A stretch of DNA of 64,000 bases from Janthinobacterium sp. SUN073 (GTDB lineage Bacteria > Pseudomonadota > Gammaproteobacteria > Burkholderiales > Burkholderiaceae_D). Numbering within the stretch: position 1 is the first letter of the stretch; each line of letters opens with the position of its first letter. The translations under genes and the position numbers were made by a program. This document shows positions 1 through 64,000 of the stretch, one piece after another. Where the stretch lies: contig NZ_JAPUBT010000002.1 of NCBI RefSeq assembly GCF_030397665.1, positions 281,383-345,382 on the forward strand, in the 5' to 3' direction. The notes below the pieces were generated by a model. That model had not been told where the DNA came from. It searched no databases and was given only the letters and a program-made list of their open reading frames with translations.

Positions 1-265
1 TGTGGGCTTCAAGAAAAACCTGATCCGCAAGACCATGGAAGCGCAAGTGCAATTGCCTGATGCCGTCTGGAACCAGTTGCTGGCGGCATGGATCATTTTC
101 TTTGGCGCCATCGGCGCGCTCAATTTGTTCGTCGCCTTCGTGCTGTACAAGGGCGACATGGCCGCCTGGGTCAGTTTTAAAGCGTTTGGCGCGACGGGCA
201 TCTTCTTTGCCTTCATCGTGGCGCAAACCCTGTTCCTCGCCAAACATATCAAGGAAGACGCATGA
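1..265 (+). CDS. yciB: Septation protein A (YciB/IspZ family), C-terminal part
   Basis: The reading frame is already open at the first base, so the start lies upstream of the window. The visible 87 residues hold at least two membrane segments (around WNQLLAAWIIFFGAIGALNL and the FGATGIFFAFIVAQTLFL stretch) and end in a short basic-acidic tail, as YciB proteins do. YciB is an inner-membrane protein involved in cell-envelope integrity and septation. The stop codon overlaps the bolA start (ATGA), so the two are translationally coupled, a common order in this bacterial family. Confidence 0.9.
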   Translation, partial: VGFKKNLIRKTMEAQVQLPDAVWNQLLAAWIIFFGAIGALNLFVAFVLYKGDMAAWVSFKAFGATGIFFAFIVAQTLFLAKHIKEDA

Positions 266-564
266 TGAATACCACCACCGAGAATACTTCGCCGGAGACG
301 CGCATGCAGCGCATTCGTACCCGCCTGGAAACGGCACTTTCACCTCTGGAATGCGTGCTGGAAGACGACTCGGCGCGCCACCGGGGCCATGCGGGCGCCG
401 CCTCGGGCGGAGGTCATTACAATCTACGCATTATTTCTAGTCAATTTGAGGGGCTCAGGCTCGTCATGCGCCATCGACTGGTGTATGATTCCGTGCACGA
501 TATGATGCATAATGAGATACATGCATTGGCGATTGTGGCCCTGGCGCCGTCCGAAGTAGTGTAA
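262..564 (+). CDS. BolA family protein
   Basis: A 100-residue protein with the BolA pattern: an N-terminal helix (RMQRIRTRLETAL), a central GGHYNLRIISSQFEG strand region, and the C-terminal VYDSVHDMMHNEIHALAIVAL helix-strand that is the family signature. BolA proteins partner with monothiol glutaredoxins, bind [2Fe-2S] clusters and affect morphology and stress responses. The ATG at 262 overlaps the yciB stop; a second ATG at 265 is also possible. The stretch around residues 38-52 is glycine-rich and looser than in E. coli BolA, so it may belong to the BolA/IbaG side of the family. Confidence 0.88.
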   Translation: MMNTTTENTSPETRMQRIRTRLETALSPLECVLEDDSARHRGHAGAASGGGHYNLRIISSQFEGLRLVMRHRLVYDSVHDMMHNEIHALAIVALAPSEVV

Positions 565-648
565 GGATGGCGTTTTGGTGTACCCGAGCCATGTTATCAA
601 TTTCTTTCCATGCGTTTTTTACGAAACTTTCCCTAACAGGATTTAATA

Positions 649-1428
649 ATGACTTTTAAGCCAGCCCGCTTGCTGATCGCACTACTCGCCGTTGTCGCGG
701 TACCTGTTTTTGCGCAAAATATTGCCGTTGTTAATGGCAAGCCTATCCCATCGTCGCGCGTTGATGCAGTCGTCAAGCAAGTCGTCGCCCAAGGCCAGCA
801 ACCGGATTCGCCGCAATTGCGCGAAATGATCAAGAAGGACTTGATCGGCCGTGAAGTGCTGATGCAAGAAGCGGAAAACAAAGGTTTCGGTAAAGATGCA
901 GCCGTCAAGCAGCAAATCGAGAACGCACGGCAAGCCATCGTCATCAACGCCCTGGTCGGCGACTACCTGAAAAAGAACCCCGTCAACGACGCTGAAATCA
1001 AGGCCGAATACGACAAGTTCGTAGCCCAGACGGGCGACAAGGAATACCACGTGCGCCACATCCTGGTGGCCACCGAAGCGGAAGCGAAAGACATCATCGC
1101 CAAGGTGAAAGGCGGCGCCAAGTTCGAGGACCTGGCCAAGCAATCGAAAGATGCCGGTTCGGCCGACAATGGCGGCGACCTGGACTGGGCAGCCCCATCG
1201 TCCTTCCCGAAAGTGTTCTCCGACGCCTTCGTGAAGCTGCAAAAAGGCCAAGTCACCGACACCCCGGTGCAAACGCCTAACGGCTTCCACGTGATCAAGC
1301 TGGACGACACCCGCGCGGCCAAGCTGCCGACCCTGGAAGAAGTCAAGCCACAGATCGCCGAGGCGCTGCAACAAAAGAAACTGCAAGCGTATCAGGAAGA
1401 AATGATCAAAAAAGCGAAAGTTCAGTAA
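649..1428 (+). CDS. Exported peptidyl-prolyl cis-trans isomerase (parvulin), copy 1
   Basis: A 259-residue protein with a signal peptide (basic FKPAR, hydrophobic core, cleavage near VFAQ), an N-terminal SurA/PrsA-like chaperone segment (residues 25-125) and one parvulin domain from about 130 to 225 (YHVRHILVATEAEAKDI, then NGGDLDW and GFHVIKLDD). It should act in the periplasm as a folding catalyst for outer-membrane or secreted proteins. A plausible ribosome site (AGGATTT) lies just before the ATG. A closely similar paralogue follows directly, so this is a tandem duplication. Confidence 0.93.
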   Translation: MTFKPARLLIALLAVVAVPVFAQNIAVVNGKPIPSSRVDAVVKQVVAQGQQPDSPQLREMIKKDLIGREVLMQEAENKGFGKDAAVKQQIENARQAIVINALVGDYLKKNPVNDAEIKAEYDKFVAQTGDKEYHVRHILVATEAEAKDIIAKVKGGAKFEDLAKQSKDAGSADNGGDLDWAAPSSFPKVFSDAFVKLQKGQVTDTPVQTPNGFHVIKLDDTRAAKLPTLEEVKPQIAEALQQKKLQAYQEEMIKKAKVQ

Positions 1429-1440
1429 GAACTGACCTCC

Positions 1441-1462
1441 CCGGCGCCCTTTTCGGCGCCGG
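1441..1462 (+). terminator. GC hairpin between the two parvulin genes
   Basis: CCGGCGCC (1441-1448) pairs perfectly with GGCGCCGG (1455-1462) across a 6-base loop. No T-run follows, so it may be a weak terminator or an mRNA-stabilising hairpin that separates expression of the two copies. Confidence 0.45.
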
Positions 1463-1539
1463 TCGTGTATTCTGCGCCTGAATGCGCACTGCGCGACAGT
1501 CGCGCGTATCGATTTTTAGTATATTTATTAGGAATAAAC

Positions 1540-2316
1540 ATGATTTTGAAGCCAGCCCGCCTGATCTTAGCCCTGGTCGCCGTCGTCGCGATCCCTGCAT
1601 TCGCGCAAAACGTCGCCACCGTGAATGGCAAGGCCATCCCATCGTCGCGCGTTGACCAGGTCGTCAAGCAAGTCGTCGCCCAAGGCAAGCAAGCCGATTC
1701 GCCGCAATTGCGCGAAGCCATCAAGAAAGACCTGATCGGCCGTGAAGTGCTGATCCAGGAAGCCGACAAGCAAGGCTACGGCACGCGTGCGGAAGTCAAG
1801 TCGCAGATCGACAATGCCCGTCAAAGCATCATCATCAACGCCCTGCTGGCCGACTACGTCAAGAAGAACCCTGTCAAGGACGCTGAAATCAAGGCCGAGT
1901 ACGACAAGTTCAAGGCACAGGCGGGCGACAAGGAATACCATGCACGCCACATCCTGGTGGCCACCGAAGCGGAAGCGAAAGACATCATCGCCAAGCTGAA
2001 AGGCGGCGCCAAGTTCGAAGAACTGGCGAAAGTATCGAAAGACGGTTCCGCAGCCAATGGCGGCGACCTGGACTGGGCTAGCCCAGCTTCGTACGTGAAG
2101 CCATTCTCCGACGCCATGGTCGCCCTGAAACCAGGCCAGATCACGCAAACGCCCGTGCAATCGCAATTCGGCTTCCACGTGATCAAGCTGGAAGAAACCC
2201 GTCCGACGAAGCTGCCGTCACTGGAAGAAGTCAAGGGCCAAGTGGCTGAATCGCTGCAACAGAAGAAACTCGCCGCCTACCGCGACGAACTCATGAAGAA
2301 GGCAAAAGTCCAGTAA
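1540..2316 (+). CDS. Exported peptidyl-prolyl cis-trans isomerase (parvulin), copy 2
   Basis: A 258-residue paralogue of the preceding gene with the same layout: signal peptide ending near AFAQ, chaperone segment, and a parvulin domain with YHARHILVATEAEAKDI and GFHVIKLEE. I start it at the ATG at 1540 because an AGGAA ribosome site sits just upstream and the signal peptide then begins correctly; the frame stays open upstream to 1465 but that extension is not protein-like. Differences from copy 1 cluster in the middle of the chaperone segment (residues 65-80) and in the parvulin loop (ASPASYVKPFSDAM). A strong terminator follows. Confidence 0.93.
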   Translation: MILKPARLILALVAVVAIPAFAQNVATVNGKAIPSSRVDQVVKQVVAQGKQADSPQLREAIKKDLIGREVLIQEADKQGYGTRAEVKSQIDNARQSIIINALLADYVKKNPVKDAEIKAEYDKFKAQAGDKEYHARHILVATEAEAKDIIAKLKGGAKFEELAKVSKDGSAANGGDLDWASPASYVKPFSDAMVALKPGQITQTPVQSQFGFHVIKLEETRPTKLPSLEEVKGQVAESLQQKKLAAYRDELMKKAKVQ

Positions 2317-2331
2317 TATCGGATGAAGATG

Positions 2332-2359
2332 AAAAGGCGCTCCATGGAGCGCCTTTTTT
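2332..2359 (+). terminator. Rho-independent terminator after parvulin copy 2
   Basis: GGCGCTCCATGGAGCGCC (2336-2353) is fully self-complementary, flanked by an A-run and followed by six T residues. It is a textbook intrinsic terminator and may work in both directions. Confidence 0.88.
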
Positions 2360-2374
2360 ACGCCTGGAGATGCC

Positions 2375-3055
2375 ATGAACCTACATGAAGAATTAAGAAT
2401 CGCACTCGAAGCGGCTGCCGAACCGGGCCGCACGGCGCCCATGCAGGCCTATATGCGCGACCAGTTCGTGTTCCTGGGCGTGGCGGCGCCACAGCGCCGG
2501 CTGGCCGCCAGGGACTTGCTGGCGGGCTTGAAGGGTATCGATGCCGGGACGCTGCTGGAGCATGTGCAGCGGCTGTGGCAGCAGCCGGAACGCGAATACC
2601 AGCACGTGGCGCTCGACATGCTGGATATGCACCGGCGTCAGCTGAACATCGCTCACCTCCCCGCCCTGCTGGCACTGGCGCACCAGCGCGCGTGGTGGGA
2701 TAGCGTGGACGGCATGGCGGGCATCGTGGGCGACGTGCTGCTGGCGGAACACAGGCGCGGCGGCGACGGCCATGCGCACATGAGTGACGCCTTGCGCCAC
2801 ACGGATTTCTGGCTGCGCCGCATCGCCATGCTGCACCAGCTGGGCTGGCGCGCCGACACGGATGCCGTCTGGCTATTCGACGCGGCCCTGGCGCTGGCCC
2901 ATGAAGACGAGTTTTTCATCCGCAAGGCCATCGGCTGGGCCTTGCGCGATTACGCGCGCCACGCCCCCGAAGCCGTAACGGCGTTTGCCAACGCGCACCG
3001 CCAGCAGCTCTCCACGCTCAGCTACCGCGAAGCGCTGAAGCACCAGCCACCTTGA
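2375..3055 (+). CDS. DNA alkylation repair protein (AlkD-like HEAT-repeat glycosylase)
   Basis: A 226-residue, helix-rich protein with the AlkD-family pattern: FLGVAAPQRR near the N-terminus, REYQHVALDML, a tryptophan-aspartate pair WWDSVDGMAG, and the signature DEFFIRKAIGWALRDYARHAPE at about residues 172-193. AlkD proteins excise bulky or cationic N3- and N7-alkylated purines using a HEAT-like fold. The aspartate of WWDSVD matches the catalytic Asp region of AlkD. The gene's 3' end overlaps the convergent TetR gene by 38 bases. Confidence 0.9.
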   Translation: MNLHEELRIALEAAAEPGRTAPMQAYMRDQFVFLGVAAPQRRLAARDLLAGLKGIDAGTLLEHVQRLWQQPEREYQHVALDMLDMHRRQLNIAHLPALLALAHQRAWWDSVDGMAGIVGDVLLAEHRRGGDGHAHMSDALRHTDFWLRRIAMLHQLGWRADTDAVWLFDAALALAHEDEFFIRKAIGWALRDYARHAPEAVTAFANAHRQQLSTLSYREALKHQPP

Positions 3056-3704
3056 ACGACTGGCCGCCCAACAATCGTAGCGCCGCATCGATGCGCGGCG
3101 CGGCATCCCAGGCGGGCACGGGCGCCAGCAAACCCAGCGCCATCTGCCGCAGGGGTTCTGCAATCACCATCGCCAGCAGCAAGCCGGCCAGTTCAGGCGC
3201 ATTGCTGACCGTCATGTGGCCGCACGCAGCCTGGCGAGCCAGCCACTCGGCCAGCAGGGCCGTGCCCCGCTCGATGCCGTTGCGTTGATATACAACCAGT
3301 AAATCCGCACGGGCGGGAAACTCCGTGCACAGCAGGCGAAACAGGCCGACGGCATCCGCCGTCAGCACGCGCGCCACCATCGCCTGCAAGATCTCTTTCA
3401 ATAAGGGCAGCACTTCGCCGGGCGCGGCCGCATCGTGCGCCATGGCAGGCAGGAAGGCATCCGTCCAGCCGCGCACCACCAGGGCGACCAGTTCCTCGCG
3501 GTTGGCCGCATATTGATACAGCGACTTCTTGGCCATGCCCGCGTGGCGCGCCACCGCTTCCATGGTCGTGGCCGCATAGCCTTCGTGCAGCAGCAGCCAG
3601 GTGGCCGCCTGCACGGCCGCTTCGCGCGCTTCCTCGGACGGGCGCGCAGGACGGCCCCGTCCACGCACAGCCTTGCTCTCTGTCTTGCTCTCTTCTTCCT
3701 GCAT
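3018..3704 (-). CDS. TetR family transcriptional regulator
   Basis: A 228-residue protein with a basic N-terminal tail (RGRGRPARP), a TetR helix-turn-helix at about 28-75 (GYAATTMEAVARHAGMAKKSLYQYAANREEL) and a variable ligand-binding C-terminal domain. It is divergently placed from the DAPG-hydrolase-like gene, with a perfect inverted repeat in between, so I infer that it represses that gene and perhaps itself. In Pseudomonas the TetR protein PhlH controls phlG in a comparable arrangement; orthology is not shown here. Confidence 0.9.
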   Translation of the reverse strand: MQEEESKTESKAVRGRGRPARPSEEAREAAVQAATWLLLHEGYAATTMEAVARHAGMAKKSLYQYAANREELVALVVRGWTDAFLPAMAHDAAAPGEVLPLLKEILQAMVARVLTADAVGLFRLLCTEFPARADLLVVYQRNGIERGTALLAEWLARQAACGHMTVSNAPELAGLLLAMVIAEPLRQMALGLLAPVPAWDAAPRIDAALRLLGGQSFKVAGASALRGS

Positions 3705-3754
3705 GCCGGCTCCAGGCTTGATCGATGGGCAATTTTACACTGAAACATATTTTG

Positions 3755-3784
3755 GAAACGTTGTACGTTTCTTTAATATATAAT
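3755..3784 (+). promoter_or_regulatory. Promoter with perfect inverted repeat (candidate TetR operator)
   Basis: GAAACGT (3755-3761) and ACGTTTC (3765-3771) form a perfect inverted repeat with a 3-base spacer. It lies just upstream of a consensus -10 hexamer TATAAT (3779-3784) that precedes the DAPG-hydrolase-like gene. A protein bound here would cover the -35/spacer region. A related half-site (GAAACAT, 3742-3748) lies further toward the TetR gene. Confidence 0.65.
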
Positions 3785-3811
3785 TGTCGCACCACAACAA
3801 AGGAGAACGAC

Positions 3812-4510
3812 ATGACGAAGCCTATTGAATTCCCATGGAGCATCACCAACACGGGCGACTTGCTCGACCCGTTTCCCCTGCACCTGGAAACGGGCATCAC
3901 GCGCCTGGAAGACGGTTGCCTGCTGGTGGCGGCGCGCACGGAACTGCACGGCTGCAGCGGACGCATGCTGGACTGGTGGTTTACATTTTTCGAGACGACG
4001 CAGCACATCAAGTGGTGGCATCCGCATGACCACGTGGCCCATCACGGCTGGAACAGCGCGTGGAAAAAGGGAGAAAATTATTACGGCGCCTCGATCGAGG
4101 CGGTGGAGTCCTTGGGCGACATTGCGCCCGTGAAAGCCAAGCTGAAGTTCCATGATCCGAAGGAAGTCTTTGATCCGGCACAACTGCAGCAGGCCAAGGA
4201 CAGCGGCGCCCTGTCGGCCGCCATCTGCGCGCGCATCGGCTTTGGCGACCACGTGGTGCTCGATCCGCAGGGTGATCCGCTCGACGGCGAAATGCTGCAT
4301 TTGACGCGCGACACGCCCACGGGCTGCGTGCTGCGCAGCCGCTTCTTGCTGGGCCGCAACAGCCTCGATCCCGTGCGCGACGTGCCCGACGTGCTGGGCC
4401 TCAATTTGCTGCGCCATTGCTACAGCGAATTTACCTATCTGTCGCGTTTCCTGCCGTCCTTGTACTACGGCGAGCATGCCAACGGAGAAAAGGCCCCGTT
4501 GCCCTGGTAA
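3812..4510 (+). CDS. DAPG hydrolase (PhlG)-like zinc hydrolase
   Basis: A 232-residue protein carrying the PhlG/DAPG-hydrolase family pattern: GRMLDWWFTFFETTQHIKWWH followed by HPHDH (residues 70-74), GENYYGASIEAVE, GDHVVLD, and a C-terminal HCYSEFTYLSRFLPSLY. Histidines around 70-77 and 163 and the glutamates at 96 and 206 are candidate zinc ligands, by analogy to the His-Glu-His-Glu site of PhlG. PhlG cleaves a C-C bond of 2,4-diacetylphloroglucinol; the true substrate here is unknown and could be another acylated phenolic. The start at 3812 is chosen because AAGGAG lies 7 bases upstream. Confidence 0.8.
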   Translation: MTKPIEFPWSITNTGDLLDPFPLHLETGITRLEDGCLLVAARTELHGCSGRMLDWWFTFFETTQHIKWWHPHDHVAHHGWNSAWKKGENYYGASIEAVESLGDIAPVKAKLKFHDPKEVFDPAQLQQAKDSGALSAAICARIGFGDHVVLDPQGDPLDGEMLHLTRDTPTGCVLRSRFLLGRNSLDPVRDVPDVLGLNLLRHCYSEFTYLSRFLPSLYYGEHANGEKAPLPW

Positions 4511-4516
4511 GCAGCC

Positions 4517-5410
4517 TTACAGCCGCTTGTGCATGCGCGCCAGCGGCAGTTTGATGTCATCGGGCAAGTCGAGGTGAAAATCTTCGGTGACGGCAAAACC
4601 GCTGGCCAGGTACAGCGGCACGCCGGGCAAGGTGGCGGCCAGTTCCAGTGCCGTAAAACCGGCGGCCAGCGCCTGGCGTTCGCAATGGCGCATCAGCATG
4701 CTGCCCAGGCCCTGGCGCGCGGCGCTTGGCTCGACAAAGAAGGCGCGGATGCGGCCCGGCTGGCTGGCCGGATCGAGCAACGGGTCCGGCCCGCTCTTGG
4801 CGCGGTCGGCGCCGTACAGGGTGGCACGCCGGCTCCAGCCGCCGCAGGCCAGCATGGCGCCGTCGCGCTCGATGACGAAATACGTCCGGTCAGCAACGAG
4901 CTGCGTATCGACGCCAAACACGTGGCGCGTCACGGCCTCGGCTTGTTCCTGCGTATAAAAGCCCGCGCTCAATTCCACGCCGGAACGGGCGATCAGCGCA
5001 TTCATGGCGGGCACATCGGCCGGCAGCGCCACGCGCAGGTGCGTCAAAGTGCCAAAGCTGAACCAGGCGCGGCTGATGCGGCCCCGCTCCACCTCGTACG
5101 TCGCCACCAGTTCCTGTGCCGACATGCCATCGTCCGTGTCGCCATGGACGATTTCATGATCGATCACCAGCTTGCCGCAGGCGATGCGGTTGAGCAACTG
5201 CGCCTGCGGCCGGCTAGCGGCGAAACGAGCCGTGAAGCGGGGGCCGATCTGCGCACTGCCCGTGGCCAGCAAGGTATCGGGGTGCTGGAATTGTTGCGCA
5301 TCATCGGCGTAGATGGCCAGCAAGGCGGGCACGTCGTGTTCGTTGTAGGCGTCCAATTGGGCCTGAACCACCGCCGTGGGCGAAATGCGTGTATCGTTGG
5401 CAAGCACCAT
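4517..5410 (-). CDS. SnoaL-like domain fused to a GNAT acetyltransferase
   Basis: A 297-residue two-domain protein. Residues about 8-115 look like a SnoaL/NTF2-like fold (VQAQLDAYNEHDVPALLAIYADDA, ending GRISRAWFSFG). Residues about 120-297 are a GNAT acetyltransferase with LRVALPADVPAMNALI, the beta4 region IRAFFVEPSAARQGLGSMLM (acetyl-CoA pyrophosphate loop RQGLG) and ALELAATLPGVPLYLASGF. Substrate unknown. I start it at the ATG at 5410; a TTG at 5446 would add 12 residues. It converges on the DAPG-hydrolase-like gene with a gap of only 6 bases. Confidence 0.8.
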   Translation of the reverse strand: MVLANDTRISPTAVVQAQLDAYNEHDVPALLAIYADDAQQFQHPDTLLATGSAQIGPRFTARFAASRPQAQLLNRIACGKLVIDHEIVHGDTDDGMSAQELVATYEVERGRISRAWFSFGTLTHLRVALPADVPAMNALIARSGVELSAGFYTQEQAEAVTRHVFGVDTQLVADRTYFVIERDGAMLACGGWSRRATLYGADRAKSGPDPLLDPASQPGRIRAFFVEPSAARQGLGSMLMRHCERQALAAGFTALELAATLPGVPLYLASGFAVTEDFHLDLPDDIKLPLARMHKRL

Positions 5411-5564
5411 GCGTGCACCTGTTTTAATGTAGTTGGAAAGTTGCAAAGCGTAACATTGTCGCCCCTGTCGCGGCGCGGTTTACTGCGATAATAACAAGAT
5501 TCGCCTCAAGCAGCATGTTGAGGCGTCACCAATCAATCGCACAATCGCAGCAGGAGTAAAGATC

Positions 5565-6449
5565 ATGAAATGGGAAGGCAATCGCGAAAGCGACAATGTG
5601 GAAGACCACCGTGGCGAAGGAGGCAGTGGCGGCGGTGGTGGCGGCTTTGGCGGGCGCTCGATCGGCATCGGTACCATCGTCATCGCCCTCGTCGGCTCGT
5701 ATGTGCTGGGCGTCAATCCTTTGACCTTGCTGAATCTGCTCAGCGGCGGTGGCGGCCAGGTCAGCACCCAGCAAAGCCAGTCGCCCGCGCGCCCGCCCCC
5801 GGAATCGGACGACATGGCCCGCTTCGTGAAAACCGTGCTGGCCGATACGGAAGACACGTGGGGCGCCCTGTTCAAGGCCGAAGGTGGCACCTATGTGCGC
5901 CCCAAGCTGGCGCTGTTTTCGGGCAGCATCCCCACAGCCTGCGGCACGGGCCAGAGCGCCAGCGGCCCCTTTTATTGCCCCGGCGACCAGAAAGTCTACC
6001 TGGACCTCGATTTCTTCAATCTGATGCAGCAGCGCTTCAAGGTCTCGGGCGAATTTGCCGAAGCGTATGTGATCGCGCATGAAGTGGGCCACCATGTGCA
6101 AAACCTGCTGGGCTTGTCCGAAAAGGTCGACAAGGCGCGCCGCACGCAATCGGAGCGCCAGGCCAACGCCATGTCCGTGCGCCTGGAATTGCAAGCCGAC
6201 TGCTTTGCCGGCGTATGGGCATTCCACGCGAACGCCGACCGTAAGATCCTGGAACAGGGCGATGTGGAAGCGGCCCTGAAAGCAGCCACGGCCATCGGTG
6301 ACGATGCGTTGCAGCGCCAGTCGCAAGGCCATGTCGTGCCCGACTCATTTACGCACGGCACCTCGGAACAGCGCGTGCGCTGGTTCAGCAAGGGCATCGA
6401 GAGCGGCCAGATTTCCCAGTGCAACACGTTTGAGGCGCGCCAGCTGTAA
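5565..6449 (+). CDS. ypfJ: Neutral zinc metallopeptidase (YpfJ family)
   Basis: A 294-residue protein starting MKWEGNRESDNVEDHRG, typical of the YpfJ/KPN_00809 family. It has a glycine-rich cytoplasmic stretch, one membrane segment (IGIGTIVIALVGSYVLG), then a peptidase domain with the HEVGH zinc motif at about 172-176 and the downstream LQADCFAGVWA helix that supplies the third ligand. Residues CGTGQSASGPFYCPGDQKVYLD are also conserved in the family. The natural substrate is unknown. A good ribosome site (CAGGAG) precedes the ATG. Confidence 0.92.
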   Translation: MKWEGNRESDNVEDHRGEGGSGGGGGGFGGRSIGIGTIVIALVGSYVLGVNPLTLLNLLSGGGGQVSTQQSQSPARPPPESDDMARFVKTVLADTEDTWGALFKAEGGTYVRPKLALFSGSIPTACGTGQSASGPFYCPGDQKVYLDLDFFNLMQQRFKVSGEFAEAYVIAHEVGHHVQNLLGLSEKVDKARRTQSERQANAMSVRLELQADCFAGVWAFHANADRKILEQGDVEAALKAATAIGDDALQRQSQGHVVPDSFTHGTSEQRVRWFSKGIESGQISQCNTFEARQL

Positions 6450-6460
6450 GCATGCCCAGC

Positions 6461-6488
6461 CCCCGTGCAGCCCTGCGGGCGCACGGGG
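6461..6488. terminator. Hairpin between convergent ypfJ and lipoprotein gene
   Basis: CCCCGTGC (6461-6468) pairs with GCACGGGG (6481-6488), with an inner GCCC/GGGC stem, giving a long GC-rich hairpin in the 48-base space between two convergent genes. No T-run, but the position suggests a shared bidirectional terminator. Confidence 0.55.
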
Positions 6489-6497
6489 ACGTTCCCT

Positions 6498-7577
6498 CTA
6501 CTTCAAATCGATGCGCCCGTATTGCCCATGCGTCTCGTCATCCGGCCCGGCCGCATAGAACAGCGTATTGACGGGCTGGCTGTTGAGGCCATTACCGAAG
6601 GCGATGCCCCACAAGCCATCGATCACCAGCGGCGTGCCGTCCGTCTTGAGCAGCGCACCGCCAGCGCTACCCGTGTCAGTATCATAGACATTGATCTTGC
6701 CATCGCCAAAATTACCTATCAACAACATATTGCTGGCCGTGCCGAAACCGGCCGGCGCCAGCGCCATGCCCCAGGGCGCATTCAGAGCGCCGCCGCTCAC
6801 CAGCCGCTTGATCAGTGTGCCGCCCGTGTCATACACATTGACGATACCGAGGCCGGCGCCAGCCTCTTCATCGTCGCCGCTGGCTTCCCGCTTCGCGTAC
6901 GCGACGTAGATGCGCTCGCCGATAGCCTGGATGCCGAACGGCGCATAGCCGGCCGGCAAGCTGGGGTCGCTGAACGCGCCGGGCAAGGCGACTTTGGCGA
7001 AACTGGCATCGAAGACGTCGACGCGTCCGTTGTGGAAATCGGTCGCATACAGGTAGTTGGCGTTCGCATAGCGCGAGATGGCCAGGCCCTTGTAGACGCT
7101 GCCGCCCGCGCTGCCGTCGAACACGACCACGGCCGTCGTCGGGCTGACCGTGGGCGACCAGGCGGAAATGCTGCCGCTTTCGCTGGCGAAGATGAAGGGA
7201 CTGGGCGCCGTCACGCCGTTCTGGCTCAGTTTGAAATCCTGCGTGCCGTTGAACACGATGCCGGTCGGCCCTGGCGGCGTGCTGACCACCAGCGATTGCG
7301 GCACGCCGTTGCCATCATACAAGGTGGACTTCGCCGTGCCATTCGCCACCACCCAGACGAAACCGCGTGGATTGAAGGCCACGCCCCAAGCGTTGACGAG
7401 GTTGGTGTCCGTGTGTGCGGCGGGCAAGGCGGGCGTATCGGACACGAGGCTGGTGGCCGCATAGGTGCTCGCGGCCGGCGGGCGGTGATGATGGCCTCCC
7501 CCGCAGGCAAACAGGGCAGCGGCCAGCGCGATGGCGAAACCGGTGCAGATCAGTTGCTTGATGCGGTGCGTCTCCAT
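6498..7577 (-). CDS. TIGR03118-family beta-propeller lipoprotein
   Basis: A 359-residue protein with a lipoprotein signal (hydrophobic core ending LFAC, the Cys being the lipidation site) followed by GGGHHHRPP. The rest shows NHL/propeller-like repeats: LVNAWGVAFNPRGFVWVVANGTAKSTLYDGNG, YLYATDFHNGRVDVFDASF, LNAPWGMALAPAGF and LLIGNFGDGKINVYDTDTG. This is the TIGR03118 pattern, a family without known function. The ATG at 7577 has a GAGGGGG ribosome site; the open frame upstream is not protein-like. Confidence 0.82.
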   Translation of the reverse strand: METHRIKQLICTGFAIALAAALFACGGGHHHRPPAASTYAATSLVSDTPALPAAHTDTNLVNAWGVAFNPRGFVWVVANGTAKSTLYDGNGVPQSLVVSTPPGPTGIVFNGTQDFKLSQNGVTAPSPFIFASESGSISAWSPTVSPTTAVVVFDGSAGGSVYKGLAISRYANANYLYATDFHNGRVDVFDASFAKVALPGAFSDPSLPAGYAPFGIQAIGERIYVAYAKREASGDDEEAGAGLGIVNVYDTGGTLIKRLVSGGALNAPWGMALAPAGFGTASNMLLIGNFGDGKINVYDTDTGSAGGALLKTDGTPLVIDGLWGIAFGNGLNSQPVNTLFYAAGPDDETHGQYGRIDLK

Positions 7578-7685
7578 GGCATTCCCCCTCGGCGTGATGG
7601 GCAGTGTTGTGCTGCCTGTTTTCAGGGTAGGACCTGGCCCTGCCGAATGCTTGAGGCGCGTCAAACACGACGAAAATAGGCAGTA

Positions 7686-8444
7686 TCAGGGCATGCCGAC
7701 GTCGTAGCGCTTGCCCAGCCGTTTCAGTTCACCCGTCTCGATCAGATTATTCAATTCCTGGTCGAACTGCAGGCGCAGCTTGTCGAAGGCGGGAGAACGG
7801 GGGAAGGCGAAATAGCCGTTTTGTATGTCGATGACCTTGGGCTGGGGTTTCACCTGGCGCGCATAGCCCAGGCGGGCGATGACGGGGTCGGTATTGCGGC
7901 GGTTGCTGACGAACACATCGACATGGTTGTGCACCAGCATCTTCAAGCCATTTTCCACATTGTTGGCCACGCTGACCTGCAAGCCGGGCCGCACGCGCTC
8001 CCAGTCCGCGCCATACGCCCAGCCATTGAGCAGCACCACCCTGCGGTTCTTCAGCGCCGCGTAATCGCCATCCCAGCCGAAACTGGCGTCCTGGCGCGTA
8101 TAAAAGACCATCTGGTCCTGGTAGAACGGCTTGTCGGAAAACCCCATGCTGGCGATGCGCTCGGGCGTCTTGTAGGGGCCGATCAAGATATCGGCCTGGC
8201 CCTGCACCAGCATGGCTTGCGCGCGCGCCCACGGCACCATGCGAAAACGCACGGTGTTACCCGTGCGCGCCGCCATCAGGCGCAGCAGTTCCGCGCCCAG
8301 TCCGCCATACTCGCCACCGTCCTGGTATTCGAACACGTGCTCGAACTGCGCGCCCACGGCCAGCAGCTCGCGCGCCTGCAGTGGCACGGCGAAGACCGGC
8401 CACAGCAGCGCCAGGGCCAGCAGGCGCCGCCCTGCTTCCCTCAT
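7686..8444 (-). CDS. Periplasmic substrate-binding protein (amino-acid ABC type, family 3)
   Basis: A 252-residue protein with a signal peptide (ALALLWPVFAVPLQARE) and a type-2 periplasmic binding fold: GGLGAELLRLMAARTGNTVRF, WARAQAMLVQGQADILIGPYKTPERIASMGFSDKPFYQDQ, and the C-terminal FDQELNNLIETGELKRLGKRY. No permease or ATPase gene is nearby, so it may be an orphan sensor-type protein. Its ATG overlaps the nadC stop (ATGA), which couples it to NAD biosynthesis genes. The ligand is unknown. Confidence 0.85.
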   Translation of the reverse strand: MREAGRRLLALALLWPVFAVPLQARELLAVGAQFEHVFEYQDGGEYGGLGAELLRLMAARTGNTVRFRMVPWARAQAMLVQGQADILIGPYKTPERIASMGFSDKPFYQDQMVFYTRQDASFGWDGDYAALKNRRVVLLNGWAYGADWERVRPGLQVSVANNVENGLKMLVHNHVDVFVSNRRNTDPVIARLGYARQVKPQPKVIDIQNGYFAFPRSPAFDKLRLQFDQELNNLIETGELKRLGKRYDVGMP

Positions 8445-9310
8445 CAGCCGACGATGCGCAAGGAGTAATCGGTGGCCCGCACGTCCTTCGTCAGGCTGCC
8501 GATCGAGATGCGGTCCACGCCCGTTTCGGCAATGGCCCGCACGGTGTCGAAGTTGACGCCACCCGACGCTTCCAGCAAGGCGCGGCCGTTGGTGAGGGCC
8601 ACGGCGTCGCGCAGCATGTCGTTGCTGAAGTTATCCAGCAGTACCGAGATGGCGCCCGCGTCCAGCGCTTCGCGCAATTGCGCCAGGGTTTCCACCTCGA
8701 TTTGCACGGGCACGCCCGCGTCGAGGTTGCGCGCGTTTTCCAGGGCCTGGCTGACGCCACCGGCGGCCGCGATATGGTTTTCCTTGATCAGGATGCCATC
8801 GTACAGGGCCAGGCGCTGGTTCTTGCCGCCGCCGACGCGCACCGCATACTTTTGCGCCAGGCGCAGGCCCGGCAAGGTCTTGCGCGTATCGAGAATGGAC
8901 GCCCTGGTGCCGGCGATCACGTCGACATACCGGCGCGTGGCCGTGGCCACGGCCGACAGCAGTTGCAGGAAATTGAGGGCGCTGCGCTCGGCCGTGAGCA
9001 AGGCGCGCGCCGGCGCTTCGATCGTGCAAACGACGCTGTCGGCCGTCATCATGTCGCCTTCGGCATAATGCCAAACGATGTCGATGCCGCGGTCCAGGCT
9101 TTTCATGATGCCTTCGAACCACGGCGCACCGCACAGCACGGCCGCTTCACGCACGATGACACGGGCCGTGACGATGTGGTCGGGCGGCACCAGCTCGCCC
9201 GTCAGGTCGCACTGACCCACGTCTTCCAGCAAGGCGGCCAGCAGATTGCCCTCGAACGCGCGCGCCAGGGCCGGATCGAAGGGAGCGAAAGAATTAACAA
9301 GGGTACTCAT
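8444..9310 (-). CDS. nadC: Nicotinate-nucleotide pyrophosphorylase (quinolinate phosphoribosyltransferase)
   Basis: A 288-residue enzyme that converts quinolinate and PRPP to nicotinate mononucleotide in de novo NAD synthesis. Family motifs are all present: [14 protein letters not shown] near the N-terminus, [47 protein letters not shown] and the C-terminal [22 protein letters not shown]. The ATG at 9310 overlaps the nadA stop (ATGA); the upstream open frame lies inside nadA and is not used. Confidence 0.95.
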
Positions 9311-10440
9311 GCTGGACCGATTCCTTGGAACAATGTGGTTTCTTTTGCCAGGTCCGCGCCCGGCTTGAGGCCTGCCTTCCTGGCGGCGGCGAAGTCGAGC
9401 ATGCGATTGATCGAGCGCACGGCCAACTGGCCGACTGCGGGATCGACGTGAATTTCGTTGTGCATGTTTTCCAGCGTTTGCGCCAGGTTCAGCAAGCCAT
9501 TCATGGCCATCCACGGGCAGTGCGCGCAGCTTTTGCAGGTGGCGCTGTTGCCGGCCGTGGGCGCTTCGATGAAGCGTTTTCCCGGCGCGGCCGCGCGCAT
9601 CTTGTGCAGAATGCCATTGTCGGTGGCGACAATAAAAGTGTCCGTATCCATGGTTTGCGCTGCCGCAATCATTTGCGACGTCGAGCCCACCATGTCGGCC
9701 AGCGCCACCACGTTGGCGGGCGACTCCGGGTGCACGAGCACCTTAGCTTGCGGATACTCTTCCTTGAGCAAATCGAGTTCGATGCCCTTGAATTCGTCGT
9801 GCACGAGGCAGCTACCCTGCCACAGCAACATGTCGGCGCCCGTTTCCTTCTGGATATACGAACCCAGGTGTTTATCGGGTGCCCAGAGGATTTTCTTGCC
9901 CTGCGCATGCAAGTGGGCAACGATGTCGAGGCCGATCGACGACGTCACCATCCAGTCGGCGCGCGCCTTGACGGCCGCGCTGGTGTTGGCGTACACCACC
10001 ACCGTGCGGTCCGGATGGGCGTCGCAGAAGGCCGTGAATTCGTCCACCGGGCAACCGAGGTCGAGCGAACAGGTCGCGTCGAGATCGGGCATCAAGACGG
10101 TTTTTTCGGGACTGAGGATCTTCGCCGTTTCGCCCATGAAGCGCACGCCGGCCACGACCAGGGTCTTGGCCGGATGGTCGCGCCCGAAACGGGCCATTTC
10201 CAGCGAATCGGAGACGCAGCCGCCCGTGGCTTCGGCCAGGTCTTGCAGGTCGGCATCAACGTAGTAATGGGCAACGAGCACGGCCTCGCGCTCGATCAGC
10301 AGGCGCTTGATGCGCGTGATCAATTCGGCTTTTTCAGCCGGGGAAGGCGTCGCTGGCGTGCGTGCCCAGGCGTGGGCAGTGCAGCTGGCTCCGTCTTGTG
10401 GATGTTCATACTCGACGGATTTGATGGCTAAAGTTTGCAT
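9307..10440 (-). CDS. nadA: Quinolinate synthase NadA
   Basis: A 377-residue enzyme that condenses iminoaspartate with dihydroxyacetone phosphate to quinolinate, using a [4Fe-4S] cluster. It shows [49 protein letters not shown], the GSCLVHDEF cysteine and the CKSCAHCPW cysteine cluster near the C-terminus, together covering the iron-sulfur ligand region. The start at 10440 gives the usual long-form length. nadA, nadC and the binding-protein gene overlap in series, forming one operon. nadB is not in this window. Confidence 0.95.
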
Positions 10441-10551
10441 GGTGTAGGGTAGCTGGGTGAGAATACACGATGGCATATCGACAGGCCGATTGCCCAGCCT
10501 GCGACACTGCATGCCGGAAGCGCTGCATGCGCCATCCGGCAACCCATCGAA

Positions 10552-12150
10552 TTAATCGATGCCTTGGCTCTTCAAGTAATCTTCGTAATTGCCGTTGTAA
10601 TCGACAATGCCGTCTTCCTTGATCTCGATGATGCGGTTGGCCAGCGAAGACACGAATTCGCGGTCATGCGACACGAAGATCAGGGTGCCCGCGTATTTTT
10701 CCAGCGCGATGTTCAAGGATTCGATCGATTCCATGTCCATGTGGTTGGTCGGCTCATCGAGCATCAGCACGTTGTGGCGGCCCAGCATCAGCTTGCCGTA
10801 CATCATGCGGCCCTTTTCACCACCGGACAGCACCTTGACGGCCTTTTTGACATCGTCGCCGCCGAACAGCAAGCGGCCCAGGATGGAACGCACAGCCTGG
10901 TCGTCGTCGCCCTCTTTCGTCCACTGACCGATCCAGTCGGTCAGGTTCGTGTCCTTGGCGAAATCTTCCGTCGGGTCTTGCGGCATGTAGCCCACGTTGG
11001 CGTTTTCCGCCCACTTCACGCGGCCCTGGTCTGGCTGCAAGCCGGCGATGTCGCCCGCGATGCAACGCAGCATGGTGGTCTTGCCGGCGCCGTTGGCGCC
11101 GATGATGGCGATGCGCTCGCCCGCTTCGACCATGATGCTGAAATTCTTGAACAGCTGGCGGTCAAAGCCTTTCGAGATATTCTCGACTTCCACGGCCAGG
11201 CGGTGCAATTTCTTTTCGCCGTCGAAACGCACGAACGGATAGGCACGCGACGATGGCTTGATGTCGTCGACCTTGATCTTTTCAATCTGCTTGGCGCGCG
11301 ATGTCGCCTGGCGGGCCTTGGATTTGTTGGCGGCGAAGCGGCGCACGAATTCCTGCAGCTCGGCAACCTTGTCTTTCGCTTTCGCGTTGTTGGCCAGCTG
11401 CTGGTTGCGCGCCTGGGTCGAGGCGAACATGTATTCGTCGTAGTTACCCGGGTAAATCTTCAGGGTGCCGTAGTCCATGTCGGCCACGTGGGTGCAGACC
11501 TGGTTCAGGAAGTGGCGATCATGGGAAATGATGATCATGGTGGAGTTGCGCTCGTTGAGCACGTCTTCCAGCCAGCGAATCGTGTTGATGTCCAGGTTAT
11601 TCGTCGGCTCGTCGAGCAGCAGGATGTCCGGATTCGAGAACAGCGCCTGCGCCAGCAGCACGCGCAGCTTCCAGCCTGGCGAGACATTGCTCATCGGGCC
11701 TTGATGCAGCTCAATGGCGACACCGGCGCCCAGCAGCAGTTCGCCCGCGCGCGATTCGGCCGTGTAGCCGTCGTATTCGGACACTTTGCCTTCCAGGTCG
11801 GCCGCCTGCATGTAGTCGTCGTCGGTCGCTTCCGGGTTCGCGTAGATGGCGTCGCGTTGCTGGATGGCGGCCCACATTTCCGTGTGGCCCATCATGACCA
11901 CGTCGAGCACGCGCATATCTTCAAACGCAAACTGGTCCTGGCGCAGCTTGCCCAGGCGCTCGTTGGTATCGAGCATGACATTGCCGCCCGACGGGTCCAG
12001 GTCGCCGCCCAGGATCTTCATGAACGTCGACTTGCCGCAGCCGTTGGCGCCGATCAAGCCATAGCGGTTGCCGTCGCCGAACTTGACGGAGATATTCTCA
12101 AACAATGGCTTGGCGCCAAACTGCATCGTAATATTTGCGGTTGAAAGCAT
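10552..12150 (-). CDS. ybiT: ABC-F family ATPase YbiT
   Basis: A 532-residue protein with two ABC ATPase domains and no membrane segments. Walker A motifs are GANGCGKST (about 34-42) and GANGAGKTT; Walker B regions are [10 protein letters not shown] and [10 protein letters not shown]; signatures are VSPGWKLR and LSGGEKGR; the linker holds [20 protein letters not shown]. Sequence and length match E. coli YbiT closely, from [17 protein letters not shown] to the [12 protein letters not shown] end. ABC-F proteins act on the ribosome during translation. The first domain's degenerate signature (SPGWK) is normal for YbiT. Confidence 0.95.
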
Positions 12151-12375
12151 GTGATATTAGGTCTTTATTCAGTTAAAACAGCTAGTTAAGTACTTTTCTC
12201 CCATTATACAGCACCCACCCCCTTCCACTCCATAGTGCCCCCGGCGAGCGCACCCTGAGCAAATGTGGAGAACTACTGGCGGCAGATGATGACAAGAAAA
12301 TACCATTGCCGCAGTTCCATTTTGCAGATACCCTGCGTGGCATCCGTTTTCCACTCTTTACCTCGCAGGCATCCC

Positions 12376-12924
12376 TTGAAAAAAATCACCATCGCCGCCG
12401 CCGTGGCCGTCATTGCCGTCGCCGTCACCGCCTACGCTTCGCCGTACTACGCCTTGCACCAGATCAAGACCGCCCTGGCCGAACGCAACGCCGATGCTCT
12501 GGCCACACACGTGGACTTTCCCGCCCTGCGCGCCAGCGTCAAGGCGCAGCTGGAAGCCAGCATGGCCCGCAGCATCGAGGCGACTGCCGGCAGCGGCAAC
12601 CCATTGGCCGCCCTGGGCCAGTCGATCGCCAGCGCCATGCTGGGCAAGATGGTCGACACCATGGTCTCGCCCGCCGGTGTCGTCGCGCTGGTCAACAAAA
12701 GCGCCGTCAGCCCGCAAGCGGGAGCCGATGCAAGTGCGGATGCCCCGGCCGATGGCACTCAGAAAAAGGCCGGCTATTCGGCAAGCTATGCCGGCGTGAA
12801 CACCTTCGTCGTGCGCGCCAAGGATGGCAATGCGCAGGAAAGCGCACTGGTCTTGCAGCGCCATGGCGTGTGGGACTGGAAACTGAGTTCGATTGAAATT
12901 GCGTCGGCGATGGCCGTACGGTAG
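12376..12924 (+). CDS. DUF2939 family exported protein
   Basis: A 182-residue protein starting from TTG at 12376, where LKKITIAAAVAVIAVAVTAYASP forms a normal membrane/signal segment; the longer frame from 12265 would place unlikely sequence before it. The remainder (YYALHQIKTALAERNADALATHVDFPALRASVKAQL, and a C-terminal LVLQRHGVWDWKLSSIEI) matches the DUF2939 pattern. Function unknown; it probably sits in the periplasm or is membrane-anchored. Confidence 0.72.
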   Translation: MKKITIAAAVAVIAVAVTAYASPYYALHQIKTALAERNADALATHVDFPALRASVKAQLEASMARSIEATAGSGNPLAALGQSIASAMLGKMVDTMVSPAGVVALVNKSAVSPQAGADASADAPADGTQKKAGYSASYAGVNTFVVRAKDGNAQESALVLQRHGVWDWKLSSIEIASAMAVR

Positions 12925-12994
12925 CAAGGTGCGCGCATGCGCAAGCAATCCGGGCCACAATGCCTGTCACTTGTAGCAAATTGCAGGAGATTTC

Positions 12995-13654
12995 ATGCTG
13001 AAACACACGGCTTTATCGCTGGCCATGACCGTTGCCTGCGCCACGTCATTCGCCCTCGCCCTCGATGGCACAGCCGGGAGCAGCCACTCTGTCACCGCGC
13101 GCATGCAGGCGGAAACGTCCAGCGCCGCCGATCCCGACGCCCCCGCGCCGCTGCCCGTGCCCAGCGACATTTCGCTGGCCGAACTGGAGCGCCGCTGGGC
13201 GCTGGCACAGGCGCAAGCCGCCGAAAAACACTTCAGCAGCGCGCTCGACCCGGCGGTGCTGACGGCCCTGGCGCGGCAGATGGAATGCATGGATATCGTC
13301 GGCGTGCAAGCGTATGGCGTCCCGCTGGAGCAAACGCAGCCCACCGTGCTGAGCGGCGCGCACCTGCTGGCGCGCTGCCCGGACAGGGCCTATGTGACGA
13401 TCACGGCGATGTCGATGGCGGGCAAGACTGGCAAGCGCGTCACGATTTCGCCGCAGTCATTCAACCAGACGGTGGATGGCAAGCCCGCGCGGCGCCGGTA
13501 TTACAAGGCGCCCAACGGCCGCCAGAAGGAAACGCTGACCATCGTCGATGGCAGTTATGTGTATGCGCTTGAATACTGGTCGCTCGATGACAGCCAGCAG
13601 AGCGGCATGGTCGGCATGCGCCGCATGGAAACATTGACGTTGCCACAACAATAG
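12995..13654 (+). CDS. Hypothetical exported protein
   Basis: A 219-residue protein with an N-terminal signal peptide (MLKHTALSLAMTVACATSFALA). The mature part is proline/alanine-rich to about residue 60, then helical (LAELERRWALAQAQAAEKHF), with two cysteines (RQMECMD and LLARCPD) that could pair in the periplasm. I do not recognise a family. It has an AGGAG ribosome site upstream and converges on the DUF3334 gene across a strong hairpin. Confidence 0.65.
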   Translation: MLKHTALSLAMTVACATSFALALDGTAGSSHSVTARMQAETSSAADPDAPAPLPVPSDISLAELERRWALAQAQAAEKHFSSALDPAVLTALARQMECMDIVGVQAYGVPLEQTQPTVLSGAHLLARCPDRAYVTITAMSMAGKTGKRVTISPQSFNQTVDGKPARRRYYKAPNGRQKETLTIVDGSYVYALEYWSLDDSQQSGMVGMRRMETLTLPQQ

Positions 13655-13711
13655 GGGAAGTTATCTTGCAGGCACGAGCCCGGAGCAAAGCCTTGTCGGC
13701 TGTAAACGGCA

Positions 13712-13741
13712 GTGGCCGGCGGCAAACATGCCGCCGGCCAC
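13712..13741. terminator. 13-bp perfect hairpin between convergent genes
   Basis: GTGGCCGGCGGCA (13712-13724) pairs perfectly with TGCCGCCGGCCAC (13729-13741) around a 4-base loop. It lies between two convergent genes, so it probably ends transcription from both sides even though the T-runs are poor. Confidence 0.7.
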
Positions 13742-13757
13742 GTTCAGACACCGCTGC

Positions 13758-14450
13758 TTACATGCCCAGGGACTTGAGCAGGTCGGCGTTGTCGTCGTCT
13801 TCCGGTTCCGCTGCCGGCGCCGGGGCGGCGTTGCGTTCGCGGTTCGCGTATTCCGTATCCATCAGCGAGTCGGCATCGACTTCGCGCGAATCGAAATCAT
13901 GCAACTTGATGAACTCGGTACGGTCGATTGCCAGTTCCAGATAGAAAATATTGTTCTTTTCCGTGTAGAAGGTGACGCGGCGCATTTCCGGGCGGTCCAG
14001 CGGCGTGTCGACGCTGAGCATCACCTGCTTGTTCAGCACCAGCATCTTCGGCTGGCTCTGGGTGATGTTCGTTTGCAGTTCGCGTCGCACCTTGCCCGTG
14101 AAGTCGCCCACGATCTGGTTCATCAGCTCGCCCATGATGTTCGACACTTCGTCCGACGTGTAGAAATTGGCCAGTTCCGACTTCGGCATACCCATGTGCA
14201 ACATGTAGCGCTCGTAGATTTCCATCGCCGTATCGGCGGCAAAATTGAGCACCACCAGGCCCGTGAAACCACCATCGAACATCACGAAACAACCGATGTC
14301 CGGCTTCAGGCCGGTCTTGGTGATGCGCTGCACCATGCCTGAATAATTGACTCTGCTTTGCGTTGCAACGTTGAGCACCCGAACCACCGAGTTGCACAAA
14401 CTCATCAACAAATCTTCTGTACCGTACACAACATCCTTTTCTGCATCCAT
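13758..14450 (-). CDS. DUF3334 family protein (CheX-like)
   Basis: A 230-residue cytoplasmic protein. The central region (GMVQRITKTGLKPDIGCFVMFDGGFTGLVVLNF, then NIMGELMNQIVGDFTGKVRRELQ) matches the DUF3334 family and resembles the CheC/CheX phosphatase fold, in which a conserved acidic-x-x-Asn pair acts on CheY-P; here E-L-M-N fits that pattern. The C-terminus is Ala/Pro/acidic-rich. Starts at the ATG at 14450 with AGAGG upstream (a TTG at 14456 is an alternative). A role in chemotaxis signalling is inference. Confidence 0.78.
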   Translation of the reverse strand: MDAEKDVVYGTEDLLMSLCNSVVRVLNVATQSRVNYSGMVQRITKTGLKPDIGCFVMFDGGFTGLVVLNFAADTAMEIYERYMLHMGMPKSELANFYTSDEVSNIMGELMNQIVGDFTGKVRRELQTNITQSQPKMLVLNKQVMLSVDTPLDRPEMRRVTFYTEKNNIFYLELAIDRTEFIKLHDFDSREVDADSLMDTEYANRERNAAPAPAAEPEDDDNADLLKSLGM

Positions 14451-14750
14451 GAGCAACCTCTCTTACTATTTTAAAGATGACAGCACTGTTCCCTGCCCGC
14501 CGCGAGCCGAAACACGACCATTTCGCTCAGCAAGCGGACGACTTCACCTTTGCATGCCTGACCTTGCCTGGCTGCGCGCGCCGCGTTGCCGCTGGCACGA
14601 ACCGCCCTGTTACCTTTTTCTGTATAGAAATAAGTATCAGATGCGCAGAATACCCAGATGTAACATTTCCGTCCAGCCATACCTGCATTTACTTGACGAT
14701 CTGTGCGGAAATGCCATATCTGGCCTGGGCACCGGCACAAGAAATAGTAA
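14451..14750. other. Non-coding stretch, no supported gene
   Basis: About 300 bases upstream of the DUF3334 gene, with AT-richer patches than its surroundings. Frames open on both strands (up to about 100 codons) have poor composition and no ribosome site, so I do not call them. It must hold the DUF3334 promoter; I cannot fix its position. Confidence 0.5.
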
Positions 14751-15008
14751 CTAAAAATCAAGTGCACGCAAGACCACGCTGCTGACCAGCAGATCGCGGC
14801 TCAGATAAGCGAAGGCGCGCTGGCCGATGCGCAGGCGGTGGGTGTCGAAGATAAGCAGCCAGTCGCCGCCCTGGCCCTGGTCCAGGCGGCGCAATGCCGT
14901 CACGCTGATGCGACAAGTCTTTTGCACGCCGAAGACGGTCAGATGAAAGCGGATGGTGTCGCCCGCCGGTTCGAGGGCGATGCTGTCGCGCAGAATCTCA
15001 TAGGGCAT
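14751..15008 (-). CDS. DUF1488-like small protein
   Basis: An 85-residue protein. The pattern IRFHLTVFGVQKTCRISVTALRRL, LLIFDTHRLRIGQRAFAYLSRD and a final VVLRALDF resembles DUF1488 proteins (short, with a conserved FDxHRxxI segment and a terminal aspartate-phenylalanine). Function unknown. A purine-rich GGGGGCGG stretch precedes the ATG. Confidence 0.6.
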   Translation of the reverse strand: MPYEILRDSIALEPAGDTIRFHLTVFGVQKTCRISVTALRRLDQGQGGDWLLIFDTHRLRIGQRAFAYLSRDLLVSSVVLRALDF

Positions 15009-15416
15009 GGCCGCCGCCCCCGTTCATGTGGCGAAGGTGGCCGCAGCAGCGGCATGCCGTGGCAAGTCGAGGATAAAGACGCAGCCATGGCCAGGCGCGA
15101 TTTTCCGCTAGAAATAAATGCATCATGGCATTTTCGGCAATCTCAATGATTAAGAACAAGCCAGCCTAGCGCGATGCCCCGTCAAACACCGTCTGCTACC
15201 GTACACACACTTACTTGCGCGCTGATGGCAACGACAAGCCGTCCGGCTGGCACACCGCGATTACCGTGGGCGCGCACACTGCCCCGTCCTGACGCCCGTG
15301 CGGCCCTTGTCGCGGCCAGGCCCGGTCACCTAAAATAGTGCCTTATATTAAAAATTAAACATGACCGTGACGGCAGCCTGTGGCGCTGTCACACGCAAGG
15401 AAAGACGACGACACTG
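15009..15416. other. Intergenic region upstream of the 556-residue protein
   Basis: About 400 bases without a supportable gene. The part near 15335-15360 is AT-rich (TATATTAAAAATTAAA) and could hold the promoter of the downstream gene; AAGGAAAG near 15398 is a distant ribosome site. I see no tRNA-like fold or clear repeat here. Confidence 0.45.
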
Positions 15417-17087
15417 ATGAGTACTCTTGTAGAGCTGGTAACACAGGAAATGACGGCGGCCATCCACGCCTGGTTCGATGAACGCCTGCAGCGCAACGAC
15501 CTGGAGCAATCCGTCAAGCGCACGACCTTGCAAGCGGGCATTTTCAATGACTTCATGCTCGACTACAAGCCAGGGTGCGCGATCGCCTCCAATATCGACC
15601 TGGGCTTCGACGACGACGCGCGCCCCGGCACGGCGGCGCGCCTTGACGATGCGCAAATGCGCGAGGGTGTCGTGCCACAACTGACGGCCGTGGTCCAGGC
15701 CCGCCTGGCGCCGCTGGTGGACACGCCGATGATCGACTATCGCTTCACCTGCCGCGGCAAGTTCCAGACGGCGCAGGGCAAGCTGCACCTGACGTTGCTG
15801 GAATACGTCAACGAGGATAAACGCCTGGCCTTGCTGGAAAACATACGCGCGTACATCGGGCAAAAGCTCACGCATGGCAAGCATCCGACGAAACCGCTGG
15901 AAACGTTCTTCCTGGCGCGCCACCTGCTCGACCCGCAGCTGTTCCCGCAGCTCGACGTAGCCTGGAGCATCGCCCAATACGAACGCATCCAGGCCTTGAA
16001 CAAGAGCCAGCCGGAGGCCTTGGCCAAGCACCGCGCCGACATCATCCGCGCCATCACGCAATGGGCAGAAAACGTTTTCCTGCCGCAATTTTATGACCGC
16101 GCGCTATCCGCCTACCGCGCCACCGAATACACGCTGAAAGCGGGCGCGGCGCCCGATGCACAGGCACTGCAGCCGATCGACCTGCTGCTGTATGGCGCGG
16201 TGATGATCTTGCGCCATGACGCCAGCTACGCCAAATCCAAGGGCCTGAAATTCCTGGAAATCGCGCGCGAACTGGGCAGCGAACGGGCCGTGCGCATGCT
16301 CAAGGAAGGCAGCGGCACCTTTCCCGATGCCGACATCCACCTGAAAAACGCGCTGCTGGAATGCCGCGCCAACGATGTGTTTGCCACGATCAGCATCACG
16401 ATTGTCCAGGAAGAGGCAGACGCGTATGCGCAGGCGCTGGCGTTCGTCACGCATTTGCTGCAAAACGGTTTTCCGAAAAGCTACCAGATCAAGCTCAAAT
16501 CGAAGGTCAAGGAATATCTGCCCATCAAGGGACTGGCGAAATCCGACACGCACCGCTTCTTTGCCAACGCCCTCGCCCATGCATCCCTGCAGCCGCAGCT
16601 GGAAGCGTATGCGCGCGCCGCCATTGAAGAATTCGAATTCTATGCGGACACGGAAGGGGAAAAGAATTGCATGCCCGGCAGCTACGCCACGTTCGGCCTG
16701 GGCTTGCTCGATGCGCGTCACTTCCCCCTGGTGCAGCACTACATGCAGAACGTCGACGAGGAACACCAGTGCGTGCAGGACCAGTTCACGGCGGCCTTTG
16801 CTGAAAAGCATGGCCTGACGACGGAGTCCATCCCCGTGCTGGCGGCGTGCCTGCGCGCCTGCACGGATAACGCCAAGGTGAAAATCCAGGCGGAACTGGA
16901 AGAGGTGGAGAAGCTGGAACTGTTCTGCCAGCAACTGCAAGGGCTGGAAGGCTATCTGGTCGAACACATGCTGTATCCGGTCTGGGGCAAGCTGGAAAAA
17001 CTGGCCACCCTGGCGCGCAAGGCGGATGGCCGGCGCAAGGAGCTGCTGCTGGCCTTGCTGGAAGCGGCCAGCAAGACAGACGCCTGA
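15417..17087 (+). CDS. Large uncharacterised cytoplasmic protein (DUF6138-like)
   Basis: A 556-residue protein without signal peptide or membrane segment, rich in helices. Recognisable stretches are FLARHLLDPQLFPQLDVAWSIAQYERIQ, AITQWAENVFLPQFYD, FPKSYQIKLKSKVKEYLPIKGL and EKNCMPGSYATFGLGL. I associate this layout with the DUF6138 family, from memory and with limited certainty; no catalytic motif is visible. It has a long 5' intergenic region and is probably monocistronic. Confidence 0.6.
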   Translation: MSTLVELVTQEMTAAIHAWFDERLQRNDLEQSVKRTTLQAGIFNDFMLDYKPGCAIASNIDLGFDDDARPGTAARLDDAQMREGVVPQLTAVVQARLAPLVDTPMIDYRFTCRGKFQTAQGKLHLTLLEYVNEDKRLALLENIRAYIGQKLTHGKHPTKPLETFFLARHLLDPQLFPQLDVAWSIAQYERIQALNKSQPEALAKHRADIIRAITQWAENVFLPQFYDRALSAYRATEYTLKAGAAPDAQALQPIDLLLYGAVMILRHDASYAKSKGLKFLEIARELGSERAVRMLKEGSGTFPDADIHLKNALLECRANDVFATISITIVQEEADAYAQALAFVTHLLQNGFPKSYQIKLKSKVKEYLPIKGLAKSDTHRFFANALAHASLQPQLEAYARAAIEEFEFYADTEGEKNCMPGSYATFGLGLLDARHFPLVQHYMQNVDEEHQCVQDQFTAAFAEKHGLTTESIPVLAACLRACTDNAKVKIQAELEEVEKLELFCQQLQGLEGYLVEHMLYPVWGKLEKLATLARKADGRRKELLLALLEAASKTDA

Positions 17088-17184
17088 AGTGCGCAACGTT
17101 ATGACTTTCACCATTTATAATGCGGGCGCCATAGTTGCTATAAAGCATTTTTTGGCACCTGACATCGACTCATGGAGAATAGAC

Positions 17185-17871
17185 ATGCACCAAACAGTAG
17201 CAACATCACGTAGCGCCCTGCTGGCGGCAGCCTTTGCCGCCGTGGCGCTGGCGCAGCCCGCCATCGCCGCGGAAACCGCCGTGGAACTGGCGCCGCTAGC
17301 CGTCGCCAACCTGTACATCAAGACCATCATCAACCACGATGAAGCCAGCGTCGCCCAGCTCAACGCCTATTTGCGCCCCACGCGCCTGGCGGGCCACCAG
17401 AGCGCCGAATACGCGTCGTACAGCGGCTTGAAGGAGACGGATGCGAAATTCCCGAAAGAAACCGGGAAGCTGATCGCCGACCTGTTTCCCGCCGCCATGC
17501 GCGCGGCCGTCACGCCGGCCGCCGAACAGCTGACCGCGAACATCATCGCCGCCAAGAATGGCGCCGTGTGCCAGGCCACCAAGGCCGACCCGGTGACGAC
17601 GGAAAACGGCATGCAGACGGCCGCCGTCAGCTTCGAATGCCAGGTTGTCAAGGTGCCTGTGGCATGGGCGGCGGCGGCCCAGCAACTGGCGAAGAGCGGC
17701 TGCAAGGTCGAGCAATGCAAGGCCGGCCTGCAAAAGATCGCCGCCACCTATACCAGTTCGCCGAAGCAGACCTGGCGCGCCGTGTTTGCCGTCAGCCGCG
17801 AAAAGGACTCGGAAGCCTGGCGCAACGATTTCGCGCGCGAAACCTTCGATGAAATCTGGGACTACCTGTAA
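17185..17871 (+). CDS. Hypothetical exported protein
   Basis: A 228-residue protein with a clear signal peptide (SALLAAAFAAVALAQPAIAAE). The mature part contains four cysteines (AVCQATK, FECQVVK, SGCKVEQCKAG) suited to disulfides in the periplasm, and a C-terminal WRAVFAVSREKDSEAWRNDF. No family recognised. The ATG at 17185 follows GGAGAATAG; the longer frame from 17026 overlaps the upstream gene and is rejected. Confidence 0.65.
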   Translation: MHQTVATSRSALLAAAFAAVALAQPAIAAETAVELAPLAVANLYIKTIINHDEASVAQLNAYLRPTRLAGHQSAEYASYSGLKETDAKFPKETGKLIADLFPAAMRAAVTPAAEQLTANIIAAKNGAVCQATKADPVTTENGMQTAAVSFECQVVKVPVAWAAAAQQLAKSGCKVEQCKAGLQKIAATYTSSPKQTWRAVFAVSREKDSEAWRNDFARETFDEIWDYL

Positions 17872-17896
17872 TCCTGGCGTCGTTTAGAATGGCTAG

Positions 17897-18223
17897 ATGG
17901 ACAAATTAACACCGGCACCACAGCCCGCGGGCCTAGCCCTGCTGCGCCTGCTCGACCCCGACCATGTGGAAGGCGCGGTGGTCCAGCAAGCGCTGGCGCA
18001 AGACTTGCCTGCCCTGCACGGCAAGCAATTGCTGGCGCTGCTGCGCCGGCTGTGTGCCGCGCAATCCAACCAGCAGCACTATGCGGGCGCCAGCGCCAAG
18101 CAGGCAGAACAGCTGTTCGGCGCCGCCATCGCCGCCGTCAAGGCGGAGCTGGCCACGCGCCCGCACCTGCCCAACAAGCAGGAAGCCAAGGCCTTGCGCC
18201 AGGCGGCGGCAAAGAAGCGCTGA
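17897..18223 (+). CDS. Hypothetical small protein
   Basis: A 108-residue alanine/leucine-rich helical protein (LLRLLDPDHVEGAVVQQALAQDLPALHGKQLLALLRRLCAAQ) with a basic C-terminal tail (EAKALRQAAAKKR). Cytoplasmic, no family recognised, weak ribosome site. Codon use is like the neighbours, which supports it being real. Confidence 0.55.
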   Translation: MDKLTPAPQPAGLALLRLLDPDHVEGAVVQQALAQDLPALHGKQLLALLRRLCAAQSNQQHYAGASAKQAEQLFGAAIAAVKAELATRPHLPNKQEAKALRQAAAKKR

Positions 18224-18307
18224 ACGGGTCTGCGGTGCGCGGGCGGGCACGCCCCTCCTTCTATAATCGGTGACGATACATTGTTTTCCGCACTGAAAGG
18301 ACTCCCC

Positions 18308-18949
18308 ATGCCCACACGCTTTTTCCGCCACGTAGCCGGCTGCGCCGTGCTTGCTGTCTCCGGCATAACCGCCATGCAGACGGCCCATGCCCTGGAGACA
18401 GGCGCCATCGACGCGCGCGCCGTATGGCAGGAACGCTCGCTGTCGGCCTGCCGCAGCGAACAATCCCAAACTGCGCCCGACGTCTGCCTGCTGCGCACCA
18501 TGCAGCGCTCCGGCGCGCGCCCGCAAGCCGTCGCCGCCGCCAGGATGCTGGTGAAGGCGAACAAGGCGGGCTTCATCTCCGCCTGGCGCCCGCTGGGCAA
18601 GGCGGCCCTGGCCACCGTCACCTATCCGTTTCGCGCCAACACGAATGAAGGCAGCTTGCTGATCGGCAGCGATGGCGCCGCCATCGACGTCGACGAAGAC
18701 TCCGTGCGCGAGGAAGACCGCGCCACACCGGCCTGGCGCGCGTTTGCCGCCGCCCATCCAGACTCTGTACCGTTCGCCCCCGCCGATTTCGTCGGCAGCA
18801 CGGCCACCGACGATGGCGGCCAGCGCCTGCTGTTTTCCACGCCCCTGAAGAGCTGCCATGCCTGCGCCGACGATGGCGCGCTGCTGGTCGCCTATACGCT
18901 CGACAAAGCGGGCGTCGTGCTTGAGCGGGAACTCTTGACGATCAAGTAA
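18308..18949 (+). CDS. Hypothetical exported protein with cysteine motif
   Basis: A 213-residue protein with a signal peptide (HVAGCAVLAVSGITAMQTAHA). A late motif KSCHACADDGALLVAYTLDKAGVV and early cysteines (SACRSEQ, VCLLRT) suggest disulfides. No heme CxxCH is present: the order is CHAC. Function unknown. The ATG at 18308 has AAAGGA upstream. Confidence 0.6.
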   Translation: MPTRFFRHVAGCAVLAVSGITAMQTAHALETGAIDARAVWQERSLSACRSEQSQTAPDVCLLRTMQRSGARPQAVAAARMLVKANKAGFISAWRPLGKAALATVTYPFRANTNEGSLLIGSDGAAIDVDEDSVREEDRATPAWRAFAAAHPDSVPFAPADFVGSTATDDGGQRLLFSTPLKSCHACADDGALLVAYTLDKAGVVLERELLTIK

Positions 18950-19034
18950 GGCTGCCTCAAGGATAAGATAGAATTGCCCGATGGCATGTCTATACGTGTA
19001 CATGCCATCTATCCACTACTTATCACAGGAAAAC

Positions 19035-19895
19035 ATGCGCCGCTCTTGCCTTGCACTGTACCTCACCGCCGCCCTGCTGCTGTCCAGCCCCTTCCACCTC
19101 GCCCATGCCGTACCGGCCGCTGCCGCCAGCGCGGCCACCCCGCTCGTCATCGGCGAAAGTTTCAGTATCGATTCGCAGGCGCTGCAGGAACAGCGCCACA
19201 TCAATGTCTACCAGGCGCGCGCCTGGGATACGCCGCCCGACGCGCCGCTGCCCGTGCTGTACATGCCGGACGGCGGCGTGGCGGAAGATTTTTTGCACGT
19301 GGCCGGCTTGCTGCAAGTGTCGGTGGCGAATGGCACGATGCGCCCCTTCATGCTGGTCGGCATGCAAAACACGCAGCGCCGGCGCGACTTGACCGGCCCG
19401 ACGCAGAGCGCGGAAGACCGCAAGATCGCCCCCGTGGTGGGTGGCGCGCCAGCCTACCGGGCCTTCATCCGCGATGAACTGATGCCGGAAGTCACACGGC
19501 GCTACCGCACGACGGGCGAAACGGCCATCGTCGGCGAATCGCTGGCGGGCCTGTTCGTGGTGGAAACGTATCTGCTGGAACCGCAGCTGTTCGACCATTA
19601 CCTGGCGTTCGATCCCAGCCTGTGGTGGAATCATGGTGCCTTGCCGCGCCAGGCGGCAGCCCTGCTGGCCAAGGGCAAGCCGGGCAAGCGCAGTCTGTAC
19701 CTGGCGTCCAGCAGCGAAGCGGGCGTCGCCGTCGAAGTGCAGCGCCTGGCCCAGGTGCTGGAAAAACAGGCGCCGCCGGGCTTGCAATGGCACCAGGAAA
19801 AGATGCCAGAAGAAACCCATGGCACGATCTACCATCCGGCCGCCTTGAAAGCGTTCCGGGCCGTGTTCAAGCCGCAGTTGCCGGTCAGCCAATAA
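19035..19895 (+). CDS. Exported esterase, alpha/beta hydrolase fold (esterase D / Fes type)
   Basis: A 286-residue protein with a signal peptide (LALYLTAALLLSSPFHLAHA). The mature part shows the PF00756-type esterase layout: VLYMPDGGVAEDFLHVAGLL, FIRDELMPEVTRRYRTTGETAIVGESLAGLFVVE with nucleophile motif GESLAG, FDPSLWWNHGAL, and a late GTIYHPAALKAF with the candidate catalytic His. Relatives include IroE-like siderophore esterases, but no siderophore genes are adjacent. Substrate unknown. Confidence 0.78.
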   Translation: MRRSCLALYLTAALLLSSPFHLAHAVPAAAASAATPLVIGESFSIDSQALQEQRHINVYQARAWDTPPDAPLPVLYMPDGGVAEDFLHVAGLLQVSVANGTMRPFMLVGMQNTQRRRDLTGPTQSAEDRKIAPVVGGAPAYRAFIRDELMPEVTRRYRTTGETAIVGESLAGLFVVETYLLEPQLFDHYLAFDPSLWWNHGALPRQAAALLAKGKPGKRSLYLASSSEAGVAVEVQRLAQVLEKQAPPGLQWHQEKMPEETHGTIYHPAALKAFRAVFKPQLPVSQ

Positions 19896-19989
19896 AACAT
19901 GGACAAACTGTAATCTGCCGCGGGACGTGCCCGCCGCCACTGGCGGGTAAAATCGGCGGATCACCTTTCCCCGCCCGAGTCCCGTCCCC

Positions 19990-20844
19990 ATGAGCTTTTT
20001 GCAATTATTTATTCTTTCCATCGTCCAGGGCTTCGCCGAATTGCTGCCCGTGTCCAGCTCCGCCCACGTCATCATGGCGGAAAAGTGGATGGGCCTGGAC
20101 CCCACCTCGCCGGAACTGACCATGCTGCTGGTGATGTTACACACCGGCACCATGTTCGCCGTCATCGTGTATTTCTGGGCATCCTGGCGCGCCACGTATT
20201 TCAGTTCGACCGCAGCCTTCCGCAGCAATGTGCTGCTGCTCGCGGCCGCCACGGCGCTGACGGGCATCGTCGGCTTCGGCTTGCTCAAGGGCATAACCCA
20301 TTTCATGAGCAAGGATGCGCCCGGCTTTGAAATCGAGCACCTGTTCGGCAACGCGAAACTGATGGCCGCCGCGCTGGCCGCCGCCGGCGTGCTGATCATC
20401 GTTTCCTCGCGCCTGCAAGCGCGCCAGCATGGCACCTTATCCATCGGCAAGGCCATGGTGATCGGTGCCGTGCAAGGCCTGTGCCTGCCCTTCCGGGGTT
20501 TTTCCCGCTCGGGCGCCACCATTTCGGCCGGCATCGCCATGGGCGTGCCGCAGCGCCGCGCCGAGGAATTCAGCTTTGCCCTGGCCGTGGTGCTGACGCC
20601 AGCCGTGCTGATCAAGGAAGGCTGGCGTTTCTACCAGGCCGTGGCAAATGGCAGCCTGGACCATCTGGAACACGGCAACAGCCTGCTGCACCTGCTAGGT
20701 CCCAGCCTGCTGGGCATGCTGCTATCGTTCCTGGCCGGCTTGCTGGCCCTGCGCTGGCTGTCGCGCTGGCTGGAACAGGGCCGCTGGCATTTCTTTGGCG
20801 CGTATTGCCTGCTGGCCTCCTTGGTGGTGCTGTACGTAGGGTAA
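19990..20844 (+). CDS. uppP: Undecaprenyl-diphosphatase UppP (BacA)
   Basis: A 284-residue multi-membrane-segment enzyme that dephosphorylates undecaprenyl pyrophosphate to recycle the lipid carrier for peptidoglycan. Both family motifs are intact: QGFAELLPVSSSAHV near the N-terminus (here with Ala where many have Thr) and CLPFRGFSRSGATISAG in the middle, which carry the catalytic Glu, Ser and Arg. Resistance to bacitracin is a known by-product of overexpression. Confidence 0.95.
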   Translation: MSFLQLFILSIVQGFAELLPVSSSAHVIMAEKWMGLDPTSPELTMLLVMLHTGTMFAVIVYFWASWRATYFSSTAAFRSNVLLLAAATALTGIVGFGLLKGITHFMSKDAPGFEIEHLFGNAKLMAAALAAAGVLIIVSSRLQARQHGTLSIGKAMVIGAVQGLCLPFRGFSRSGATISAGIAMGVPQRRAEEFSFALAVVLTPAVLIKEGWRFYQAVANGSLDHLEHGNSLLHLLGPSLLGMLLSFLAGLLALRWLSRWLEQGRWHFFGAYCLLASLVVLYVG

Positions 20845-20902
20845 AATCGCCGGGTTTCCAGTTTATACACACATCCCAGCCAGGTTTTACTGAAAGCCAA
20901 CG

Positions 20903-21472
20903 ATGAATTTCGCCGCCACCGCCGCCCTCTCCCTCGCCATGTCCACCGATGCCTTCGCGGCCGCCGTGGGCAAGGGCGCCGCCCTGCACAAGCCGCAATG
21001 GCGCGAGGCGCTGCGCACGGGCCTGATCTTTGGCGTCATCGAAGCCATCACGCCCATCATCGGCTGGGCCCTGGGCAGCGTGGCAGCGCCCTACGTGGAA
21101 GCATGGGACCACTGGATCGCCTTCAGCCTGCTGGGCATCATCGGCCTGTTGATGATACGCAATGCCCTGTCCGACGCCGACGAGGACGAAGCGCCGGCCC
21201 AGTCGCACTCGTTCTGGGTGCTGGCCATCACCGGCCTGGCCACCAGCATCGATGCCATGGTGGTGGGCGCGGGCCTGGCCTTGCTGGGCGCAAACATCGT
21301 CGTGACGGCTGCCGCCATCGGCTTTTCCACCTTCGTCATGGTCACCCTGGGCGTGATGCTGGGCCGCGTGCTGGGCACGGTGGCAGGCCGGCGCGCCGAA
21401 CTGGTGGGCGGCCTGGTGCTGATCATCATCGGCTGCGTGATCTTATACGAGCATATCGGCCATCCGGCCTGA
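20903..21472 (+). CDS. mntP: Manganese efflux pump MntP
   Basis: A 189-residue inner-membrane protein with six membrane segments and the two MntP repeats: [17 protein letters not shown] and [18 protein letters not shown], each with the conserved aspartate. It exports Mn(II). It lies only 58 bases after uppP on the same strand, so they may share a transcript. There is no room for the yybP-ykoY manganese riboswitch known upstream of E. coli mntP. Confidence 0.94.
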
Positions 21473-21578
21473 CGATGGGCCGACCAACGGGCGCGCACGC
21501 CACAGGTGCCGGCGTGGCCGGCGGCGCGCTTTGTGCTACATTCAGTACTCTGCATTCCTGTCTCGCAAGGTGACCATC

Positions 21579-21785
21579 ATGGAAACTCTGGAGCTGCTTT
21601 TTGCCGCGCTGGTGCGCGAAACAGCCGTGTCGATACGCGACCACCATGTCCCCTTTGCCATCAAGCACGACGAGCGCGCCTACTTCGAGTGGATGGACGG
21701 GCACCCGATCAATGGTTATGTCCAGGAAGCGTATCGGGAGATCGAAGAAACCGCCCAACAGATCCGCGCCATTCGCGCTGGATGA
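21579..21785 (+). CDS. Hypothetical small protein
   Basis: A 68-residue protein (METLELLFAALVRETAV, KHDERAYFEWMDGHPINGYVQEAY) with an AAGGTGA ribosome site before the ATG at 21579. Mildly acidic, no membrane segment, no recognised family. Confidence 0.6.
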   Translation: METLELLFAALVRETAVSIRDHHVPFAIKHDERAYFEWMDGHPINGYVQEAYREIEETAQQIRAIRAG

Positions 21786-21836
21786 TGACGGCTGCCGCAA
21801 GCTACTGCGCGGGGGGCTTTGCGGCCTGCGATGCTC

Positions 21837-21899
21837 ACCGTACTTATGTACGGTTGCGCTTCTTAGCCACAAATCACCGCCGCTCGCTACGCTTGTGGC
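21837..21899. repeat. Two adjacent hairpins in an intergenic element
   Basis: ACCGTAC (21837-21843) and GTACGGT (21848-21854) form a perfect stem; GCCACAA (21866-21872) and TTGTGGC (21893-21899) form a second. They sit in a 232-base gap between two small hypothetical genes. The arrangement resembles dispersed REP-like intergenic elements, but no second copy occurs in this window. Confidence 0.5.
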
Positions 21900-22017
21900 A
21901 AGCGTCGATACATTCGTTAAGCTCTTCAGTGAACGTATTGACTTAGATCAAACACTCAGCTGTTCCAATCGAATTGATGGTCCAAAGCCGGGACAATCAG
22001 GTCTGGAGGCGGGAGAC

Positions 22018-22323
22018 ATGGATCAGCAACAAAAACACCGGATCAGGGGTTACGAATTTCATGTGGCGGGGGCGCTGGAGAAGGATGGCCGCTATCGGGG
22101 CATGATTTTGATCAGCAAGCGCGGCGATACGCAGCAGGTGTATGCCAAGCCCGTACTGATAGAAACGCCCAGCAGCTTCAAGTCCGCGCATGCGGCCTTG
22201 ATCGAGGCATCGGCGTACGCCCAGGAACTTATCTATAACGGCGCCATCAAGGCGCTGCTGCCGGCCGATGCGCCGGCCGGCGGTAAGCAGGCGCCACAGC
22301 CGCCAGATTTCGTCAGCAACTGA
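22018..22323 (+). CDS. Hypothetical small protein
   Basis: A 101-residue protein (KHRIRGYEFHVAGALEKDGRYRGMILISKRGDTQQVY, then SAHAALIEASAYAQELIYNGAIKALL). The start at 22018 has a GGAGGCGGGAG ribosome site. The fold looks like a small beta-sheet followed by a helix. No family recognised. Confidence 0.6.
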   Translation: MDQQQKHRIRGYEFHVAGALEKDGRYRGMILISKRGDTQQVYAKPVLIETPSSFKSAHAALIEASAYAQELIYNGAIKALLPADAPAGGKQAPQPPDFVSN

Positions 22324-22396
22324 CGCTGGCACGCCCATCCAGTCACCGAGGGTGGCGCGTATAATGACGCGCTTTCCCGGATGAAAACTCAACACC

Positions 22397-22642
22397 ATGG
22401 AATTTGTGAATCTACCGCTGGTCTTCCTGATCGGCTGCGCGCTGATTGCCTTGCTGGCCAAGAAGAATGGCTACTCGTGGTACCTGTTTTTCTTTGCCAT
22501 CGCCGTGCCGGCGCCCCTGTTACTGCTGGCCTTGCCGCATGTGCTGGGCGCGGAGACCGCTTCGCTGACCTCCGTACGTCTGGGCACGGCCCTGCTCTTC
22601 CCGTTCGCAGGCCTGCTGCTGGCCTTGCGGCGCCAAAGCTGA
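22397..22642 (+). CDS. Small membrane protein
   Basis: An 81-residue protein with about three hydrophobic segments (LPLVFLIGCALIALLA, WYLFFFAIAVPAPLLLLAL, TALLFPFAGLLLAL) and a short basic end. Probably an inner-membrane protein of unknown role. Confidence 0.6.
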   Translation: MEFVNLPLVFLIGCALIALLAKKNGYSWYLFFFAIAVPAPLLLLALPHVLGAETASLTSVRLGTALLFPFAGLLLALRRQS

Positions 22643-22655
22643 CGTAGCGCGCAGC

Positions 22656-22877
22656 TTAACGTGCCTGCATGCCATCGGCAAGGCGCCAGCCGACGGATAG
22701 CGCCAATTGCTGCGCCTCTTTTTCATTGCTGCAATCGTCGTAGTCGCAGGTATCCGCATACGCGCCGCGCGCCTGATTCTGACTGACATACGAGCCGACC
22801 CACCGGCCATCGCGGCGCTGGCAAGCTGTGGCGCTGATGGTAAAACCTTTGTGGATGGTGGGATTTTCAAACGACAT
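22656..22877 (-). CDS. Hypothetical small protein
   Basis: A 73-residue protein (MSFENPTIHKGFTISATACQ, DGRWVGSYVSQNQARGAYAD, CDYDDCSNEKEAQQLALSVGWRL). The ATG at 22877 has a strong GGAGGAATT ribosome site; the frame upstream is not used. Cytoplasmic, function unknown. Confidence 0.6.
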   Translation of the reverse strand: MSFENPTIHKGFTISATACQRRDGRWVGSYVSQNQARGAYADTCDYDDCSNEKEAQQLALSVGWRLADGMQAR

Positions 22878-23019
22878 AATTCCTCCGATGCAAGAAGCGT
22901 CAGCCACCTGACTGGCTTCCACTGTGCGCCATATCCCGCCCGCGGTCTGTACGCTGGCCCACACCCACGCCTGCGTGCCATGGCGCGCGCGCACCATGGC
23001 GATCAGGTATGATTTCGCC

Positions 23020-23736
23020 ATGTGTGGACGATTCGATCAAAATGACACGGCGCGCGTGCTGGCGTCGTCTTTCGGCTGGACCGACGCGGTGTTCGACAGC
23101 GAGGCCGAACCACACCTGAACCTCTCGCCCGGCACCTACCGGCCCGTGCTGCATATCGAGGATGGCGTGCGCCGGGTCGACGATGTCTTCTGGGGCTACC
23201 GCCCTGCCTGGGCCGCACAGGCCGTGCCCGCGCCCGGCAAGAAAAAAATCCCCATCGCCATCAATGCGCGACTGGAAAAACTGGCCGGCGCCTACTGGAA
23301 GCCCTTGCTGCGCGCGGGGCGCGGCATCGTCTGCGTTTCCGGCTGGTATGAATGGACTGGGGAAAAAGGCACGAAGCAGCTGTGGCACATCCACCGCCGC
23401 GACCGCGCGCCCCTGTTCCTGCTGGCGCTGGCCCAGTTCGGCCCCTGGAAGCACAGCCGCGAGGAAGCGGGCTTCGTGCTGGTGACGGCCGACAGCCTCG
23501 GTGGCATGGTCGATATCCACGACCGCCGCCCCGTGGCCGTCAGCCGGGAAGACGCGCACCGCTGGCTAGCCCCCGAGCTTCCCCCCGAGCAAGCACTGCA
23601 CCTGGGGCGCAGCTGCATGCTGGACGTGGACTTGTTCGAATGGCATGCCGTCGACAACCCGCTCGTGCCCTCCGCCAAACCTAAGGCAGCCTCACCGCCT
23701 GCGGCGCAAGGTGCGTTTGACTGGGGAACGGATTAA
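23020..23736 (+). CDS. SRAP-domain protein (SOS response-associated peptidase, YedK/HMCES family)
   Basis: A 238-residue protein starting MCGRF, where Cys2 is the catalytic nucleophile exposed after Met removal. It contains NLSPGTYRPVL, WGYRPAW, INARLEKL (Asn for active site), GWYEWTG (Glu) and DIHDRRPV (His). SRAP proteins form thiazolidine DNA-protein crosslinks to shield abasic sites in single-stranded DNA. The start is fixed by the need for Cys2. Its stop overlaps the convergent DUF418 gene by 4 bases. Confidence 0.93.
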   Translation: MCGRFDQNDTARVLASSFGWTDAVFDSEAEPHLNLSPGTYRPVLHIEDGVRRVDDVFWGYRPAWAAQAVPAPGKKKIPIAINARLEKLAGAYWKPLLRAGRGIVCVSGWYEWTGEKGTKQLWHIHRRDRAPLFLLALAQFGPWKHSREEAGFVLVTADSLGGMVDIHDRRPVAVSREDAHRWLAPELPPEQALHLGRSCMLDVDLFEWHAVDNPLVPSAKPKAASPPAAQGAFDWGTD

Positions 23737-24911
23737 GGCAGGCGCGCCAGGCGGCGCCACAGCGCCTCCATCGGCCCCTGGCGGAAGGTCTGCAGCCAGT
23801 AGCGGCTGAGTATCACCTGCCCCGCCATGATCGCTACCGCCAGGCCCAGCATCTCGGCCGGACGCAAACGGGCGCCCCAGCCCAGGCCCGGCCCCTGCAG
23901 CAGCCAGGTGCCGATCACGGATTGCAGCAAATAATTGCTCAGCGCCATGCGTCCCACGGGCGCCAGCCAGGCGCCCAGCCAGCGCAGCATGAACGGGCCG
24001 GCCAGCATCAGCGCGGCCACGTAGCCGGCTGCCAGCAAGGGGCCACCGGCGAACAGGCCCACTTCGAACAGGGCAGCGTCCAGCAAAGTTTGATACGGAT
24101 CAGCTACCTGCCACGCGATGGCGCCCGCCGCCAGCAGATTGAACGGCAAGCCCACGCCCAGTCCCACGGCGCGCACGCGGCGCCACAGGCGCTGGTGGCG
24201 CTGCGGCTGCGTCAGCCAACCGAAACGCACGAACAAGATGCCCAGCAGGAACAGCATGATGATATGCGGCAGCATGACGACGGCGTACAGCAAGGAGACG
24301 AGGAAATCGTTGGCGCGCAGCTTGGCCACCGTCCACGCGCCGCCCTGCGTGTAAATCGCGTAGCGGTCCGCAAAGCCTTGCAGGTCGCGCGCGATGTCCG
24401 GCGCGCCGCCCTGCTGGCCCACGGGAATCAACAAGCACATGAATAGTAGAAAACCGGCCGCCACCAGCCAGGCGCGGTTGCGCACGCGGCTGAGCCTGGC
24501 GGATGCCAGCGGCAGGACCAGCATGCCGGCGACGGCATACGAGGTCAGCACGTCGCCGCTCCAGATGCAAAAACCGTGCAGCAGGCCAAACACGAGCAGC
24601 CAGCGCAAACGGCGTTTATAAGCCGCTTGCGCCGCTTCCCAGCCGCCCAGCTGGCGTTTCAGGGAGCGTGTCTGCAAGGCAAAGCCGGCGCCAAACAGAA
24701 ACGCAAAGATGGGATAGAACTTGAATTGCGCCAGCGCCGCGACCAAAAAAATGACAAGCTGGTCCAGCACGGGCGGCTGCGCCGGCAAGGTGCCGTAACG
24801 TAAGGAAAGCATGCCCCAGGCAAAGCCCCAGATATTCACCAGCAAGATGCCAAACACGGCGATGCCGCGCAGCACATCGAGCTGCAGCAGCCTGCCAGGT
24901 TTGGCGTGCAT
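23733..24911 (-). CDS. DUF418 family membrane protein
   Basis: A 392-residue inner-membrane protein with about eight to ten hydrophobic segments. The N-terminal RLLQLDVLRGIAVFGILLVNIWGF, the FYPIFAFLFGAGFALQ stretch and the C-terminal GRMALSNYLLQSVIGTWLL are DUF418 hallmarks, related to acyltransferase-3-like proteins. Function unknown. It ends facing the SRAP gene and begins 14 bases after ldcA, so it may be cotranscribed with that gene. Confidence 0.85.
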   Translation of the reverse strand: MHAKPGRLLQLDVLRGIAVFGILLVNIWGFAWGMLSLRYGTLPAQPPVLDQLVIFLVAALAQFKFYPIFAFLFGAGFALQTRSLKRQLGGWEAAQAAYKRRLRWLLVFGLLHGFCIWSGDVLTSYAVAGMLVLPLASARLSRVRNRAWLVAAGFLLFMCLLIPVGQQGGAPDIARDLQGFADRYAIYTQGGAWTVAKLRANDFLVSLLYAVVMLPHIIMLFLLGILFVRFGWLTQPQRHQRLWRRVRAVGLGVGLPFNLLAAGAIAWQVADPYQTLLDAALFEVGLFAGGPLLAAGYVAALMLAGPFMLRWLGAWLAPVGRMALSNYLLQSVIGTWLLQGPGLGWGARLRPAEMLGLAVAIMAGQVILSRYWLQTFRQGPMEALWRRLARLP

Positions 24912-24925
24912 GGAGTGTAGGGAGT

Positions 24926-25843
24926 TCAGGGCCGCGCCAGGGTCGGGTAATCGCTCACCTGCAGGCTGAAGCCGGACGCATCCGATTGCAGGCGCGCCTG
25001 GCCGCCGAACGGCAAGGTGACCCGGCGACGGATGTGGCCGAACTCCAGCCCCGTCAGCACGGGCACGGGCAAACGCTGGCGCACGTAGGCCAGCATGGCG
25101 TCAGCATCGTAGCCCTTGTCCATCGGACTCAATTTGTAGCCGGAAAAGTCACCGAGCACGATCGCCTGCTGGCGTTGGAGCACGCCCGCGTACAGCAATT
25201 GCAGCAACATGCGCTCGACGCGGTACGGGTGTTCGTTGACATCTTCGAGGAACAAAATGCCGCCGTCGACCTGGGGGAAATATGGCGTGCCCAGCAAGTG
25301 GACCAGCATGGCCAGGTTGCCGCCCCACAAGGTGCCCGTCAGCTCGACCTGCGGATTGCCCGCTGCCCTGCCCTCTACCTGATGCGTGGGGCCGGTCAGG
25401 CAGGACCACAGTTGATCGAGCGTAAACTGTTCGGGCTCGTCGCGCGTAAAATCGTCGCAGATCATGGGGCCGGCAAAGCTGGCGCGGCCCGTTTTCGCCA
25501 GCAAGCCCATGTGGAAGGCCGTAAAATCGCTGTAGCCGACAAACAATTTACGGCTGGCCGCCATGGTGCTAAAGTCGATGTCGGGCAGGATGCGGCTGAG
25601 GCCGTAGCTGCCGCGCAAGGCGAGCACCACCTGCACGTCCGGGTCGGCGGCCGCCGCGTTGAGCTGCGCCAGGCGGCCCGCATCCGTGCCGCCGAAGCGC
25701 TGGAAGGTGTGTTCGGGGTCGTAGTAATTGTGGACGGTGGCGCCTTGCGCCTGCAAGCGGGCGATGCCGCGCGCCACGGCCGCGTCATCGGGCGCGCAAC
25801 CGCCTGGCGCCACGATGGCGATGCCAATTTCAGGTGTCTTCAA
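24926..25843 (-). CDS. ldcA: LD-carboxypeptidase (muramoyltetrapeptide carboxypeptidase)
   Basis: A 305-residue S66-family serine peptidase that removes the terminal D-Ala from cytoplasmic murein tetrapeptides during recycling. It shows IAIVAPGG, ALRGSYGLSRILPDIDF (catalytic Ser region), GTLWGGNLAMLVHLLGTPYFPQ, LFLEDVNEHPYRVERMLLQL and GLEFGHIRRRVTLPFG. A TTG at 25843 gives the same N-terminus and length as E. coli LdcA; an ATG at 25939 lies inside the next gene and would add 32 unlikely residues. Confidence 0.9.
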   Translation of the reverse strand: MKTPEIGIAIVAPGGCAPDDAAVARGIARLQAQGATVHNYYDPEHTFQRFGGTDAGRLAQLNAAAADPDVQVVLALRGSYGLSRILPDIDFSTMAASRKLFVGYSDFTAFHMGLLAKTGRASFAGPMICDDFTRDEPEQFTLDQLWSCLTGPTHQVEGRAAGNPQVELTGTLWGGNLAMLVHLLGTPYFPQVDGGILFLEDVNEHPYRVERMLLQLLYAGVLQRQQAIVLGDFSGYKLSPMDKGYDADAMLAYVRQRLPVPVLTGLEFGHIRRRVTLPFGGQARLQSDASGFSLQVSDYPTLARP

Positions 25844-25886
25844 AATGCCCGTGCCTTCAAAAATGGTGGGCGCGCCAAGTAACTTT

Positions 25887-26804
25887 TCAAGCTGGCTGGG
25901 AGCGCATCTGGGGCGCCATCTTACCTTGCAGATGCACATCGATCAAGGCGAGCAGGCGCTCGATCAGCTGGGGCGGCATGTCGTGCCCCATGCCTTCGAT
26001 CACTTCCAGCCGGGCGCCCGGAATCAGCGCCGCCGTATCGATGCCGCAGGCGACGGGGATCAGCGGGTCGGCCGCGCCATGGATCACCAGCGCCGGACAG
26101 CTGATGCTTGGCAACAACGCCGTGCGTTCGCCCGAGGCGGCAATCGCCACCATTTGCCGCGCCACGCCTTCGGGGCAACTGCCCCGCTGCAACGTCGCTT
26201 CGATGCGTTGGTACAGCAATTTTTCCGAGACGGGATAGGCGGGACTGCCGATGACGCGCACGGTGGCCGCCATGTGCGCCATCAGTTCGGCGCGGCTGGC
26301 ATTGCGTTTCGGACGTTGCAATAAAGCATTGCGCGCGGCCCGCGTGGGGCCGGGCAAGCCGCGCCGGCCGCTGCTCGACATGATGGAAGTCAGGCTGAGC
26401 ACCTGCTGCGGCGCGCGCGCCGCCATCACTTGCGCAATCATGCCGCCCATCGACACGCCGATCACGTGTGCCTGAGCAATACGCAGCGCCGTCAGCAAGT
26501 CCAGCGCATCGTCCGCCATGTCATTGAGGGTGTAGGAAGTTTTCAGGGGCCAGCCGATGAGGTTTTTTACGTAGGCCAGCGGCAGATACGGTTTACCCGC
26601 CAGCGCCATCTTGCTCGACAGGCCGCTGTCGCGGTTGTCGAAACGCACCACCCGAAAACCTTGCTCGACGATGCCTTCGACGAAGTCCGCCGGCCAGGCG
26701 ATCAGTTGCATGCCCAGGCCCATGACCAGCAGCACGCACGGATCGTTGGGGTTGCCGTGGCTTTCATAAGCTATGTTGAGGCCGTTCGCCATGATGGTTG
26801 CCAT
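25887..26804 (-). CDS. Alpha/beta hydrolase
   Basis: A 305-residue cytoplasmic hydrolase. Features in order: ANGLNIAYESHGNPNDPCVLLVMGLG, VVRFDNRDSGLSSK, the nucleophile motif GVSMGG, LVIHGAADPLIP with the candidate acidic residue, and VIEGMGHDMPPQL with the catalytic His. Close to the family often annotated as 3-oxoadipate enol-lactonase-like or aclacinomycin esterase-like; substrate unknown. It lies just upstream of ldcA on the same strand. Confidence 0.85.
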   Translation of the reverse strand: MATIMANGLNIAYESHGNPNDPCVLLVMGLGMQLIAWPADFVEGIVEQGFRVVRFDNRDSGLSSKMALAGKPYLPLAYVKNLIGWPLKTSYTLNDMADDALDLLTALRIAQAHVIGVSMGGMIAQVMAARAPQQVLSLTSIMSSSGRRGLPGPTRAARNALLQRPKRNASRAELMAHMAATVRVIGSPAYPVSEKLLYQRIEATLQRGSCPEGVARQMVAIAASGERTALLPSISCPALVIHGAADPLIPVACGIDTAALIPGARLEVIEGMGHDMPPQLIERLLALIDVHLQGKMAPQMRSQPA

Positions 26805-26916
26805 GATTGCCTCTCTTCAGGAACCAGCACGCAGGCACGATCGCTGCGGCCTTGGACTCAGCATACCACTATTGTGCTTCAGACATGAGACCGGCACGCG
26901 GCACCCAAACTGAAGT

Positions 26917-26945
26917 GTTGCCGCGCCGGTACGGCGCGCGGCAAC
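26917..26945 (-). terminator. Hairpin downstream of the HemS-like gene
   Basis: GTTGCCGCGC (26917-26926) pairs perfectly with GCGCGGCAAC (26936-26945) across a 9-base loop, 12 bases after the stop codon at 26957. The T-run is weak, but it is placed as the terminator of the heme operon. Confidence 0.55.
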
Positions 26946-26956
26946 ATTACTGCAAC

Positions 26957-28114
26957 TTACTTGGCCTTTGGCAAGGAATCGGCCAGATCCACCCAGCTTT
27001 GCGGCTGCGGCTTGCCCCGCTCGCGCACGCCGAAGAAGGAGACCACTTGCGTGCCGTCGTTGTCGAAGAACTCGACGGAAGTGACGCCGCCGCGCTTGAC
27101 GACCCAGCCGCTGCGCAGGGTCGTGTCGCGGATGTGCAGGTTGAAATCCGGGTCCAGCACGTTGAAGAAACCGCCGGCGGCCATGGTTTTTTCGATCTTG
27201 CCGCTGTAGATCTGCGTCAAGCCTTCATTGCCCAGGAACACCATGATGGCGACCTTGTCCTTGGCCGCGTTTTCCAGCAGGGTGCGCAGCGCCGCTGGCG
27301 TCACGCGCTCGACCACGCCGGCCGGCGCCAGGCGCAGGGCCTGTTCGCGCGACAGGTGGAATTCGCGCATGATTTGCGCAAACTGGTGCACGTCCGTCAT
27401 GTCTTTCCAGGCCAGCTGGAATTCCTTGACGTCGATCTCGGCATCCGGCTTTTCCGCCGCTTTCGGCGCCACGGCCAGCACGTTCAGCTCCACGCTTTGC
27501 TGGGGCAGGCGGAAGGTGGCCACCAATTTATCGTACACGGCCACGCCCGGTTCGTTGCGCAGGTAGATCTTGTGCACGGCCGTGCCGTTGGCGTCAAAAA
27601 ACTGCAGGCTGCGCGTCGGCTTGCCATCGCGGCCCGCCTGTTCCACGGCAAATGCGTATTTCCAGTTTTCAAAGTGGAAACGCAGGTCGATCTGGCCGCC
27701 CAGGTAGCCGCCGGCGATATTGCGCTGGCGCGCTTCCGTTTCCGGATCCTGCTTGGCGTCGGCCTGTTCCGACTTGTCGCCCGCCTGCTTGAACTTGCTG
27801 GCAACGCCCGTCGTTTCGATCACGCCATTTTCATTGCGCGTGATCGCTTGCACGATGCCCAGGTCCAGCGCGGCGCGCATGATTTCACGCGGCTGGTTGC
27901 CATCGGCCTGCAAGCGCGTCACGCCCTTGCCGAGGTTGGTTGCCAGCAATTGCGCTTCCGACGTACCCAGCGCGCGTGCCGCGTCGCGGATCTGCAGCTT
28001 GGGCTGCTCCGTGCGCAAGGTGGACCAGCGTTCCGCCAGGGTGGCTGGGGCCGCGGTTGCGTTTGCAATCAGCAGGCTGCCTAGCAGGGATAGAACGAGT
28101 TTGGATAACTTCAT
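26957..28114 (-). CDS. Exported HemS/ChuS-like heme-binding protein
   Basis: A 385-residue protein with two HemS-type repeats. The heme-ligand histidine of ChuS lies in TDVHQF; here DMTDVHQFAQIM is conserved (His243). The partner arginine lies in IDLRFHFENW (Arg145). Other family stretches are RSLQFFDANGTAVHKIYL, MVFLGNEGLTQIYSGKIEK and SVEFFDNDGTQV. Unlike known cytoplasmic HemS proteins it begins with a signal peptide (KLVLSLLGSLLIANATAAP), so it should act in the periplasm. A lysine/glutamate-rich insert lies at 107-130. It follows the TonB-dependent receptor by about 60 bases and is surely in its operon. Confidence 0.85.
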   Translation of the reverse strand: MKLSKLVLSLLGSLLIANATAAPATLAERWSTLRTEQPKLQIRDAARALGTSEAQLLATNLGKGVTRLQADGNQPREIMRAALDLGIVQAITRNENGVIETTGVASKFKQAGDKSEQADAKQDPETEARQRNIAGGYLGGQIDLRFHFENWKYAFAVEQAGRDGKPTRSLQFFDANGTAVHKIYLRNEPGVAVYDKLVATFRLPQQSVELNVLAVAPKAAEKPDAEIDVKEFQLAWKDMTDVHQFAQIMREFHLSREQALRLAPAGVVERVTPAALRTLLENAAKDKVAIMVFLGNEGLTQIYSGKIEKTMAAGGFFNVLDPDFNLHIRDTTLRSGWVVKRGGVTSVEFFDNDGTQVVSFFGVRERGKPQPQSWVDLADSLPKAK

Positions 28115-28175
28115 AGAGAGACCATTCAATCAAACATGGAAAATAAGAGGGGCAAGCACCCCTCCCCGGTAAAAA

Positions 28176-30536
28176 TCAGAAATTGACGCTGAGGCTGGCG
28201 GCGACGTTGCGGCCAGGCTTGGCGTAGCGCTCGATCTCGGCGCGGCTGGCGGCCGTGGTGCCGGCGGACAGGCTGCGCGAAGCGGCGTAATCCCAGTACT
28301 TGCGATCCGTCAAGTTGTACACGCCGACGACGATCTTGGCGTTCTTGTGTACGTTCCAGTAGGTCGACAGGTCGAAGGTGGTGTACGACGGCACCTTGAA
28401 GAGCGGCGCGGTCCCGCCCATCAGCAAATCGTTCGGCGCCTGTTTCTCGCCGGCATGCAGCGCCGTCAGTTCCAGGCCGAACAACTTGTTCGTATGGTCA
28501 TAGCCGAAGGTCAGCGCCGTCTTGGCCGGCGCCACCGAGGCCAGGCCGCCGCTCTCGCCCGTCAGGGTATTGAAGGAGCGGCCCTTGGCCACGCCCGTGG
28601 CCAGGTCGACGCGGTAGCCCTGCATGGCCGGCGACCAGGCGCCCAGCTCCGCGCGCAGGCTCAGCTCGGCGCCCCAGGTGCGCGCATTGCCGATGTTTTC
28701 GGGACGGTACAAGCCCTGGGTGATGGTGGGATAGTTGACCGGATCATCTTCCTGCATCACATACTCGATCATGCCCTTGTATTCCGTCTGGTAGACGGAG
28801 GCATGCATGCTCAAGCCCTTGGCGACATCGCCCTTCAAGCCCAGCTCGTAGGCCTTGCTGGTTTCCTTGCGTAAATTGGCATTGCCCAGGATGGCATAGC
28901 CATTCGTGCTCGTGTAGCTGAAGGAATCGTAGGTGCCCGTGCGCTCGACTGGCGTCGGCAAGCGCGTGCCGCGGGTAAAGGTGGCATAAGCATTGATTTG
29001 CGGCAGTACTTCCACGGACAGGCTCAGGCTCGGCGTGAAGTAGGTGTCGCTGTCCTTGCGCACTTCCTTGGCCGCATTCGGCACGGCGATCACATAGTTT
29101 TGCAGGTTTTTCGGCTCATTCTTGCGGTAGTCGGCGCGCAAGCCCGGCGTCAGGACCGCCTTCTTGCCGGCCACATTGAAACTGTAGTCGTCGCGCACAT
29201 ACAGCGCCAGCTTGGTGCTGTCCATGTCGGCCATGCGGTTCTTGCGCGTGATCTCGTGCGCGCCCGTGGCGACCGCCGTACGGTCCTCCATCCAGGGACG
29301 GCGCGATTTGGCCTGCTCCAGCTGCACGCCATACAGCAGTGCGTTGTCGGCGTTGAGCTGCTTGAAGGCTTCCGACGTCAGGCCGATGCTGTCATTCTTG
29401 AAGCTGGTGTCGATGGCGCGCTGGAAGTTGCCGCGGTAGGTATAGCGTCCCTTGCTCTTGTCGTCGATCTTCGCGTTCTGCAGATAGACTTTCGAGGTCA
29501 GGCGATCGAACAGGGCGAAATCTTTCAGCACCACGTCGTGGCCCAGGCTGACGCGGGTACGCTTGGTGGTGGAATCCTGCTGCACGCCGTCCGGATACAG
29601 GGCGCTGACCTTGTTGCGCAGATCGCGCTTGTTCTTGCGCTCGAACATGTCGACCGTCAAGTCCAGCTTTTGTTCGCCCGGCAAGGCCCATACCAGCTTC
29701 GACAGCAAGGCGTTCGAATGCCAGTCGTCCGGGTTGACGGGCGCGCTGCCACGGCTATCGAGCTGCTCGCCGTCGCGGTGCACGTACACGGCCAGGCCTT
29801 GCAGACTGGCGCCGATCCTGGCGGCGCCCGTCAGGGTGTGCGCATTGCTGCGGTCCACCGTGGCGCGGCCGTATTTATACGCCACGTAATGGTCCACCCC
29901 GTCGCCCAGGTAATCCTCGGGCGACTTGGTGATGAAAGCCACGCCGCCGCCCAGGCCGGGATTGGCGCCGCTGACGGCCGTCGTGCCCGAATCGATGCGC
30001 ACTTCGCGGAAAGTTTCCGGATCAAAATAATCGCGGCCCATGCCGAAGGCGTTCATGTTACTGCTGTCCGGCTTGGGTGCCGCGTCGGGCAGGGAAATGC
30101 CGTCGAGTTCCAGGCTGACCCGGTTGCCTTCCAGGCCGCGGATGTTGTAACCGGTATTGCCCGCGCCATCCCACATGCCGCCGCCGCCCGAGGCCGCCAT
30201 TGACGTGCTGATCAGCGGCTGATAGCGCACGACACCGGCCATGTCCGTCACGTTGCGGCGTTCCAGGTCGTCGCTGCGGATCACCGTCTTGGTGCCCGCG
30301 CGGCGCTCGTAATCCTGTTTGGCGTTCACGACGATTTCCGGGAAGACAGGCAGCTTGGCCGGTTCCTGCGCGGCCGTGCCCGCATTGATGGCGGCGTTTT
30401 GCGCGGCCACGGGCAGCAGCGGCGCAGCGAACAGGCCCAGCAAAGTGGCGCGCAGCATCAGGTTATGGCGGCGGACAGGCAGGTGAGCTGGGGATACGAC
30501 GGGTGCAGCGAGGCGCTGCGTAGGCACAGTAGTCAT
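28176..30536 (-). CDS. TonB-dependent heme/hemoglobin-type outer-membrane receptor
   Basis: A 786-residue protein: long N-terminal signal region (LMLRATLLGLFAAPLLPVAAQ), plug domain at about 65-190 (IVVNAKQDYERRAGTKTVIRSDDLERRNVTDMAGVVRYQP, YNIRGLEGNRVSLELDGI) and a 22-strand-type barrel ending SVNF. The region GVYNLTDRKYWDYAASRSL is typical of the hemoglobin/transferrin/lactoferrin receptor family. With the HemS-like gene downstream and a Fur-box-like site upstream it is most likely a heme importer. No heme ABC transporter is present in the window. Confidence 0.88.
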   Translation of the reverse strand: MTTVPTQRLAAPVVSPAHLPVRRHNLMLRATLLGLFAAPLLPVAAQNAAINAGTAAQEPAKLPVFPEIVVNAKQDYERRAGTKTVIRSDDLERRNVTDMAGVVRYQPLISTSMAASGGGGMWDGAGNTGYNIRGLEGNRVSLELDGISLPDAAPKPDSSNMNAFGMGRDYFDPETFREVRIDSGTTAVSGANPGLGGGVAFITKSPEDYLGDGVDHYVAYKYGRATVDRSNAHTLTGAARIGASLQGLAVYVHRDGEQLDSRGSAPVNPDDWHSNALLSKLVWALPGEQKLDLTVDMFERKNKRDLRNKVSALYPDGVQQDSTTKRTRVSLGHDVVLKDFALFDRLTSKVYLQNAKIDDKSKGRYTYRGNFQRAIDTSFKNDSIGLTSEAFKQLNADNALLYGVQLEQAKSRRPWMEDRTAVATGAHEITRKNRMADMDSTKLALYVRDDYSFNVAGKKAVLTPGLRADYRKNEPKNLQNYVIAVPNAAKEVRKDSDTYFTPSLSLSVEVLPQINAYATFTRGTRLPTPVERTGTYDSFSYTSTNGYAILGNANLRKETSKAYELGLKGDVAKGLSMHASVYQTEYKGMIEYVMQEDDPVNYPTITQGLYRPENIGNARTWGAELSLRAELGAWSPAMQGYRVDLATGVAKGRSFNTLTGESGGLASVAPAKTALTFGYDHTNKLFGLELTALHAGEKQAPNDLLMGGTAPLFKVPSYTTFDLSTYWNVHKNAKIVVGVYNLTDRKYWDYAASRSLSAGTTAASRAEIERYAKPGRNVAASLSVNF

Positions 30537-30600
30537 GATGATCCGGTGGAAGAGTAAAGGCTGGCTCTTGAACCCGGATCGATAACGAAAGTGTTAACGA

Positions 30601-30663
30601 TGTATAAGGAAAGTTTGCTGGCGAAAACAATACTGTAACACGAATCATTCTCATTTGAGAATG
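30601..30663 (-). promoter_or_regulatory. Fur-box-like site and promoter of the heme operon
   Basis: CATTCTC (30646-30652) and GAGAATG (30657-30663) form a perfect inverted repeat; on the minus strand the site reads AAATGAGAATGATTCG, a good Fur-box core. Downstream, toward the receptor gene, are a candidate -35 (TTGTTT, 30630-30625) and -10 (TATACA, 30606-30601) with an 18-base spacer. Iron-dependent repression is inferred. Confidence 0.65.
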
Positions 30664-30701
30664 GCAAAGTGGTCTAGACAGATGTTATTTCGCAACAGTT
30701 A

Positions 30702-30730
30702 TAAAAAATGCCAGCCACGATGGCTGGCAT
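30702..30730 (-). terminator. Rho-independent terminator after tadA
   Basis: ATGCCAGCCA (30708-30717) pairs perfectly with TGGCTGGCAT (30721-30730) around a 3-base loop; on the minus strand a run of six T follows (30708-30703). It starts 2 bases after the tadA stop. Confidence 0.9.
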
Positions 30731-30732
30731 GG

Positions 30733-31681
<949 letters not shown>

Positions 31682-31690
31682 ATTGTTTTG

Positions 31691-32326
31691 TTAAGGTATT
31701 TGCAGGAGTTTATGGGTTTGCAGGCTCAGCTTCCACTTCGGGTTGCTTTTGCACGTCTCGATGGCCAGCTGCATGTTGTGCGCGGCCAGGGGGCCGTCCA
31801 TCGCCTGCACGAAGAAGTTCTCGAAGTCCAGTTGTTCGTAGGCGGCCAGGTCTTGCTGGAACTGGGGAATGACCACCTTGATTTCATTGCCTTTGTGTAC
31901 GACCAGTGTCGAACCCATCTTCGGGCTGACGCAGATCCAGTCCACGCCAGGCGGCACGGGCAAGGTGCCGTTGGTTTCGATGGCGATGGTGAAGCCCACC
32001 GCGTGCATGGCGTCGATCAGGGCGGCATCGAGCTGCAGCAGTGGTTCGCCGCCCGTAAACACCACGTATTTGCTGGGCGCGTAGCTGGCCGGCCACAGGC
32101 TGTCGATCAGCGCGGCCAGTTCCTCGGGCGTCTTGAACTTGCCGCCCCGTTCGCCATCGGTGCCGACGAAATCCGTGTCGCAGAACTGGCACACGGCCGT
32201 GGCGCGGTCGCTTTCGCGGCCTGTCCACAGGTTGCAGCCGGAAAAGCGGCAAAACACGGCCGGACGGCCCGCGTGCGCACCTTCGCCCTGCAGGGTATAA
32301 AAAATCTCTTTGATGCTATAAGTCAC
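31691..32326 (-). CDS. queE: 7-carboxy-7-deazaguanine synthase QueE
   Basis: A 211-residue radical-SAM enzyme that makes 7-carboxy-7-deazaguanine from the QueD product. The cluster motif is the long CX14CX2C form (Cys of CNLW..., then CQFC), as in Burkholderia QueE, not the short CX3CX2C. YTLQGEGAHAGRPAVF, VVFTGGEPLLQ and SPKMGS are family marks. It starts with GTG at 32326 behind AGGAAATACA; the same frame stays open far upstream to 33151 but that part is antisense to the kinase gene and is rejected. Confidence 0.93.
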   Translation of the reverse strand: MTYSIKEIFYTLQGEGAHAGRPAVFCRFSGCNLWTGRESDRATAVCQFCDTDFVGTDGERGGKFKTPEELAALIDSLWPASYAPSKYVVFTGGEPLLQLDAALIDAMHAVGFTIAIETNGTLPVPPGVDWICVSPKMGSTLVVHKGNEIKVVIPQFQQDLAAYEQLDFENFFVQAMDGPLAAHNMQLAIETCKSNPKWKLSLQTHKLLQIP

Positions 32327-32615
32327 TGTATTTCCTAAGAGCTGGCTGGCGTCCTCGCGCAGGGCGACCGCAGCGATGCCCGCGCACAGCGCCGGAACCG
32401 CAAATGCCGATTGACAACCCTCTATTATATGTCGCCGCGACACTTCCCGTGCAAATGCCGTGGCCGCCACCTGGCGCCGCGGTGTCAACGGGCAAGAAAG
32501 CCACAGCGGCAGGCATAACTGCGTAGCTTTTGCGTTTAGACAATATAAATAGCCCAAAGTTAATATATTTTCTGTAAGAACATTGCTTGTCGGAAAACAT
32601 TTAGGGAGCAAGGAC

Positions 32616-33506
32616 ATGCTGCAACGCTGGATACGCCTGCCGTACCGCCTGAGCATTCTGGCCTGCCTGACGGCCGGCGCAATCACTTCCGTGCACACCG
32701 TGCCGATGCTGCCGGCAGACACACCCGCCACCTTGATGGCGGCATGTGACATCCTGCTGGGCGCGCTGACCCTGTTGCTGTGGCGCCAGCACCGCCTGGC
32801 GCTGCGCATGGAGGCGCTGGAACAGCTGCGCGCCGACGCCGAGCAGACGCGCCTGGCCAGCGGACAGCGCAAGGCGCGCGAACAGGAACGCCTGCGCATC
32901 GGGCGCGATATCCACGACGACCTTGGCCAGCATTTGCTGACCCTGAAAATCGACCTGTCCATGCTACAGGCCAGCACGCATGGCGCGACGCCCCAGTTGG
33001 CGCGGCAACTGGCCGTGATGGCGCGTAATGTCGACCTCAGCATCGCGGCGCTGCGCCGCGTCATCCACGACCTGCGCCCGCCCGCCCTCGATGCCGGCCT
33101 GCAAGCGGCGTGCGACGGTTTGCTGGCGGACTTCCAGCGCAGCACGGGCATCGAATGCCGCTGCGATTACCGGCTCGACGCCGCCGCCGGCAGCGCGCAC
33201 GGCCCCCTGCTGTACCACGCGCTGCAGGAAGCGCTGGCCAATATCGCCCGCCATGCGCACGCCACGCATGTCCAGCTGTGCCTGCAACAGGCGGGCGACA
33301 CCCTCGCCTGCCGCATCAGCGACGACGGCATCGGGCTGTCGGGTTCGCCGCCGCGCCTCGGTTGTGGCCTGTCCGGCATGCATGAGCGCGTGGCCGCCGC
33401 CGGCGGCAGCCTGCACATCGCCAGCCACAGCGGCGCCGGCACCACCTTGCACCTGTCGCTGCCCCTGCCGAGCTGCCACCACGATGAAGCGATGGTGCAT
33501 CGCTGA
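32616..33506 (+). CDS. Orphan sensor histidine kinase (NarL-type, HisKA_3)
   Basis: A 296-residue membrane kinase: two N-terminal hydrophobic segments (LSILACLTAGAITSVHTVPML; LMAACDILLGALTLLLW) with almost no periplasmic loop, a coiled linker, the phosphoacceptor box QERLRIGRDIHDDLGQHLLTLKIDLS, and an HATPase domain (HALQEALANIARHAHATHV, ISDDGIGL, GLSGMHERVAAAGGSL). No response regulator gene is adjacent; a diguanylate cyclase gene follows. AT-rich DNA at 32540-32580 likely holds the promoter. Confidence 0.88.
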   Translation: MLQRWIRLPYRLSILACLTAGAITSVHTVPMLPADTPATLMAACDILLGALTLLLWRQHRLALRMEALEQLRADAEQTRLASGQRKAREQERLRIGRDIHDDLGQHLLTLKIDLSMLQASTHGATPQLARQLAVMARNVDLSIAALRRVIHDLRPPALDAGLQAACDGLLADFQRSTGIECRCDYRLDAAAGSAHGPLLYHALQEALANIARHAHATHVQLCLQQAGDTLACRISDDGIGLSGSPPRLGCGLSGMHERVAAAGGSLHIASHSGAGTTLHLSLPLPSCHHDEAMVHR

Positions 33507-33599
33507 AAATATTGCTCTATATCAACACCATCGCTACTCCACGCTGCATCATGGCCAAGGAGCCAGCTCCCCCCATTCACGCCCAGGAAGGATGCTTAC

Positions 33600-34586
33600 A
33601 TGCCGGATAGCCATGCACATGCCAGCGCATCGCCCTGCGATGCAGCCCAGGGTTTCGCCGTCAAGATGATGGAATTGCTGGTGGTGCCCACCTTTGTCCT
33701 CGATGTGCATGGGCGGGTGATGATCTGGAACCGCGCCTGCGAGCAGTTGACGGGCGTGCCGGCGGCCGAAGTACTGGGCACGTGCGAGCCGGGCCGCTGC
33801 TTTTACAATGACGAGCGCCCCACCCTGGCCGACCTGCTGCTGGCCGGACGCGGCGGCGACATGCGCGCGCTGCATGCCCAGCAGCAATACCGCAGCAGCA
33901 CGGGCAGCAACCTGTGTGCGGAAAACTGGTGCGACATGCCGCGCACGGGGCGGCGCCGCTACCTGGCCGTCGATGCCAGCCCCATCCACGGCAATGTGGG
34001 TGAACTGGTGGCCGTGGTGGAAACCCTGCGCGACATGACCGATGAAAAGCGCGCGCAGGTGGAACTGCAACGCCTGGCCACGCGCGATGGCTTGACGGGG
34101 CTGGCGAACCGGCGCTGCTTCGACGACACCATCCTGGCCGAATGGCAGCGCGCCCAGCGGCAGGGCCAGCCCCTGTCGCTGCTGATGGTCGATGTCGACA
34201 ATTTCAAGGAATACAACGACAGCCACGGCCACCAGGGCGGCGACCTGTGCCTGCGCAAGGTGGCCGGCGCCGTGGCCAGCGAAATGCGCGTAAACGACAT
34301 GGTGGCCCGCTATGGCGGCGAAGAGTTTGCCGTCATCCTGCCGAACCAGTCGCTCAAGGGCGCGGCCATCGTGGCCGAACGCATCCGTCAGCGCGTGGAG
34401 CGGCTGCAACTGCCGCGCAAGCGTCCCGACGGCGCCTGCGTCACCGTCAGCATCGGCGCCGCCACGGCCCTGCCCGGCCCCGGCACGGAACTGGGGCAGC
34501 TGATCCATACGGCCGACTGTGCCCTGTACCGCGCCAAGCACCTGGGCCGCAACCGCATCAGTCTGCCGGAAACGACGCTGACATAA
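33600..34586 (+). CDS. PAS-GGDEF diguanylate cyclase
   Basis: A 328-residue soluble protein: PAS domain at about 22-146 (VVPTFVLDVHGRVMIWNRACEQLTGVPAAEVLG), then a GGDEF domain from about 158. The active-site motif is YGGEEF (239-243), an accepted functional variant, and an inhibitory I-site RVND (230-233) lies five residues upstream. It should make c-di-GMP under feedback control. The PAS part has cysteines (CEPGRC, NLCAENWC) that could bind a cofactor or sense redox; this is speculative. Confidence 0.9.
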   Translation: MPDSHAHASASPCDAAQGFAVKMMELLVVPTFVLDVHGRVMIWNRACEQLTGVPAAEVLGTCEPGRCFYNDERPTLADLLLAGRGGDMRALHAQQQYRSSTGSNLCAENWCDMPRTGRRRYLAVDASPIHGNVGELVAVVETLRDMTDEKRAQVELQRLATRDGLTGLANRRCFDDTILAEWQRAQRQGQPLSLLMVDVDNFKEYNDSHGHQGGDLCLRKVAGAVASEMRVNDMVARYGGEEFAVILPNQSLKGAAIVAERIRQRVERLQLPRKRPDGACVTVSIGAATALPGPGTELGQLIHTADCALYRAKHLGRNRISLPETTLT

Positions 34587-34610
34587 GGACTACTGGCAGC
34601 ACGAAGCACG

Positions 34611-34629
34611 ACCAAATTTGGTGTATATT
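34611..34629 (+). promoter_or_regulatory. Palindrome next to -10 of the toxin-antitoxin operon
   Basis: ACCAAATTTGGT (34611-34622) is a perfect 12-base palindrome directly upstream of a TATATT -10 candidate (34624-34629), about 35 bases before the antitoxin ATG. It is the natural operator candidate for autoregulation by the Phd-type antitoxin. Confidence 0.6.
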
Positions 34630-34663
34630 TAGTCCTGTTACATTTTTTCCATTCGGAGCCGCC

Positions 34664-34951
34664 ATGGACCTCAAGGAACGCATCAAGCCGATTTCCTACC
34701 TCAAGGCCAATACCACGGACATCGTCAACAGCTTTGACGCGGGCCAGGACGAACCCATCATCATCACGCAAAATGGTGAAGCGAAGATGGTGGTGCTGTC
34801 CATGCATGCGTATCAGGAAGGCAAGCGGCAAGCGCGGCACATGCAGGAACAGCACGCGTTCATGAAGCTGATCGCCATGGGCAACCAGGAAATCGCGCGC
34901 GGCGACGTGATTGCCGAAGAAGACTTCCTGGCCAGCCTCGACAAGGGCTGA
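34664..34951 (+). CDS. Type II antitoxin, Phd/YefM family
   Basis: A 95-residue protein with the Phd/YefM N-terminal DNA-binding fold (IKPISYLKANTTDIVN, then EPIIITQNGEAKMVVLSMHAYQE) and a C-terminal acidic tail that would wrap the toxin. An antitoxin of this family usually represses its own operon. The toxin gene begins 1 base after its stop. Confidence 0.9.
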   Translation: MDLKERIKPISYLKANTTDIVNSFDAGQDEPIIITQNGEAKMVVLSMHAYQEGKRQARHMQEQHAFMKLIAMGNQEIARGDVIAEEDFLASLDKG

Positions 34952-34952
34952 C

Positions 34953-35285
34953 GTGGCGCGCATCGTCGTGCTGAAAAGCGCCGAGGCCGATTTCAGGGAA
35001 TTGCGCAGCGACTTCAAGGCGCGCCACACGGCCGCTGCCCATGCACAGTTCCTGTCCGCTTTCCGGCAATTATTCTCTGATCTCAAGACCTTTCCCGACA
35101 GCGGGGCCCCCATCGAGGCCGCCCGCGAAATCGGCATGGATGTGCGGCAACGTCTGTGCGCTGAGATCCGCGTCATATACCACCATGACGCCGCGCACGA
35201 TGCCGTGTATATCCGCATGTTCCTGCCCACCAAACGCGACTTCCTGGCCCACCTGACGGCACGCATCCTGCGGCCCGATTTTTAA
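34953..35285 (+). CDS. Type II toxin, RelE/ParE family
   Basis: A 110-residue basic protein starting from GTG one base after the antitoxin stop. It shows the RelE/ParE layout: IVVLKSAEADFRELRSDFKAR, LFSDLKTFPDSGAPI, and the C-terminal EIRVIYHHDAAHDAVYIRMFLPTKRDF. Whether it cuts mRNA (RelE) or blocks gyrase (ParE) cannot be told from sequence alone. Confidence 0.87.
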   Translation: MARIVVLKSAEADFRELRSDFKARHTAAAHAQFLSAFRQLFSDLKTFPDSGAPIEAAREIGMDVRQRLCAEIRVIYHHDAAHDAVYIRMFLPTKRDFLAHLTARILRPDF

Positions 35286-35387
35286 TTTGTCCCGTGGCCG
35301 CCGTTCAAAAGTCCCTATGCACGGCGGCACGAATATTCTATGCTGCGGCGTTGCACTTTCCACATTCCAAGAAAAGAAGGAGCCCCC

Positions 35388-38264
<2,877 letters not shown>

Positions 38265-38272
38265 GTTTGTGC

Positions 38273-38317
38273 CAGATCAACCTCATCCGACGCAGCTTGC
38301 CGGATGAGGTTGATCTG
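38273..38317 (+). terminator. 17-bp perfect hairpin after the M16 gene
   Basis: CAGATCAACCTCATCCG (38273-38289) pairs perfectly with CGGATGAGGTTGATCTG (38301-38317) around an 11-base loop, starting 9 bases after the M16 stop. No T-run follows, so it could be a Rho-type or processing hairpin rather than an intrinsic terminator. Confidence 0.6.
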
Positions 38318-38449
38318 TGCTTCGGCGCGGCCAAACCCGCCTTCAGTCCGCCAATCCCGGCCTTGGTCGGAAAGTATCATCTTGGCAATCTGGTTATCTG
38401 CATACTGTTTTTCGACTCTTCCCGAGTGAAAACCATGACAAGGATATCC

Positions 38450-40804
38450 ATGCACCTGTTCCCTCCCCACCTTTACGCCAGTTGCGTCCTCGCCGTTGCC
38501 GCGCTGCCTGGCGCCCTGTACGCCCAAACACCGGTCCTTGCGGGGCATTGGCAATTCCAGACGACGACGGGCACGACAACAACGAATGGCGTCGAAGTCG
38601 ACCTGATCGACACAGGCATACTCGACATCACCGAAGAGCAAGGCGGCATGCACGCGACAATCTCGTGGCTTGACGAACGGGGCCAGCTCACGCCACCGCG
38701 CACCGTCAACGGGACCGTCGGCCCCGCCGGCACCGTCTTCCGGCATGGCGGCAAGCGCGTCAGCACAGGGAGAAGCGGCAAGGAAGTGAGCACCGACGTG
38801 ACGATCCGCTGGACCTTGCAAGCCAAAGGCAACGTGCTGGGCGGCGAACGCCTGGTCGAAACCGATGAGAACGAACCCAAGCCCGTCACGGGAACGCGGC
38901 TCAGGGAACGCTATGTGCCGCCGGCGCTGCCGGCCGCGCTGCCAGGAACTGCGGCAAGCGCCACCGCGCGCGGCCCGTCTACCCCGGCCGAACGCGCGCG
39001 CGTGGTGCAAATGGCGCAAGCGGCGCAGCACGATCCGCTGGCGCTGCAGCAGCGCGATGGCGTCTGGCTCAGCGCATGGATCGATGCCATTCCCGACCTC
39101 GCGTTTGGCGCCAGCATGCCCGATGACTGGCTGAACATCGCCCCCACGCCGGCCACGCGCGAGGCGCTGCGCTTCCAGTACCTGGCCAGCGTGATGGCCT
39201 TCCAGATCGAACACCCGGACCAGGCGGGGCAGCAAAGCGCCAGCGACATGGCGGGCATGCAGGGGGTGCTGCGCGCCTACGACACCCTGCTGCGACAGGA
39301 TAAGCTGAACCGTTCCGCCAAGCTGGACGCGGCGCTGGCGGCGCGCCAGCAAGACAGGCTGCCCGCCTTCCTGGCTACGCTGTCCGGCAGGGATGCCCGC
39401 ATCGAGGCCGGCATCAAGGCCACATCGTCGCCGTCCGGCGACGCCACGGCGCGCCGGATTGTGGCACTAGGCACCAGCGACCCGCGCGCGATGGACTGGC
39501 TCGACATCCTGAGCAACCGCTTCGGCGGCCGCATGGCCGGCAGCGACGCCTACACGCATGCGGCACAATGGGCGCGCATGCAACTGCGGCAATGGGGCGT
39601 GCAGGCCGAATTGGAAGAAGCCGGTGACATGCCCGTCGGCTTCAACCGCGGCCCCTGGTCGGGCAAGATGCTGGCGCCCCAGGAGCTGCCCTTGCGCATG
39701 GCGACGCCCGCCTACACGGCCGGCACGCGTGGCGTGCAGCAGGGCCTGGCCACCCTGGGACCGGCCACCCTGGAAGAGGCGCAACAGCGCCTCGCGCAAT
39801 TCAAGGACAAATGGGTGCTGACGGGTGGTGAAAGCGGCGGTGGCGGGCGCGATGGCAAGACTATCCACAAGCCCAGGGCCATCACCCGGGTGTTGATGGA
39901 GGCGGGCGCCCTGGGCACCATCCAGGCCGGCGAAGAACCGCTGTATGCCGCCAGCGCGGCGCCCGCCACCTGGGCGACCCTGCCCACCCTGCCCGACATC
40001 AAGCTGGCCGCGCCACAATACGCGGACATCCGCCAGCGCCTGGCGCGCGGTGAAGCCGTCACCCTGGAGTTTGACATCCGCAACTGGTTCTATCCGGGTC
40101 CGGTGCCATATCACAACGTCGTCGCCCGCATTCCCGGCTCGGAAAAGCCGGAAGAAGTCGTGCTGATCGGCGCCCACCTCGACAGCTACGATGGCGGCAC
40201 GGGCGCGGCCGACAATGGCGGTGGCGTGGCCACCATGCTGGAAGCGATGCGCCTGCTGGCGCTATCCGAAGCGAAGCCGCGCCGCAGCATCATGCTGGTG
40301 GCCTTTGGCGCGGAAGAAATCGGCCGCAAGGGTTCGTTCGCGTTCGCCGAGCGGCATGCGGGTGAATTGAACAATATCGTCATGATGCTCAACCGCGACG
40401 GCCGGCCTGGCGCCATCGACGGCATCGCGATTCCCTCGGCTTGGCGGCCCGCGTTTGGCCGGGTGGAACAGGCCCTGCAAGACATCCACCCCGTGTTCGG
40501 CTTCGCCACGACCATCAACGATGTGCCGCGCGATGCCAGCAAGGCGATGAACGCGCGGGCAGGCAGCGATGACGCCGTCTTCAGCCTGCATGGCGTGCCG
40601 ACGCCGAAATTTACCGTGCTCGGCGATTTCGATTATGCGCGCGTGCATCACACGATGCTGGACACGTATGACAAGGTGCTGCCTTTCAGCGCGGCGCAGC
40701 AATATTCGGCCATCGCCATTGCCCTGACCGCGTACGAAGTCGCGAATGCGCCGGAGGAGATCAGCAGGAACGGCTATTACCGCGCCGCCAAAGCGGTACA
40801 GTAG
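38450..40804 (+). CDS. Exported M28 family zinc aminopeptidase
   Basis: A 784-residue protein with a signal peptide (YASCVLAVAALPGALYAQ), an unusual N-terminal extension of about 220 residues, a PA-type insert region and a C-terminal M28 peptidase domain: VVLIGAHLDSYDGGTGAADNGGG (zinc His and bridging Asp), AFGAEEIGRKGS (catalytic Glu pair) and RVHHTMLDTYDKV (zinc His). Residues 20-125 resemble a beta-rich secreted domain. The ATG at 38450 has AAGGAT upstream; 38435 is an alternative start. Confidence 0.87.
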   Translation: MHLFPPHLYASCVLAVAALPGALYAQTPVLAGHWQFQTTTGTTTTNGVEVDLIDTGILDITEEQGGMHATISWLDERGQLTPPRTVNGTVGPAGTVFRHGGKRVSTGRSGKEVSTDVTIRWTLQAKGNVLGGERLVETDENEPKPVTGTRLRERYVPPALPAALPGTAASATARGPSTPAERARVVQMAQAAQHDPLALQQRDGVWLSAWIDAIPDLAFGASMPDDWLNIAPTPATREALRFQYLASVMAFQIEHPDQAGQQSASDMAGMQGVLRAYDTLLRQDKLNRSAKLDAALAARQQDRLPAFLATLSGRDARIEAGIKATSSPSGDATARRIVALGTSDPRAMDWLDILSNRFGGRMAGSDAYTHAAQWARMQLRQWGVQAELEEAGDMPVGFNRGPWSGKMLAPQELPLRMATPAYTAGTRGVQQGLATLGPATLEEAQQRLAQFKDKWVLTGGESGGGGRDGKTIHKPRAITRVLMEAGALGTIQAGEEPLYAASAAPATWATLPTLPDIKLAAPQYADIRQRLARGEAVTLEFDIRNWFYPGPVPYHNVVARIPGSEKPEEVVLIGAHLDSYDGGTGAADNGGGVATMLEAMRLLALSEAKPRRSIMLVAFGAEEIGRKGSFAFAERHAGELNNIVMMLNRDGRPGAIDGIAIPSAWRPAFGRVEQALQDIHPVFGFATTINDVPRDASKAMNARAGSDDAVFSLHGVPTPKFTVLGDFDYARVHHTMLDTYDKVLPFSAAQQYSAIAIALTAYEVANAPEEISRNGYYRAAKAVQ

Positions 40805-40819
40805 ACGTCCACGCCAGCG

Positions 40820-41074
40820 TCACTCGAAGGGATTGGCCACCGACGTCACCTCGGGCGGCGGCAACTGGTCGGGCAGTTCCTGCTTTTCCAGCTGCGCCAC
40901 CACGTCGGCCAGCAGCTTTTGCAGTTGTTTCGCCAGGACCAGGCCCGGCTTGTCCAGGGTCAGGTCGATGTCGCCGCTGAGGCTGATGCGGTCGATGCGG
41001 TTTTCGATGGTCAGGCCGCCGATTTCCAGCACATCGCTTTCATTGGCGTAGGGGACGAATTTCTTTGCGCACAT
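40820..41074 (-). CDS. Hypothetical small protein
   Basis: An 84-residue acidic protein (DVLEIGGLTIENRIDRISLSGDIDLTLDKPGLVLAKQLQKLLADVVAQLEKQEL) with a strong AGAGGAAAAA ribosome site. Predicted as a short beta-sheet plus helix. Cytoplasmic; no family recognised, though such proteins are common in this bacterial family. Confidence 0.68.
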   Translation of the reverse strand: MCAKKFVPYANESDVLEIGGLTIENRIDRISLSGDIDLTLDKPGLVLAKQLQKLLADVVAQLEKQELPDQLPPPEVTSVANPFE

Positions 41075-41095
41075 GGTTTTTCCTCTCAAGGGGGA

Positions 41096-41881
41096 TTATT
41101 TTTTGGACTTGCTATTGATCTTGGGCAAACTCAGCATGCGCAGCTTTTGCTGCCGCGTCAGCGACGGTAACAGATCGATGCCTATCCTGTCTTCCAGTTG
41201 CGCAATGCTCAGCACTTCATACGCCTTGGTATCGACGTTTTCGATAAAGTAGGCGGCACCGGCGCGCTGGCGCGGGCTGTACACGGCCTTGTACAGGTGG
41301 CTGGGCACAATGACTCTTCCCACCTTGCGCAGATTGCCGCCAATAAAAGCCGGCCCCGTGATCACGTACAAATCGCCCTCCTTCTTCGCCATCTTGCGCA
41401 CGGCGCCTTCGATGCCGGCCCACACATAGCGGTTGTTGCGCGCATCCTGCGGCACCATGTTGGCCAGGGTAAAGCTGTCGCGCTGGCTCTGGCGGTCCGG
41501 CATGTCGCCGTTCGGTGCCATGTGGCCACGGTCGAAGCCGCTGCGCGCATAATCGGCCAGTTCCGCGCGCTGAGCGGCGGGCAGCTTGCGTTCGGCATGG
41601 AAGGAGTTTTCGCGCGACAAGTCCTGTGCCGCTTCCAGGTTGTTCGCCGTCAAGTGCTCAGCCGACCACAGGGGCGTGCGGGTGATCCCCGAGTGCATCA
41701 CGCCAAACACGTTGTAGCACAGCTCCTTGGTCGCCACATCCAGCTTGGGGTTGGTGATTTCCGGCTTGCGGCCATCGACGTAATGGGCGGGACAGGCATC
41801 GGCATGCGCCAGGTTCGCGGCAAAGGCGGACGCCAGCAAGCCGCACGCCAGGGTCAGCCTGGCGATCGATCGTTGAATCAT
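41096..41881 (-). CDS. Secreted DNA/RNA non-specific endonuclease
   Basis: A 261-residue protein with a signal peptide (LTLACGLLASAFAANLAHA) and an Endonuclease_NS (beta-beta-alpha metal) domain. The catalytic motif is DRGHM (in SGFDRGHMAPNGDM), followed by FTLANMVPQDARNNRYVWAGIE, which supplies the metal-binding Asn. Two cysteines (ACPAHYV, LCYNVFG) may pair. It would act outside the cytoplasm, for nutrient salvage or extracellular DNA turnover. The gene precedes the 84-residue hypothetical in a likely operon. Confidence 0.92.
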   Translation of the reverse strand: MIQRSIARLTLACGLLASAFAANLAHADACPAHYVDGRKPEITNPKLDVATKELCYNVFGVMHSGITRTPLWSAEHLTANNLEAAQDLSRENSFHAERKLPAAQRAELADYARSGFDRGHMAPNGDMPDRQSQRDSFTLANMVPQDARNNRYVWAGIEGAVRKMAKKEGDLYVITGPAFIGGNLRKVGRVIVPSHLYKAVYSPRQRAGAAYFIENVDTKAYEVLSIAQLEDRIGIDLLPSLTRQQKLRMLSLPKINSKSKK

Positions 41882-42065
41882 ATTTCCCTAAGTGAAATCG
41901 TTGCAGGCCAACATTCTAGCGGACGCCGGCCCCGTGCCACAGTCCTGCCGTGCGGCCCTGCGCAGAGCTGGCGCAAATAAAGGCCAAGCGGCTGCGCACA
42001 GCCATTCATATCTGCTAAGATTGCCTTGATTCGTTCGCATCGACCATTCAAGATCTGGAGAGCAT

Positions 42066-42593
42066 ATGATCAAAAAAACCCTGCTGCTGATCGTCGTTGT
42101 CGTCGCCGCCATCCTCGGCTATGCCACCACCAAGCCAGACACCTTCAGTGTCCAGCGCGAAATCACCATCAAGGCCCCGCCCGAGAAAATCGCTGCCCTG
42201 ATCACGGACTTCCATTACTGGGCCGCCTGGTCGCCGTGGGAAAAGCTCGATCCCGCCATGCGCCGCACCTTTGCGGGCCCGGCCAATGGCCTGGGCGCGC
42301 AATATGCGTGGCAAGGCAATGACAAGGTGGGCGCCGGCCGCATGGAAATCACGGAAGCGGCCCAGCCCGAGCGCACCGTCATCAAGCTGGACTTCCTGAA
42401 ACCGTTCGAAAGCCATAACACCACCACGTTCACCATGACACCCGAGGGTGACGGCACCAAGGTGAACTGGACCATGACGGGTCCCAGCCCTTACGTCAGC
42501 AAAGTGATGACAGTGTTTGTCAGCATGGACCGGATGATCGGCAAGGATTTTGAAAAAGGCTTGAGCAACCTGAAGGCGGCTGCGGAGCGCTAA
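42066..42593 (+). CDS. SRPBCC family protein
   Basis: A 175-residue protein with one N-terminal membrane segment (LLLIVVVVAAILGYATT) followed by a START/SRPBCC-type fold (FSVQREITIKAPPEKIAALITDFHYWAAWSPWEKLDP, MTPEGDGTKVNWTMTG). The membrane anchor places it on the periplasmic side or at the membrane. Ligand unknown. A GGAG ribosome site lies upstream and a clear terminator downstream. Confidence 0.85.
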   Translation: MIKKTLLLIVVVVAAILGYATTKPDTFSVQREITIKAPPEKIAALITDFHYWAAWSPWEKLDPAMRRTFAGPANGLGAQYAWQGNDKVGAGRMEITEAAQPERTVIKLDFLKPFESHNTTTFTMTPEGDGTKVNWTMTGPSPYVSKVMTVFVSMDRMIGKDFEKGLSNLKAAAER

Positions 42594-42614
42594 GGCTGCT
42601 CACCGCCACCAGAC

Positions 42615-42642
42615 ACAGGGCCTGCAAGGCCCTGTTTTCTTT
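42615..42642 (+). terminator. Rho-independent terminator after the SRPBCC gene
   Basis: ACAGGGCC (42615-42622) pairs with GGCCCTGT (42628-42635) around a 5-base loop, followed by a T-rich run (TTTTCTTT). Confidence 0.85.
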
Positions 42643-42665
42643 GCGATTTCATTGCTGGAGTCCCC

Positions 42666-43079
42666 GTGAAACGTCTCATCCCAAGCGGCCGCCTGCTGGC
42701 CCCTCTCATGCTCGCGGCCTGCGCCGGCGCCGGCACCGCCCATGCCCATGATGCGCCCGCCACAATGCCTCCCGTTGCCGCTGACGCAATGGGGCTTGTC
42801 AAAGCGGCCGTGGTAGACATGCGCAACTGCAGCAAGGCGAAATACCCACCGGGCACGCTGCCAGAGGTGGCGCAAGGCACGACTTTCCTGTCCTTGCTGA
42901 TCGGCACCGATGGTGCGGTGCTGGAATCGCAGCTGGAACGTAGTAGCGGCCACCCCCAACTGGACGAAGCAGCGCGCGCAGCCCTCAGCATTTGCCATTT
43001 CACGCCAGCGCAACAGAACGGCCAGCCAGTACAGCAATGGGCCACCGTCGCTTACGTATGGGAACCAGAAGCCAAATAG
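42666..43079 (+). CDS. TonB C-terminal-like exported protein
   Basis: A 137-residue protein with a signal sequence (LAPLMLAACAGAGTAHA; the AAC could also serve as a lipobox) and a TonB-C-like domain: KYPPGTLPEVAQGTTFLSLLIGTDGAVLESQLERSSGHPQLDEAARAALSICHF and QPVQQWATVAYVWEP. It has no long proline linker or N-terminal membrane anchor, so it is not a full TonB energy transducer. Role unknown. Confidence 0.8.
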   Translation: MKRLIPSGRLLAPLMLAACAGAGTAHAHDAPATMPPVAADAMGLVKAAVVDMRNCSKAKYPPGTLPEVAQGTTFLSLLIGTDGAVLESQLERSSGHPQLDEAARAALSICHFTPAQQNGQPVQQWATVAYVWEPEAK

Positions 43080-43090
43080 GCGACGTCAGC

Positions 43091-44104
43091 TCAGAACTGC
43101 TCGATCCACGCCGCCAGGTGGTCCGGCGTGAGCGCCGGTTCAGCCTGCACCACCTTGCCCTGCAAGCCCAGTTCCGTCTTGCTCAGCTGCAGGGACCATC
43201 CGCGCCGCGCCAGCCACAGCAAGCTGGCCAGCCAGAATGCGTGGATGGACGAGACTGGCGTGGTGGTCGGCGTTTCCAGGAATTCCGTCAGCAGGCGTCC
43301 ATCGAGGAACAGGGCCGTGCCGCCCTGGCTTTGCAGCGCCGCGCCAAACACGGGCAGCAGCATGTCGATCGCCTGCTCCACGCCGCGCCCCGGATGCTCG
43401 CGCTCGATCGTGTCGAGCTGCTGGCGCACGGCGGCGGCAAAGGCGGTGCCGCGGAAGGCTTCCGAACTGACCAGGTCGGCATAATCCATCAGCAGCCAGT
43501 CCGGCTCGGGCGGCGTGACGCCGGCCGTCAGGGCCGCCGACAGATACGCTTCCACGGGCAGCTGCTGTTCCGGACCGGCCAGGCTGGCACACAAGGCGTA
43601 CAGGGTGCCGATGCGGTTGGCGACGGCTTGCCGCTGGCGCACCATCAGCTTTTCGCGCAGCAGCTGGGCGTGTTCATTGCGCAGCCGCGCCAATTCCAAA
43701 GCCTGCTTGAGTTCCATGCGCAGCGCCGCGATATCCCACGGCTTCTGGATGTAGCGGTGGATCTGCCCCTGGTTGACGGCTTCCACCGTGTGCTCCAGTT
43801 CGGAATACGCGGTGGTCAAAATGCGCACGATGTGCGGATGGCGGTCCCAGCAATACGACAGCAGCTCATTGCCGTAGGCACCCGGCATGCGCTGGTCCGA
43901 CACCAGCACGGCGATGCGCTCGGCTTGCTCGTCGAGGATGCGCTTGCCCTCCTCGACCGAGGTGGCCGTCAGCACGTTGGCCAGCGGCGCGATGGCGCGC
44001 TGGAAATATTTGAGGGCGTTGGCCTCGTCATCGACATAGAGTATCGTCGGCAAGCCTTGCGCCGGCTCACGCTGAGCCGGCAAACGCAGATTGGCGTCAA
44101 TCAT
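43091..44104 (-). CDS. Response regulator, PhcQ-like (fourth gene of phc-type operon)
   Basis: A 337-residue protein with an N-terminal receiver domain (ILYVDDEANALKYFQ; phosphoacceptor Asp70 in VLVSDQRMPGAYG; IRILTTAYS; YIQKPW) and a C-terminal helical output of about 200 residues without DNA-binding or enzyme motif (PPEPDWLLMDYADLVSSEAFRG). The order after a methyltransferase, a kinase and a receiver-kinase hybrid matches PhcQ of the Ralstonia phcBSRQ operon. Its start overlaps the preceding gene by 8 bases. Orthology is inferred from layout, not from alignment. Confidence 0.8.
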   Translation of the reverse strand: MIDANLRLPAQREPAQGLPTILYVDDEANALKYFQRAIAPLANVLTATSVEEGKRILDEQAERIAVLVSDQRMPGAYGNELLSYCWDRHPHIVRILTTAYSELEHTVEAVNQGQIHRYIQKPWDIAALRMELKQALELARLRNEHAQLLREKLMVRQRQAVANRIGTLYALCASLAGPEQQLPVEAYLSAALTAGVTPPEPDWLLMDYADLVSSEAFRGTAFAAAVRQQLDTIEREHPGRGVEQAIDMLLPVFGAALQSQGGTALFLDGRLLTEFLETPTTTPVSSIHAFWLASLLWLARRGWSLQLSKTELGLQGKVVQAEPALTPDHLAAWIEQF

Positions 44105-45194
44105 GCTCGTTCCTTATATGTACTGGAAAATTCAGGGTGACCGTGGTGGCACTGCCAAATTCGGTGGCGATGTCGATGTTGCCGCCGAACGATTGCATCA
44201 TGCGGTGGCAAAATACCATGCCCCAGCCCTTGCCTTCGTTGCCGCTGGCACTCACGGGGTCGAGCAACAGCTGCGCAACAATCTCGGGGGCGATGCCGGC
44301 GCCATTGTCGCGCACCGTGATGCGGCCCGCATCGATGCGGATGCCGATCGCAGGATGGTCTTGCTCACCGGCCGAGCGCAAGGCGTTCGCCAGCACGGAC
44401 GATAAAATCAGCGCGACGCAATTGGGCGACTCGGCAATGGCGAAATCCTCGCCCAGCTCCACCGTGATGGAAGCGCGCTGGGCCGTGCTCAAGGGATAGC
44501 TGTCGAGCAAGGCGGCCAGCAGTTGGCGCGCGCTGCCGGCGCTGCGTCCGCCCTGCATGCCCGGCCCGGCGCTGGCCAGGCGCACCGTGTCGACAAAGCT
44601 GGCCAGCACGGACAAACAATAGCGCGCATTGTCGTGCATCAAGGCGGCCGCTTCGCCGATCTCGGCCTGTGCTGCGGCGTCCGCCTGCGCGCGGCGTGCG
44701 ATGCCGCGCGCAAAATTGGCGATGGCCGCCAGCGGCGTGTTCAATTCGTGCGCCAGGAAGGCCAGCGATTCCTCCATCGCCACCAGGCCCTGGCGGCGCG
44801 CGGCGCGCTCGCGTCCCGTCTGCACGGCCAGCTGCAGCGCCGTTTGCATGGCGACCAGGTCGAGCGGTTTTTCCAGCAGGCGGAACAGCGAGCCGCCGTT
44901 GATCAGTTCCAGCAGCACATCCTTGTCCGCATACGCGGTGACCAGCATGCAGACGATATGCGGATAGCGCTGCGCCACCTCCTGCAGCAGCTCGCTGCCC
45001 AGGCGGTCCGGCATGCGGTAATCGGTGACGAGCACATCGATGTTGGCGGCCTCATCTTTCAGCATGGCCAGCGCCGCATCGACGCTCTGCGCCGTCAGCA
45101 CGCGGTAGCGCGCACCGACGGCGCGCGCGAAGTACTTGCAGGCGAGCGCTTCATCGTCCACGTACAGCACGCTGGCACGGCTATCGTTGTCCAT
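44097..45194 (-). CDS. Receiver-histidine kinase hybrid, PhcR-like
   Basis: A 365-residue soluble protein in the unusual order receiver first (VLYVDDEALACKYFARAV; Asp58 in VLVTDYRMPD; FRLLEKPLDLVAM) then histidine kinase (EESLAFLAHELNTPLAAIANFARG with His149; GRITVRDNGAGIAPE; EGKGWGMVFCHRMMQSFGG). This receiver-plus-kinase layout is the known peculiarity of Ralstonia PhcR. The ATG overlaps the stop of the upstream kinase gene (TAATG), so translation is coupled. Confidence 0.85.
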   Translation of the reverse strand: MDNDSRASVLYVDDEALACKYFARAVGARYRVLTAQSVDAALAMLKDEAANIDVLVTDYRMPDRLGSELLQEVAQRYPHIVCMLVTAYADKDVLLELINGGSLFRLLEKPLDLVAMQTALQLAVQTGRERAARRQGLVAMEESLAFLAHELNTPLAAIANFARGIARRAQADAAAQAEIGEAAALMHDNARYCLSVLASFVDTVRLASAGPGMQGGRSAGSARQLLAALLDSYPLSTAQRASITVELGEDFAIAESPNCVALILSSVLANALRSAGEQDHPAIGIRIDAGRITVRDNGAGIAPEIVAQLLLDPVSASGNEGKGWGMVFCHRMMQSFGGNIDIATEFGSATTVTLNFPVHIRNEHD

Positions 45195-46537
45195 TAACGG
45201 CCCTCCCAGTCGGAGCGCTGCAAGTCAAAATTCATGCTGGCCCATACACCCAGCTCGCTTTCGGCGGAGAGGGTGCCGCCGTGGCGCTCGATCACGCCAT
45301 AGCTGATGCTCAGGCCCAGGCCCAGCCCCTGCCCCACTTCGCGCGTGGTGAAGAACGGTTCGAACACGCGCGCCAGATTTTCCGGGGCGATGCCGGGGCC
45401 GTTGTCGCGCACGCTGATGCGCAGGCGGTTCTCGTCCCAGTGAGCCGTGATGCGGATCTCGAACGGCGGCGCATTGCCCTTGCGCATGGACAGCACGGCA
45501 TTGCCCAGCAAATTGATCAGCACGCCCACGATGGCCGCCTCGTCGCCGCGCACCAGGGTGTCGACCGGCAAGTCGTGGCTGATGCTGACATTCTTCGTTT
45601 CATGCCCCACCAGGCGGATGGCCGCGTCGAGCGCGCTGCGGAACTGGAAGTGCCCCGTTTCCAGCTGGTTGCCGCTCTTGCGGTAGGCAAAGGTTTTTAA
45701 ATCGGACACGATGTGCTGCACGCGCAGCATGCCCTGCTTGGCGTCGGCCAGGCATTCGCTCACCAGCGCGCTTTGCTTGGCGGCCGGGTCTTCAATGGCC
45801 ACCTCGATGGCCATCATGCAGAAATTCACGGGGTTATTGACTTCATGCAGCATGCCGGCGGCCAGGGTGCCGATGGCGGCCATTTTCTCCTGCTGCAGCA
45901 TCTGCCCCTTGATATCGGCCAGGCTTTTGTTGGTTTCTTCCAGCTGCGTGTTCTTTTGCGCCACTTCCGCCTTCAGCTGGAACAGCATGAAGCGGGCGCG
46001 CTCATTGAAATAGGTAAACACGGCGCTGATGCTGGCCGACATGATGAGGAACAGGCAGTTGACGACAAACGTGGCAGGCAAGTCGAAGCCGCCCGCATGC
46101 CAGGCGCAGGCGGCCACGTACAGCAGGCAGGAAATGGCGCCGAAGACCATGTTTTGCCACAGGCCGAAGGCCAGCACGATGCCCGACGAATAAATGGCCA
46201 AGGTCATGCCCACGTAATAGATCGAGGTGGCGCCTTCCGTGACGGCGATCATCCAGGCGATCATGATTTGTGGCAGGATCAGCCAGACGAAGGTCAGCCC
46301 CTGGATGCGGTCTTGCGCCCAGCGCGTGCGCATGGCCAGCACGACGCAAAAGATCAGCACGGACACGAGAATGCGCGCGCTGGTAAACGCCGACTGCTTG
46401 TCCGGATACAGGGCCGAATCGAGGCCCATGCCCAGCAGGATCAGCACGATGCCCGTGTAAGCGCCGCCGCGGCTGAATTCCAGGCGGAAGTCGCGCAAAA
46501 CGGCCGTGTAGCCGGCGTGCAGGCCTGGAGTATCCAT
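45194..46537 (-). CDS. Membrane sensor histidine kinase, PhcS-like
   Basis: A 447-residue kinase. About six hydrophobic segments fill residues 25-180 (for example YTGIVLILLGMGLDSAL, LTFVWLILPQIMIAWMI, TFVVNCLFLIMSASISAVF), a multi-pass sensor suited to a lipid-like ligand. A coiled region is followed by the phosphoacceptor motif AAGMLHEVNNPVNF (His231) and an HATPase domain (NLLGNAVLSMRKG, SVRDNGPGIAPENL, GQGLGLGLSISYGVIERHGG). In Ralstonia PhcS the phosphorylated His is at about residue 230, very close to here. The ATG shares its A with the methyltransferase stop. Confidence 0.86.
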   Translation of the reverse strand: MDTPGLHAGYTAVLRDFRLEFSRGGAYTGIVLILLGMGLDSALYPDKQSAFTSARILVSVLIFCVVLAMRTRWAQDRIQGLTFVWLILPQIMIAWMIAVTEGATSIYYVGMTLAIYSSGIVLAFGLWQNMVFGAISCLLYVAACAWHAGGFDLPATFVVNCLFLIMSASISAVFTYFNERARFMLFQLKAEVAQKNTQLEETNKSLADIKGQMLQQEKMAAIGTLAAGMLHEVNNPVNFCMMAIEVAIEDPAAKQSALVSECLADAKQGMLRVQHIVSDLKTFAYRKSGNQLETGHFQFRSALDAAIRLVGHETKNVSISHDLPVDTLVRGDEAAIVGVLINLLGNAVLSMRKGNAPPFEIRITAHWDENRLRISVRDNGPGIAPENLARVFEPFFTTREVGQGLGLGLSISYGVIERHGGTLSAESELGVWASMNFDLQRSDWEGR

Positions 46538-47931
46538 CAAGGAATGCTCACTTCCGCGAACACATTCACGCCCGTGACGTCGACATAGATTTTCGGCGCC
46601 GTCGCATGTTCGGGCAGCAAGGCCGACAAGCCCGCTTCATTGCGATAGATCAAATGCCACTCCAGCAAATGCTCCATGCCGAACTTGCCCGGATTGTCGG
46701 CGTGCACATTCGTCACCAGCAGGCGCCCGCCCGGCCCCACGCGCGAGGCGAAGTGCAGCAGCAGGCGCGCGCACACCTTGTCGGACAGGTAGTCGAACAG
46801 GCCGGCGCAATACACGGCGTCGAAACTGCCGGGCAAGCCCGCGGCGCCCGAGCCGTGGCGGCGCTTGAGCAGGTTGTGCACGGAATCGTGCACATACTCG
46901 ATTTCCACCACTCTTCCCGTGCGCTGCATGATGGTGGTCAGGCGCGCGCGTGTCCAGTCCAGCGTCTCGCCGCTGAAGTCGACCAGTTCAAAGGCCAGCC
47001 ACTGCGCATCCGGGCACGTTTCAAGGAAACGCTGCACCTCGATGGCGGGGCCGCAGCCCACGTTGAGCACTTTATACACGCGCCCTGCCGCCCGTGCCTC
47101 GGCCGCCTTGTGCGCCAAAAATTCCGTCAGGATATCGATGCGGTTGCGGTGCGCCGTGGCGACAGCCGCCTGCAAAAAGGCCGCATTGACAATCTGAAAA
47201 TACGTGCTCGGGCCCTGGCGCGGGTCGTCGAGCAGCTGGTTGACCATCTGGTAATCGCCCGCATAGCCGAGCGGTTTGGTAAACGTGCGGAAGACGAACG
47301 GCGCGCGCAGGATCAGCGGGTGCAGCGCCGCTTGGGCGAACGCGCGGTGGGCCGGCGCCCGTTCTTCCTCGACCAGCGAGGCTTCCACCTCGAGCTGGCG
47401 CAAGTACAGCTGGGTTTGCTCCATCAGCGGCAAGGCCAGCTCGTCGAAGATGTCGGCGCGCAGGCGGCCATTTTCCTTCGGCAGCGAATCGGACAAATCG
47501 ACTTGCTCGACCCAGCGCGCCACTTCCGACAAAAAGGCGCGCATTTCGTTGACGACGATCTGGTAATCGCGACGGATACGGAAGCGCTCGCCCCAGCCCG
47601 CGACAAAGGCGCTGGACTCTTTCGCCACGGCGCCCTTGACCACCACCACGTCGCTCAGCTCGCGCCACTCGTCGATCAGGGTGACGGAAACGATGGCGGT
47701 CAAGCCCGTGTTGACGCTGCTGATGACGACGGCCTTGCCCACATAGGCATTCTTTGCCCCCATGCGCACCGTCAGGTCATTGAGTACCTCGCTGACCTGC
47801 ACAATCGAGTAGGGATTGTAGATTTCCATAACCAGCGAATTGCGCTGCAAGTTGAAAATCGTGCCGCGCACCGCCTCACCCTGGGTGTTACGGAAACTGA
47901 CGACTGGATCGATCTGCGATTGTGAATACAC
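46537..47931 (-). CDS. SAM-dependent methyltransferase, PhcB-like (candidate 3-hydroxy fatty-acid methyl ester synthase)
   Basis: A 464-residue protein. Residues 1-100 form a PilZ-like beta-rich domain (FRNTQGEAVRGTIFNLQRNSLVMEIYNPYSIVQ). Residues 110-270 are helical, and 285-440 are a class I methyltransferase with motif I VLNVGCGPAIE (288-298), the acidic region FELVDFSGETLDWTRARL, and FDAVYCAGLFDYLSDKV. PhcB of Ralstonia methylates 3-hydroxy fatty acids to a volatile quorum signal; the gene order here (methyltransferase, kinase, hybrid, regulator) supports the same role. The start is a GTG at 47931 without a clear ribosome site, so the N-terminus is uncertain. Confidence 0.8.
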   Translation of the reverse strand: MYSQSQIDPVVSFRNTQGEAVRGTIFNLQRNSLVMEIYNPYSIVQVSEVLNDLTVRMGAKNAYVGKAVVISSVNTGLTAIVSVTLIDEWRELSDVVVVKGAVAKESSAFVAGWGERFRIRRDYQIVVNEMRAFLSEVARWVEQVDLSDSLPKENGRLRADIFDELALPLMEQTQLYLRQLEVEASLVEEERAPAHRAFAQAALHPLILRAPFVFRTFTKPLGYAGDYQMVNQLLDDPRQGPSTYFQIVNAAFLQAAVATAHRNRIDILTEFLAHKAAEARAAGRVYKVLNVGCGPAIEVQRFLETCPDAQWLAFELVDFSGETLDWTRARLTTIMQRTGRVVEIEYVHDSVHNLLKRRHGSGAAGLPGSFDAVYCAGLFDYLSDKVCARLLLHFASRVGPGGRLLVTNVHADNPGKFGMEHLLEWHLIYRNEAGLSALLPEHATAPKIYVDVTGVNVFAEVSIP

Positions 47932-48150
47932 GATTGGGCATTATCAAGTTGCCCGGCTGCCGGCGCACCACGCTGGGCGCGCCAGTTTCCAGGCTGGGTT
48001 AAGGCACGGCACACCGGTCGTCGCCGCCGTACCGGAGCGCCTCAAAGCGTGTCTGTTCGCTCTCTGATCGAGTGTACTATGGATGTAGCAGAACGGGCAA
48101 TTGTTCCTACTGGAATGACTGTCCGTGGCGCTGGCGCGCAACGCCGCCAT

Positions 48151-49176
48151 TCAACCGGCCACGAACAGTGCCAACGCATGACGCAACAGCTGCGGCGTTT
48201 GCCCCGTCCAGCGCTTGAACGAGCGGCGAAAGTTGGTGGCATCATGAAAGCCGAGGTAGGCGGCCACGGCGTCGTTGTCGTAACCATGCGCCTGGAACAG
48301 GTAGATGGCCTTGTGCGCGCGCACCTGGTCCAGCTCAGCCTGGAAATGCGTGCCATGGCGTGCCAGGTGGCGCTTGAACGTGGCGGGACTGACGCCGAAT
48401 TCCTGCGCCGTGCGCTCCAGCGTGGGCGCGCAGCGGATGTTCGCCAGCAGGTAGTCGTACAGCGCGCCGAGCAGGCTGGCGGCGGGCACGGGTGCCAGCG
48501 CGGCCGCCCGCAAGGCCAGCGCGGCCGCCGTGGCATTGCCGCGCGGCCAGGGCTTGTCCAGCCAGCTGGAATCGATGAGCATGGCGTCGACCTGGCAATC
48601 GAAGCGCAGCGCCTGGCCCAGGTGCACTTCGTGCTGCTCCACGTGGCGGGGCCGCGCGCGGTTGAAGCAGAAGCGCCACGGCAGCGCTTCGCCGGCCAGC
48701 CAGCGGCACATGGCCGCCAGCGCCGTCATGTGCATTTCCACCAGAAACGGCAGCTGGCTGGGCGCGCCGAACGCATCGACCCAGTACAGCACATGCAGCT
48801 CGCCCGCCTCGCGCAAGCGCGGTTGCAGCAGCGGACACAGCAAGGGATGAAAATCGCACAGGATGGTCAAGGCCTGGCGCAGATTCTGCGCCTGCAGCAA
48901 GGCATGGCTGGCCGCGCCGTAATGGCCGGGCAGCATTTGCTGGCCCAGCATGAAGCTGGTGTCGGCACAGTCCAGGCCGCGCGCCACATTGGCCAGCAAT
49001 TGCAGGTATTGCGCGGCGCTGACCTGGCTTTCCGCACAGGGCAGCGCACCGCCGTCGAGGCCCGTGCCCTTGAGCAGCGGCGCCACAGCCAGTTCGCGGC
49101 TGCGCGCGTAGTCGAGCACCAGCGCCGGCTGGTGATGGGCCGCGATGCTGGGGTCGCCTTGCTGGTTCAGCGGCAT
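48151..49176 (-). CDS. AraC family transcriptional regulator (OruR/Arabinose_bd type)
   Basis: A 341-residue regulator with a long N-terminal ligand domain (PF12625 style: LVLDYARSRELAVAPLLKGTGLDGGAL, YLQLLANVARGLDCADTSFMLGQQMLPGHYGAASHALL) and a C-terminal AraC double helix-turn-helix (TLERTAQEFGVSPATFKRHLARHGTHFQAELD, then NDAVAAYLGFHDATNFRRSFKRWTGQTP). Its ATG overlaps the stop of the upstream GGDEF gene (ATGA). It lies 219 bases upstream of the PhcB-like gene on the same strand, so read-through into that operon is possible. Confidence 0.9.
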   Translation of the reverse strand: MPLNQQGDPSIAAHHQPALVLDYARSRELAVAPLLKGTGLDGGALPCAESQVSAAQYLQLLANVARGLDCADTSFMLGQQMLPGHYGAASHALLQAQNLRQALTILCDFHPLLCPLLQPRLREAGELHVLYWVDAFGAPSQLPFLVEMHMTALAAMCRWLAGEALPWRFCFNRARPRHVEQHEVHLGQALRFDCQVDAMLIDSSWLDKPWPRGNATAAALALRAAALAPVPAASLLGALYDYLLANIRCAPTLERTAQEFGVSPATFKRHLARHGTHFQAELDQVRAHKAIYLFQAHGYDNDAVAAYLGFHDATNFRRSFKRWTGQTPQLLRHALALFVAG

Positions 49177-50078
49177 CAGGCAGGCGCGGCGGAACTGATC
49201 CCGGCACCGGAGCGCGGCGTTTCCACGGCACGGCTCAGCTCGGCCAATACCACTTCCGGCACGCCATCGGTGAGCGAGCAGGCATGTCGCAGGCTCAAGC
49301 GGATTTCGCGGTTGTCGTTGGCGTGGTGGCGCATCTGCCCCACCATGGCGCACAGGTGGCGCGCCTTCACGGCCGCATCCTCGCGCGACACGCCTGGCAT
49401 CAGCACGGCGAAGCGGTCGCCCGCATAGCGGCACAGCAAATCGTCATTGCGCAAGTTCAGCAGCAACATGTGGCCCACGGCTTGCAGCACGCGGTCGCCT
49501 TCGCGGTGGCCGTATTCGCGGTTAATCAGGTGAAAGCTGTCGATATCGAGCAAGACCAGCGCGCAATCGAGGCCGGGCCGGCGTTCCTGTTCCAGGCGCA
49601 TCTGCGTGCGCAGATAGCTGGCGTCGGCCAGCTGCGTGATGCGGTCGAAGGCGCGGTGGTCGCGGAACAGGCGTTCGCGCTTTTGCAGATGTTCGTTCAG
49701 TCGGAACTGTTCCTGGCGCCAGTAATACATGCCGATCGTCAACACCAGCATGCCAAATGGAATCAGGGCTTCCAGCCAGTTATCCCACACGGCGCTCTTG
49801 TCGACGGCAAAGAATTCATCGAGGCAATCTGCCCAGGACCCCAGCATGATGGCGCACAGGCCGCCGGCGATCAGGCTCGTCACCCGGCCGCGCGGACGGC
49901 TGCTGAGGGTAAACAAGAACCAGATGCCCGCCATGACGGCCGTGCCGCCTTCGCAAACGATATCCATCCACTTCCAGATGGCGAACGGTTTAAGGTGGCC
50001 CAGTGTAGCGTACAGGAAAAAGAACAGGGGCAATGCCAGCGCGGCGGCAATCAGGCTGTTACGGTGCAACGGCAGCAT
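49176..50078 (-). CDS. Membrane GGDEF-domain protein with degenerate active site
   Basis: A 300-residue protein with four membrane segments (residues 8-28, 41-58, 66-84, 103-120), a coiled linker, and a GGDEF domain. The catalytic signature is AGDRF (219-223), where the essential second acidic residue is replaced by Arg, so cyclase activity is probably lost. The I-site RNDD (210-213) five residues upstream is kept, which would allow c-di-GMP binding. It is coupled to the AraC gene by an ATGA overlap. Start at 50078 has AAGG upstream. Confidence 0.85.
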   Translation of the reverse strand: MLPLHRNSLIAAALALPLFFFLYATLGHLKPFAIWKWMDIVCEGGTAVMAGIWFLFTLSSRPRGRVTSLIAGGLCAIMLGSWADCLDEFFAVDKSAVWDNWLEALIPFGMLVLTIGMYYWRQEQFRLNEHLQKRERLFRDHRAFDRITQLADASYLRTQMRLEQERRPGLDCALVLLDIDSFHLINREYGHREGDRVLQAVGHMLLLNLRNDDLLCRYAGDRFAVLMPGVSREDAAVKARHLCAMVGQMRHHANDNREIRLSLRHACSLTDGVPEVVLAELSRAVETPRSGAGISSAAPA

Positions 50079-50317
50079 GTGGGAAACCTTTAAAAGTGGT
50101 GCTGTCGCCACGATAGCGCCCGCCCATGACGGCACGATGACATACCCCGCGCCCGTGCGGCAGGTGCAAACGGCTCAACATGAGCAACGCAACTGATGCA
50201 AATCCGGCAAGCCATTGCCCGTGCGCCCTGCGCTGGCAGGTCATTTCAGCTCACCATGGGTCATTTCCGGCCGGAAAGCGTTCACAAGCCCTTGTTTTCA
50301 GGGTGGCAAGCCCTTGC

Positions 50318-50351
50318 CTGTCACGCAACCGTCATATTTGCTGCCTAGAAT
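50318..50351 (+). promoter_or_regulatory. PHO box with -10 element upstream of the receptor-phytase operon
   Basis: CTGTCAC (50318-50324), spacer GCAA, and CCGTCAT (50329-50335) reproduce the 7-4-7 direct-repeat PHO box bound by PhoB. A -10 hexamer TAGAAT (50346-50351) follows after exactly 10 bases, the normal spacing where PhoB replaces the -35 element. The ATG lies about 33 bases further on. The rest of the 306-base gap (50079-50384) shows no gene. Confidence 0.75.
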
Positions 50352-50384
50352 CCGCCCGGTTCCCTCCCCCTAACCGAGCTCTTC

Positions 50385-52922
50385 ATGAAAACCATGCACA
50401 CTTCGCCCCCCTCCCCGCTGCGCCTGACGGCCCTGGCCCTCGGCATCATGGCCGTCTTCAGCGGTCAAAGCCATGCGCAAGCGCAAGATGCGGATGGCTT
50501 GCCGGCCGCCACCGTGGTCGTCAGCGGCCAGCGCGCCAGCCTGCGCAACGCCATCGCAGCCCAAGAGAAAGCCGACAACATCATCAGCGTCATCAGCAGC
50601 GACGATATCGGCGGCTTGCCCGATAAAAACGCGGCCGAGGCGCTGGCCCGCTTGCCAGGCGTGTCCGTGCAGCGCGACCAGGGCGAAGGCCGCTACATCA
50701 CGGTGCGTGGCCTGGGCCCGGACTTGAATGCGGTGACCATCAACGGCGCGCTGGTACCGTCGCCGGAAGCGGGCCGCCGCGCCGTGGCCCTGGATATCCT
50801 GCCGGCCGGCCTGATCCGTACCCTGGAAGTCTCGAAGACTTTATTACCGGAAATGGACGCCAATTCGCTGGGCGCCACCATCGAAGTCAAATCGCTGTCC
50901 GCCTTCGACTTGCCGGGCACGCTGCTGTCGGCCAACGTGGGTGCCAGCCATGATGAAAAGACGGGCAAGACCAGTCCCAGCGGCGGCGCCCTGTGGGCCC
51001 AGCGCTTCCTCGACGGCAAACTGGGCGTGGCTGCCGGCCTGAGCGCGGAAAAGCGCTCGTTCGGTTCCGATGACGTGGAAACGGGTGGCGCCTGGAGCAA
51101 GGGTAAATTGTCGGGCCTGGAATTGCGCGACTACCTGCCCGTGCGCAAGCGCGGCGCGCTGGCCGTCAACCTCGATTACCGCCCGGAAGCGGGCAACAGC
51201 TGGTTTTTGCGCTCTTTTGTGAGCGAATTTTCCGACGATGAAGTACGCGACCGCCTGACCATCAGCAATATCGCGGGCGGCAGCCTGGCCGAAGGCCAGA
51301 CGGCCAGCGCGCGCGCCGAGCGCCGCATCCGCCAGCGCAAGTACACGCAGCAAGTGCGCTCGCTCGTGCTGGGCACGCAGCAGAAATCGGGCGACTGGAC
51401 GCTGGACGTGAAAGGCGGCATGAGCCGCGCCACGGAAGACACGCCGGAGTCCTTGAACGACGGCCGTTTCCGTGGCACCAGCAATTTTTCCGGCATCAGT
51501 TTCACGGATACGCAGGAGCCGAAATTGAGCGGCCCCGCCTCGCTGTACGATCCGGCCAGCTATGCACTGAACGCCATCACCCTGCAAAAGCGCTACTCGA
51601 AGGACAATGAACACCATGCACGCATCGACCTGGCGCGCAAGTTCGATATCGCCACCCTGAAATTCGGCGCCAAGCTCAGCCGCCGCGAAAAGACCAATGA
51701 CACGGATCAATGGGCGTATAACAGCAGCAAGGCCAGCAGCGGCAATTACTGGGGCGCCGGCTCGACCTCGATGAGCAACTTCGTGCAGGGCCACACCCTC
51801 GACTACGACCTGGGCAACATCGGCGTGGCGCTGGACCCGCTTCTCATCCGCGCCCGAGTGGCCGGCCTCGACCGCGACAAGGCGCGCCTGGCCACCGAGT
51901 CCATCATCAACGATTACCGCATGCATGAAGACATCAACGCCATGTATGTGCAAAACAGCTACGACTTCGACGCCTGGCACATCCTCGGCGGCGTGCGTCT
52001 TGAGCGCACCAGCTTTGAAGCGGCCGGCTCGCAAGTGGACAGCGCCGGCTTGTCCACGCCCTTGACGCGCGAACGCTCGTATACCAACTGGCTGCCCAAC
52101 CTGCAAACCCGTTATGACGTCGATCAAAAGACCAGCGTGCGGGCCGCCTGGACGCAAGCCGTGGTGCGCGCCAACTTCAGCCAGCTGGCACCGGGCATCA
52201 GCCTGGCCAGCAACACGGAAGCCGTGATCGGCAACCCGGACTTGAAACCGCTGAAAGCCAACAACCTGGACCTCGGTATCGAGCGCGTGCTGGGCAACGA
52301 CGGCGTAATGTCGGCCTACGGTTTCTACAAGGACATCAAGAATTTTACCTACACGACGAACCTGGCCGGCACGGGTCAGTGGGCCAATTACACCTCGGCC
52401 ACCTCGTATGCGAACGGCGACGCGGCCAAGGTGAAAGGCATCGAACTGGCCTACATGCAGCCGCTGCGCATGCTGCCGGCGCCGTTCAACAAGTTCCTCG
52501 TGGGCGTCAACGGCACCCTGAGCACCTCAAGCGCGCAAATCGGCCGCTACGACAAGGCCAGCAAGCAGCAGCTCACCCGCGACATCCGCCTGCCGGGCCA
52601 GTCGAACCAGGTCATGAACTTGATGCTGGGCTATGAAACGGGCCCCGTCAGCGCCCGCCTGGCCCTCAACTACAAGTCGCCGTATCTGCTGGAAATGGGC
52701 AGCGACATCCTCGATCAAAGCCAGGACCACATCGTCGCCAGCCAGAAGCAGCTCGATTTCTCGCTGTCCTACCAGATCAACAAGCAGTTCCAGGTGGTCT
52801 TTGAAGCGGCCAACCTGAACAACGAGAAATACTATGTCTACCAGGGCACGAAGCAATACAACGTGCAGAATGAACAATACGGCCGCACTTTCAAAGTGAG
52901 CCTGAAAGCCAGCGCCTTCTGA
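50385..52922 (+). CDS. TonB-dependent receptor (TonB-Xanth-Caul type)
   Basis: An 845-residue outer-membrane receptor: signal peptide (LTALALGIMAVFSGQSHAQ), plug domain at about 40-170 with ISSDDIGGLPDKNAAEALARLPGVSVQRD and TVRGLGPDLNAVTINGALVPSPE, and a large barrel ending FKVSLKASAF. The GLPDKNAAEALxRLPGV pattern is typical of the TonB-Xanth-Caul subfamily that imports sugars and other organics. The downstream phytase starts inside its stop codon, so it probably takes up phytate or its products (inositol phosphates). Confidence 0.9.
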   Translation: MKTMHTSPPSPLRLTALALGIMAVFSGQSHAQAQDADGLPAATVVVSGQRASLRNAIAAQEKADNIISVISSDDIGGLPDKNAAEALARLPGVSVQRDQGEGRYITVRGLGPDLNAVTINGALVPSPEAGRRAVALDILPAGLIRTLEVSKTLLPEMDANSLGATIEVKSLSAFDLPGTLLSANVGASHDEKTGKTSPSGGALWAQRFLDGKLGVAAGLSAEKRSFGSDDVETGGAWSKGKLSGLELRDYLPVRKRGALAVNLDYRPEAGNSWFLRSFVSEFSDDEVRDRLTISNIAGGSLAEGQTASARAERRIRQRKYTQQVRSLVLGTQQKSGDWTLDVKGGMSRATEDTPESLNDGRFRGTSNFSGISFTDTQEPKLSGPASLYDPASYALNAITLQKRYSKDNEHHARIDLARKFDIATLKFGAKLSRREKTNDTDQWAYNSSKASSGNYWGAGSTSMSNFVQGHTLDYDLGNIGVALDPLLIRARVAGLDRDKARLATESIINDYRMHEDINAMYVQNSYDFDAWHILGGVRLERTSFEAAGSQVDSAGLSTPLTRERSYTNWLPNLQTRYDVDQKTSVRAAWTQAVVRANFSQLAPGISLASNTEAVIGNPDLKPLKANNLDLGIERVLGNDGVMSAYGFYKDIKNFTYTTNLAGTGQWANYTSATSYANGDAAKVKGIELAYMQPLRMLPAPFNKFLVGVNGTLSTSSAQIGRYDKASKQQLTRDIRLPGQSNQVMNLMLGYETGPVSARLALNYKSPYLLEMGSDILDQSQDHIVASQKQLDFSLSYQINKQFQVVFEAANLNNEKYYVYQGTKQYNVQNEQYGRTFKVSLKASAF

Positions 52923-54802
52923 TGATGATTTTACCTACCATGAAAAAAACCGTACTCTGCAGCGCTTTGCTGGCTTGCCTCTCGGCTACAGCGCAAGCCG
53001 CGCCTGTCCAAGCTGTTCCTTCCTTCACGCAGGAATCGGAAGAGCTGGCGCGCCTCCCCGGCGGCGGCTGGCTGACGTTGGACAAACACGGCTTGCGTTT
53101 GTTCAACGCTGCTGGCCAGGAGCAGGACCGCATCGCCGTGCGCGCCAAGCAGCTCGACACGCGCATCGATGGCAATCGCGTGCTGGCCGTGTTCCTGGAA
53201 GCGGATACGCAGCGCCCGCTGCCCGTGTCCGTCGACGTGCAAGCCGGCAAGCTGGTCAAGCTGGCGCCGTTTCCCGTCCCCACCTTTTCCGTGGAAGCAT
53301 CGTGTTTGTACCGCGACGCCCAGCAGCTAGCTCATCTGTTCTTGATCGGCAAGGATGGGCAGGCGGAACAGTGGGTGATGCAGGGCGAGCAGCGCAGCCT
53401 GGTGCGTAAACTCGCCTTGCCGCCGCACGCCAAGCATTGCAGAGTCGACGATGGCGCCCGGCGCCTGCTGGTAAGCGAAGCGAACATGGGCGTGTGGGCG
53501 TATGACGCCGAGTCCGAAGGCATGGGCAAGCGCGAAGTGGTGGCCCTGCGCAAGCCGTATGGCCAGCTGGACGGCGGTGCCGGCGCGCTGGCCGTGCTGC
53601 CCGGTGGCGTGGCCGTGCTCGACGGCAAGGCGGAAAAGCTGCACTTGGTCGCCCATCAGGAAGGTAAATGGACGGCGCAGCCAGCCCAAGCCGTCGCCTT
53701 GAACGTGCGCAAGGGCGACAGCCAACTGGCGCTGGACAAGGATTCGCTACTGCTGCGCGGCAAGAACGGTTGGCAAGCGCGGCCCTTGAAATGGAATGGC
53801 AAAGCGGAAACGGTGCCTGCGGTAGCCATCATCGCCCCGCAGGCGCAGACAGAGCCGATGGCGCGCCAGGGCGACGCGGCCGACGACCCGGCCATCTGGC
53901 TGTCCAGCGATCCTGCCAACGCGCGCATCCTCGGCACGAACAAAAAGCAGGGATTGCTCGTCTACGACCTGCAAGGCAAGCAGACGCAGCTGCTGGAAGT
54001 GGGCCGCCTGAACAACGTCGACGTGCGGCAGAATATCCAATTGAATGGCAACAAGGTCGACCTGGCCGTGGCCACCCAGCGCGACGACAACAGCATGATG
54101 CTGTTCACCATCAATGCCGATGGCGTCGTGGCGGAAGCGGGCCGTTTTCCTACCGGCCTGAAAAGCATCTACGGCATGTGTTTGTACCAGCCGGCCAGCG
54201 GCGGCGTGCAAGCGTTCATCAACGACAAGGACGGCACTTTCCAGCAGTACAAGATCGAAATGAGCGGCTTGAGCGGTGGCAAGTTCAGCGCCACCCTCTT
54301 GCGCAGCTTCAAGGTTGCCACCCAACCGGAAGGCTGCGTGGCCGACGACGCCAATGCCAGATTGTTCCTGGGCGAAGAAACACGCGGCATCTGGACCACC
54401 TCGACCGATGCCGCCAAGCCGGACTCCCTCACCATGGTCCTGCCCGTCGGCGCACAATTGACGGCCGACGTGGAAGGCATGGCCATCTACCGCCAGCCGG
54501 GCAGCAAGGCTGACTCTGGCTACCTGATCGTCTCCAGCCAGGGCGACAGCAGCTACGTGGTACTCGACGCCCAAGCGCCGTACAAGGTGCGCGGCCGCTT
54601 CAAGGTAGGCTTCAACTTGCCCGCCGGTATAGACGGCACCTCGGAAACGGACGGCCTCGACGTCACCTCCGCCAACCTGGGCGGCGCATATGCACAAGGC
54701 ATGCTGGTGATCCAGGACGGCTACAAGCGCTTGCCCGACGGGCCGCAGAACTTCAAGTATGTGGCGTGGGGAGATGTGGCGAAGGCCTTGAAGCTGGACT
54801 AG
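52922..54802 (+). CDS. Exported two-domain beta-propeller phytase (3-phytase)
   Basis: A 626-residue protein with a signal peptide (VLCSALLACLSATAQAAP). The C-terminal phytase domain starts near residue 300 and has the family marks GDAADDPAIWLSSDP (calcium and phosphate binding), NNVDVR, INDKDGTFQQYKI, QPEGCVADD and ADVEGMAIY. Residues 30-290 form a second, diverged propeller-like domain lacking these motifs. Dual-domain phytases of this kind are described in Janthinobacterium. It releases phosphate from phytate outside the cell. The ATG at 52922 overlaps the receptor stop (TGATG); an ATG at 52940 is an alternative. Confidence 0.92.
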   Translation: MMILPTMKKTVLCSALLACLSATAQAAPVQAVPSFTQESEELARLPGGGWLTLDKHGLRLFNAAGQEQDRIAVRAKQLDTRIDGNRVLAVFLEADTQRPLPVSVDVQAGKLVKLAPFPVPTFSVEASCLYRDAQQLAHLFLIGKDGQAEQWVMQGEQRSLVRKLALPPHAKHCRVDDGARRLLVSEANMGVWAYDAESEGMGKREVVALRKPYGQLDGGAGALAVLPGGVAVLDGKAEKLHLVAHQEGKWTAQPAQAVALNVRKGDSQLALDKDSLLLRGKNGWQARPLKWNGKAETVPAVAIIAPQAQTEPMARQGDAADDPAIWLSSDPANARILGTNKKQGLLVYDLQGKQTQLLEVGRLNNVDVRQNIQLNGNKVDLAVATQRDDNSMMLFTINADGVVAEAGRFPTGLKSIYGMCLYQPASGGVQAFINDKDGTFQQYKIEMSGLSGGKFSATLLRSFKVATQPEGCVADDANARLFLGEETRGIWTTSTDAAKPDSLTMVLPVGAQLTADVEGMAIYRQPGSKADSGYLIVSSQGDSSYVVLDAQAPYKVRGRFKVGFNLPAGIDGTSETDGLDVTSANLGGAYAQGMLVIQDGYKRLPDGPQNFKYVAWGDVAKALKLD

Positions 54803-54810
54803 TGACACGG

Positions 54811-54832
54811 GGGCGGCCCGCACAGGCCGCCC
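54811..54832 (+). terminator. Hairpin after the phytase gene
   Basis: GGGCGGCC (54811-54818) pairs perfectly with GGCCGCCC (54825-54832) around a 6-base loop, 8 bases after the phytase stop. T-run is short. Confidence 0.6.
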
Positions 54833-54856
54833 TTGCCGCCGCGCGACAGACAGGTG

Positions 54857-55273
54857 CTAGGCCGCGCGCGGCAGATCGATGGCGAAGGGCAGGCTTTCGC
54901 CAAAAAAATCCACCTTGCCCGTCAGCGCCAGCCGCTGCGCCGACAGTTCCACCAGGCACAGGTCCGCCACATCGCGGTACTCCATCATGTAGAGACTGCA
55001 TTCACAGTCCGTACTGCTGGCATCGACGGCCAGCCCGTGCAGGGGCGCGGCATCCGTTCCCGCCACGAGCAAACCATGCAAAGAGAATGACGGCGGATAC
55101 AGCGCCCACGACCACGGAGCGTCGTCGTCTTCCGTCAGCCGCATGAACTCCTCGTCGTCGGCCTCGACCGTGATATTAATTTCCCGCATGCCATTGGCAA
55201 GTGCCGCCACACTGATACTGGATTTCGCGGCATCCACGGCAAAATTGGTGTCGCCGATACTAAATACATGCAT
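54857..55273 (-). CDS. Hypothetical acidic protein
   Basis: A 138-residue protein, strongly acidic in the middle (EADDEEFMRLTEDDDAPWSWALYPPSF), with CECSLYMMEYRDVADLCLVEL near the end. No signal peptide. A GGAG ribosome site lies upstream. No family recognised; its size and acidity resemble immunity-type proteins, but nothing nearby looks like a partner toxin. Confidence 0.6.
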   Translation of the reverse strand: MHVFSIGDTNFAVDAAKSSISVAALANGMREINITVEADDEEFMRLTEDDDAPWSWALYPPSFSLHGLLVAGTDAAPLHGLAVDASSTDCECSLYMMEYRDVADLCLVELSAQRLALTGKVDFFGESLPFAIDLPRAA

Positions 55274-55297
55274 TCAACACTACTCCATCGTAACAAG

Positions 55298-55840
55298 TCA
55301 GGGCACGGCGGCACGCACGGAAAGCGTTCCCGTCGCGCCCGGCTGGGTCAAGGACATCCGCAGCACCCAGCTGTACTTGAGCCGCCCCTCGCGCAAAATG
55401 GCGTAAGACGAGGTCGCCATATCGCCCTGCCTGTCCTCGGCTTTCTGCATCACGGTGTAGCCGGTGCTCGCCGGAGGAAGCCACCGTTCAAACTCGCGCT
55501 TCAAGTCGGCTGGAGCTATCTGTTTCACCACAACGGCGCAGGTTTGCGGCTGCGTGGCAACTACCGTAAAGCGGCCGCCTGTTTCGCTCGTGGACCAGGA
55601 CTTGCCAGGCACACTATCCGGCAGTTCCCGCGCCTCTTTTGACGTCACCTCGACCAGCTTCACACGCCTGACTGCCGTTTCGATCTGCTGCACATCCCCT
55701 TGGGAAGGCACGCAAACGCCGAGGAATAACTGCATCGCCAATGTTTCAACGGTTTCAGGCTCTGCCGCGCGGACGCCGCAACTGGCAGCCAAGGCGAGCG
55801 CCAGGATCGCGCATTGGAATTGCCGACGGTACACCATCAT
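55298..55840 (-). CDS. Hypothetical exported protein
   Basis: A 180-residue protein. From the ATG at 55840 it has a signal peptide (FQCAILALALAASCGVRAAE) and a mature part with cysteines in FLGVCVPSQGD and PQTCAVVVKQ. LPDSVPGKSWSTSETGGRFTVVATQ and GRLKYSWVLRMSLTQ suggest a small beta-rich periplasmic fold. The frame continues upstream to 55978 but those residues are not signal-like. It lies 24 bases upstream of the acidic protein gene on the same strand. Confidence 0.6.
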   Translation of the reverse strand: MMVYRRQFQCAILALALAASCGVRAAEPETVETLAMQLFLGVCVPSQGDVQQIETAVRRVKLVEVTSKEARELPDSVPGKSWSTSETGGRFTVVATQPQTCAVVVKQIAPADLKREFERWLPPASTGYTVMQKAEDRQGDMATSSYAILREGRLKYSWVLRMSLTQPGATGTLSVRAAVP

Positions 55841-56058
55841 TGGCGCGCCTACGACCGTGCGAAACGCCATGTTGGCATCGTCGAAATCGGCCCCATGCCT
55901 GCCATTCCAGGCAAAGGCAATTTTCGCTTCGGATGAGGGGGTATAGGATGCAACGAAATCCACTGCCAGTGCTGTCATATTCTCAATTCATGCCGATTCA
56001 GGCTATTGCCCATTTCCGTGGACTGCTTGCCAGCCAGCGGACATGCGCGGGCAATCCA

Positions 56059-56559
56059 TCAATCGCCCTGCTGTTGCCAAAACGCCTTGCCGCCCTTGAT
56101 ATAGATCAAGGCACTGGCAGAACCCTCTTTCGCCACCACGATTCCATCCGTTTTCAGCTTGAGGGATTTTTCATGATAGCTGTGCTGCAACGATCCCTTG
56201 TCTTCCACCTGCCACACTTCCAGCCAGGCGAAATCGTCGCCGCCGTTGGACAAGGCATGTCCGGCACCGACGATGAGGGGCGCCGTCTTTTGCCTGAACA
56301 GGAAGGCGATGCCCTCCTTCTTGCTATCCTTGTTCTTGACGAACACGGCCAGATCACCCTTGCCATCGCCATCGAAATCGCCGTGCAGGACAAACGGGTT
56401 CATGCGCGCACTCACTTCGATCGCTTCGCGTTTGGCCAGACTATCGAGCTGTTGCGTTGCCCAGGCCGGCAATTGCGCCTGCGGCGGCAAGGCCTGTGCT
56501 CCAGCCATGCCGGCGGCAAACACCAAGGCGACGGTCACTGCAATGCTTTTGCAATTCAT
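56059..56559 (-). CDS. Exported FG-GAP/VCBS-like calcium-motif protein
   Basis: A 166-residue protein with a signal peptide (SIAVTVALVFAAGMAGAQA) and one FG-GAP-like calcium loop (HGDFDGDGKGDLAVFVKNKD), followed by AWLEVWQVEDKGSLQHSYHEKSLKLKTDGIVV. Probably a small periplasmic protein; role unknown. The ATG at 56559 has GGAG upstream. A perfect 20-base palindrome lies 37 bases upstream of the start. Confidence 0.65.
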   Translation of the reverse strand: MNCKSIAVTVALVFAAGMAGAQALPPQAQLPAWATQQLDSLAKREAIEVSARMNPFVLHGDFDGDGKGDLAVFVKNKDSKKEGIAFLFRQKTAPLIVGAGHALSNGGDDFAWLEVWQVEDKGSLQHSYHEKSLKLKTDGIVVAKEGSASALIYIKGGKAFWQQQGD

Positions 56560-56595
56560 AGAGCGGCTCCATAGAGACAAAGAATCGTTGGCGGC

Positions 56596-56615
56596 ACCCC
56601 ACTGATCAGTGGGGT
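56596..56615. promoter_or_regulatory. Perfect 20-base palindrome between divergent genes
   Basis: ACCCCACTGATCAGTGGGGT reads the same on both strands. It lies between the divergent calcium-motif protein gene (start 56559) and the EamA exporter gene (start 56759), so it is a candidate operator for either or both. A cruciform or terminator role is also possible. Confidence 0.55.
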
Positions 56616-56758
56616 ACTGGCAGAATAACATTATCAGAAAATACTTGCACTATTACAACAGTGTCCGCTCCGCTTTGCAGCCAGTACGGGCGGATAAATG
56701 CCGTCTGTTGCAGATCTGCCAGCGACTGGCGGCCTGTTGCGTATTAAAATGGCGCCCC

Positions 56759-57637
56759 ATGACCTCCCCCGCCTCGACCTCTTCCCTCCCCGACAGCATT
56801 TTGCTCCCGTCCCTGGCCGTATTGGGAGGGCAGATTTCCGTCAATCTGGGGGCGGCGATTGCGAAGAACCTGTTTCCTGTCATCGGCGTCGAGGGGATTA
56901 CGGCGTACCGGGTGGGGTTTTCGGCCTTGATTTTACTGACCATTTTCCGGCCGTGGCGTTTCCGGCTGACGCGCAAGGATGTACTGAACTTGCTGGTCTA
57001 CGGTTCCGTGCTGGGGTTGATGAACTTGCTGATTTACCGGGCGTTTGCGTTGATACCGATCGGCATTGCCGTCGCCATCGAGGTGACGGGGCCGCTGGCC
57101 GTGGCCATGCTGTCATCGCGCCGGCCGCGCGATTTGCTGGCCGTGGCGTGCGCCGTGTTCGGCCTGTATTTGCTGTTGCCGCTGCAAGGCAGTCCAGGTA
57201 GCCTGGACCCGGTCGGAGTGGCATACGCGCTGGGGGCGGCCCTATGCTGGGCGCTGTACATCATCTTCGGCAAGCGCGCCTCGACCTTGCAGGGTGGGCA
57301 AGCCGTGGCCTGGGGCATGACGGTGGCAGCCATGGTGACGGTGCCCATCGGCGTCGCGTATTCGGGCACGGCCCTGCTGGCGCCGTCGATTGCGCTGATG
57401 GGCCTGGCAATCGCCATGCTGTCCAGCGCCCTGCCGTACTCGCTGGAAATCTTTGCCTTGCGCCGTTTGCCGCAAGGCGTGTTCGGCATGTTCAGCAGCG
57501 CGGCGCCCGCCGTCAGCGCGCTGGCCGCCATGGCCGTGCTGGGAGAACTGCTGAGCCTGATCCAGTGGCTGGCCATCGCCTGCATCGTGTTCGCGTCCGC
57601 CATGGCGGCGCTGGGCGCCCAGGGCGGCAAGCGCTAG
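56759..57637 (+). CDS. EamA family exporter (RhtA-like)
   Basis: A 292-residue inner-membrane protein with about ten hydrophobic segments in two EamA repeats. GAAIAKNLFPVIGVEGITAYRVGFSALILL, RAFALIPIGIAVAIEVTGPLAVA and ALEIFALRRLPQGVFGMFSSAAPAVSALA-type stretches match RhtA threonine/homoserine exporters. Start at 56759 lacks a strong ribosome site; the frame is open upstream to 56609 but that part is not membrane-like. Confidence 0.85.
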   Translation: MTSPASTSSLPDSILLPSLAVLGGQISVNLGAAIAKNLFPVIGVEGITAYRVGFSALILLTIFRPWRFRLTRKDVLNLLVYGSVLGLMNLLIYRAFALIPIGIAVAIEVTGPLAVAMLSSRRPRDLLAVACAVFGLYLLLPLQGSPGSLDPVGVAYALGAALCWALYIIFGKRASTLQGGQAVAWGMTVAAMVTVPIGVAYSGTALLAPSIALMGLAIAMLSSALPYSLEIFALRRLPQGVFGMFSSAAPAVSALAAMAVLGELLSLIQWLAIACIVFASAMAALGAQGGKR

Positions 57638-57772
57638 CGGCATTCACCCCTCCTGCACCGCTGCCTGCGCCACTTCCTCGCATCCATGTCCGTGCAGGTC
57701 CGTGCAGGCGGGCAGGTTTTGACGTGCGCCTGTAAAATGCGTCATCGCTTGCCACACATTGCCACGCATTGC

Positions 57773-58192
57773 ATGCCCGCCTCACCGATGACATCCACCT
57801 TTCGCTCTCTCTTCTCTCTTGCCTCCGCAGGTCTGCTGCTGACGCACGCCGCCATTACGCACGCAGCCGCAGCTCCCGCTCCTCTCATGGGCAATGCCGA
57901 AGCGGGCAAGACCGCGTTTCGCAAGTGCGCCTCCTGCCACCAGGTGGGGCCATCGGCGCGCGGCGGCTTCGGCCCCAAGCTGACGGGCGTGATTGGCCGC
58001 AAAGCCGGTGCCACCACCGATTACAAGTATTCGGCAGCCATGAAAAACGCGAACATCGTCTGGACCGAGCAAAACCTGGCCGGCTTCCTCAAGGCACCCA
58101 GCGATTTCATTCCCGGCAATAACATGCGCTTCTGGGGCATCGGCAATGCGCAGCAAGTGGCAGATCTGCTGGCCTACCTGCGCACGCAGTAA
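57773..58192 (+). CDS. Exported class I c-type cytochrome
   Basis: A 139-residue protein with a signal peptide (LFSLASAGLLLTHAAITHAAA) and one heme site CASCH (in GKTAFRKCASCHQVGPSARGGFGPKLTGVIGRKAG), with the axial Met in IPGNNMRFWGI. This is the cytochrome c2/c550 layout. It carries electrons in the periplasm. ATGs at 57773 and 57788 are both possible starts. Confidence 0.9.
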   Translation: MPASPMTSTFRSLFSLASAGLLLTHAAITHAAAAPAPLMGNAEAGKTAFRKCASCHQVGPSARGGFGPKLTGVIGRKAGATTDYKYSAAMKNANIVWTEQNLAGFLKAPSDFIPGNNMRFWGIGNAQQVADLLAYLRTQ

Positions 58193-58275
58193 GTAAGCAG
58201 GTCACGCACGGGCCTGCGCGCACGCACGCACGTACGCGGACAAGCAGACACGGCCCGTCAAGCCACGACAGCAGC

Positions 58276-58405
58276 TCAAGCCTCCAGCGCTTGCAGCAAG
58301 CCCTTACGCTTCTTGTGCGCCGCCCGGGTAACGCCCTTCCTGCTTGAAGTCCCGTTACAGCTGCTTGAATTCGCGTTTGCGTCGGGGATGGGCACCGACA
58401 GGCAT
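58276..58405 (-). pseudogene. Decayed small basic protein gene
   Basis: Behind a good ribosome site (AGGAG) an ATG at 58405 opens MPVGAHPRRKREFKQL, is cut by a TAA (58357-58355), and continues in the same frame as RDFKQEGRYPGG. A frame change then gives AAHKKRKGLLQALEA and a TGA at 58278-58276. The pieces resemble a short conserved lysine/arginine-rich protein (often annotated as plasmid stabilisation protein) with a nonsense mutation and an internal loss. The family name is from memory. Confidence 0.45.
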
Positions 58406-58413
58406 AGCTTCTC

Positions 58414-58677
58414 CTAGGACTTGGCTGGCAGCTTGCGCACGCACAGGTAAATGGAATACACCGCCGCCAACCCCACCAGCACATATACGCCGCGCGACGC
58501 CGTCGTCATGGCGCCGAGGATGCGGGCCACGATGTCGATGTCGAACAAGCCCACCAGCGCCCAGTTCAAGCCGCCCACGATCAGCAGGATCATGGAGATC
58601 CAGTCGACCACGTTCAGGCGCTTTGCCGTCATTTCCTCGTTTGCCGCACCGTCCGATCCTGCCTGAATATTCGCCAT
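58414..58677 (-). CDS. DUF378 family membrane protein
   Basis: An 87-residue protein with two membrane segments: VVDWISMILLIVGGLNWALVGLF and SRGVYVLVGLAAVYSIYLCV, the DUF378 signature. Function unknown. The ATG at 58677 has a consensus AGGAGG ribosome site. The decayed small gene lies just downstream on the same strand. Confidence 0.88.
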   Translation of the reverse strand: MANIQAGSDGAANEEMTAKRLNVVDWISMILLIVGGLNWALVGLFDIDIVARILGAMTTASRGVYVLVGLAAVYSIYLCVRKLPAKS

Positions 58678-59006
58678 CTCAGCCTCCTGTAAGAAGATAC
58701 GACCCGCCGCCGGGTCTGTGCAAAGATCAGTGTAGGCGCGACACCGGCATATGCCAGTCGGATGATGCCGGGGTTCGAGGTAGGACGAGTCTGTAATAAG
58801 GAGGGTGATTTTATCCGGCAACAATTTCGACAATCGTTGCCCGTTGTTGCTAAACAAGCAGTGACAAATTCCAATATGGAAATATTTATAGATTACTTAG
58901 TATTGCACTGCTACACTCATTTCACCCCAGCAACGTCAGGGGCAACAGCGCCGCGCCGTGCCGCCCGCATGGGCTGCGGCCACCATGGGACAACAGCTGA
59001 GGGGAC
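58678..59006. other. Intergenic region between DUF378 and chemoreceptor genes
   Basis: About 330 bases between divergent genes, so both promoters are here. An AT-rich patch (58863-58905) contains TTCCAATATGGAA (58869-58881, an inverted repeat with 5-base arms). No gene or RNA fold is supported. The chemoreceptor ATG has GAGGGG upstream. Confidence 0.5.
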
Positions 59007-60416
59007 ATGAATATTTCAAACATACGCATCGGTGTACGCCTGACAACGGGTTTCTTGCTGGCATCGCTGTTGCTGGCCGTGGTCGTCGGCATCAGCACGT
59101 GGCAGCTGGCCACGGTGAGCGGGGAAATCGACAGCAGCGTACACCAGCGCTATGCGCGCATCGAGCAATTGCAGGCCACGCGCAACCGCACGCAGGAACA
59201 GCCCGCCCTGCGCGACATCGACCAGCAGATCGCCACGCAATCGGCGCAGATGCGCGCGTCGGCCGAGGCCGCCATGGCACGCGCGCACGATACCAGCGTG
59301 CTGATCATCGCGCTGGGCCTGATCGGCGGTGTGCTGAGCCTGGTCACGGCCTGGTTCATCAGCAGCGGCATCGTGCGGCCCCTGCGGCACGCCGTCAAGG
59401 TGGCGCGCAAGGTGGCCAGCGGCGACCTGAGCGGCAATATCCGCGTCGAATCCGGCGATGAGGTGGGCCAGTTGCTGCAGGCGCTGAAAGACATGAATGC
59501 CAGCTTGATCACTATCGTGGGCGATGTGCGCGGCGGCACGCTGGACATCGCGGGCGCGTCAGGCGAGATTGCCGCAGGCAACCTGGACCTGTCGCAGCGC
59601 ACGCAGGCGCAAGCCAGTTCGCTGGAGCAGACGGCCGCCTCGATGGAAGAGCTGACGGGCACCGTCAAGCAAAATGCGGACAATGCGCGGCAAGCCAACC
59701 AACTGGCGCAATCGGCCGCCGACGTGGCCGGCAAAGGGGGCAAGGTGGTGGCGGAAGTGGTCGATACCATGAGCTCGATCAATGCGTCGTCGAAAAAGAT
59801 CGTCGATATCATCGGCGTCATTGACGCCATCGCCTTCCAGACGAATATCCTGGCCCTGAATGCGGCCGTGGAAGCGGCGCGGGCCGGCGAACAGGGACGC
59901 GGCTTTGCCGTCGTGGCCGCCGAAGTGCGCACCCTGGCCCAGCGATCGGCCGGCGCGGCACGGGAAATCAAGCAGCTGATCGGCGACTCCGTCGAACGGG
60001 TCGACGCGGGCGCGCGCCTGGTCGATACGGCGGGCGCCACCATGCGCGAAATCGTGGCCAGCGTGCACCGCGTGACGGACATCATGGGCGAGATCAGCAT
60101 GGCCAGCGGCGAACAATTGTCCGGCATCGAGCAAGTCAATGCCGCCATCGTGCAGATGGAGCATGTGACGCAACAAAATGCCGCGCTGGTGGAACAGGCG
60201 TCAATGGCGGCGGCCAGCATGCAGCAGCGCGCCCAGCAGCTATCGGGCACGGTGGGCATCTTCACCTTGGGCAATGAGGTGGCGCCCCCGCACGCGGCGC
60301 CGGCCATCAGCCTTGTCGCGGCACAATACGCAACGCATGACAAGGCGGCACCGGCCCTGACACATTCACGCGCGCCATCACGCGTCCCTGCCGTTAGAGC
60401 GCGCCTGAAAGCCTGA
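59007..60416 (+). CDS. Methyl-accepting chemotaxis protein with minimal periplasmic domain
   Basis: A 469-residue chemoreceptor: membrane segments at about 13-32 and 97-118, only about 62 residues between them, HAMP at 118-170 (VARKVASGDLSGNIRVESGDEVGQLLQALKDMN), methylation helices with EQTAASMEELTGTV, and the signalling hairpin AFQTNILALNAAVEAARAGEQGRGFAVVAAEVRTLAQRSA. There is no C-terminal NWETF-type pentapeptide for CheR docking. The periplasmic loop is glutamine/arginine-rich and too short for a normal four-helix ligand domain. Confidence 0.93.
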   Translation: MNISNIRIGVRLTTGFLLASLLLAVVVGISTWQLATVSGEIDSSVHQRYARIEQLQATRNRTQEQPALRDIDQQIATQSAQMRASAEAAMARAHDTSVLIIALGLIGGVLSLVTAWFISSGIVRPLRHAVKVARKVASGDLSGNIRVESGDEVGQLLQALKDMNASLITIVGDVRGGTLDIAGASGEIAAGNLDLSQRTQAQASSLEQTAASMEELTGTVKQNADNARQANQLAQSAADVAGKGGKVVAEVVDTMSSINASSKKIVDIIGVIDAIAFQTNILALNAAVEAARAGEQGRGFAVVAAEVRTLAQRSAGAAREIKQLIGDSVERVDAGARLVDTAGATMREIVASVHRVTDIMGEISMASGEQLSGIEQVNAAIVQMEHVTQQNAALVEQASMAAASMQQRAQQLSGTVGIFTLGNEVAPPHAAPAISLVAAQYATHDKAAPALTHSRAPSRVPAVRARLKA

Positions 60417-60437
60417 GTTCCCCGCCTGAGTTCCCCG

Positions 60438-60962
60438 CTATAGCTGCTTGTACATGATGGTCGTGGCGTCCAGCCGGTCGCCGGCAGGCGCCAGCGCATA
60501 GGCGGGGATGCTGCCGGCCACCACGTAACCGAGCGACAAATACAGCGGTTCGGCATGGTCGCCGCTGCGCGTGTCCAGGGTCAGCAGGCTACGCGGCAAG
60601 AGGCGCGCCTGTTCTTCCAGCGCCAGCATCAACTGGCGCGCGAGGCCGAGGCGGCGGTAAGCGGGCGCGACCAGCAGCTTGCGCACTTCGGCCCGGTGCG
60701 CCTGGTTGGGATTGGTGTCCCAGTCCAGCTGCACGGCGCCGGCCACCTTCCCTTCCACCTCGGCCACCAGCAGCAGGCGCACGCCACGCGTCACGGCGGG
60801 CAGCACATTGTCCGTCCAGAACGCCTGGCTGGCCGCCACGTCGAAGGGCAGAATAAAACCGATGCTGGCGCCGTCGTGCACGCACGCCTGCAGCAGCGCG
60901 CCCAGTTCCGGTAAGCTTTCGAGAATATCGGTGGGCGAAAAATGGCGTAGCGATGCGGACAT
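60438..60962 (-). CDS. GNAT family N-acetyltransferase
   Basis: A 174-residue acetyltransferase with VRLLLVAEVEGKVAGAVQLDWDTNPNQAHRAEVRKLLVAPAYRRLGLARQLM (acetyl-CoA loop RRLGLA) and LLTLDTRSGDHAEPLYLSLGYVVAGSIP. Substrate unknown; similar proteins act on small amines or antibiotics. It starts 7 bases after the XRE-cupin gene, in one operon. ATG at 60962 has GAGG upstream. Confidence 0.88.
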   Translation of the reverse strand: MSASLRHFSPTDILESLPELGALLQACVHDGASIGFILPFDVAASQAFWTDNVLPAVTRGVRLLLVAEVEGKVAGAVQLDWDTNPNQAHRAEVRKLLVAPAYRRLGLARQLMLALEEQARLLPRSLLTLDTRSGDHAEPLYLSLGYVVAGSIPAYALAPAGDRLDATTIMYKQL

Positions 60963-60969
60963 GGCGACC

Positions 60970-61542
60970 TCAGACAAGAAAGAGAAAATAGCGGGCGCCG
61001 CTATCCGGCGGCGTCGCAAACGCGCTGGCGCCCTGCAACTGGTAGCGCAGGCAATCGCCAGGCAGCAAATCGTGCGAGCGGCCGTCGACGGTCACGTTCA
61101 GCTGGCCCTCCTGCAACAATAGATGGTGTTCCATGCCGGGACGGGGCGACGCCGCGTAGATGATCGTCACGCCCGCACCCAGTTCGCATTCGAGCGCTTC
61201 GCCGGCCAGGGCGCGCGACGGGGGCGAAACGGAACGGCGGATAAAACCGCTGTCCGGGTCCGTCCACACGCTTTGCTGTGCCCGCCGCAGCAGAGGCGGA
61301 AAATCGTCTTCCACCATGCGCAGCAGGCGCGACATGGCCAGGCCATACGCGGCGCACAGCTTGCCCAGCACGACCGTCGTCGGGCTGACCTCGCCATTTT
61401 CCAGGCGAGATAATGTCGCGCGGCTGACCTGGCTCAGGTTCGCCAACTGGTCCAGCGACCAGCCCCGCTCCATGCGCAACTGTTTCAGGCGCACGGCCAG
61501 CCGCTGTTCGGTGCTGTCTTCGTTTGATGTCGTGTTTTCCAT
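60970..61542 (-). CDS. XRE family regulator with cupin domain
   Basis: A 190-residue protein: helix-turn-helix XRE domain at about 12-66 (VRLKQLRMERGWSLDQLANLSQVSRATLSRLENGEVSPTTVVLGKLCAAYG) and a C-terminal cupin (MEHHLLLQEGQLNVTVDGRSHDLLPGDCLRYQ). Such regulators bind small molecules in the cupin and usually control the adjacent gene, here the GNAT gene. The start at 61542 overlaps a CCATATATGG palindrome. Confidence 0.88.
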   Translation of the reverse strand: MENTTSNEDSTEQRLAVRLKQLRMERGWSLDQLANLSQVSRATLSRLENGEVSPTTVVLGKLCAAYGLAMSRLLRMVEDDFPPLLRRAQQSVWTDPDSGFIRRSVSPPSRALAGEALECELGAGVTIIYAASPRPGMEHHLLLQEGQLNVTVDGRSHDLLPGDCLRYQLQGASAFATPPDSGARYFLFLV

Positions 61543-61566
61543 ATATGGGAATTTATCCCATAAAAG
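61539..61566 (-). promoter_or_regulatory. Palindromes over and upstream of the XRE-cupin start
   Basis: CCATATATGG (61539-61548) is a perfect palindrome that includes the ATG. Just upstream TGGGA/TCCCA half-sites repeat (61546-61560 region). These are candidate self-repression sites. No clear ribosome site is visible, so the leader may be very short. Confidence 0.4.
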
Positions 61567-61681
61567 GAAATATAGCAAGCGGCCGCGTACGGTTGCTCCA
61601 TGCACTGAACAGCACCGGGACGTTAGCGTGAGTTGAGGGGATTGTTATCACGCGCATGCTGCACGCTCCCATGCACGGCCA

Positions 61682-62056
61682 CTACTGTGTCTCAAGCAGC
61701 CTGAAAATCAAAGACGCCTCTCCCTGCCTCTCCTTATAGTCGGCAATCAAGGTAAGGTCCGTCTTTAGCCCTTCGGCCCAAAATTGACAGGCAACTCTTC
61801 TGGACTGCGGATCGGCTTGCGTCTCGTAGCTGTAGAGGGGAATCCTGCCCGTCCTGTCAGCTTGAAATGCGATGGCATAGGGAGGCATCGTTAAATTTTC
61901 AACATTTTCCCCGGATCTTTCCAGCTCTTCCTGAATTTCTTCGTAAATCGCCGGGGTGATTCCAAAATCCGCTAAGGCGACCATCTCCGCATTTTGGATA
62001 GCCATCAAAAGATCAGCCGTGAGCCGATAGATTTTATTTCCATCAGATAATTCCAT
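61682..62056 (-). CDS. Hypothetical small protein
   Basis: A 124-residue cytoplasmic protein (IYRLTADLLMAIQNAEMVALADFGITPAIYEEIQEELERSGENVENL, later FWAEGLKTDLTLIADYKERQGEASLIFRLLE). The start at 62056 has GGAAGTAAAC upstream. The GLKTDLTL segment loosely recalls DUF7668-type proteins, but I am not sure. It is downstream of the LysR gene on the same strand. Confidence 0.6.
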   Translation of the reverse strand: MELSDGNKIYRLTADLLMAIQNAEMVALADFGITPAIYEEIQEELERSGENVENLTMPPYAIAFQADRTGRIPLYSYETQADPQSRRVACQFWAEGLKTDLTLIADYKERQGEASLIFRLLETQ

Positions 62057-62129
62057 GTTTACTTCCTTCGTTTCGAAATAGTGGCAATTGATATGGCAGA
62101 AGGACAAATATCCGAGAAACCTGGCTTCA

Positions 62130-63035
62130 TTACCCCGCCATGCGTGTAGCGTGGCGGCACAGTTCCAAAAATCCCGTCAAGCGGGGCGACAGGATCTTCT
62201 TGGACTGGCGGATCAGATAAAAATTGCGCTCCAGGGGCGGCAGCATGGTGTCCAATTCCACCAGTTGCCCGCTGGCCAGCAGATCGGCCACCACCACGCG
62301 CGACAGGCAGGCGATGCCGAGACCGGCCGCGGCGCCATATTTGATCGCTTCCGAGTTGCTGAATTCGCCTGCGGCGCGCAGATAGTGCAGATACGGCACC
62401 AGTGCCTGCTCCACCGCTTCGCGCGTGCCCGAGCCCGCTTCGCGCAGCAGCCAGCCCGCCTGGTTCAGCTCCGCAAAGCTGAGCAGATGATGCAGCTGCG
62501 CCAGCGGATGCGTGGGCGCGGCCACGATCAGCATCTGGTCCGTCAGCCACGGTTCCACCAGCAAACCCGCTTCATGGCACGGCCCCTCGATCAGGCCGAT
62601 ATCGACGCGGAACTCCGCCACGGCGGCGGCGATGTCGGCCGTGTTGGCAATCGTCACCTGGGGAATGCTGCGCCCGTATTGCTGCGCCGCCTGCGCCAGG
62701 ATCTGCGGCAGCAGATAGATGCCTATCGTCGTACTGGCGCCGATTTGCAGGCTGACGGGCACGGACGGGTCGGCGCCCGCGAACTGGCGCTCGATGCTGG
62801 CGGCCCCGTCGCGCATCTGCCGCGCCTGCGGCAACAGCAGGCGGCCATTGTCATTGAGCAGCAATCGCTTGCCCACGCGGTCGAACAATTGCGCGCCCAG
62901 CAAGGCTTCCAGTTCATTCAGGGCCGCGCTGGTGGCCGACTGCGACAGCGCAATCTGTTCGCCGGCCGCACTGGTGCTGCCCGTGTCCGCCACGGCGAGG
63001 AAAATCTGCAGTTGCCGCAAGGTTAAGGCCATCAA
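62130..63035 (-). CDS. LysR family regulator (YeiE-like)
   Basis: A 301-residue LysR protein: N-terminal helix-turn-helix ([57 protein letters not shown]) and a substrate-binding C-terminal domain. It is divergent from a YeiH-family gene, the arrangement of yeiE-yeiH in enterobacteria, where YeiE controls sulfite-related genes. The intergenic DNA has TTTAA/TTAAA dyads (63045-63058) that could be its binding site. Confidence 0.88.
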
Positions 63036-63137
63036 ATCTACCTATTTAATTGGTTAAACATACAAAAACAATCCGTTTTACCATTTAATCGACCAACTGT
63101 ACAGTCATGCCATACGCATAAAAACATGGAGTACGGC

Positions 63138-64000
63138 ATGTCTTCCCTCTCAACAAGCAACACAACAAGTTTCAGCGACCGCTATGGCCGCTTGCTGCCG
63201 GGCCTGATGCTGAGCGGCGCCATCGCCTGGGGCGCCATCGCGCTGGGCAAGCTGGAATGGATGCAAAGCCATGGCATGAGCGCCCTGACCCTGGCCATCA
63301 TGCTGGGCATTGTGCTGGGCAACAGCGTGTATGGCCGCCTGGCGCCCAGCTGCGGCGCGGGCGTGGCCTTTTCCAAACAGACGTTATTGCGCTTGGGCAT
63401 CATCCTGTACGGCTTCCGTTTGACGTTCCAGGATATCGGGCAAGTGGGCCTGGCCGGCATCGCCATCGACGCGCTGGTGCTGACCTCCACGTTTGGGCTG
63501 GCCATGTTCCTCGGCACCAAGGTGTTCAAGCTGGAACGCAACTGCGCCATTCTGATCGGCGCGGGCAGTTCGATCTGTGGCGCGGCGGCCGTGATGGCGA
63601 CCGAGCCCGTCGTCAAGGGCCGCAGCGAGGATGTCACCGTGGCGGTCTCCACCGTCGTCGTGTTCGGCACCATCGCCATCTTTCTGTATCCGCTGCTGTA
63701 CCAGTTGAACCTGGGCTGGCAGGTGCTGGGCGCCACGCCCACCGCCTTTGGCGTGTACATCGGTTCGACCGTGCATGAGGTGGCGCAAGTGGTGGCGGCC
63801 GGCAAGTCCATCGGGCAGGAAGCGGCGAATGCGGCCGTGATTGCCAAGATGGTGCGCGTGATGATGCTGGCGCCGTTTCTCGTCATCCTGTCGGCGGTGC
63901 TGGCGCGCGGCAAGGCCAAAGGTGGCAGCCACGACAAGGCCACCAAGCTGGCCATTCCCTGGTTCGCCTTCATTTTTATCGGCGTGGTGGCCTTCAATTC
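63138..64000 (+). CDS. YeiH family putative sulfate exporter (UPF0324), 5' part
   Basis: The frame runs off the window end; 287 residues are visible of an expected 340 or so. It is an inner-membrane protein with about nine to ten hydrophobic segments: [72 protein letters not shown] and [16 protein letters not shown] are UPF0324 hallmarks. Members are called sulfate exporters by similarity only. GGAG lies 7 bases before the ATG; an in-frame ATG at 63126 is also possible. Confidence 0.9.

Follow-up and report, generated by a model that had tools for sequence, protein, structure and literature searches.

A phcBSRQ-type operon in Janthinobacterium sp. SUN073, with no PhcA orthologue found in the genome

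Here we report the analysis of a four-gene locus of Janthinobacterium sp. SUN073, located in a window of 64,000 nucleotides (the whole stretch of DNA analysed; contig NZ_JAPUBT010000002.1, positions 281,383 to 345,382). Positions 43091-47931 of the window carry, on the minus strand, four overlapping open reading frames in the order phcB-phcS-phcR-phcQ. Neighbouring frames overlap by 4, 1 and 8 nt along this order, an operon-like run with putative co-transcription. The features are as follows.

48058..48110, minus strand: conserved block upstream of phcB, candidate operon promoter (TTGCCC, 18 nt, TACACT), as seen when the window is aligned with 16 Janthinobacterium loci
46537..47931, minus strand: phcB orthologue, SAM-dependent methyltransferase, 464 aa, GTG start
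45194..46540, minus strand: phcS orthologue, membrane histidine kinase, 448 aa, phospho-His232, TTG start
44097..45194, minus strand: phcR orthologue, receiver (Asp58), then HisKA (His149), then HATPase_c, 365 aa
43091..44104, minus strand: phcQ orthologue, receiver (Asp70) and a C-terminal region without assigned family, 337 aa

The gene order and domain layouts given by the initial annotation were borne out by the reading frames, Pfam matches and motif positions. The methyltransferase has the annotated 464 residues and SAM motif (VLNVGCGPAIE, beginning at residue 288), and three Pfam methyltransferase domains match at 278-426, each slightly below its cut-off. PhcS matches HisKA and HATPase_c; the phosphorylation site named in the annotation is correct, but its number is one off, since the histidine of HEVNNP is residue 232 and not 231. 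The membrane passes of PhcS are those given by the annotation. The receiver-HisKA-HATPase_c order of PhcR, its Asp58 and His149, and Asp70 of PhcQ were all recovered. In PhcQ, Pfam recognised the receiver alone and nothing C-terminal of it, in agreement with the annotated lack of an assignable output domain.

Two further domain identities were considered. The model of PhcQ (pLDDT 85.6) shows a long helix, more helices and a two-stranded end, hinting at a histidine kinase. The proposal that its C terminus may be a degenerate histidine kinase was not upheld as a claim: hhalign returned probabilities of 0.1 and 0.8% against the kinase parts of PhcR and PhcS, and the matches of the whole model in Foldseek and VIA lay mainly in the receiver (model part 17-150). 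PhcB has a predicted N-terminal beta domain (about 10-85) followed by a C-terminal class I methyltransferase domain. The N terminus, in which the model places six strands between residues 10 and 85 with a confidence that is moderate to low, was considered as a candidate c-di-GMP-binding PilZ domain; there was no Pfam match to PilZ, a profile search with residues 1-99 gave no convincing relative of solved structure (best E 0.47), and the 50 Foldseek rows listed for PhcB, which were mostly methyltransferases, named no PilZ protein.

By order, lengths, identity, best matches, phosphorylation sites and SAM motif, the four genes are orthologues of phcBSRQ, the identity given in the initial annotation. 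Reference loci were assigned to Ralstonia by their protein lengths and by the presence, about 10 kb from phcQ, of a PhcA-like gene whose product (347 aa) begins with MVNVDTK; identities to four such rows are 63-65% for PhcB (64.6% to L103 and L104), 57-58% for PhcS, 47% for PhcR and 50-52% for PhcQ. PhcB is the sole match in its own genome at E<=0.001. Best-match tests for the other three proteins were genome-wide and made in one direction each: Ralstonia-type PhcS and PhcR found the window proteins first (58%, E 3.9e-168, next match 9.5e-26; and 49%, E 6.5e-95, next match 3.7e-26), and the best match of the window PhcQ lay at the phcB locus in one Ralstonia-type (52%) and one Cupriavidus genome (55%). 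Protein order and lengths match or nearly match the values published for Ralstonia (PhcB 464-468, PhcR 368-374 and PhcQ 336-337 aa; PMC8578825, excerpt). Changes at PhcB R22 and PhcQ R154 impaired the Ralstonia system (PMC6989110, excerpt); these residues align with R22 and R164 here, and their equivalents are kept in 16/16 PhcB and 16/16 PhcQ alignment rows.

Relatives are widespread in Betaproteobacteria. The neighbourhood comparison covered 74 of the 80 named loci (all except L062, L075, L081, L083, L085 and L088) and 11 further loci, under our own group labels; the PhcB tree covered 71 (the same six and L040, L046 and L078 being left out) and the 11 further loci, and includes the window PhcB together with Ralstonia-type and Cupriavidus PhcB. 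The sequence comparisons also support a Janthinobacterium origin of the window. Because matches to the methyltransferase, PhcS and PhcQ were clustered in all 80 named loci kept, and the four-gene order recurs in the inferred Ralstonia loci, the linkage is far beyond chance. PhcR is absent from some loci, and in relatives it is often cut to the receiver or lost. The initial annotation presented the locus as an operon outside Ralstonia; its presence stands but its novelty does not, as phcBSRQ has been published for Cupriavidus (PMC2864759) and a betaproteobacterial phc cluster coexisting with lqs is described in the available part of PMC10653808. Figure 7b and the supplements of the latter may already include Janthinobacterium and the absence of phcA.

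Upstream of phcB, the conserved block at 48058..48110 may hold the operon promoter, as judged from its conservation and from a TTGCCC-18 nt-TACACT arrangement with 8 of 12 consensus bases, which was not among the sites of the consensus scan. That scan gave two promoter-like sites (0.9 in shuffles) and one terminator-like site on the plus strand (4.9 in shuffles), and Rfam gave nothing at gathering scores in 42500-50500. An AraC-GGDEF gene pair lies upstream and was rejected as missing output or part of the module on its distribution: it occurs in 14 of 16 close Janthinobacterium loci but, within the flanks, in only 3 of 13 other Oxalobacteraceae-type loci (CG3 and, at distances above 5 kb, two Pseudoduganella) and in no Cupriavidus, Paraburkholderia or Ralstonia-type locus among those used.

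Beyond the annotated absence of an adjacent PhcA-like LysR gene, a search of the whole genome, in which all 45 candidates were scored, yielded no PhcA orthologue; the best LysR protein reached 34% over residues 4-252 (E 3.6e-30), a background level also seen in other genomes. With at most 7-8 candidates scored per genome, PhcA was detected in 0 of 294 sampled genomes of the family at E<=1e-36, a result that is informative only alongside the positive control, in which, at the same scoring depth, PhcA was found at E<=1e-60 in 49 of 259 Burkholderiaceae. Each of these 49 carried phcB too, and nine phcB-positive Burkholderiaceae genomes, eight of them Paraburkholderia, had no PhcA. As PhcA was found neither in the genome nor in the sampled family, a Ralstonia-like circuit would be incomplete at its output, and the circuit here probably has a different one; phcBSRQ appears to be a signalling module that can be separated from PhcA. 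In the midpoint-rooted tree the deepest-drawn row (L114, genome G585) has PhcA; PhcA may have been gained in Ralstonia/Cupriavidus or lost elsewhere.

We consider it likely, from the sequence comparisons, that the four genes form a conserved module orthologous to phcBSRQ, which by homology would make and sense an ester and for which no PhcA was found in the genome or the family sample, and that its output, if the module works, lies elsewhere than in a PhcA orthologue. By homology, PhcB would methylate a 3-hydroxy fatty acid or an activated form of it to give a diffusible methyl ester. PhcS in the membrane would sense this ester and change phosphorylation via His232, and phosphate would pass to the receivers of PhcR (Asp58) and PhcQ (Asp70). 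Gene expression would then be affected through something other than a PhcA orthologue. The leading, albeit weak, candidate is JqsR, the LqsR-family regulator of the co-resident jqs system; the main alternative would be a direct action of PhcQ, either on PhcB or on some other partner.

The genome holds a jqsA-jqsS-jqsR locus on a contig other than that of phcBSRQ, so the annotated second system beside the JqsA type stands at gene level. JqsR matches LqsR (6sy9) over 3-307 (E 4.9e-47) and is 47% identical to a Ralstonia-type PhcX protein, whereas PhcQ has no full-length similarity to LqsR and matches only at residues 61-141, part of the receiver (E 3.1e-4). It is possible, though doubtful, that the phc module converges on JqsR, with PhcS/PhcR/PhcQ and JqsS controlling its phosphorylation and with methyl ester and alpha-hydroxyketone sharing an output. 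An LqsR-family regulator tends to be present where phcB is: a match at E<=1e-40 was found in 17 of 19 phcB-positive family genomes outside the genus versus 53 of 242 phcB-negative ones (Fisher one-sided p 4e-9 by genome, kinship being only partly corrected), and by genus in 8 of 10 with phcB versus 3 of 30 without (p 8e-5). G320, one of the 17, has a weak match (33%, E 8.4e-50). Both genes are present in all 33 genomes of the genus listed, an LqsR-family gene lies about 11-13 kb from phcB in two Cupriavidus genomes, and Ralstonia phcX, of the LqsR family, adjoins phcB; among genes under both PhcX and PhcA control in Ralstonia, 81.4% are regulated in opposite directions (both from the available part of PMC10653808). 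On the other hand, phcB-positive G300 and G349 have no LqsR-family match, kinship is corrected only in part, lqs is often found where phc is not, the two systems have already been reported together, jqsR sits with jqsA and jqsS on another contig, and PhcS and JqsS are only distantly related kinases (22% across 225 columns in the catalytic part). We tentatively suggest, while regarding it as rather unlikely, that phcBSRQ is a portable fatty-ester module untied to PhcA, which outside the Ralstonia-Cupriavidus lineage would feed another output, most attractively the co-resident LqsR-family regulator; two unrelated signals would then meet on JqsR in Janthinobacterium, and phcX beside phcB in Ralstonia would be a trace of this link.

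PhcB might also methylate a different molecule, the operon being a related system with a changed signal, which we regard as unlikely. Purification of 3-OH PAME itself failed in Cupriavidus metallidurans CH34 although this strain carries the operon, and a structural variant was put forward (PMC2864759), so the identity of the signal does not follow from orthology; Ralstonia strains, too, differ in using 3-OH PAME or 3-OH MAME (PMC8578825, excerpt). Against a change stands the high conservation of the methyltransferase (column identity averaging 76% across 32 sequences, YCAGLFDYLSDK being invariant), which bounds the enzyme family but not the chain length.

That a diverged, non-orthologous LysR protein of the genome serves as functional PhcA is improbable: five LysR-type proteins match PhcA at E 1e-22 to 1e-30, but the same similarity (25-36% identity) occurs in genomes with and without phcB and among second hits in Ralstonia-type genomes. 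Decay of a PhcA-less relic, to which the missing PhcA, the loss or truncation of PhcR in part of the relatives and a phcB split over two frames in G498 of the genus might point, is hardly credible, as phcB is present in 33/33 listed genomes of the genus and reads as a single open frame, free of stops, in 32 of them, PhcB is 87-97% identical in 16 Janthinobacterium loci, the motifs are intact and the upstream blocks are conserved.

The preferred reading, a conserved phcBSRQ module with an output other than a PhcA orthologue, can be set beside the known systems. The Phc circuit has been described as a signal acting through PhcA. The phcBSRQ-phcA system of the Ralstonia solanacearum species complex (methyl 3-hydroxymyristate or 3-hydroxypalmitate) is like that of SUN073 in gene order, lengths, domain layouts, phosphorylation sites, best matches and the retained equivalents of PhcB R22 and PhcQ R154. 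It differs in having PhcA, of which no orthologue was found here in genome or sampled family, and in its LqsR-family gene, which here lies in the jqs locus instead of adjoining phcB. C. metallidurans CH34 (Rmet_2949-52) likewise carries phcBSRQ outside Ralstonia, and PhcB of other Cupriavidus (CH34 itself was outside the comparison) is about 69% identical to the window PhcB; unlike SUN073, CH34 has phcA (Rmet_2977; PMC2864759). The alpha-hydroxyketone-type jqsA-jqsS-jqsR of Janthinobacterium sp. HH01, a kind of locus also present in SUN073, resembles phc in combining synthase, histidine kinase and response regulator (PMC3566124, excerpt), but its synthase is of the PLP type and not a methyltransferase, the locus is unlinked, and JqsR, in contrast to PhcQ, matches LqsR over most of its length. 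Ralstonia PhcX and Legionella LqsR share with PhcQ a receiver and an output region in which no DNA-binding domain is recognised, and the homologue of PhcX here is jqsR, away from phcB. An operon kept across the genus, with PhcA undetected in the family sample, suggests that making and sensing the signal are separable from PhcA. The strain offers a further setting for studying what is controlled by PhcR and PhcQ, their mechanism being unsettled even in Ralstonia, and a second candidate signal for a genus where the route described so far is that of jqsA, which affects violacein (PMC3566124, excerpt).

The phc operon occupies 43091-47931 on the minus strand, where a methyltransferase (phcB), a membrane kinase (phcS), a receiver-first hybrid kinase (phcR) and a response regulator (phcQ) follow one another with overlaps of 4, 1 and 8 nt; these positions bear out the four overlapping same-strand genes in phcB-phcS-phcR-phcQ order described in the initial annotation. 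Its motif positions were likewise confirmed, apart from the kinase histidine, numbered 232 here and not 231. By Pfam, PhcB is a methyltransferase (scoring below the cut-offs), PhcS has HisKA and HATPase_c domains, PhcR has a receiver followed by HisKA and HATPase_c, and PhcQ has a receiver. PhcB (464 aa) and PhcQ (337 aa) lie within the lengths given for the Ralstonia solanacearum complex (464-468 and 336-337 aa), whereas PhcR (365 aa) is 3 aa shorter (368-374 aa; PMC8578825). Residues 10-85 of PhcB (gene 46537-47931) are predicted to form an N-terminal six-stranded beta domain that includes R22, a residue affecting signal output in Ralstonia PhcB (PMC6989110).

Protein searches upheld the proposed phcBSRQ identity from PhcB through PhcQ. 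The methyltransferase had a single match in its own genome. Identities to four rows of genus g190 were 63-65% (PhcB), 57-58% (PhcS), 47% (PhcR) and 50-52% (PhcQ). We infer that g190 is Ralstonia because a 347-aa LysR protein beginning MVNVDTK is encoded approximately 10 kb after phcQ and PhcR has 368 aa (371 aa in locus L112 only); PhcA is 347 aa long (PMC8578825). When Ralstonia-type proteins were searched against the genome of the window, PhcS found the window kinase first (E 3.9e-168; second match 9.5e-26) and PhcR found the window PhcR first (6.5e-95; second match, the phcQ receiver, 3.7e-26). The window PhcQ as query matched Cupriavidus PhcQ at 2.2e-103 and Ralstonia-type PhcQ at 1.1e-95. 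The operon genuinely belongs to the phcBSRQ family, as had been claimed, and is conserved; its presence outside Ralstonia is already known in kind. Its surroundings contain the following features, with counts for the 16 close Janthinobacterium loci.

48151-50135, upstream of phcB: AraC-type regulator (Arabinose_bd + HTH) overlapping a GGDEF protein (14/16)
50385-54802, other strand from the AraC/GGDEF genes: TonB-dependent receptor and phytase (PF02333) (13/16)
within 35340-42593, downstream: M16 and M28 peptidases
41096-41881, downstream: non-specific DNA/RNA endonuclease (16/16)
42066-42593, downstream: Polyketide_cyc2-family protein

A scan of named genomes yielded at least 564 confirmed PhcB relatives, and the analysis retained the best 80 loci. 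These best 80 are headed by 14 Janthinobacterium rows at 90-97% and two at 87%, include Janthinobacterium, other Oxalobacteraceae, Paraburkholderia, Cupriavidus and Candidatus Nitrotoga at 68-72%, and all have PhcS and PhcQ matches (80/80). They comprise no Ralstonia solanacearum record, and the sole row titled Ralstonia (L071) nests within Cupriavidus in the PhcB tree. In that tree (83 rows), the window falls within a Janthinobacterium set of 12 rows, itself counted (support 100/92), and the genus label needs three changes, since CG3, fluminis and two MAG rows are placed elsewhere. In the sample of 294 genomes of the same family, 56 had a PhcB match at E<=1e-3 (52 counted as full PhcB, 4 weak fragments), including 33/33 Janthinobacterium genomes listed, with the match of G498 spread over two frames. 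We take it that no Janthinobacterium genome of this sample is without phcB, since the misses, as far as listed, start only at other genera. Matches were found in 58/259 Burkholderiaceae and in 14/300 genomes of the order sample (10 full, own genome among them). Two genomes of the same family, G319 and G327, encode a second, distant match besides full PhcB (open frame of about 490 aa, 30-32% identity).

Among the best 80 of at least 564 relatives, PhcR was full-length in 51, a receiver alone (133-134 aa) in 21 (20 Paraburkholderia, one Burkholderia), shortened in 2 (L062, L083) and unrecognised between phcS and phcQ in 6 (L033, L034, L035, L050, L054, L060). The reduced form is seen at about 12754-13158 in Paraburkholderia loci, L039-L049 among them. 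Loss or truncation of PhcR fits the Ralstonia phcR deletion, which is described as leaving quorum-dependent phenotypes largely unchanged (PMC8578825).

The genome search for a PhcA orthologue suggested by the initial annotation found none, with LysR background alone. With inferred-Ralstonia PhcA as query, orthologues at 71% identity or more were present among 32 genomes in 4/4 Ralstonia-type (two pieces in G599), 3/3 Cupriavidus and G585; of the remaining 24, 21 (7 of them Janthinobacterium) showed LysR background alone (25-36%) and 3 gave no match at E<=1e-20. At E<=1e-36, PhcA was found in 0/294 family genomes, in a search that used the sample size and filter of the phcB search and scored no more than 7 candidates in any genome. 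The control search recovered PhcA in 49/259 Burkholderiaceae of three genera, a set identical to the phcB-positive members of g94, g190 and g176; the nine other phcB-positive genomes, in which PhcA was not found, are G616 and eight from g118 (Paraburkholderia, as the coordinates of G767 match those of the named locus L058 and the coordinates of G779 those of L042). In the sampled genomes, therefore, PhcA is always accompanied by phcB, and phcB is frequently present where PhcA is not. Matches to phcA were in pieces or shortened in G599, G681 and G689 (inferred Ralstonia) and in G691 and G706 (Cupriavidus). The PhcB of G616 (locus L113) groups with Cupriavidus rows, but this genome gave no match to PhcA at E<=1e-60, and its phcS and phcQ have no PhcR gene between them.

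In Ralstonia, the signal produced by PhcB and detected by PhcS is methyl 3-hydroxymyristate or 3-hydroxypalmitate (PMC8578825), and PhcQ has a strong effect on quorum-dependent genes (PMC8578825) or on signal synthesis (PMC6989110). Cupriavidus metallidurans CH34 calls for caution: it carries both the operon and phcA, but 3-OH PAME could not be recovered from it (PMC2864759, citing Garg 2000). The window has the orthologues, gene order and conserved sites, and no PhcA was found in its genome. By analogy, PhcB and PhcS would share the Ralstonia chemistry with an unspecified chain length, phosphotransfer would proceed to PhcR and PhcQ, and output would pass through something other than PhcA.

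The view of the operon as a second system beside the JqsA type gains gene-level support from locus L165 (G000:C1:790001-802000), on a different contig of the same genome.

L165 3931-7656: jqsA-jqsS-jqsR locus, jqsA divergent from jqsS/jqsR
within L165: jqsA-type alpha-hydroxyketone autoinducer synthase, 414 aa (NF005526, 540 bits, cut-off 428; CAI-1 synthase 3hqt, E 3e-99)
within L165: jqsS-type histidine kinase
within L165: jqsR-type regulator, 335 aa (LqsR 6sy9 over 3-307, E 4.9e-47)

Outside Janthinobacterium, an LqsR-family match at E<=1e-40 accompanied 17/19 phcB-positive family genomes vs 53/242 others (8/10 vs 3/30 by genus). The two exceptions, G300 and G349, speak against JqsR as a universal output. 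Attention is due to the operon variant without PhcA and to how regularly it is accompanied by a regulator of the LqsR family. Coexistence of phc and lqs in many Betaproteobacteria has already been stated, in a main text that does not name Janthinobacterium (PMC10653808). The same source names Hydrogenophaga, Cupriavidus and Ralstonia for adjacency of a phcX-like gene; such a homologue also adjoins phcB or phcQ in L087 (8735-9766, Candidatus Nitrotoga), L036 (432-1544, Burkholderiales MAG) and L114 (14821-15867, G585). L165 has the same gene set as jqsA-jqsS-jqsR of HH01 (PMC3566124), and its jqsR is a homologue of Ralstonia phcX, the LqsR-family regulator gene adjoining phcB (PMC10653808), whose counterpart in L105 matches LqsR 6sy9 at 2.9e-50.
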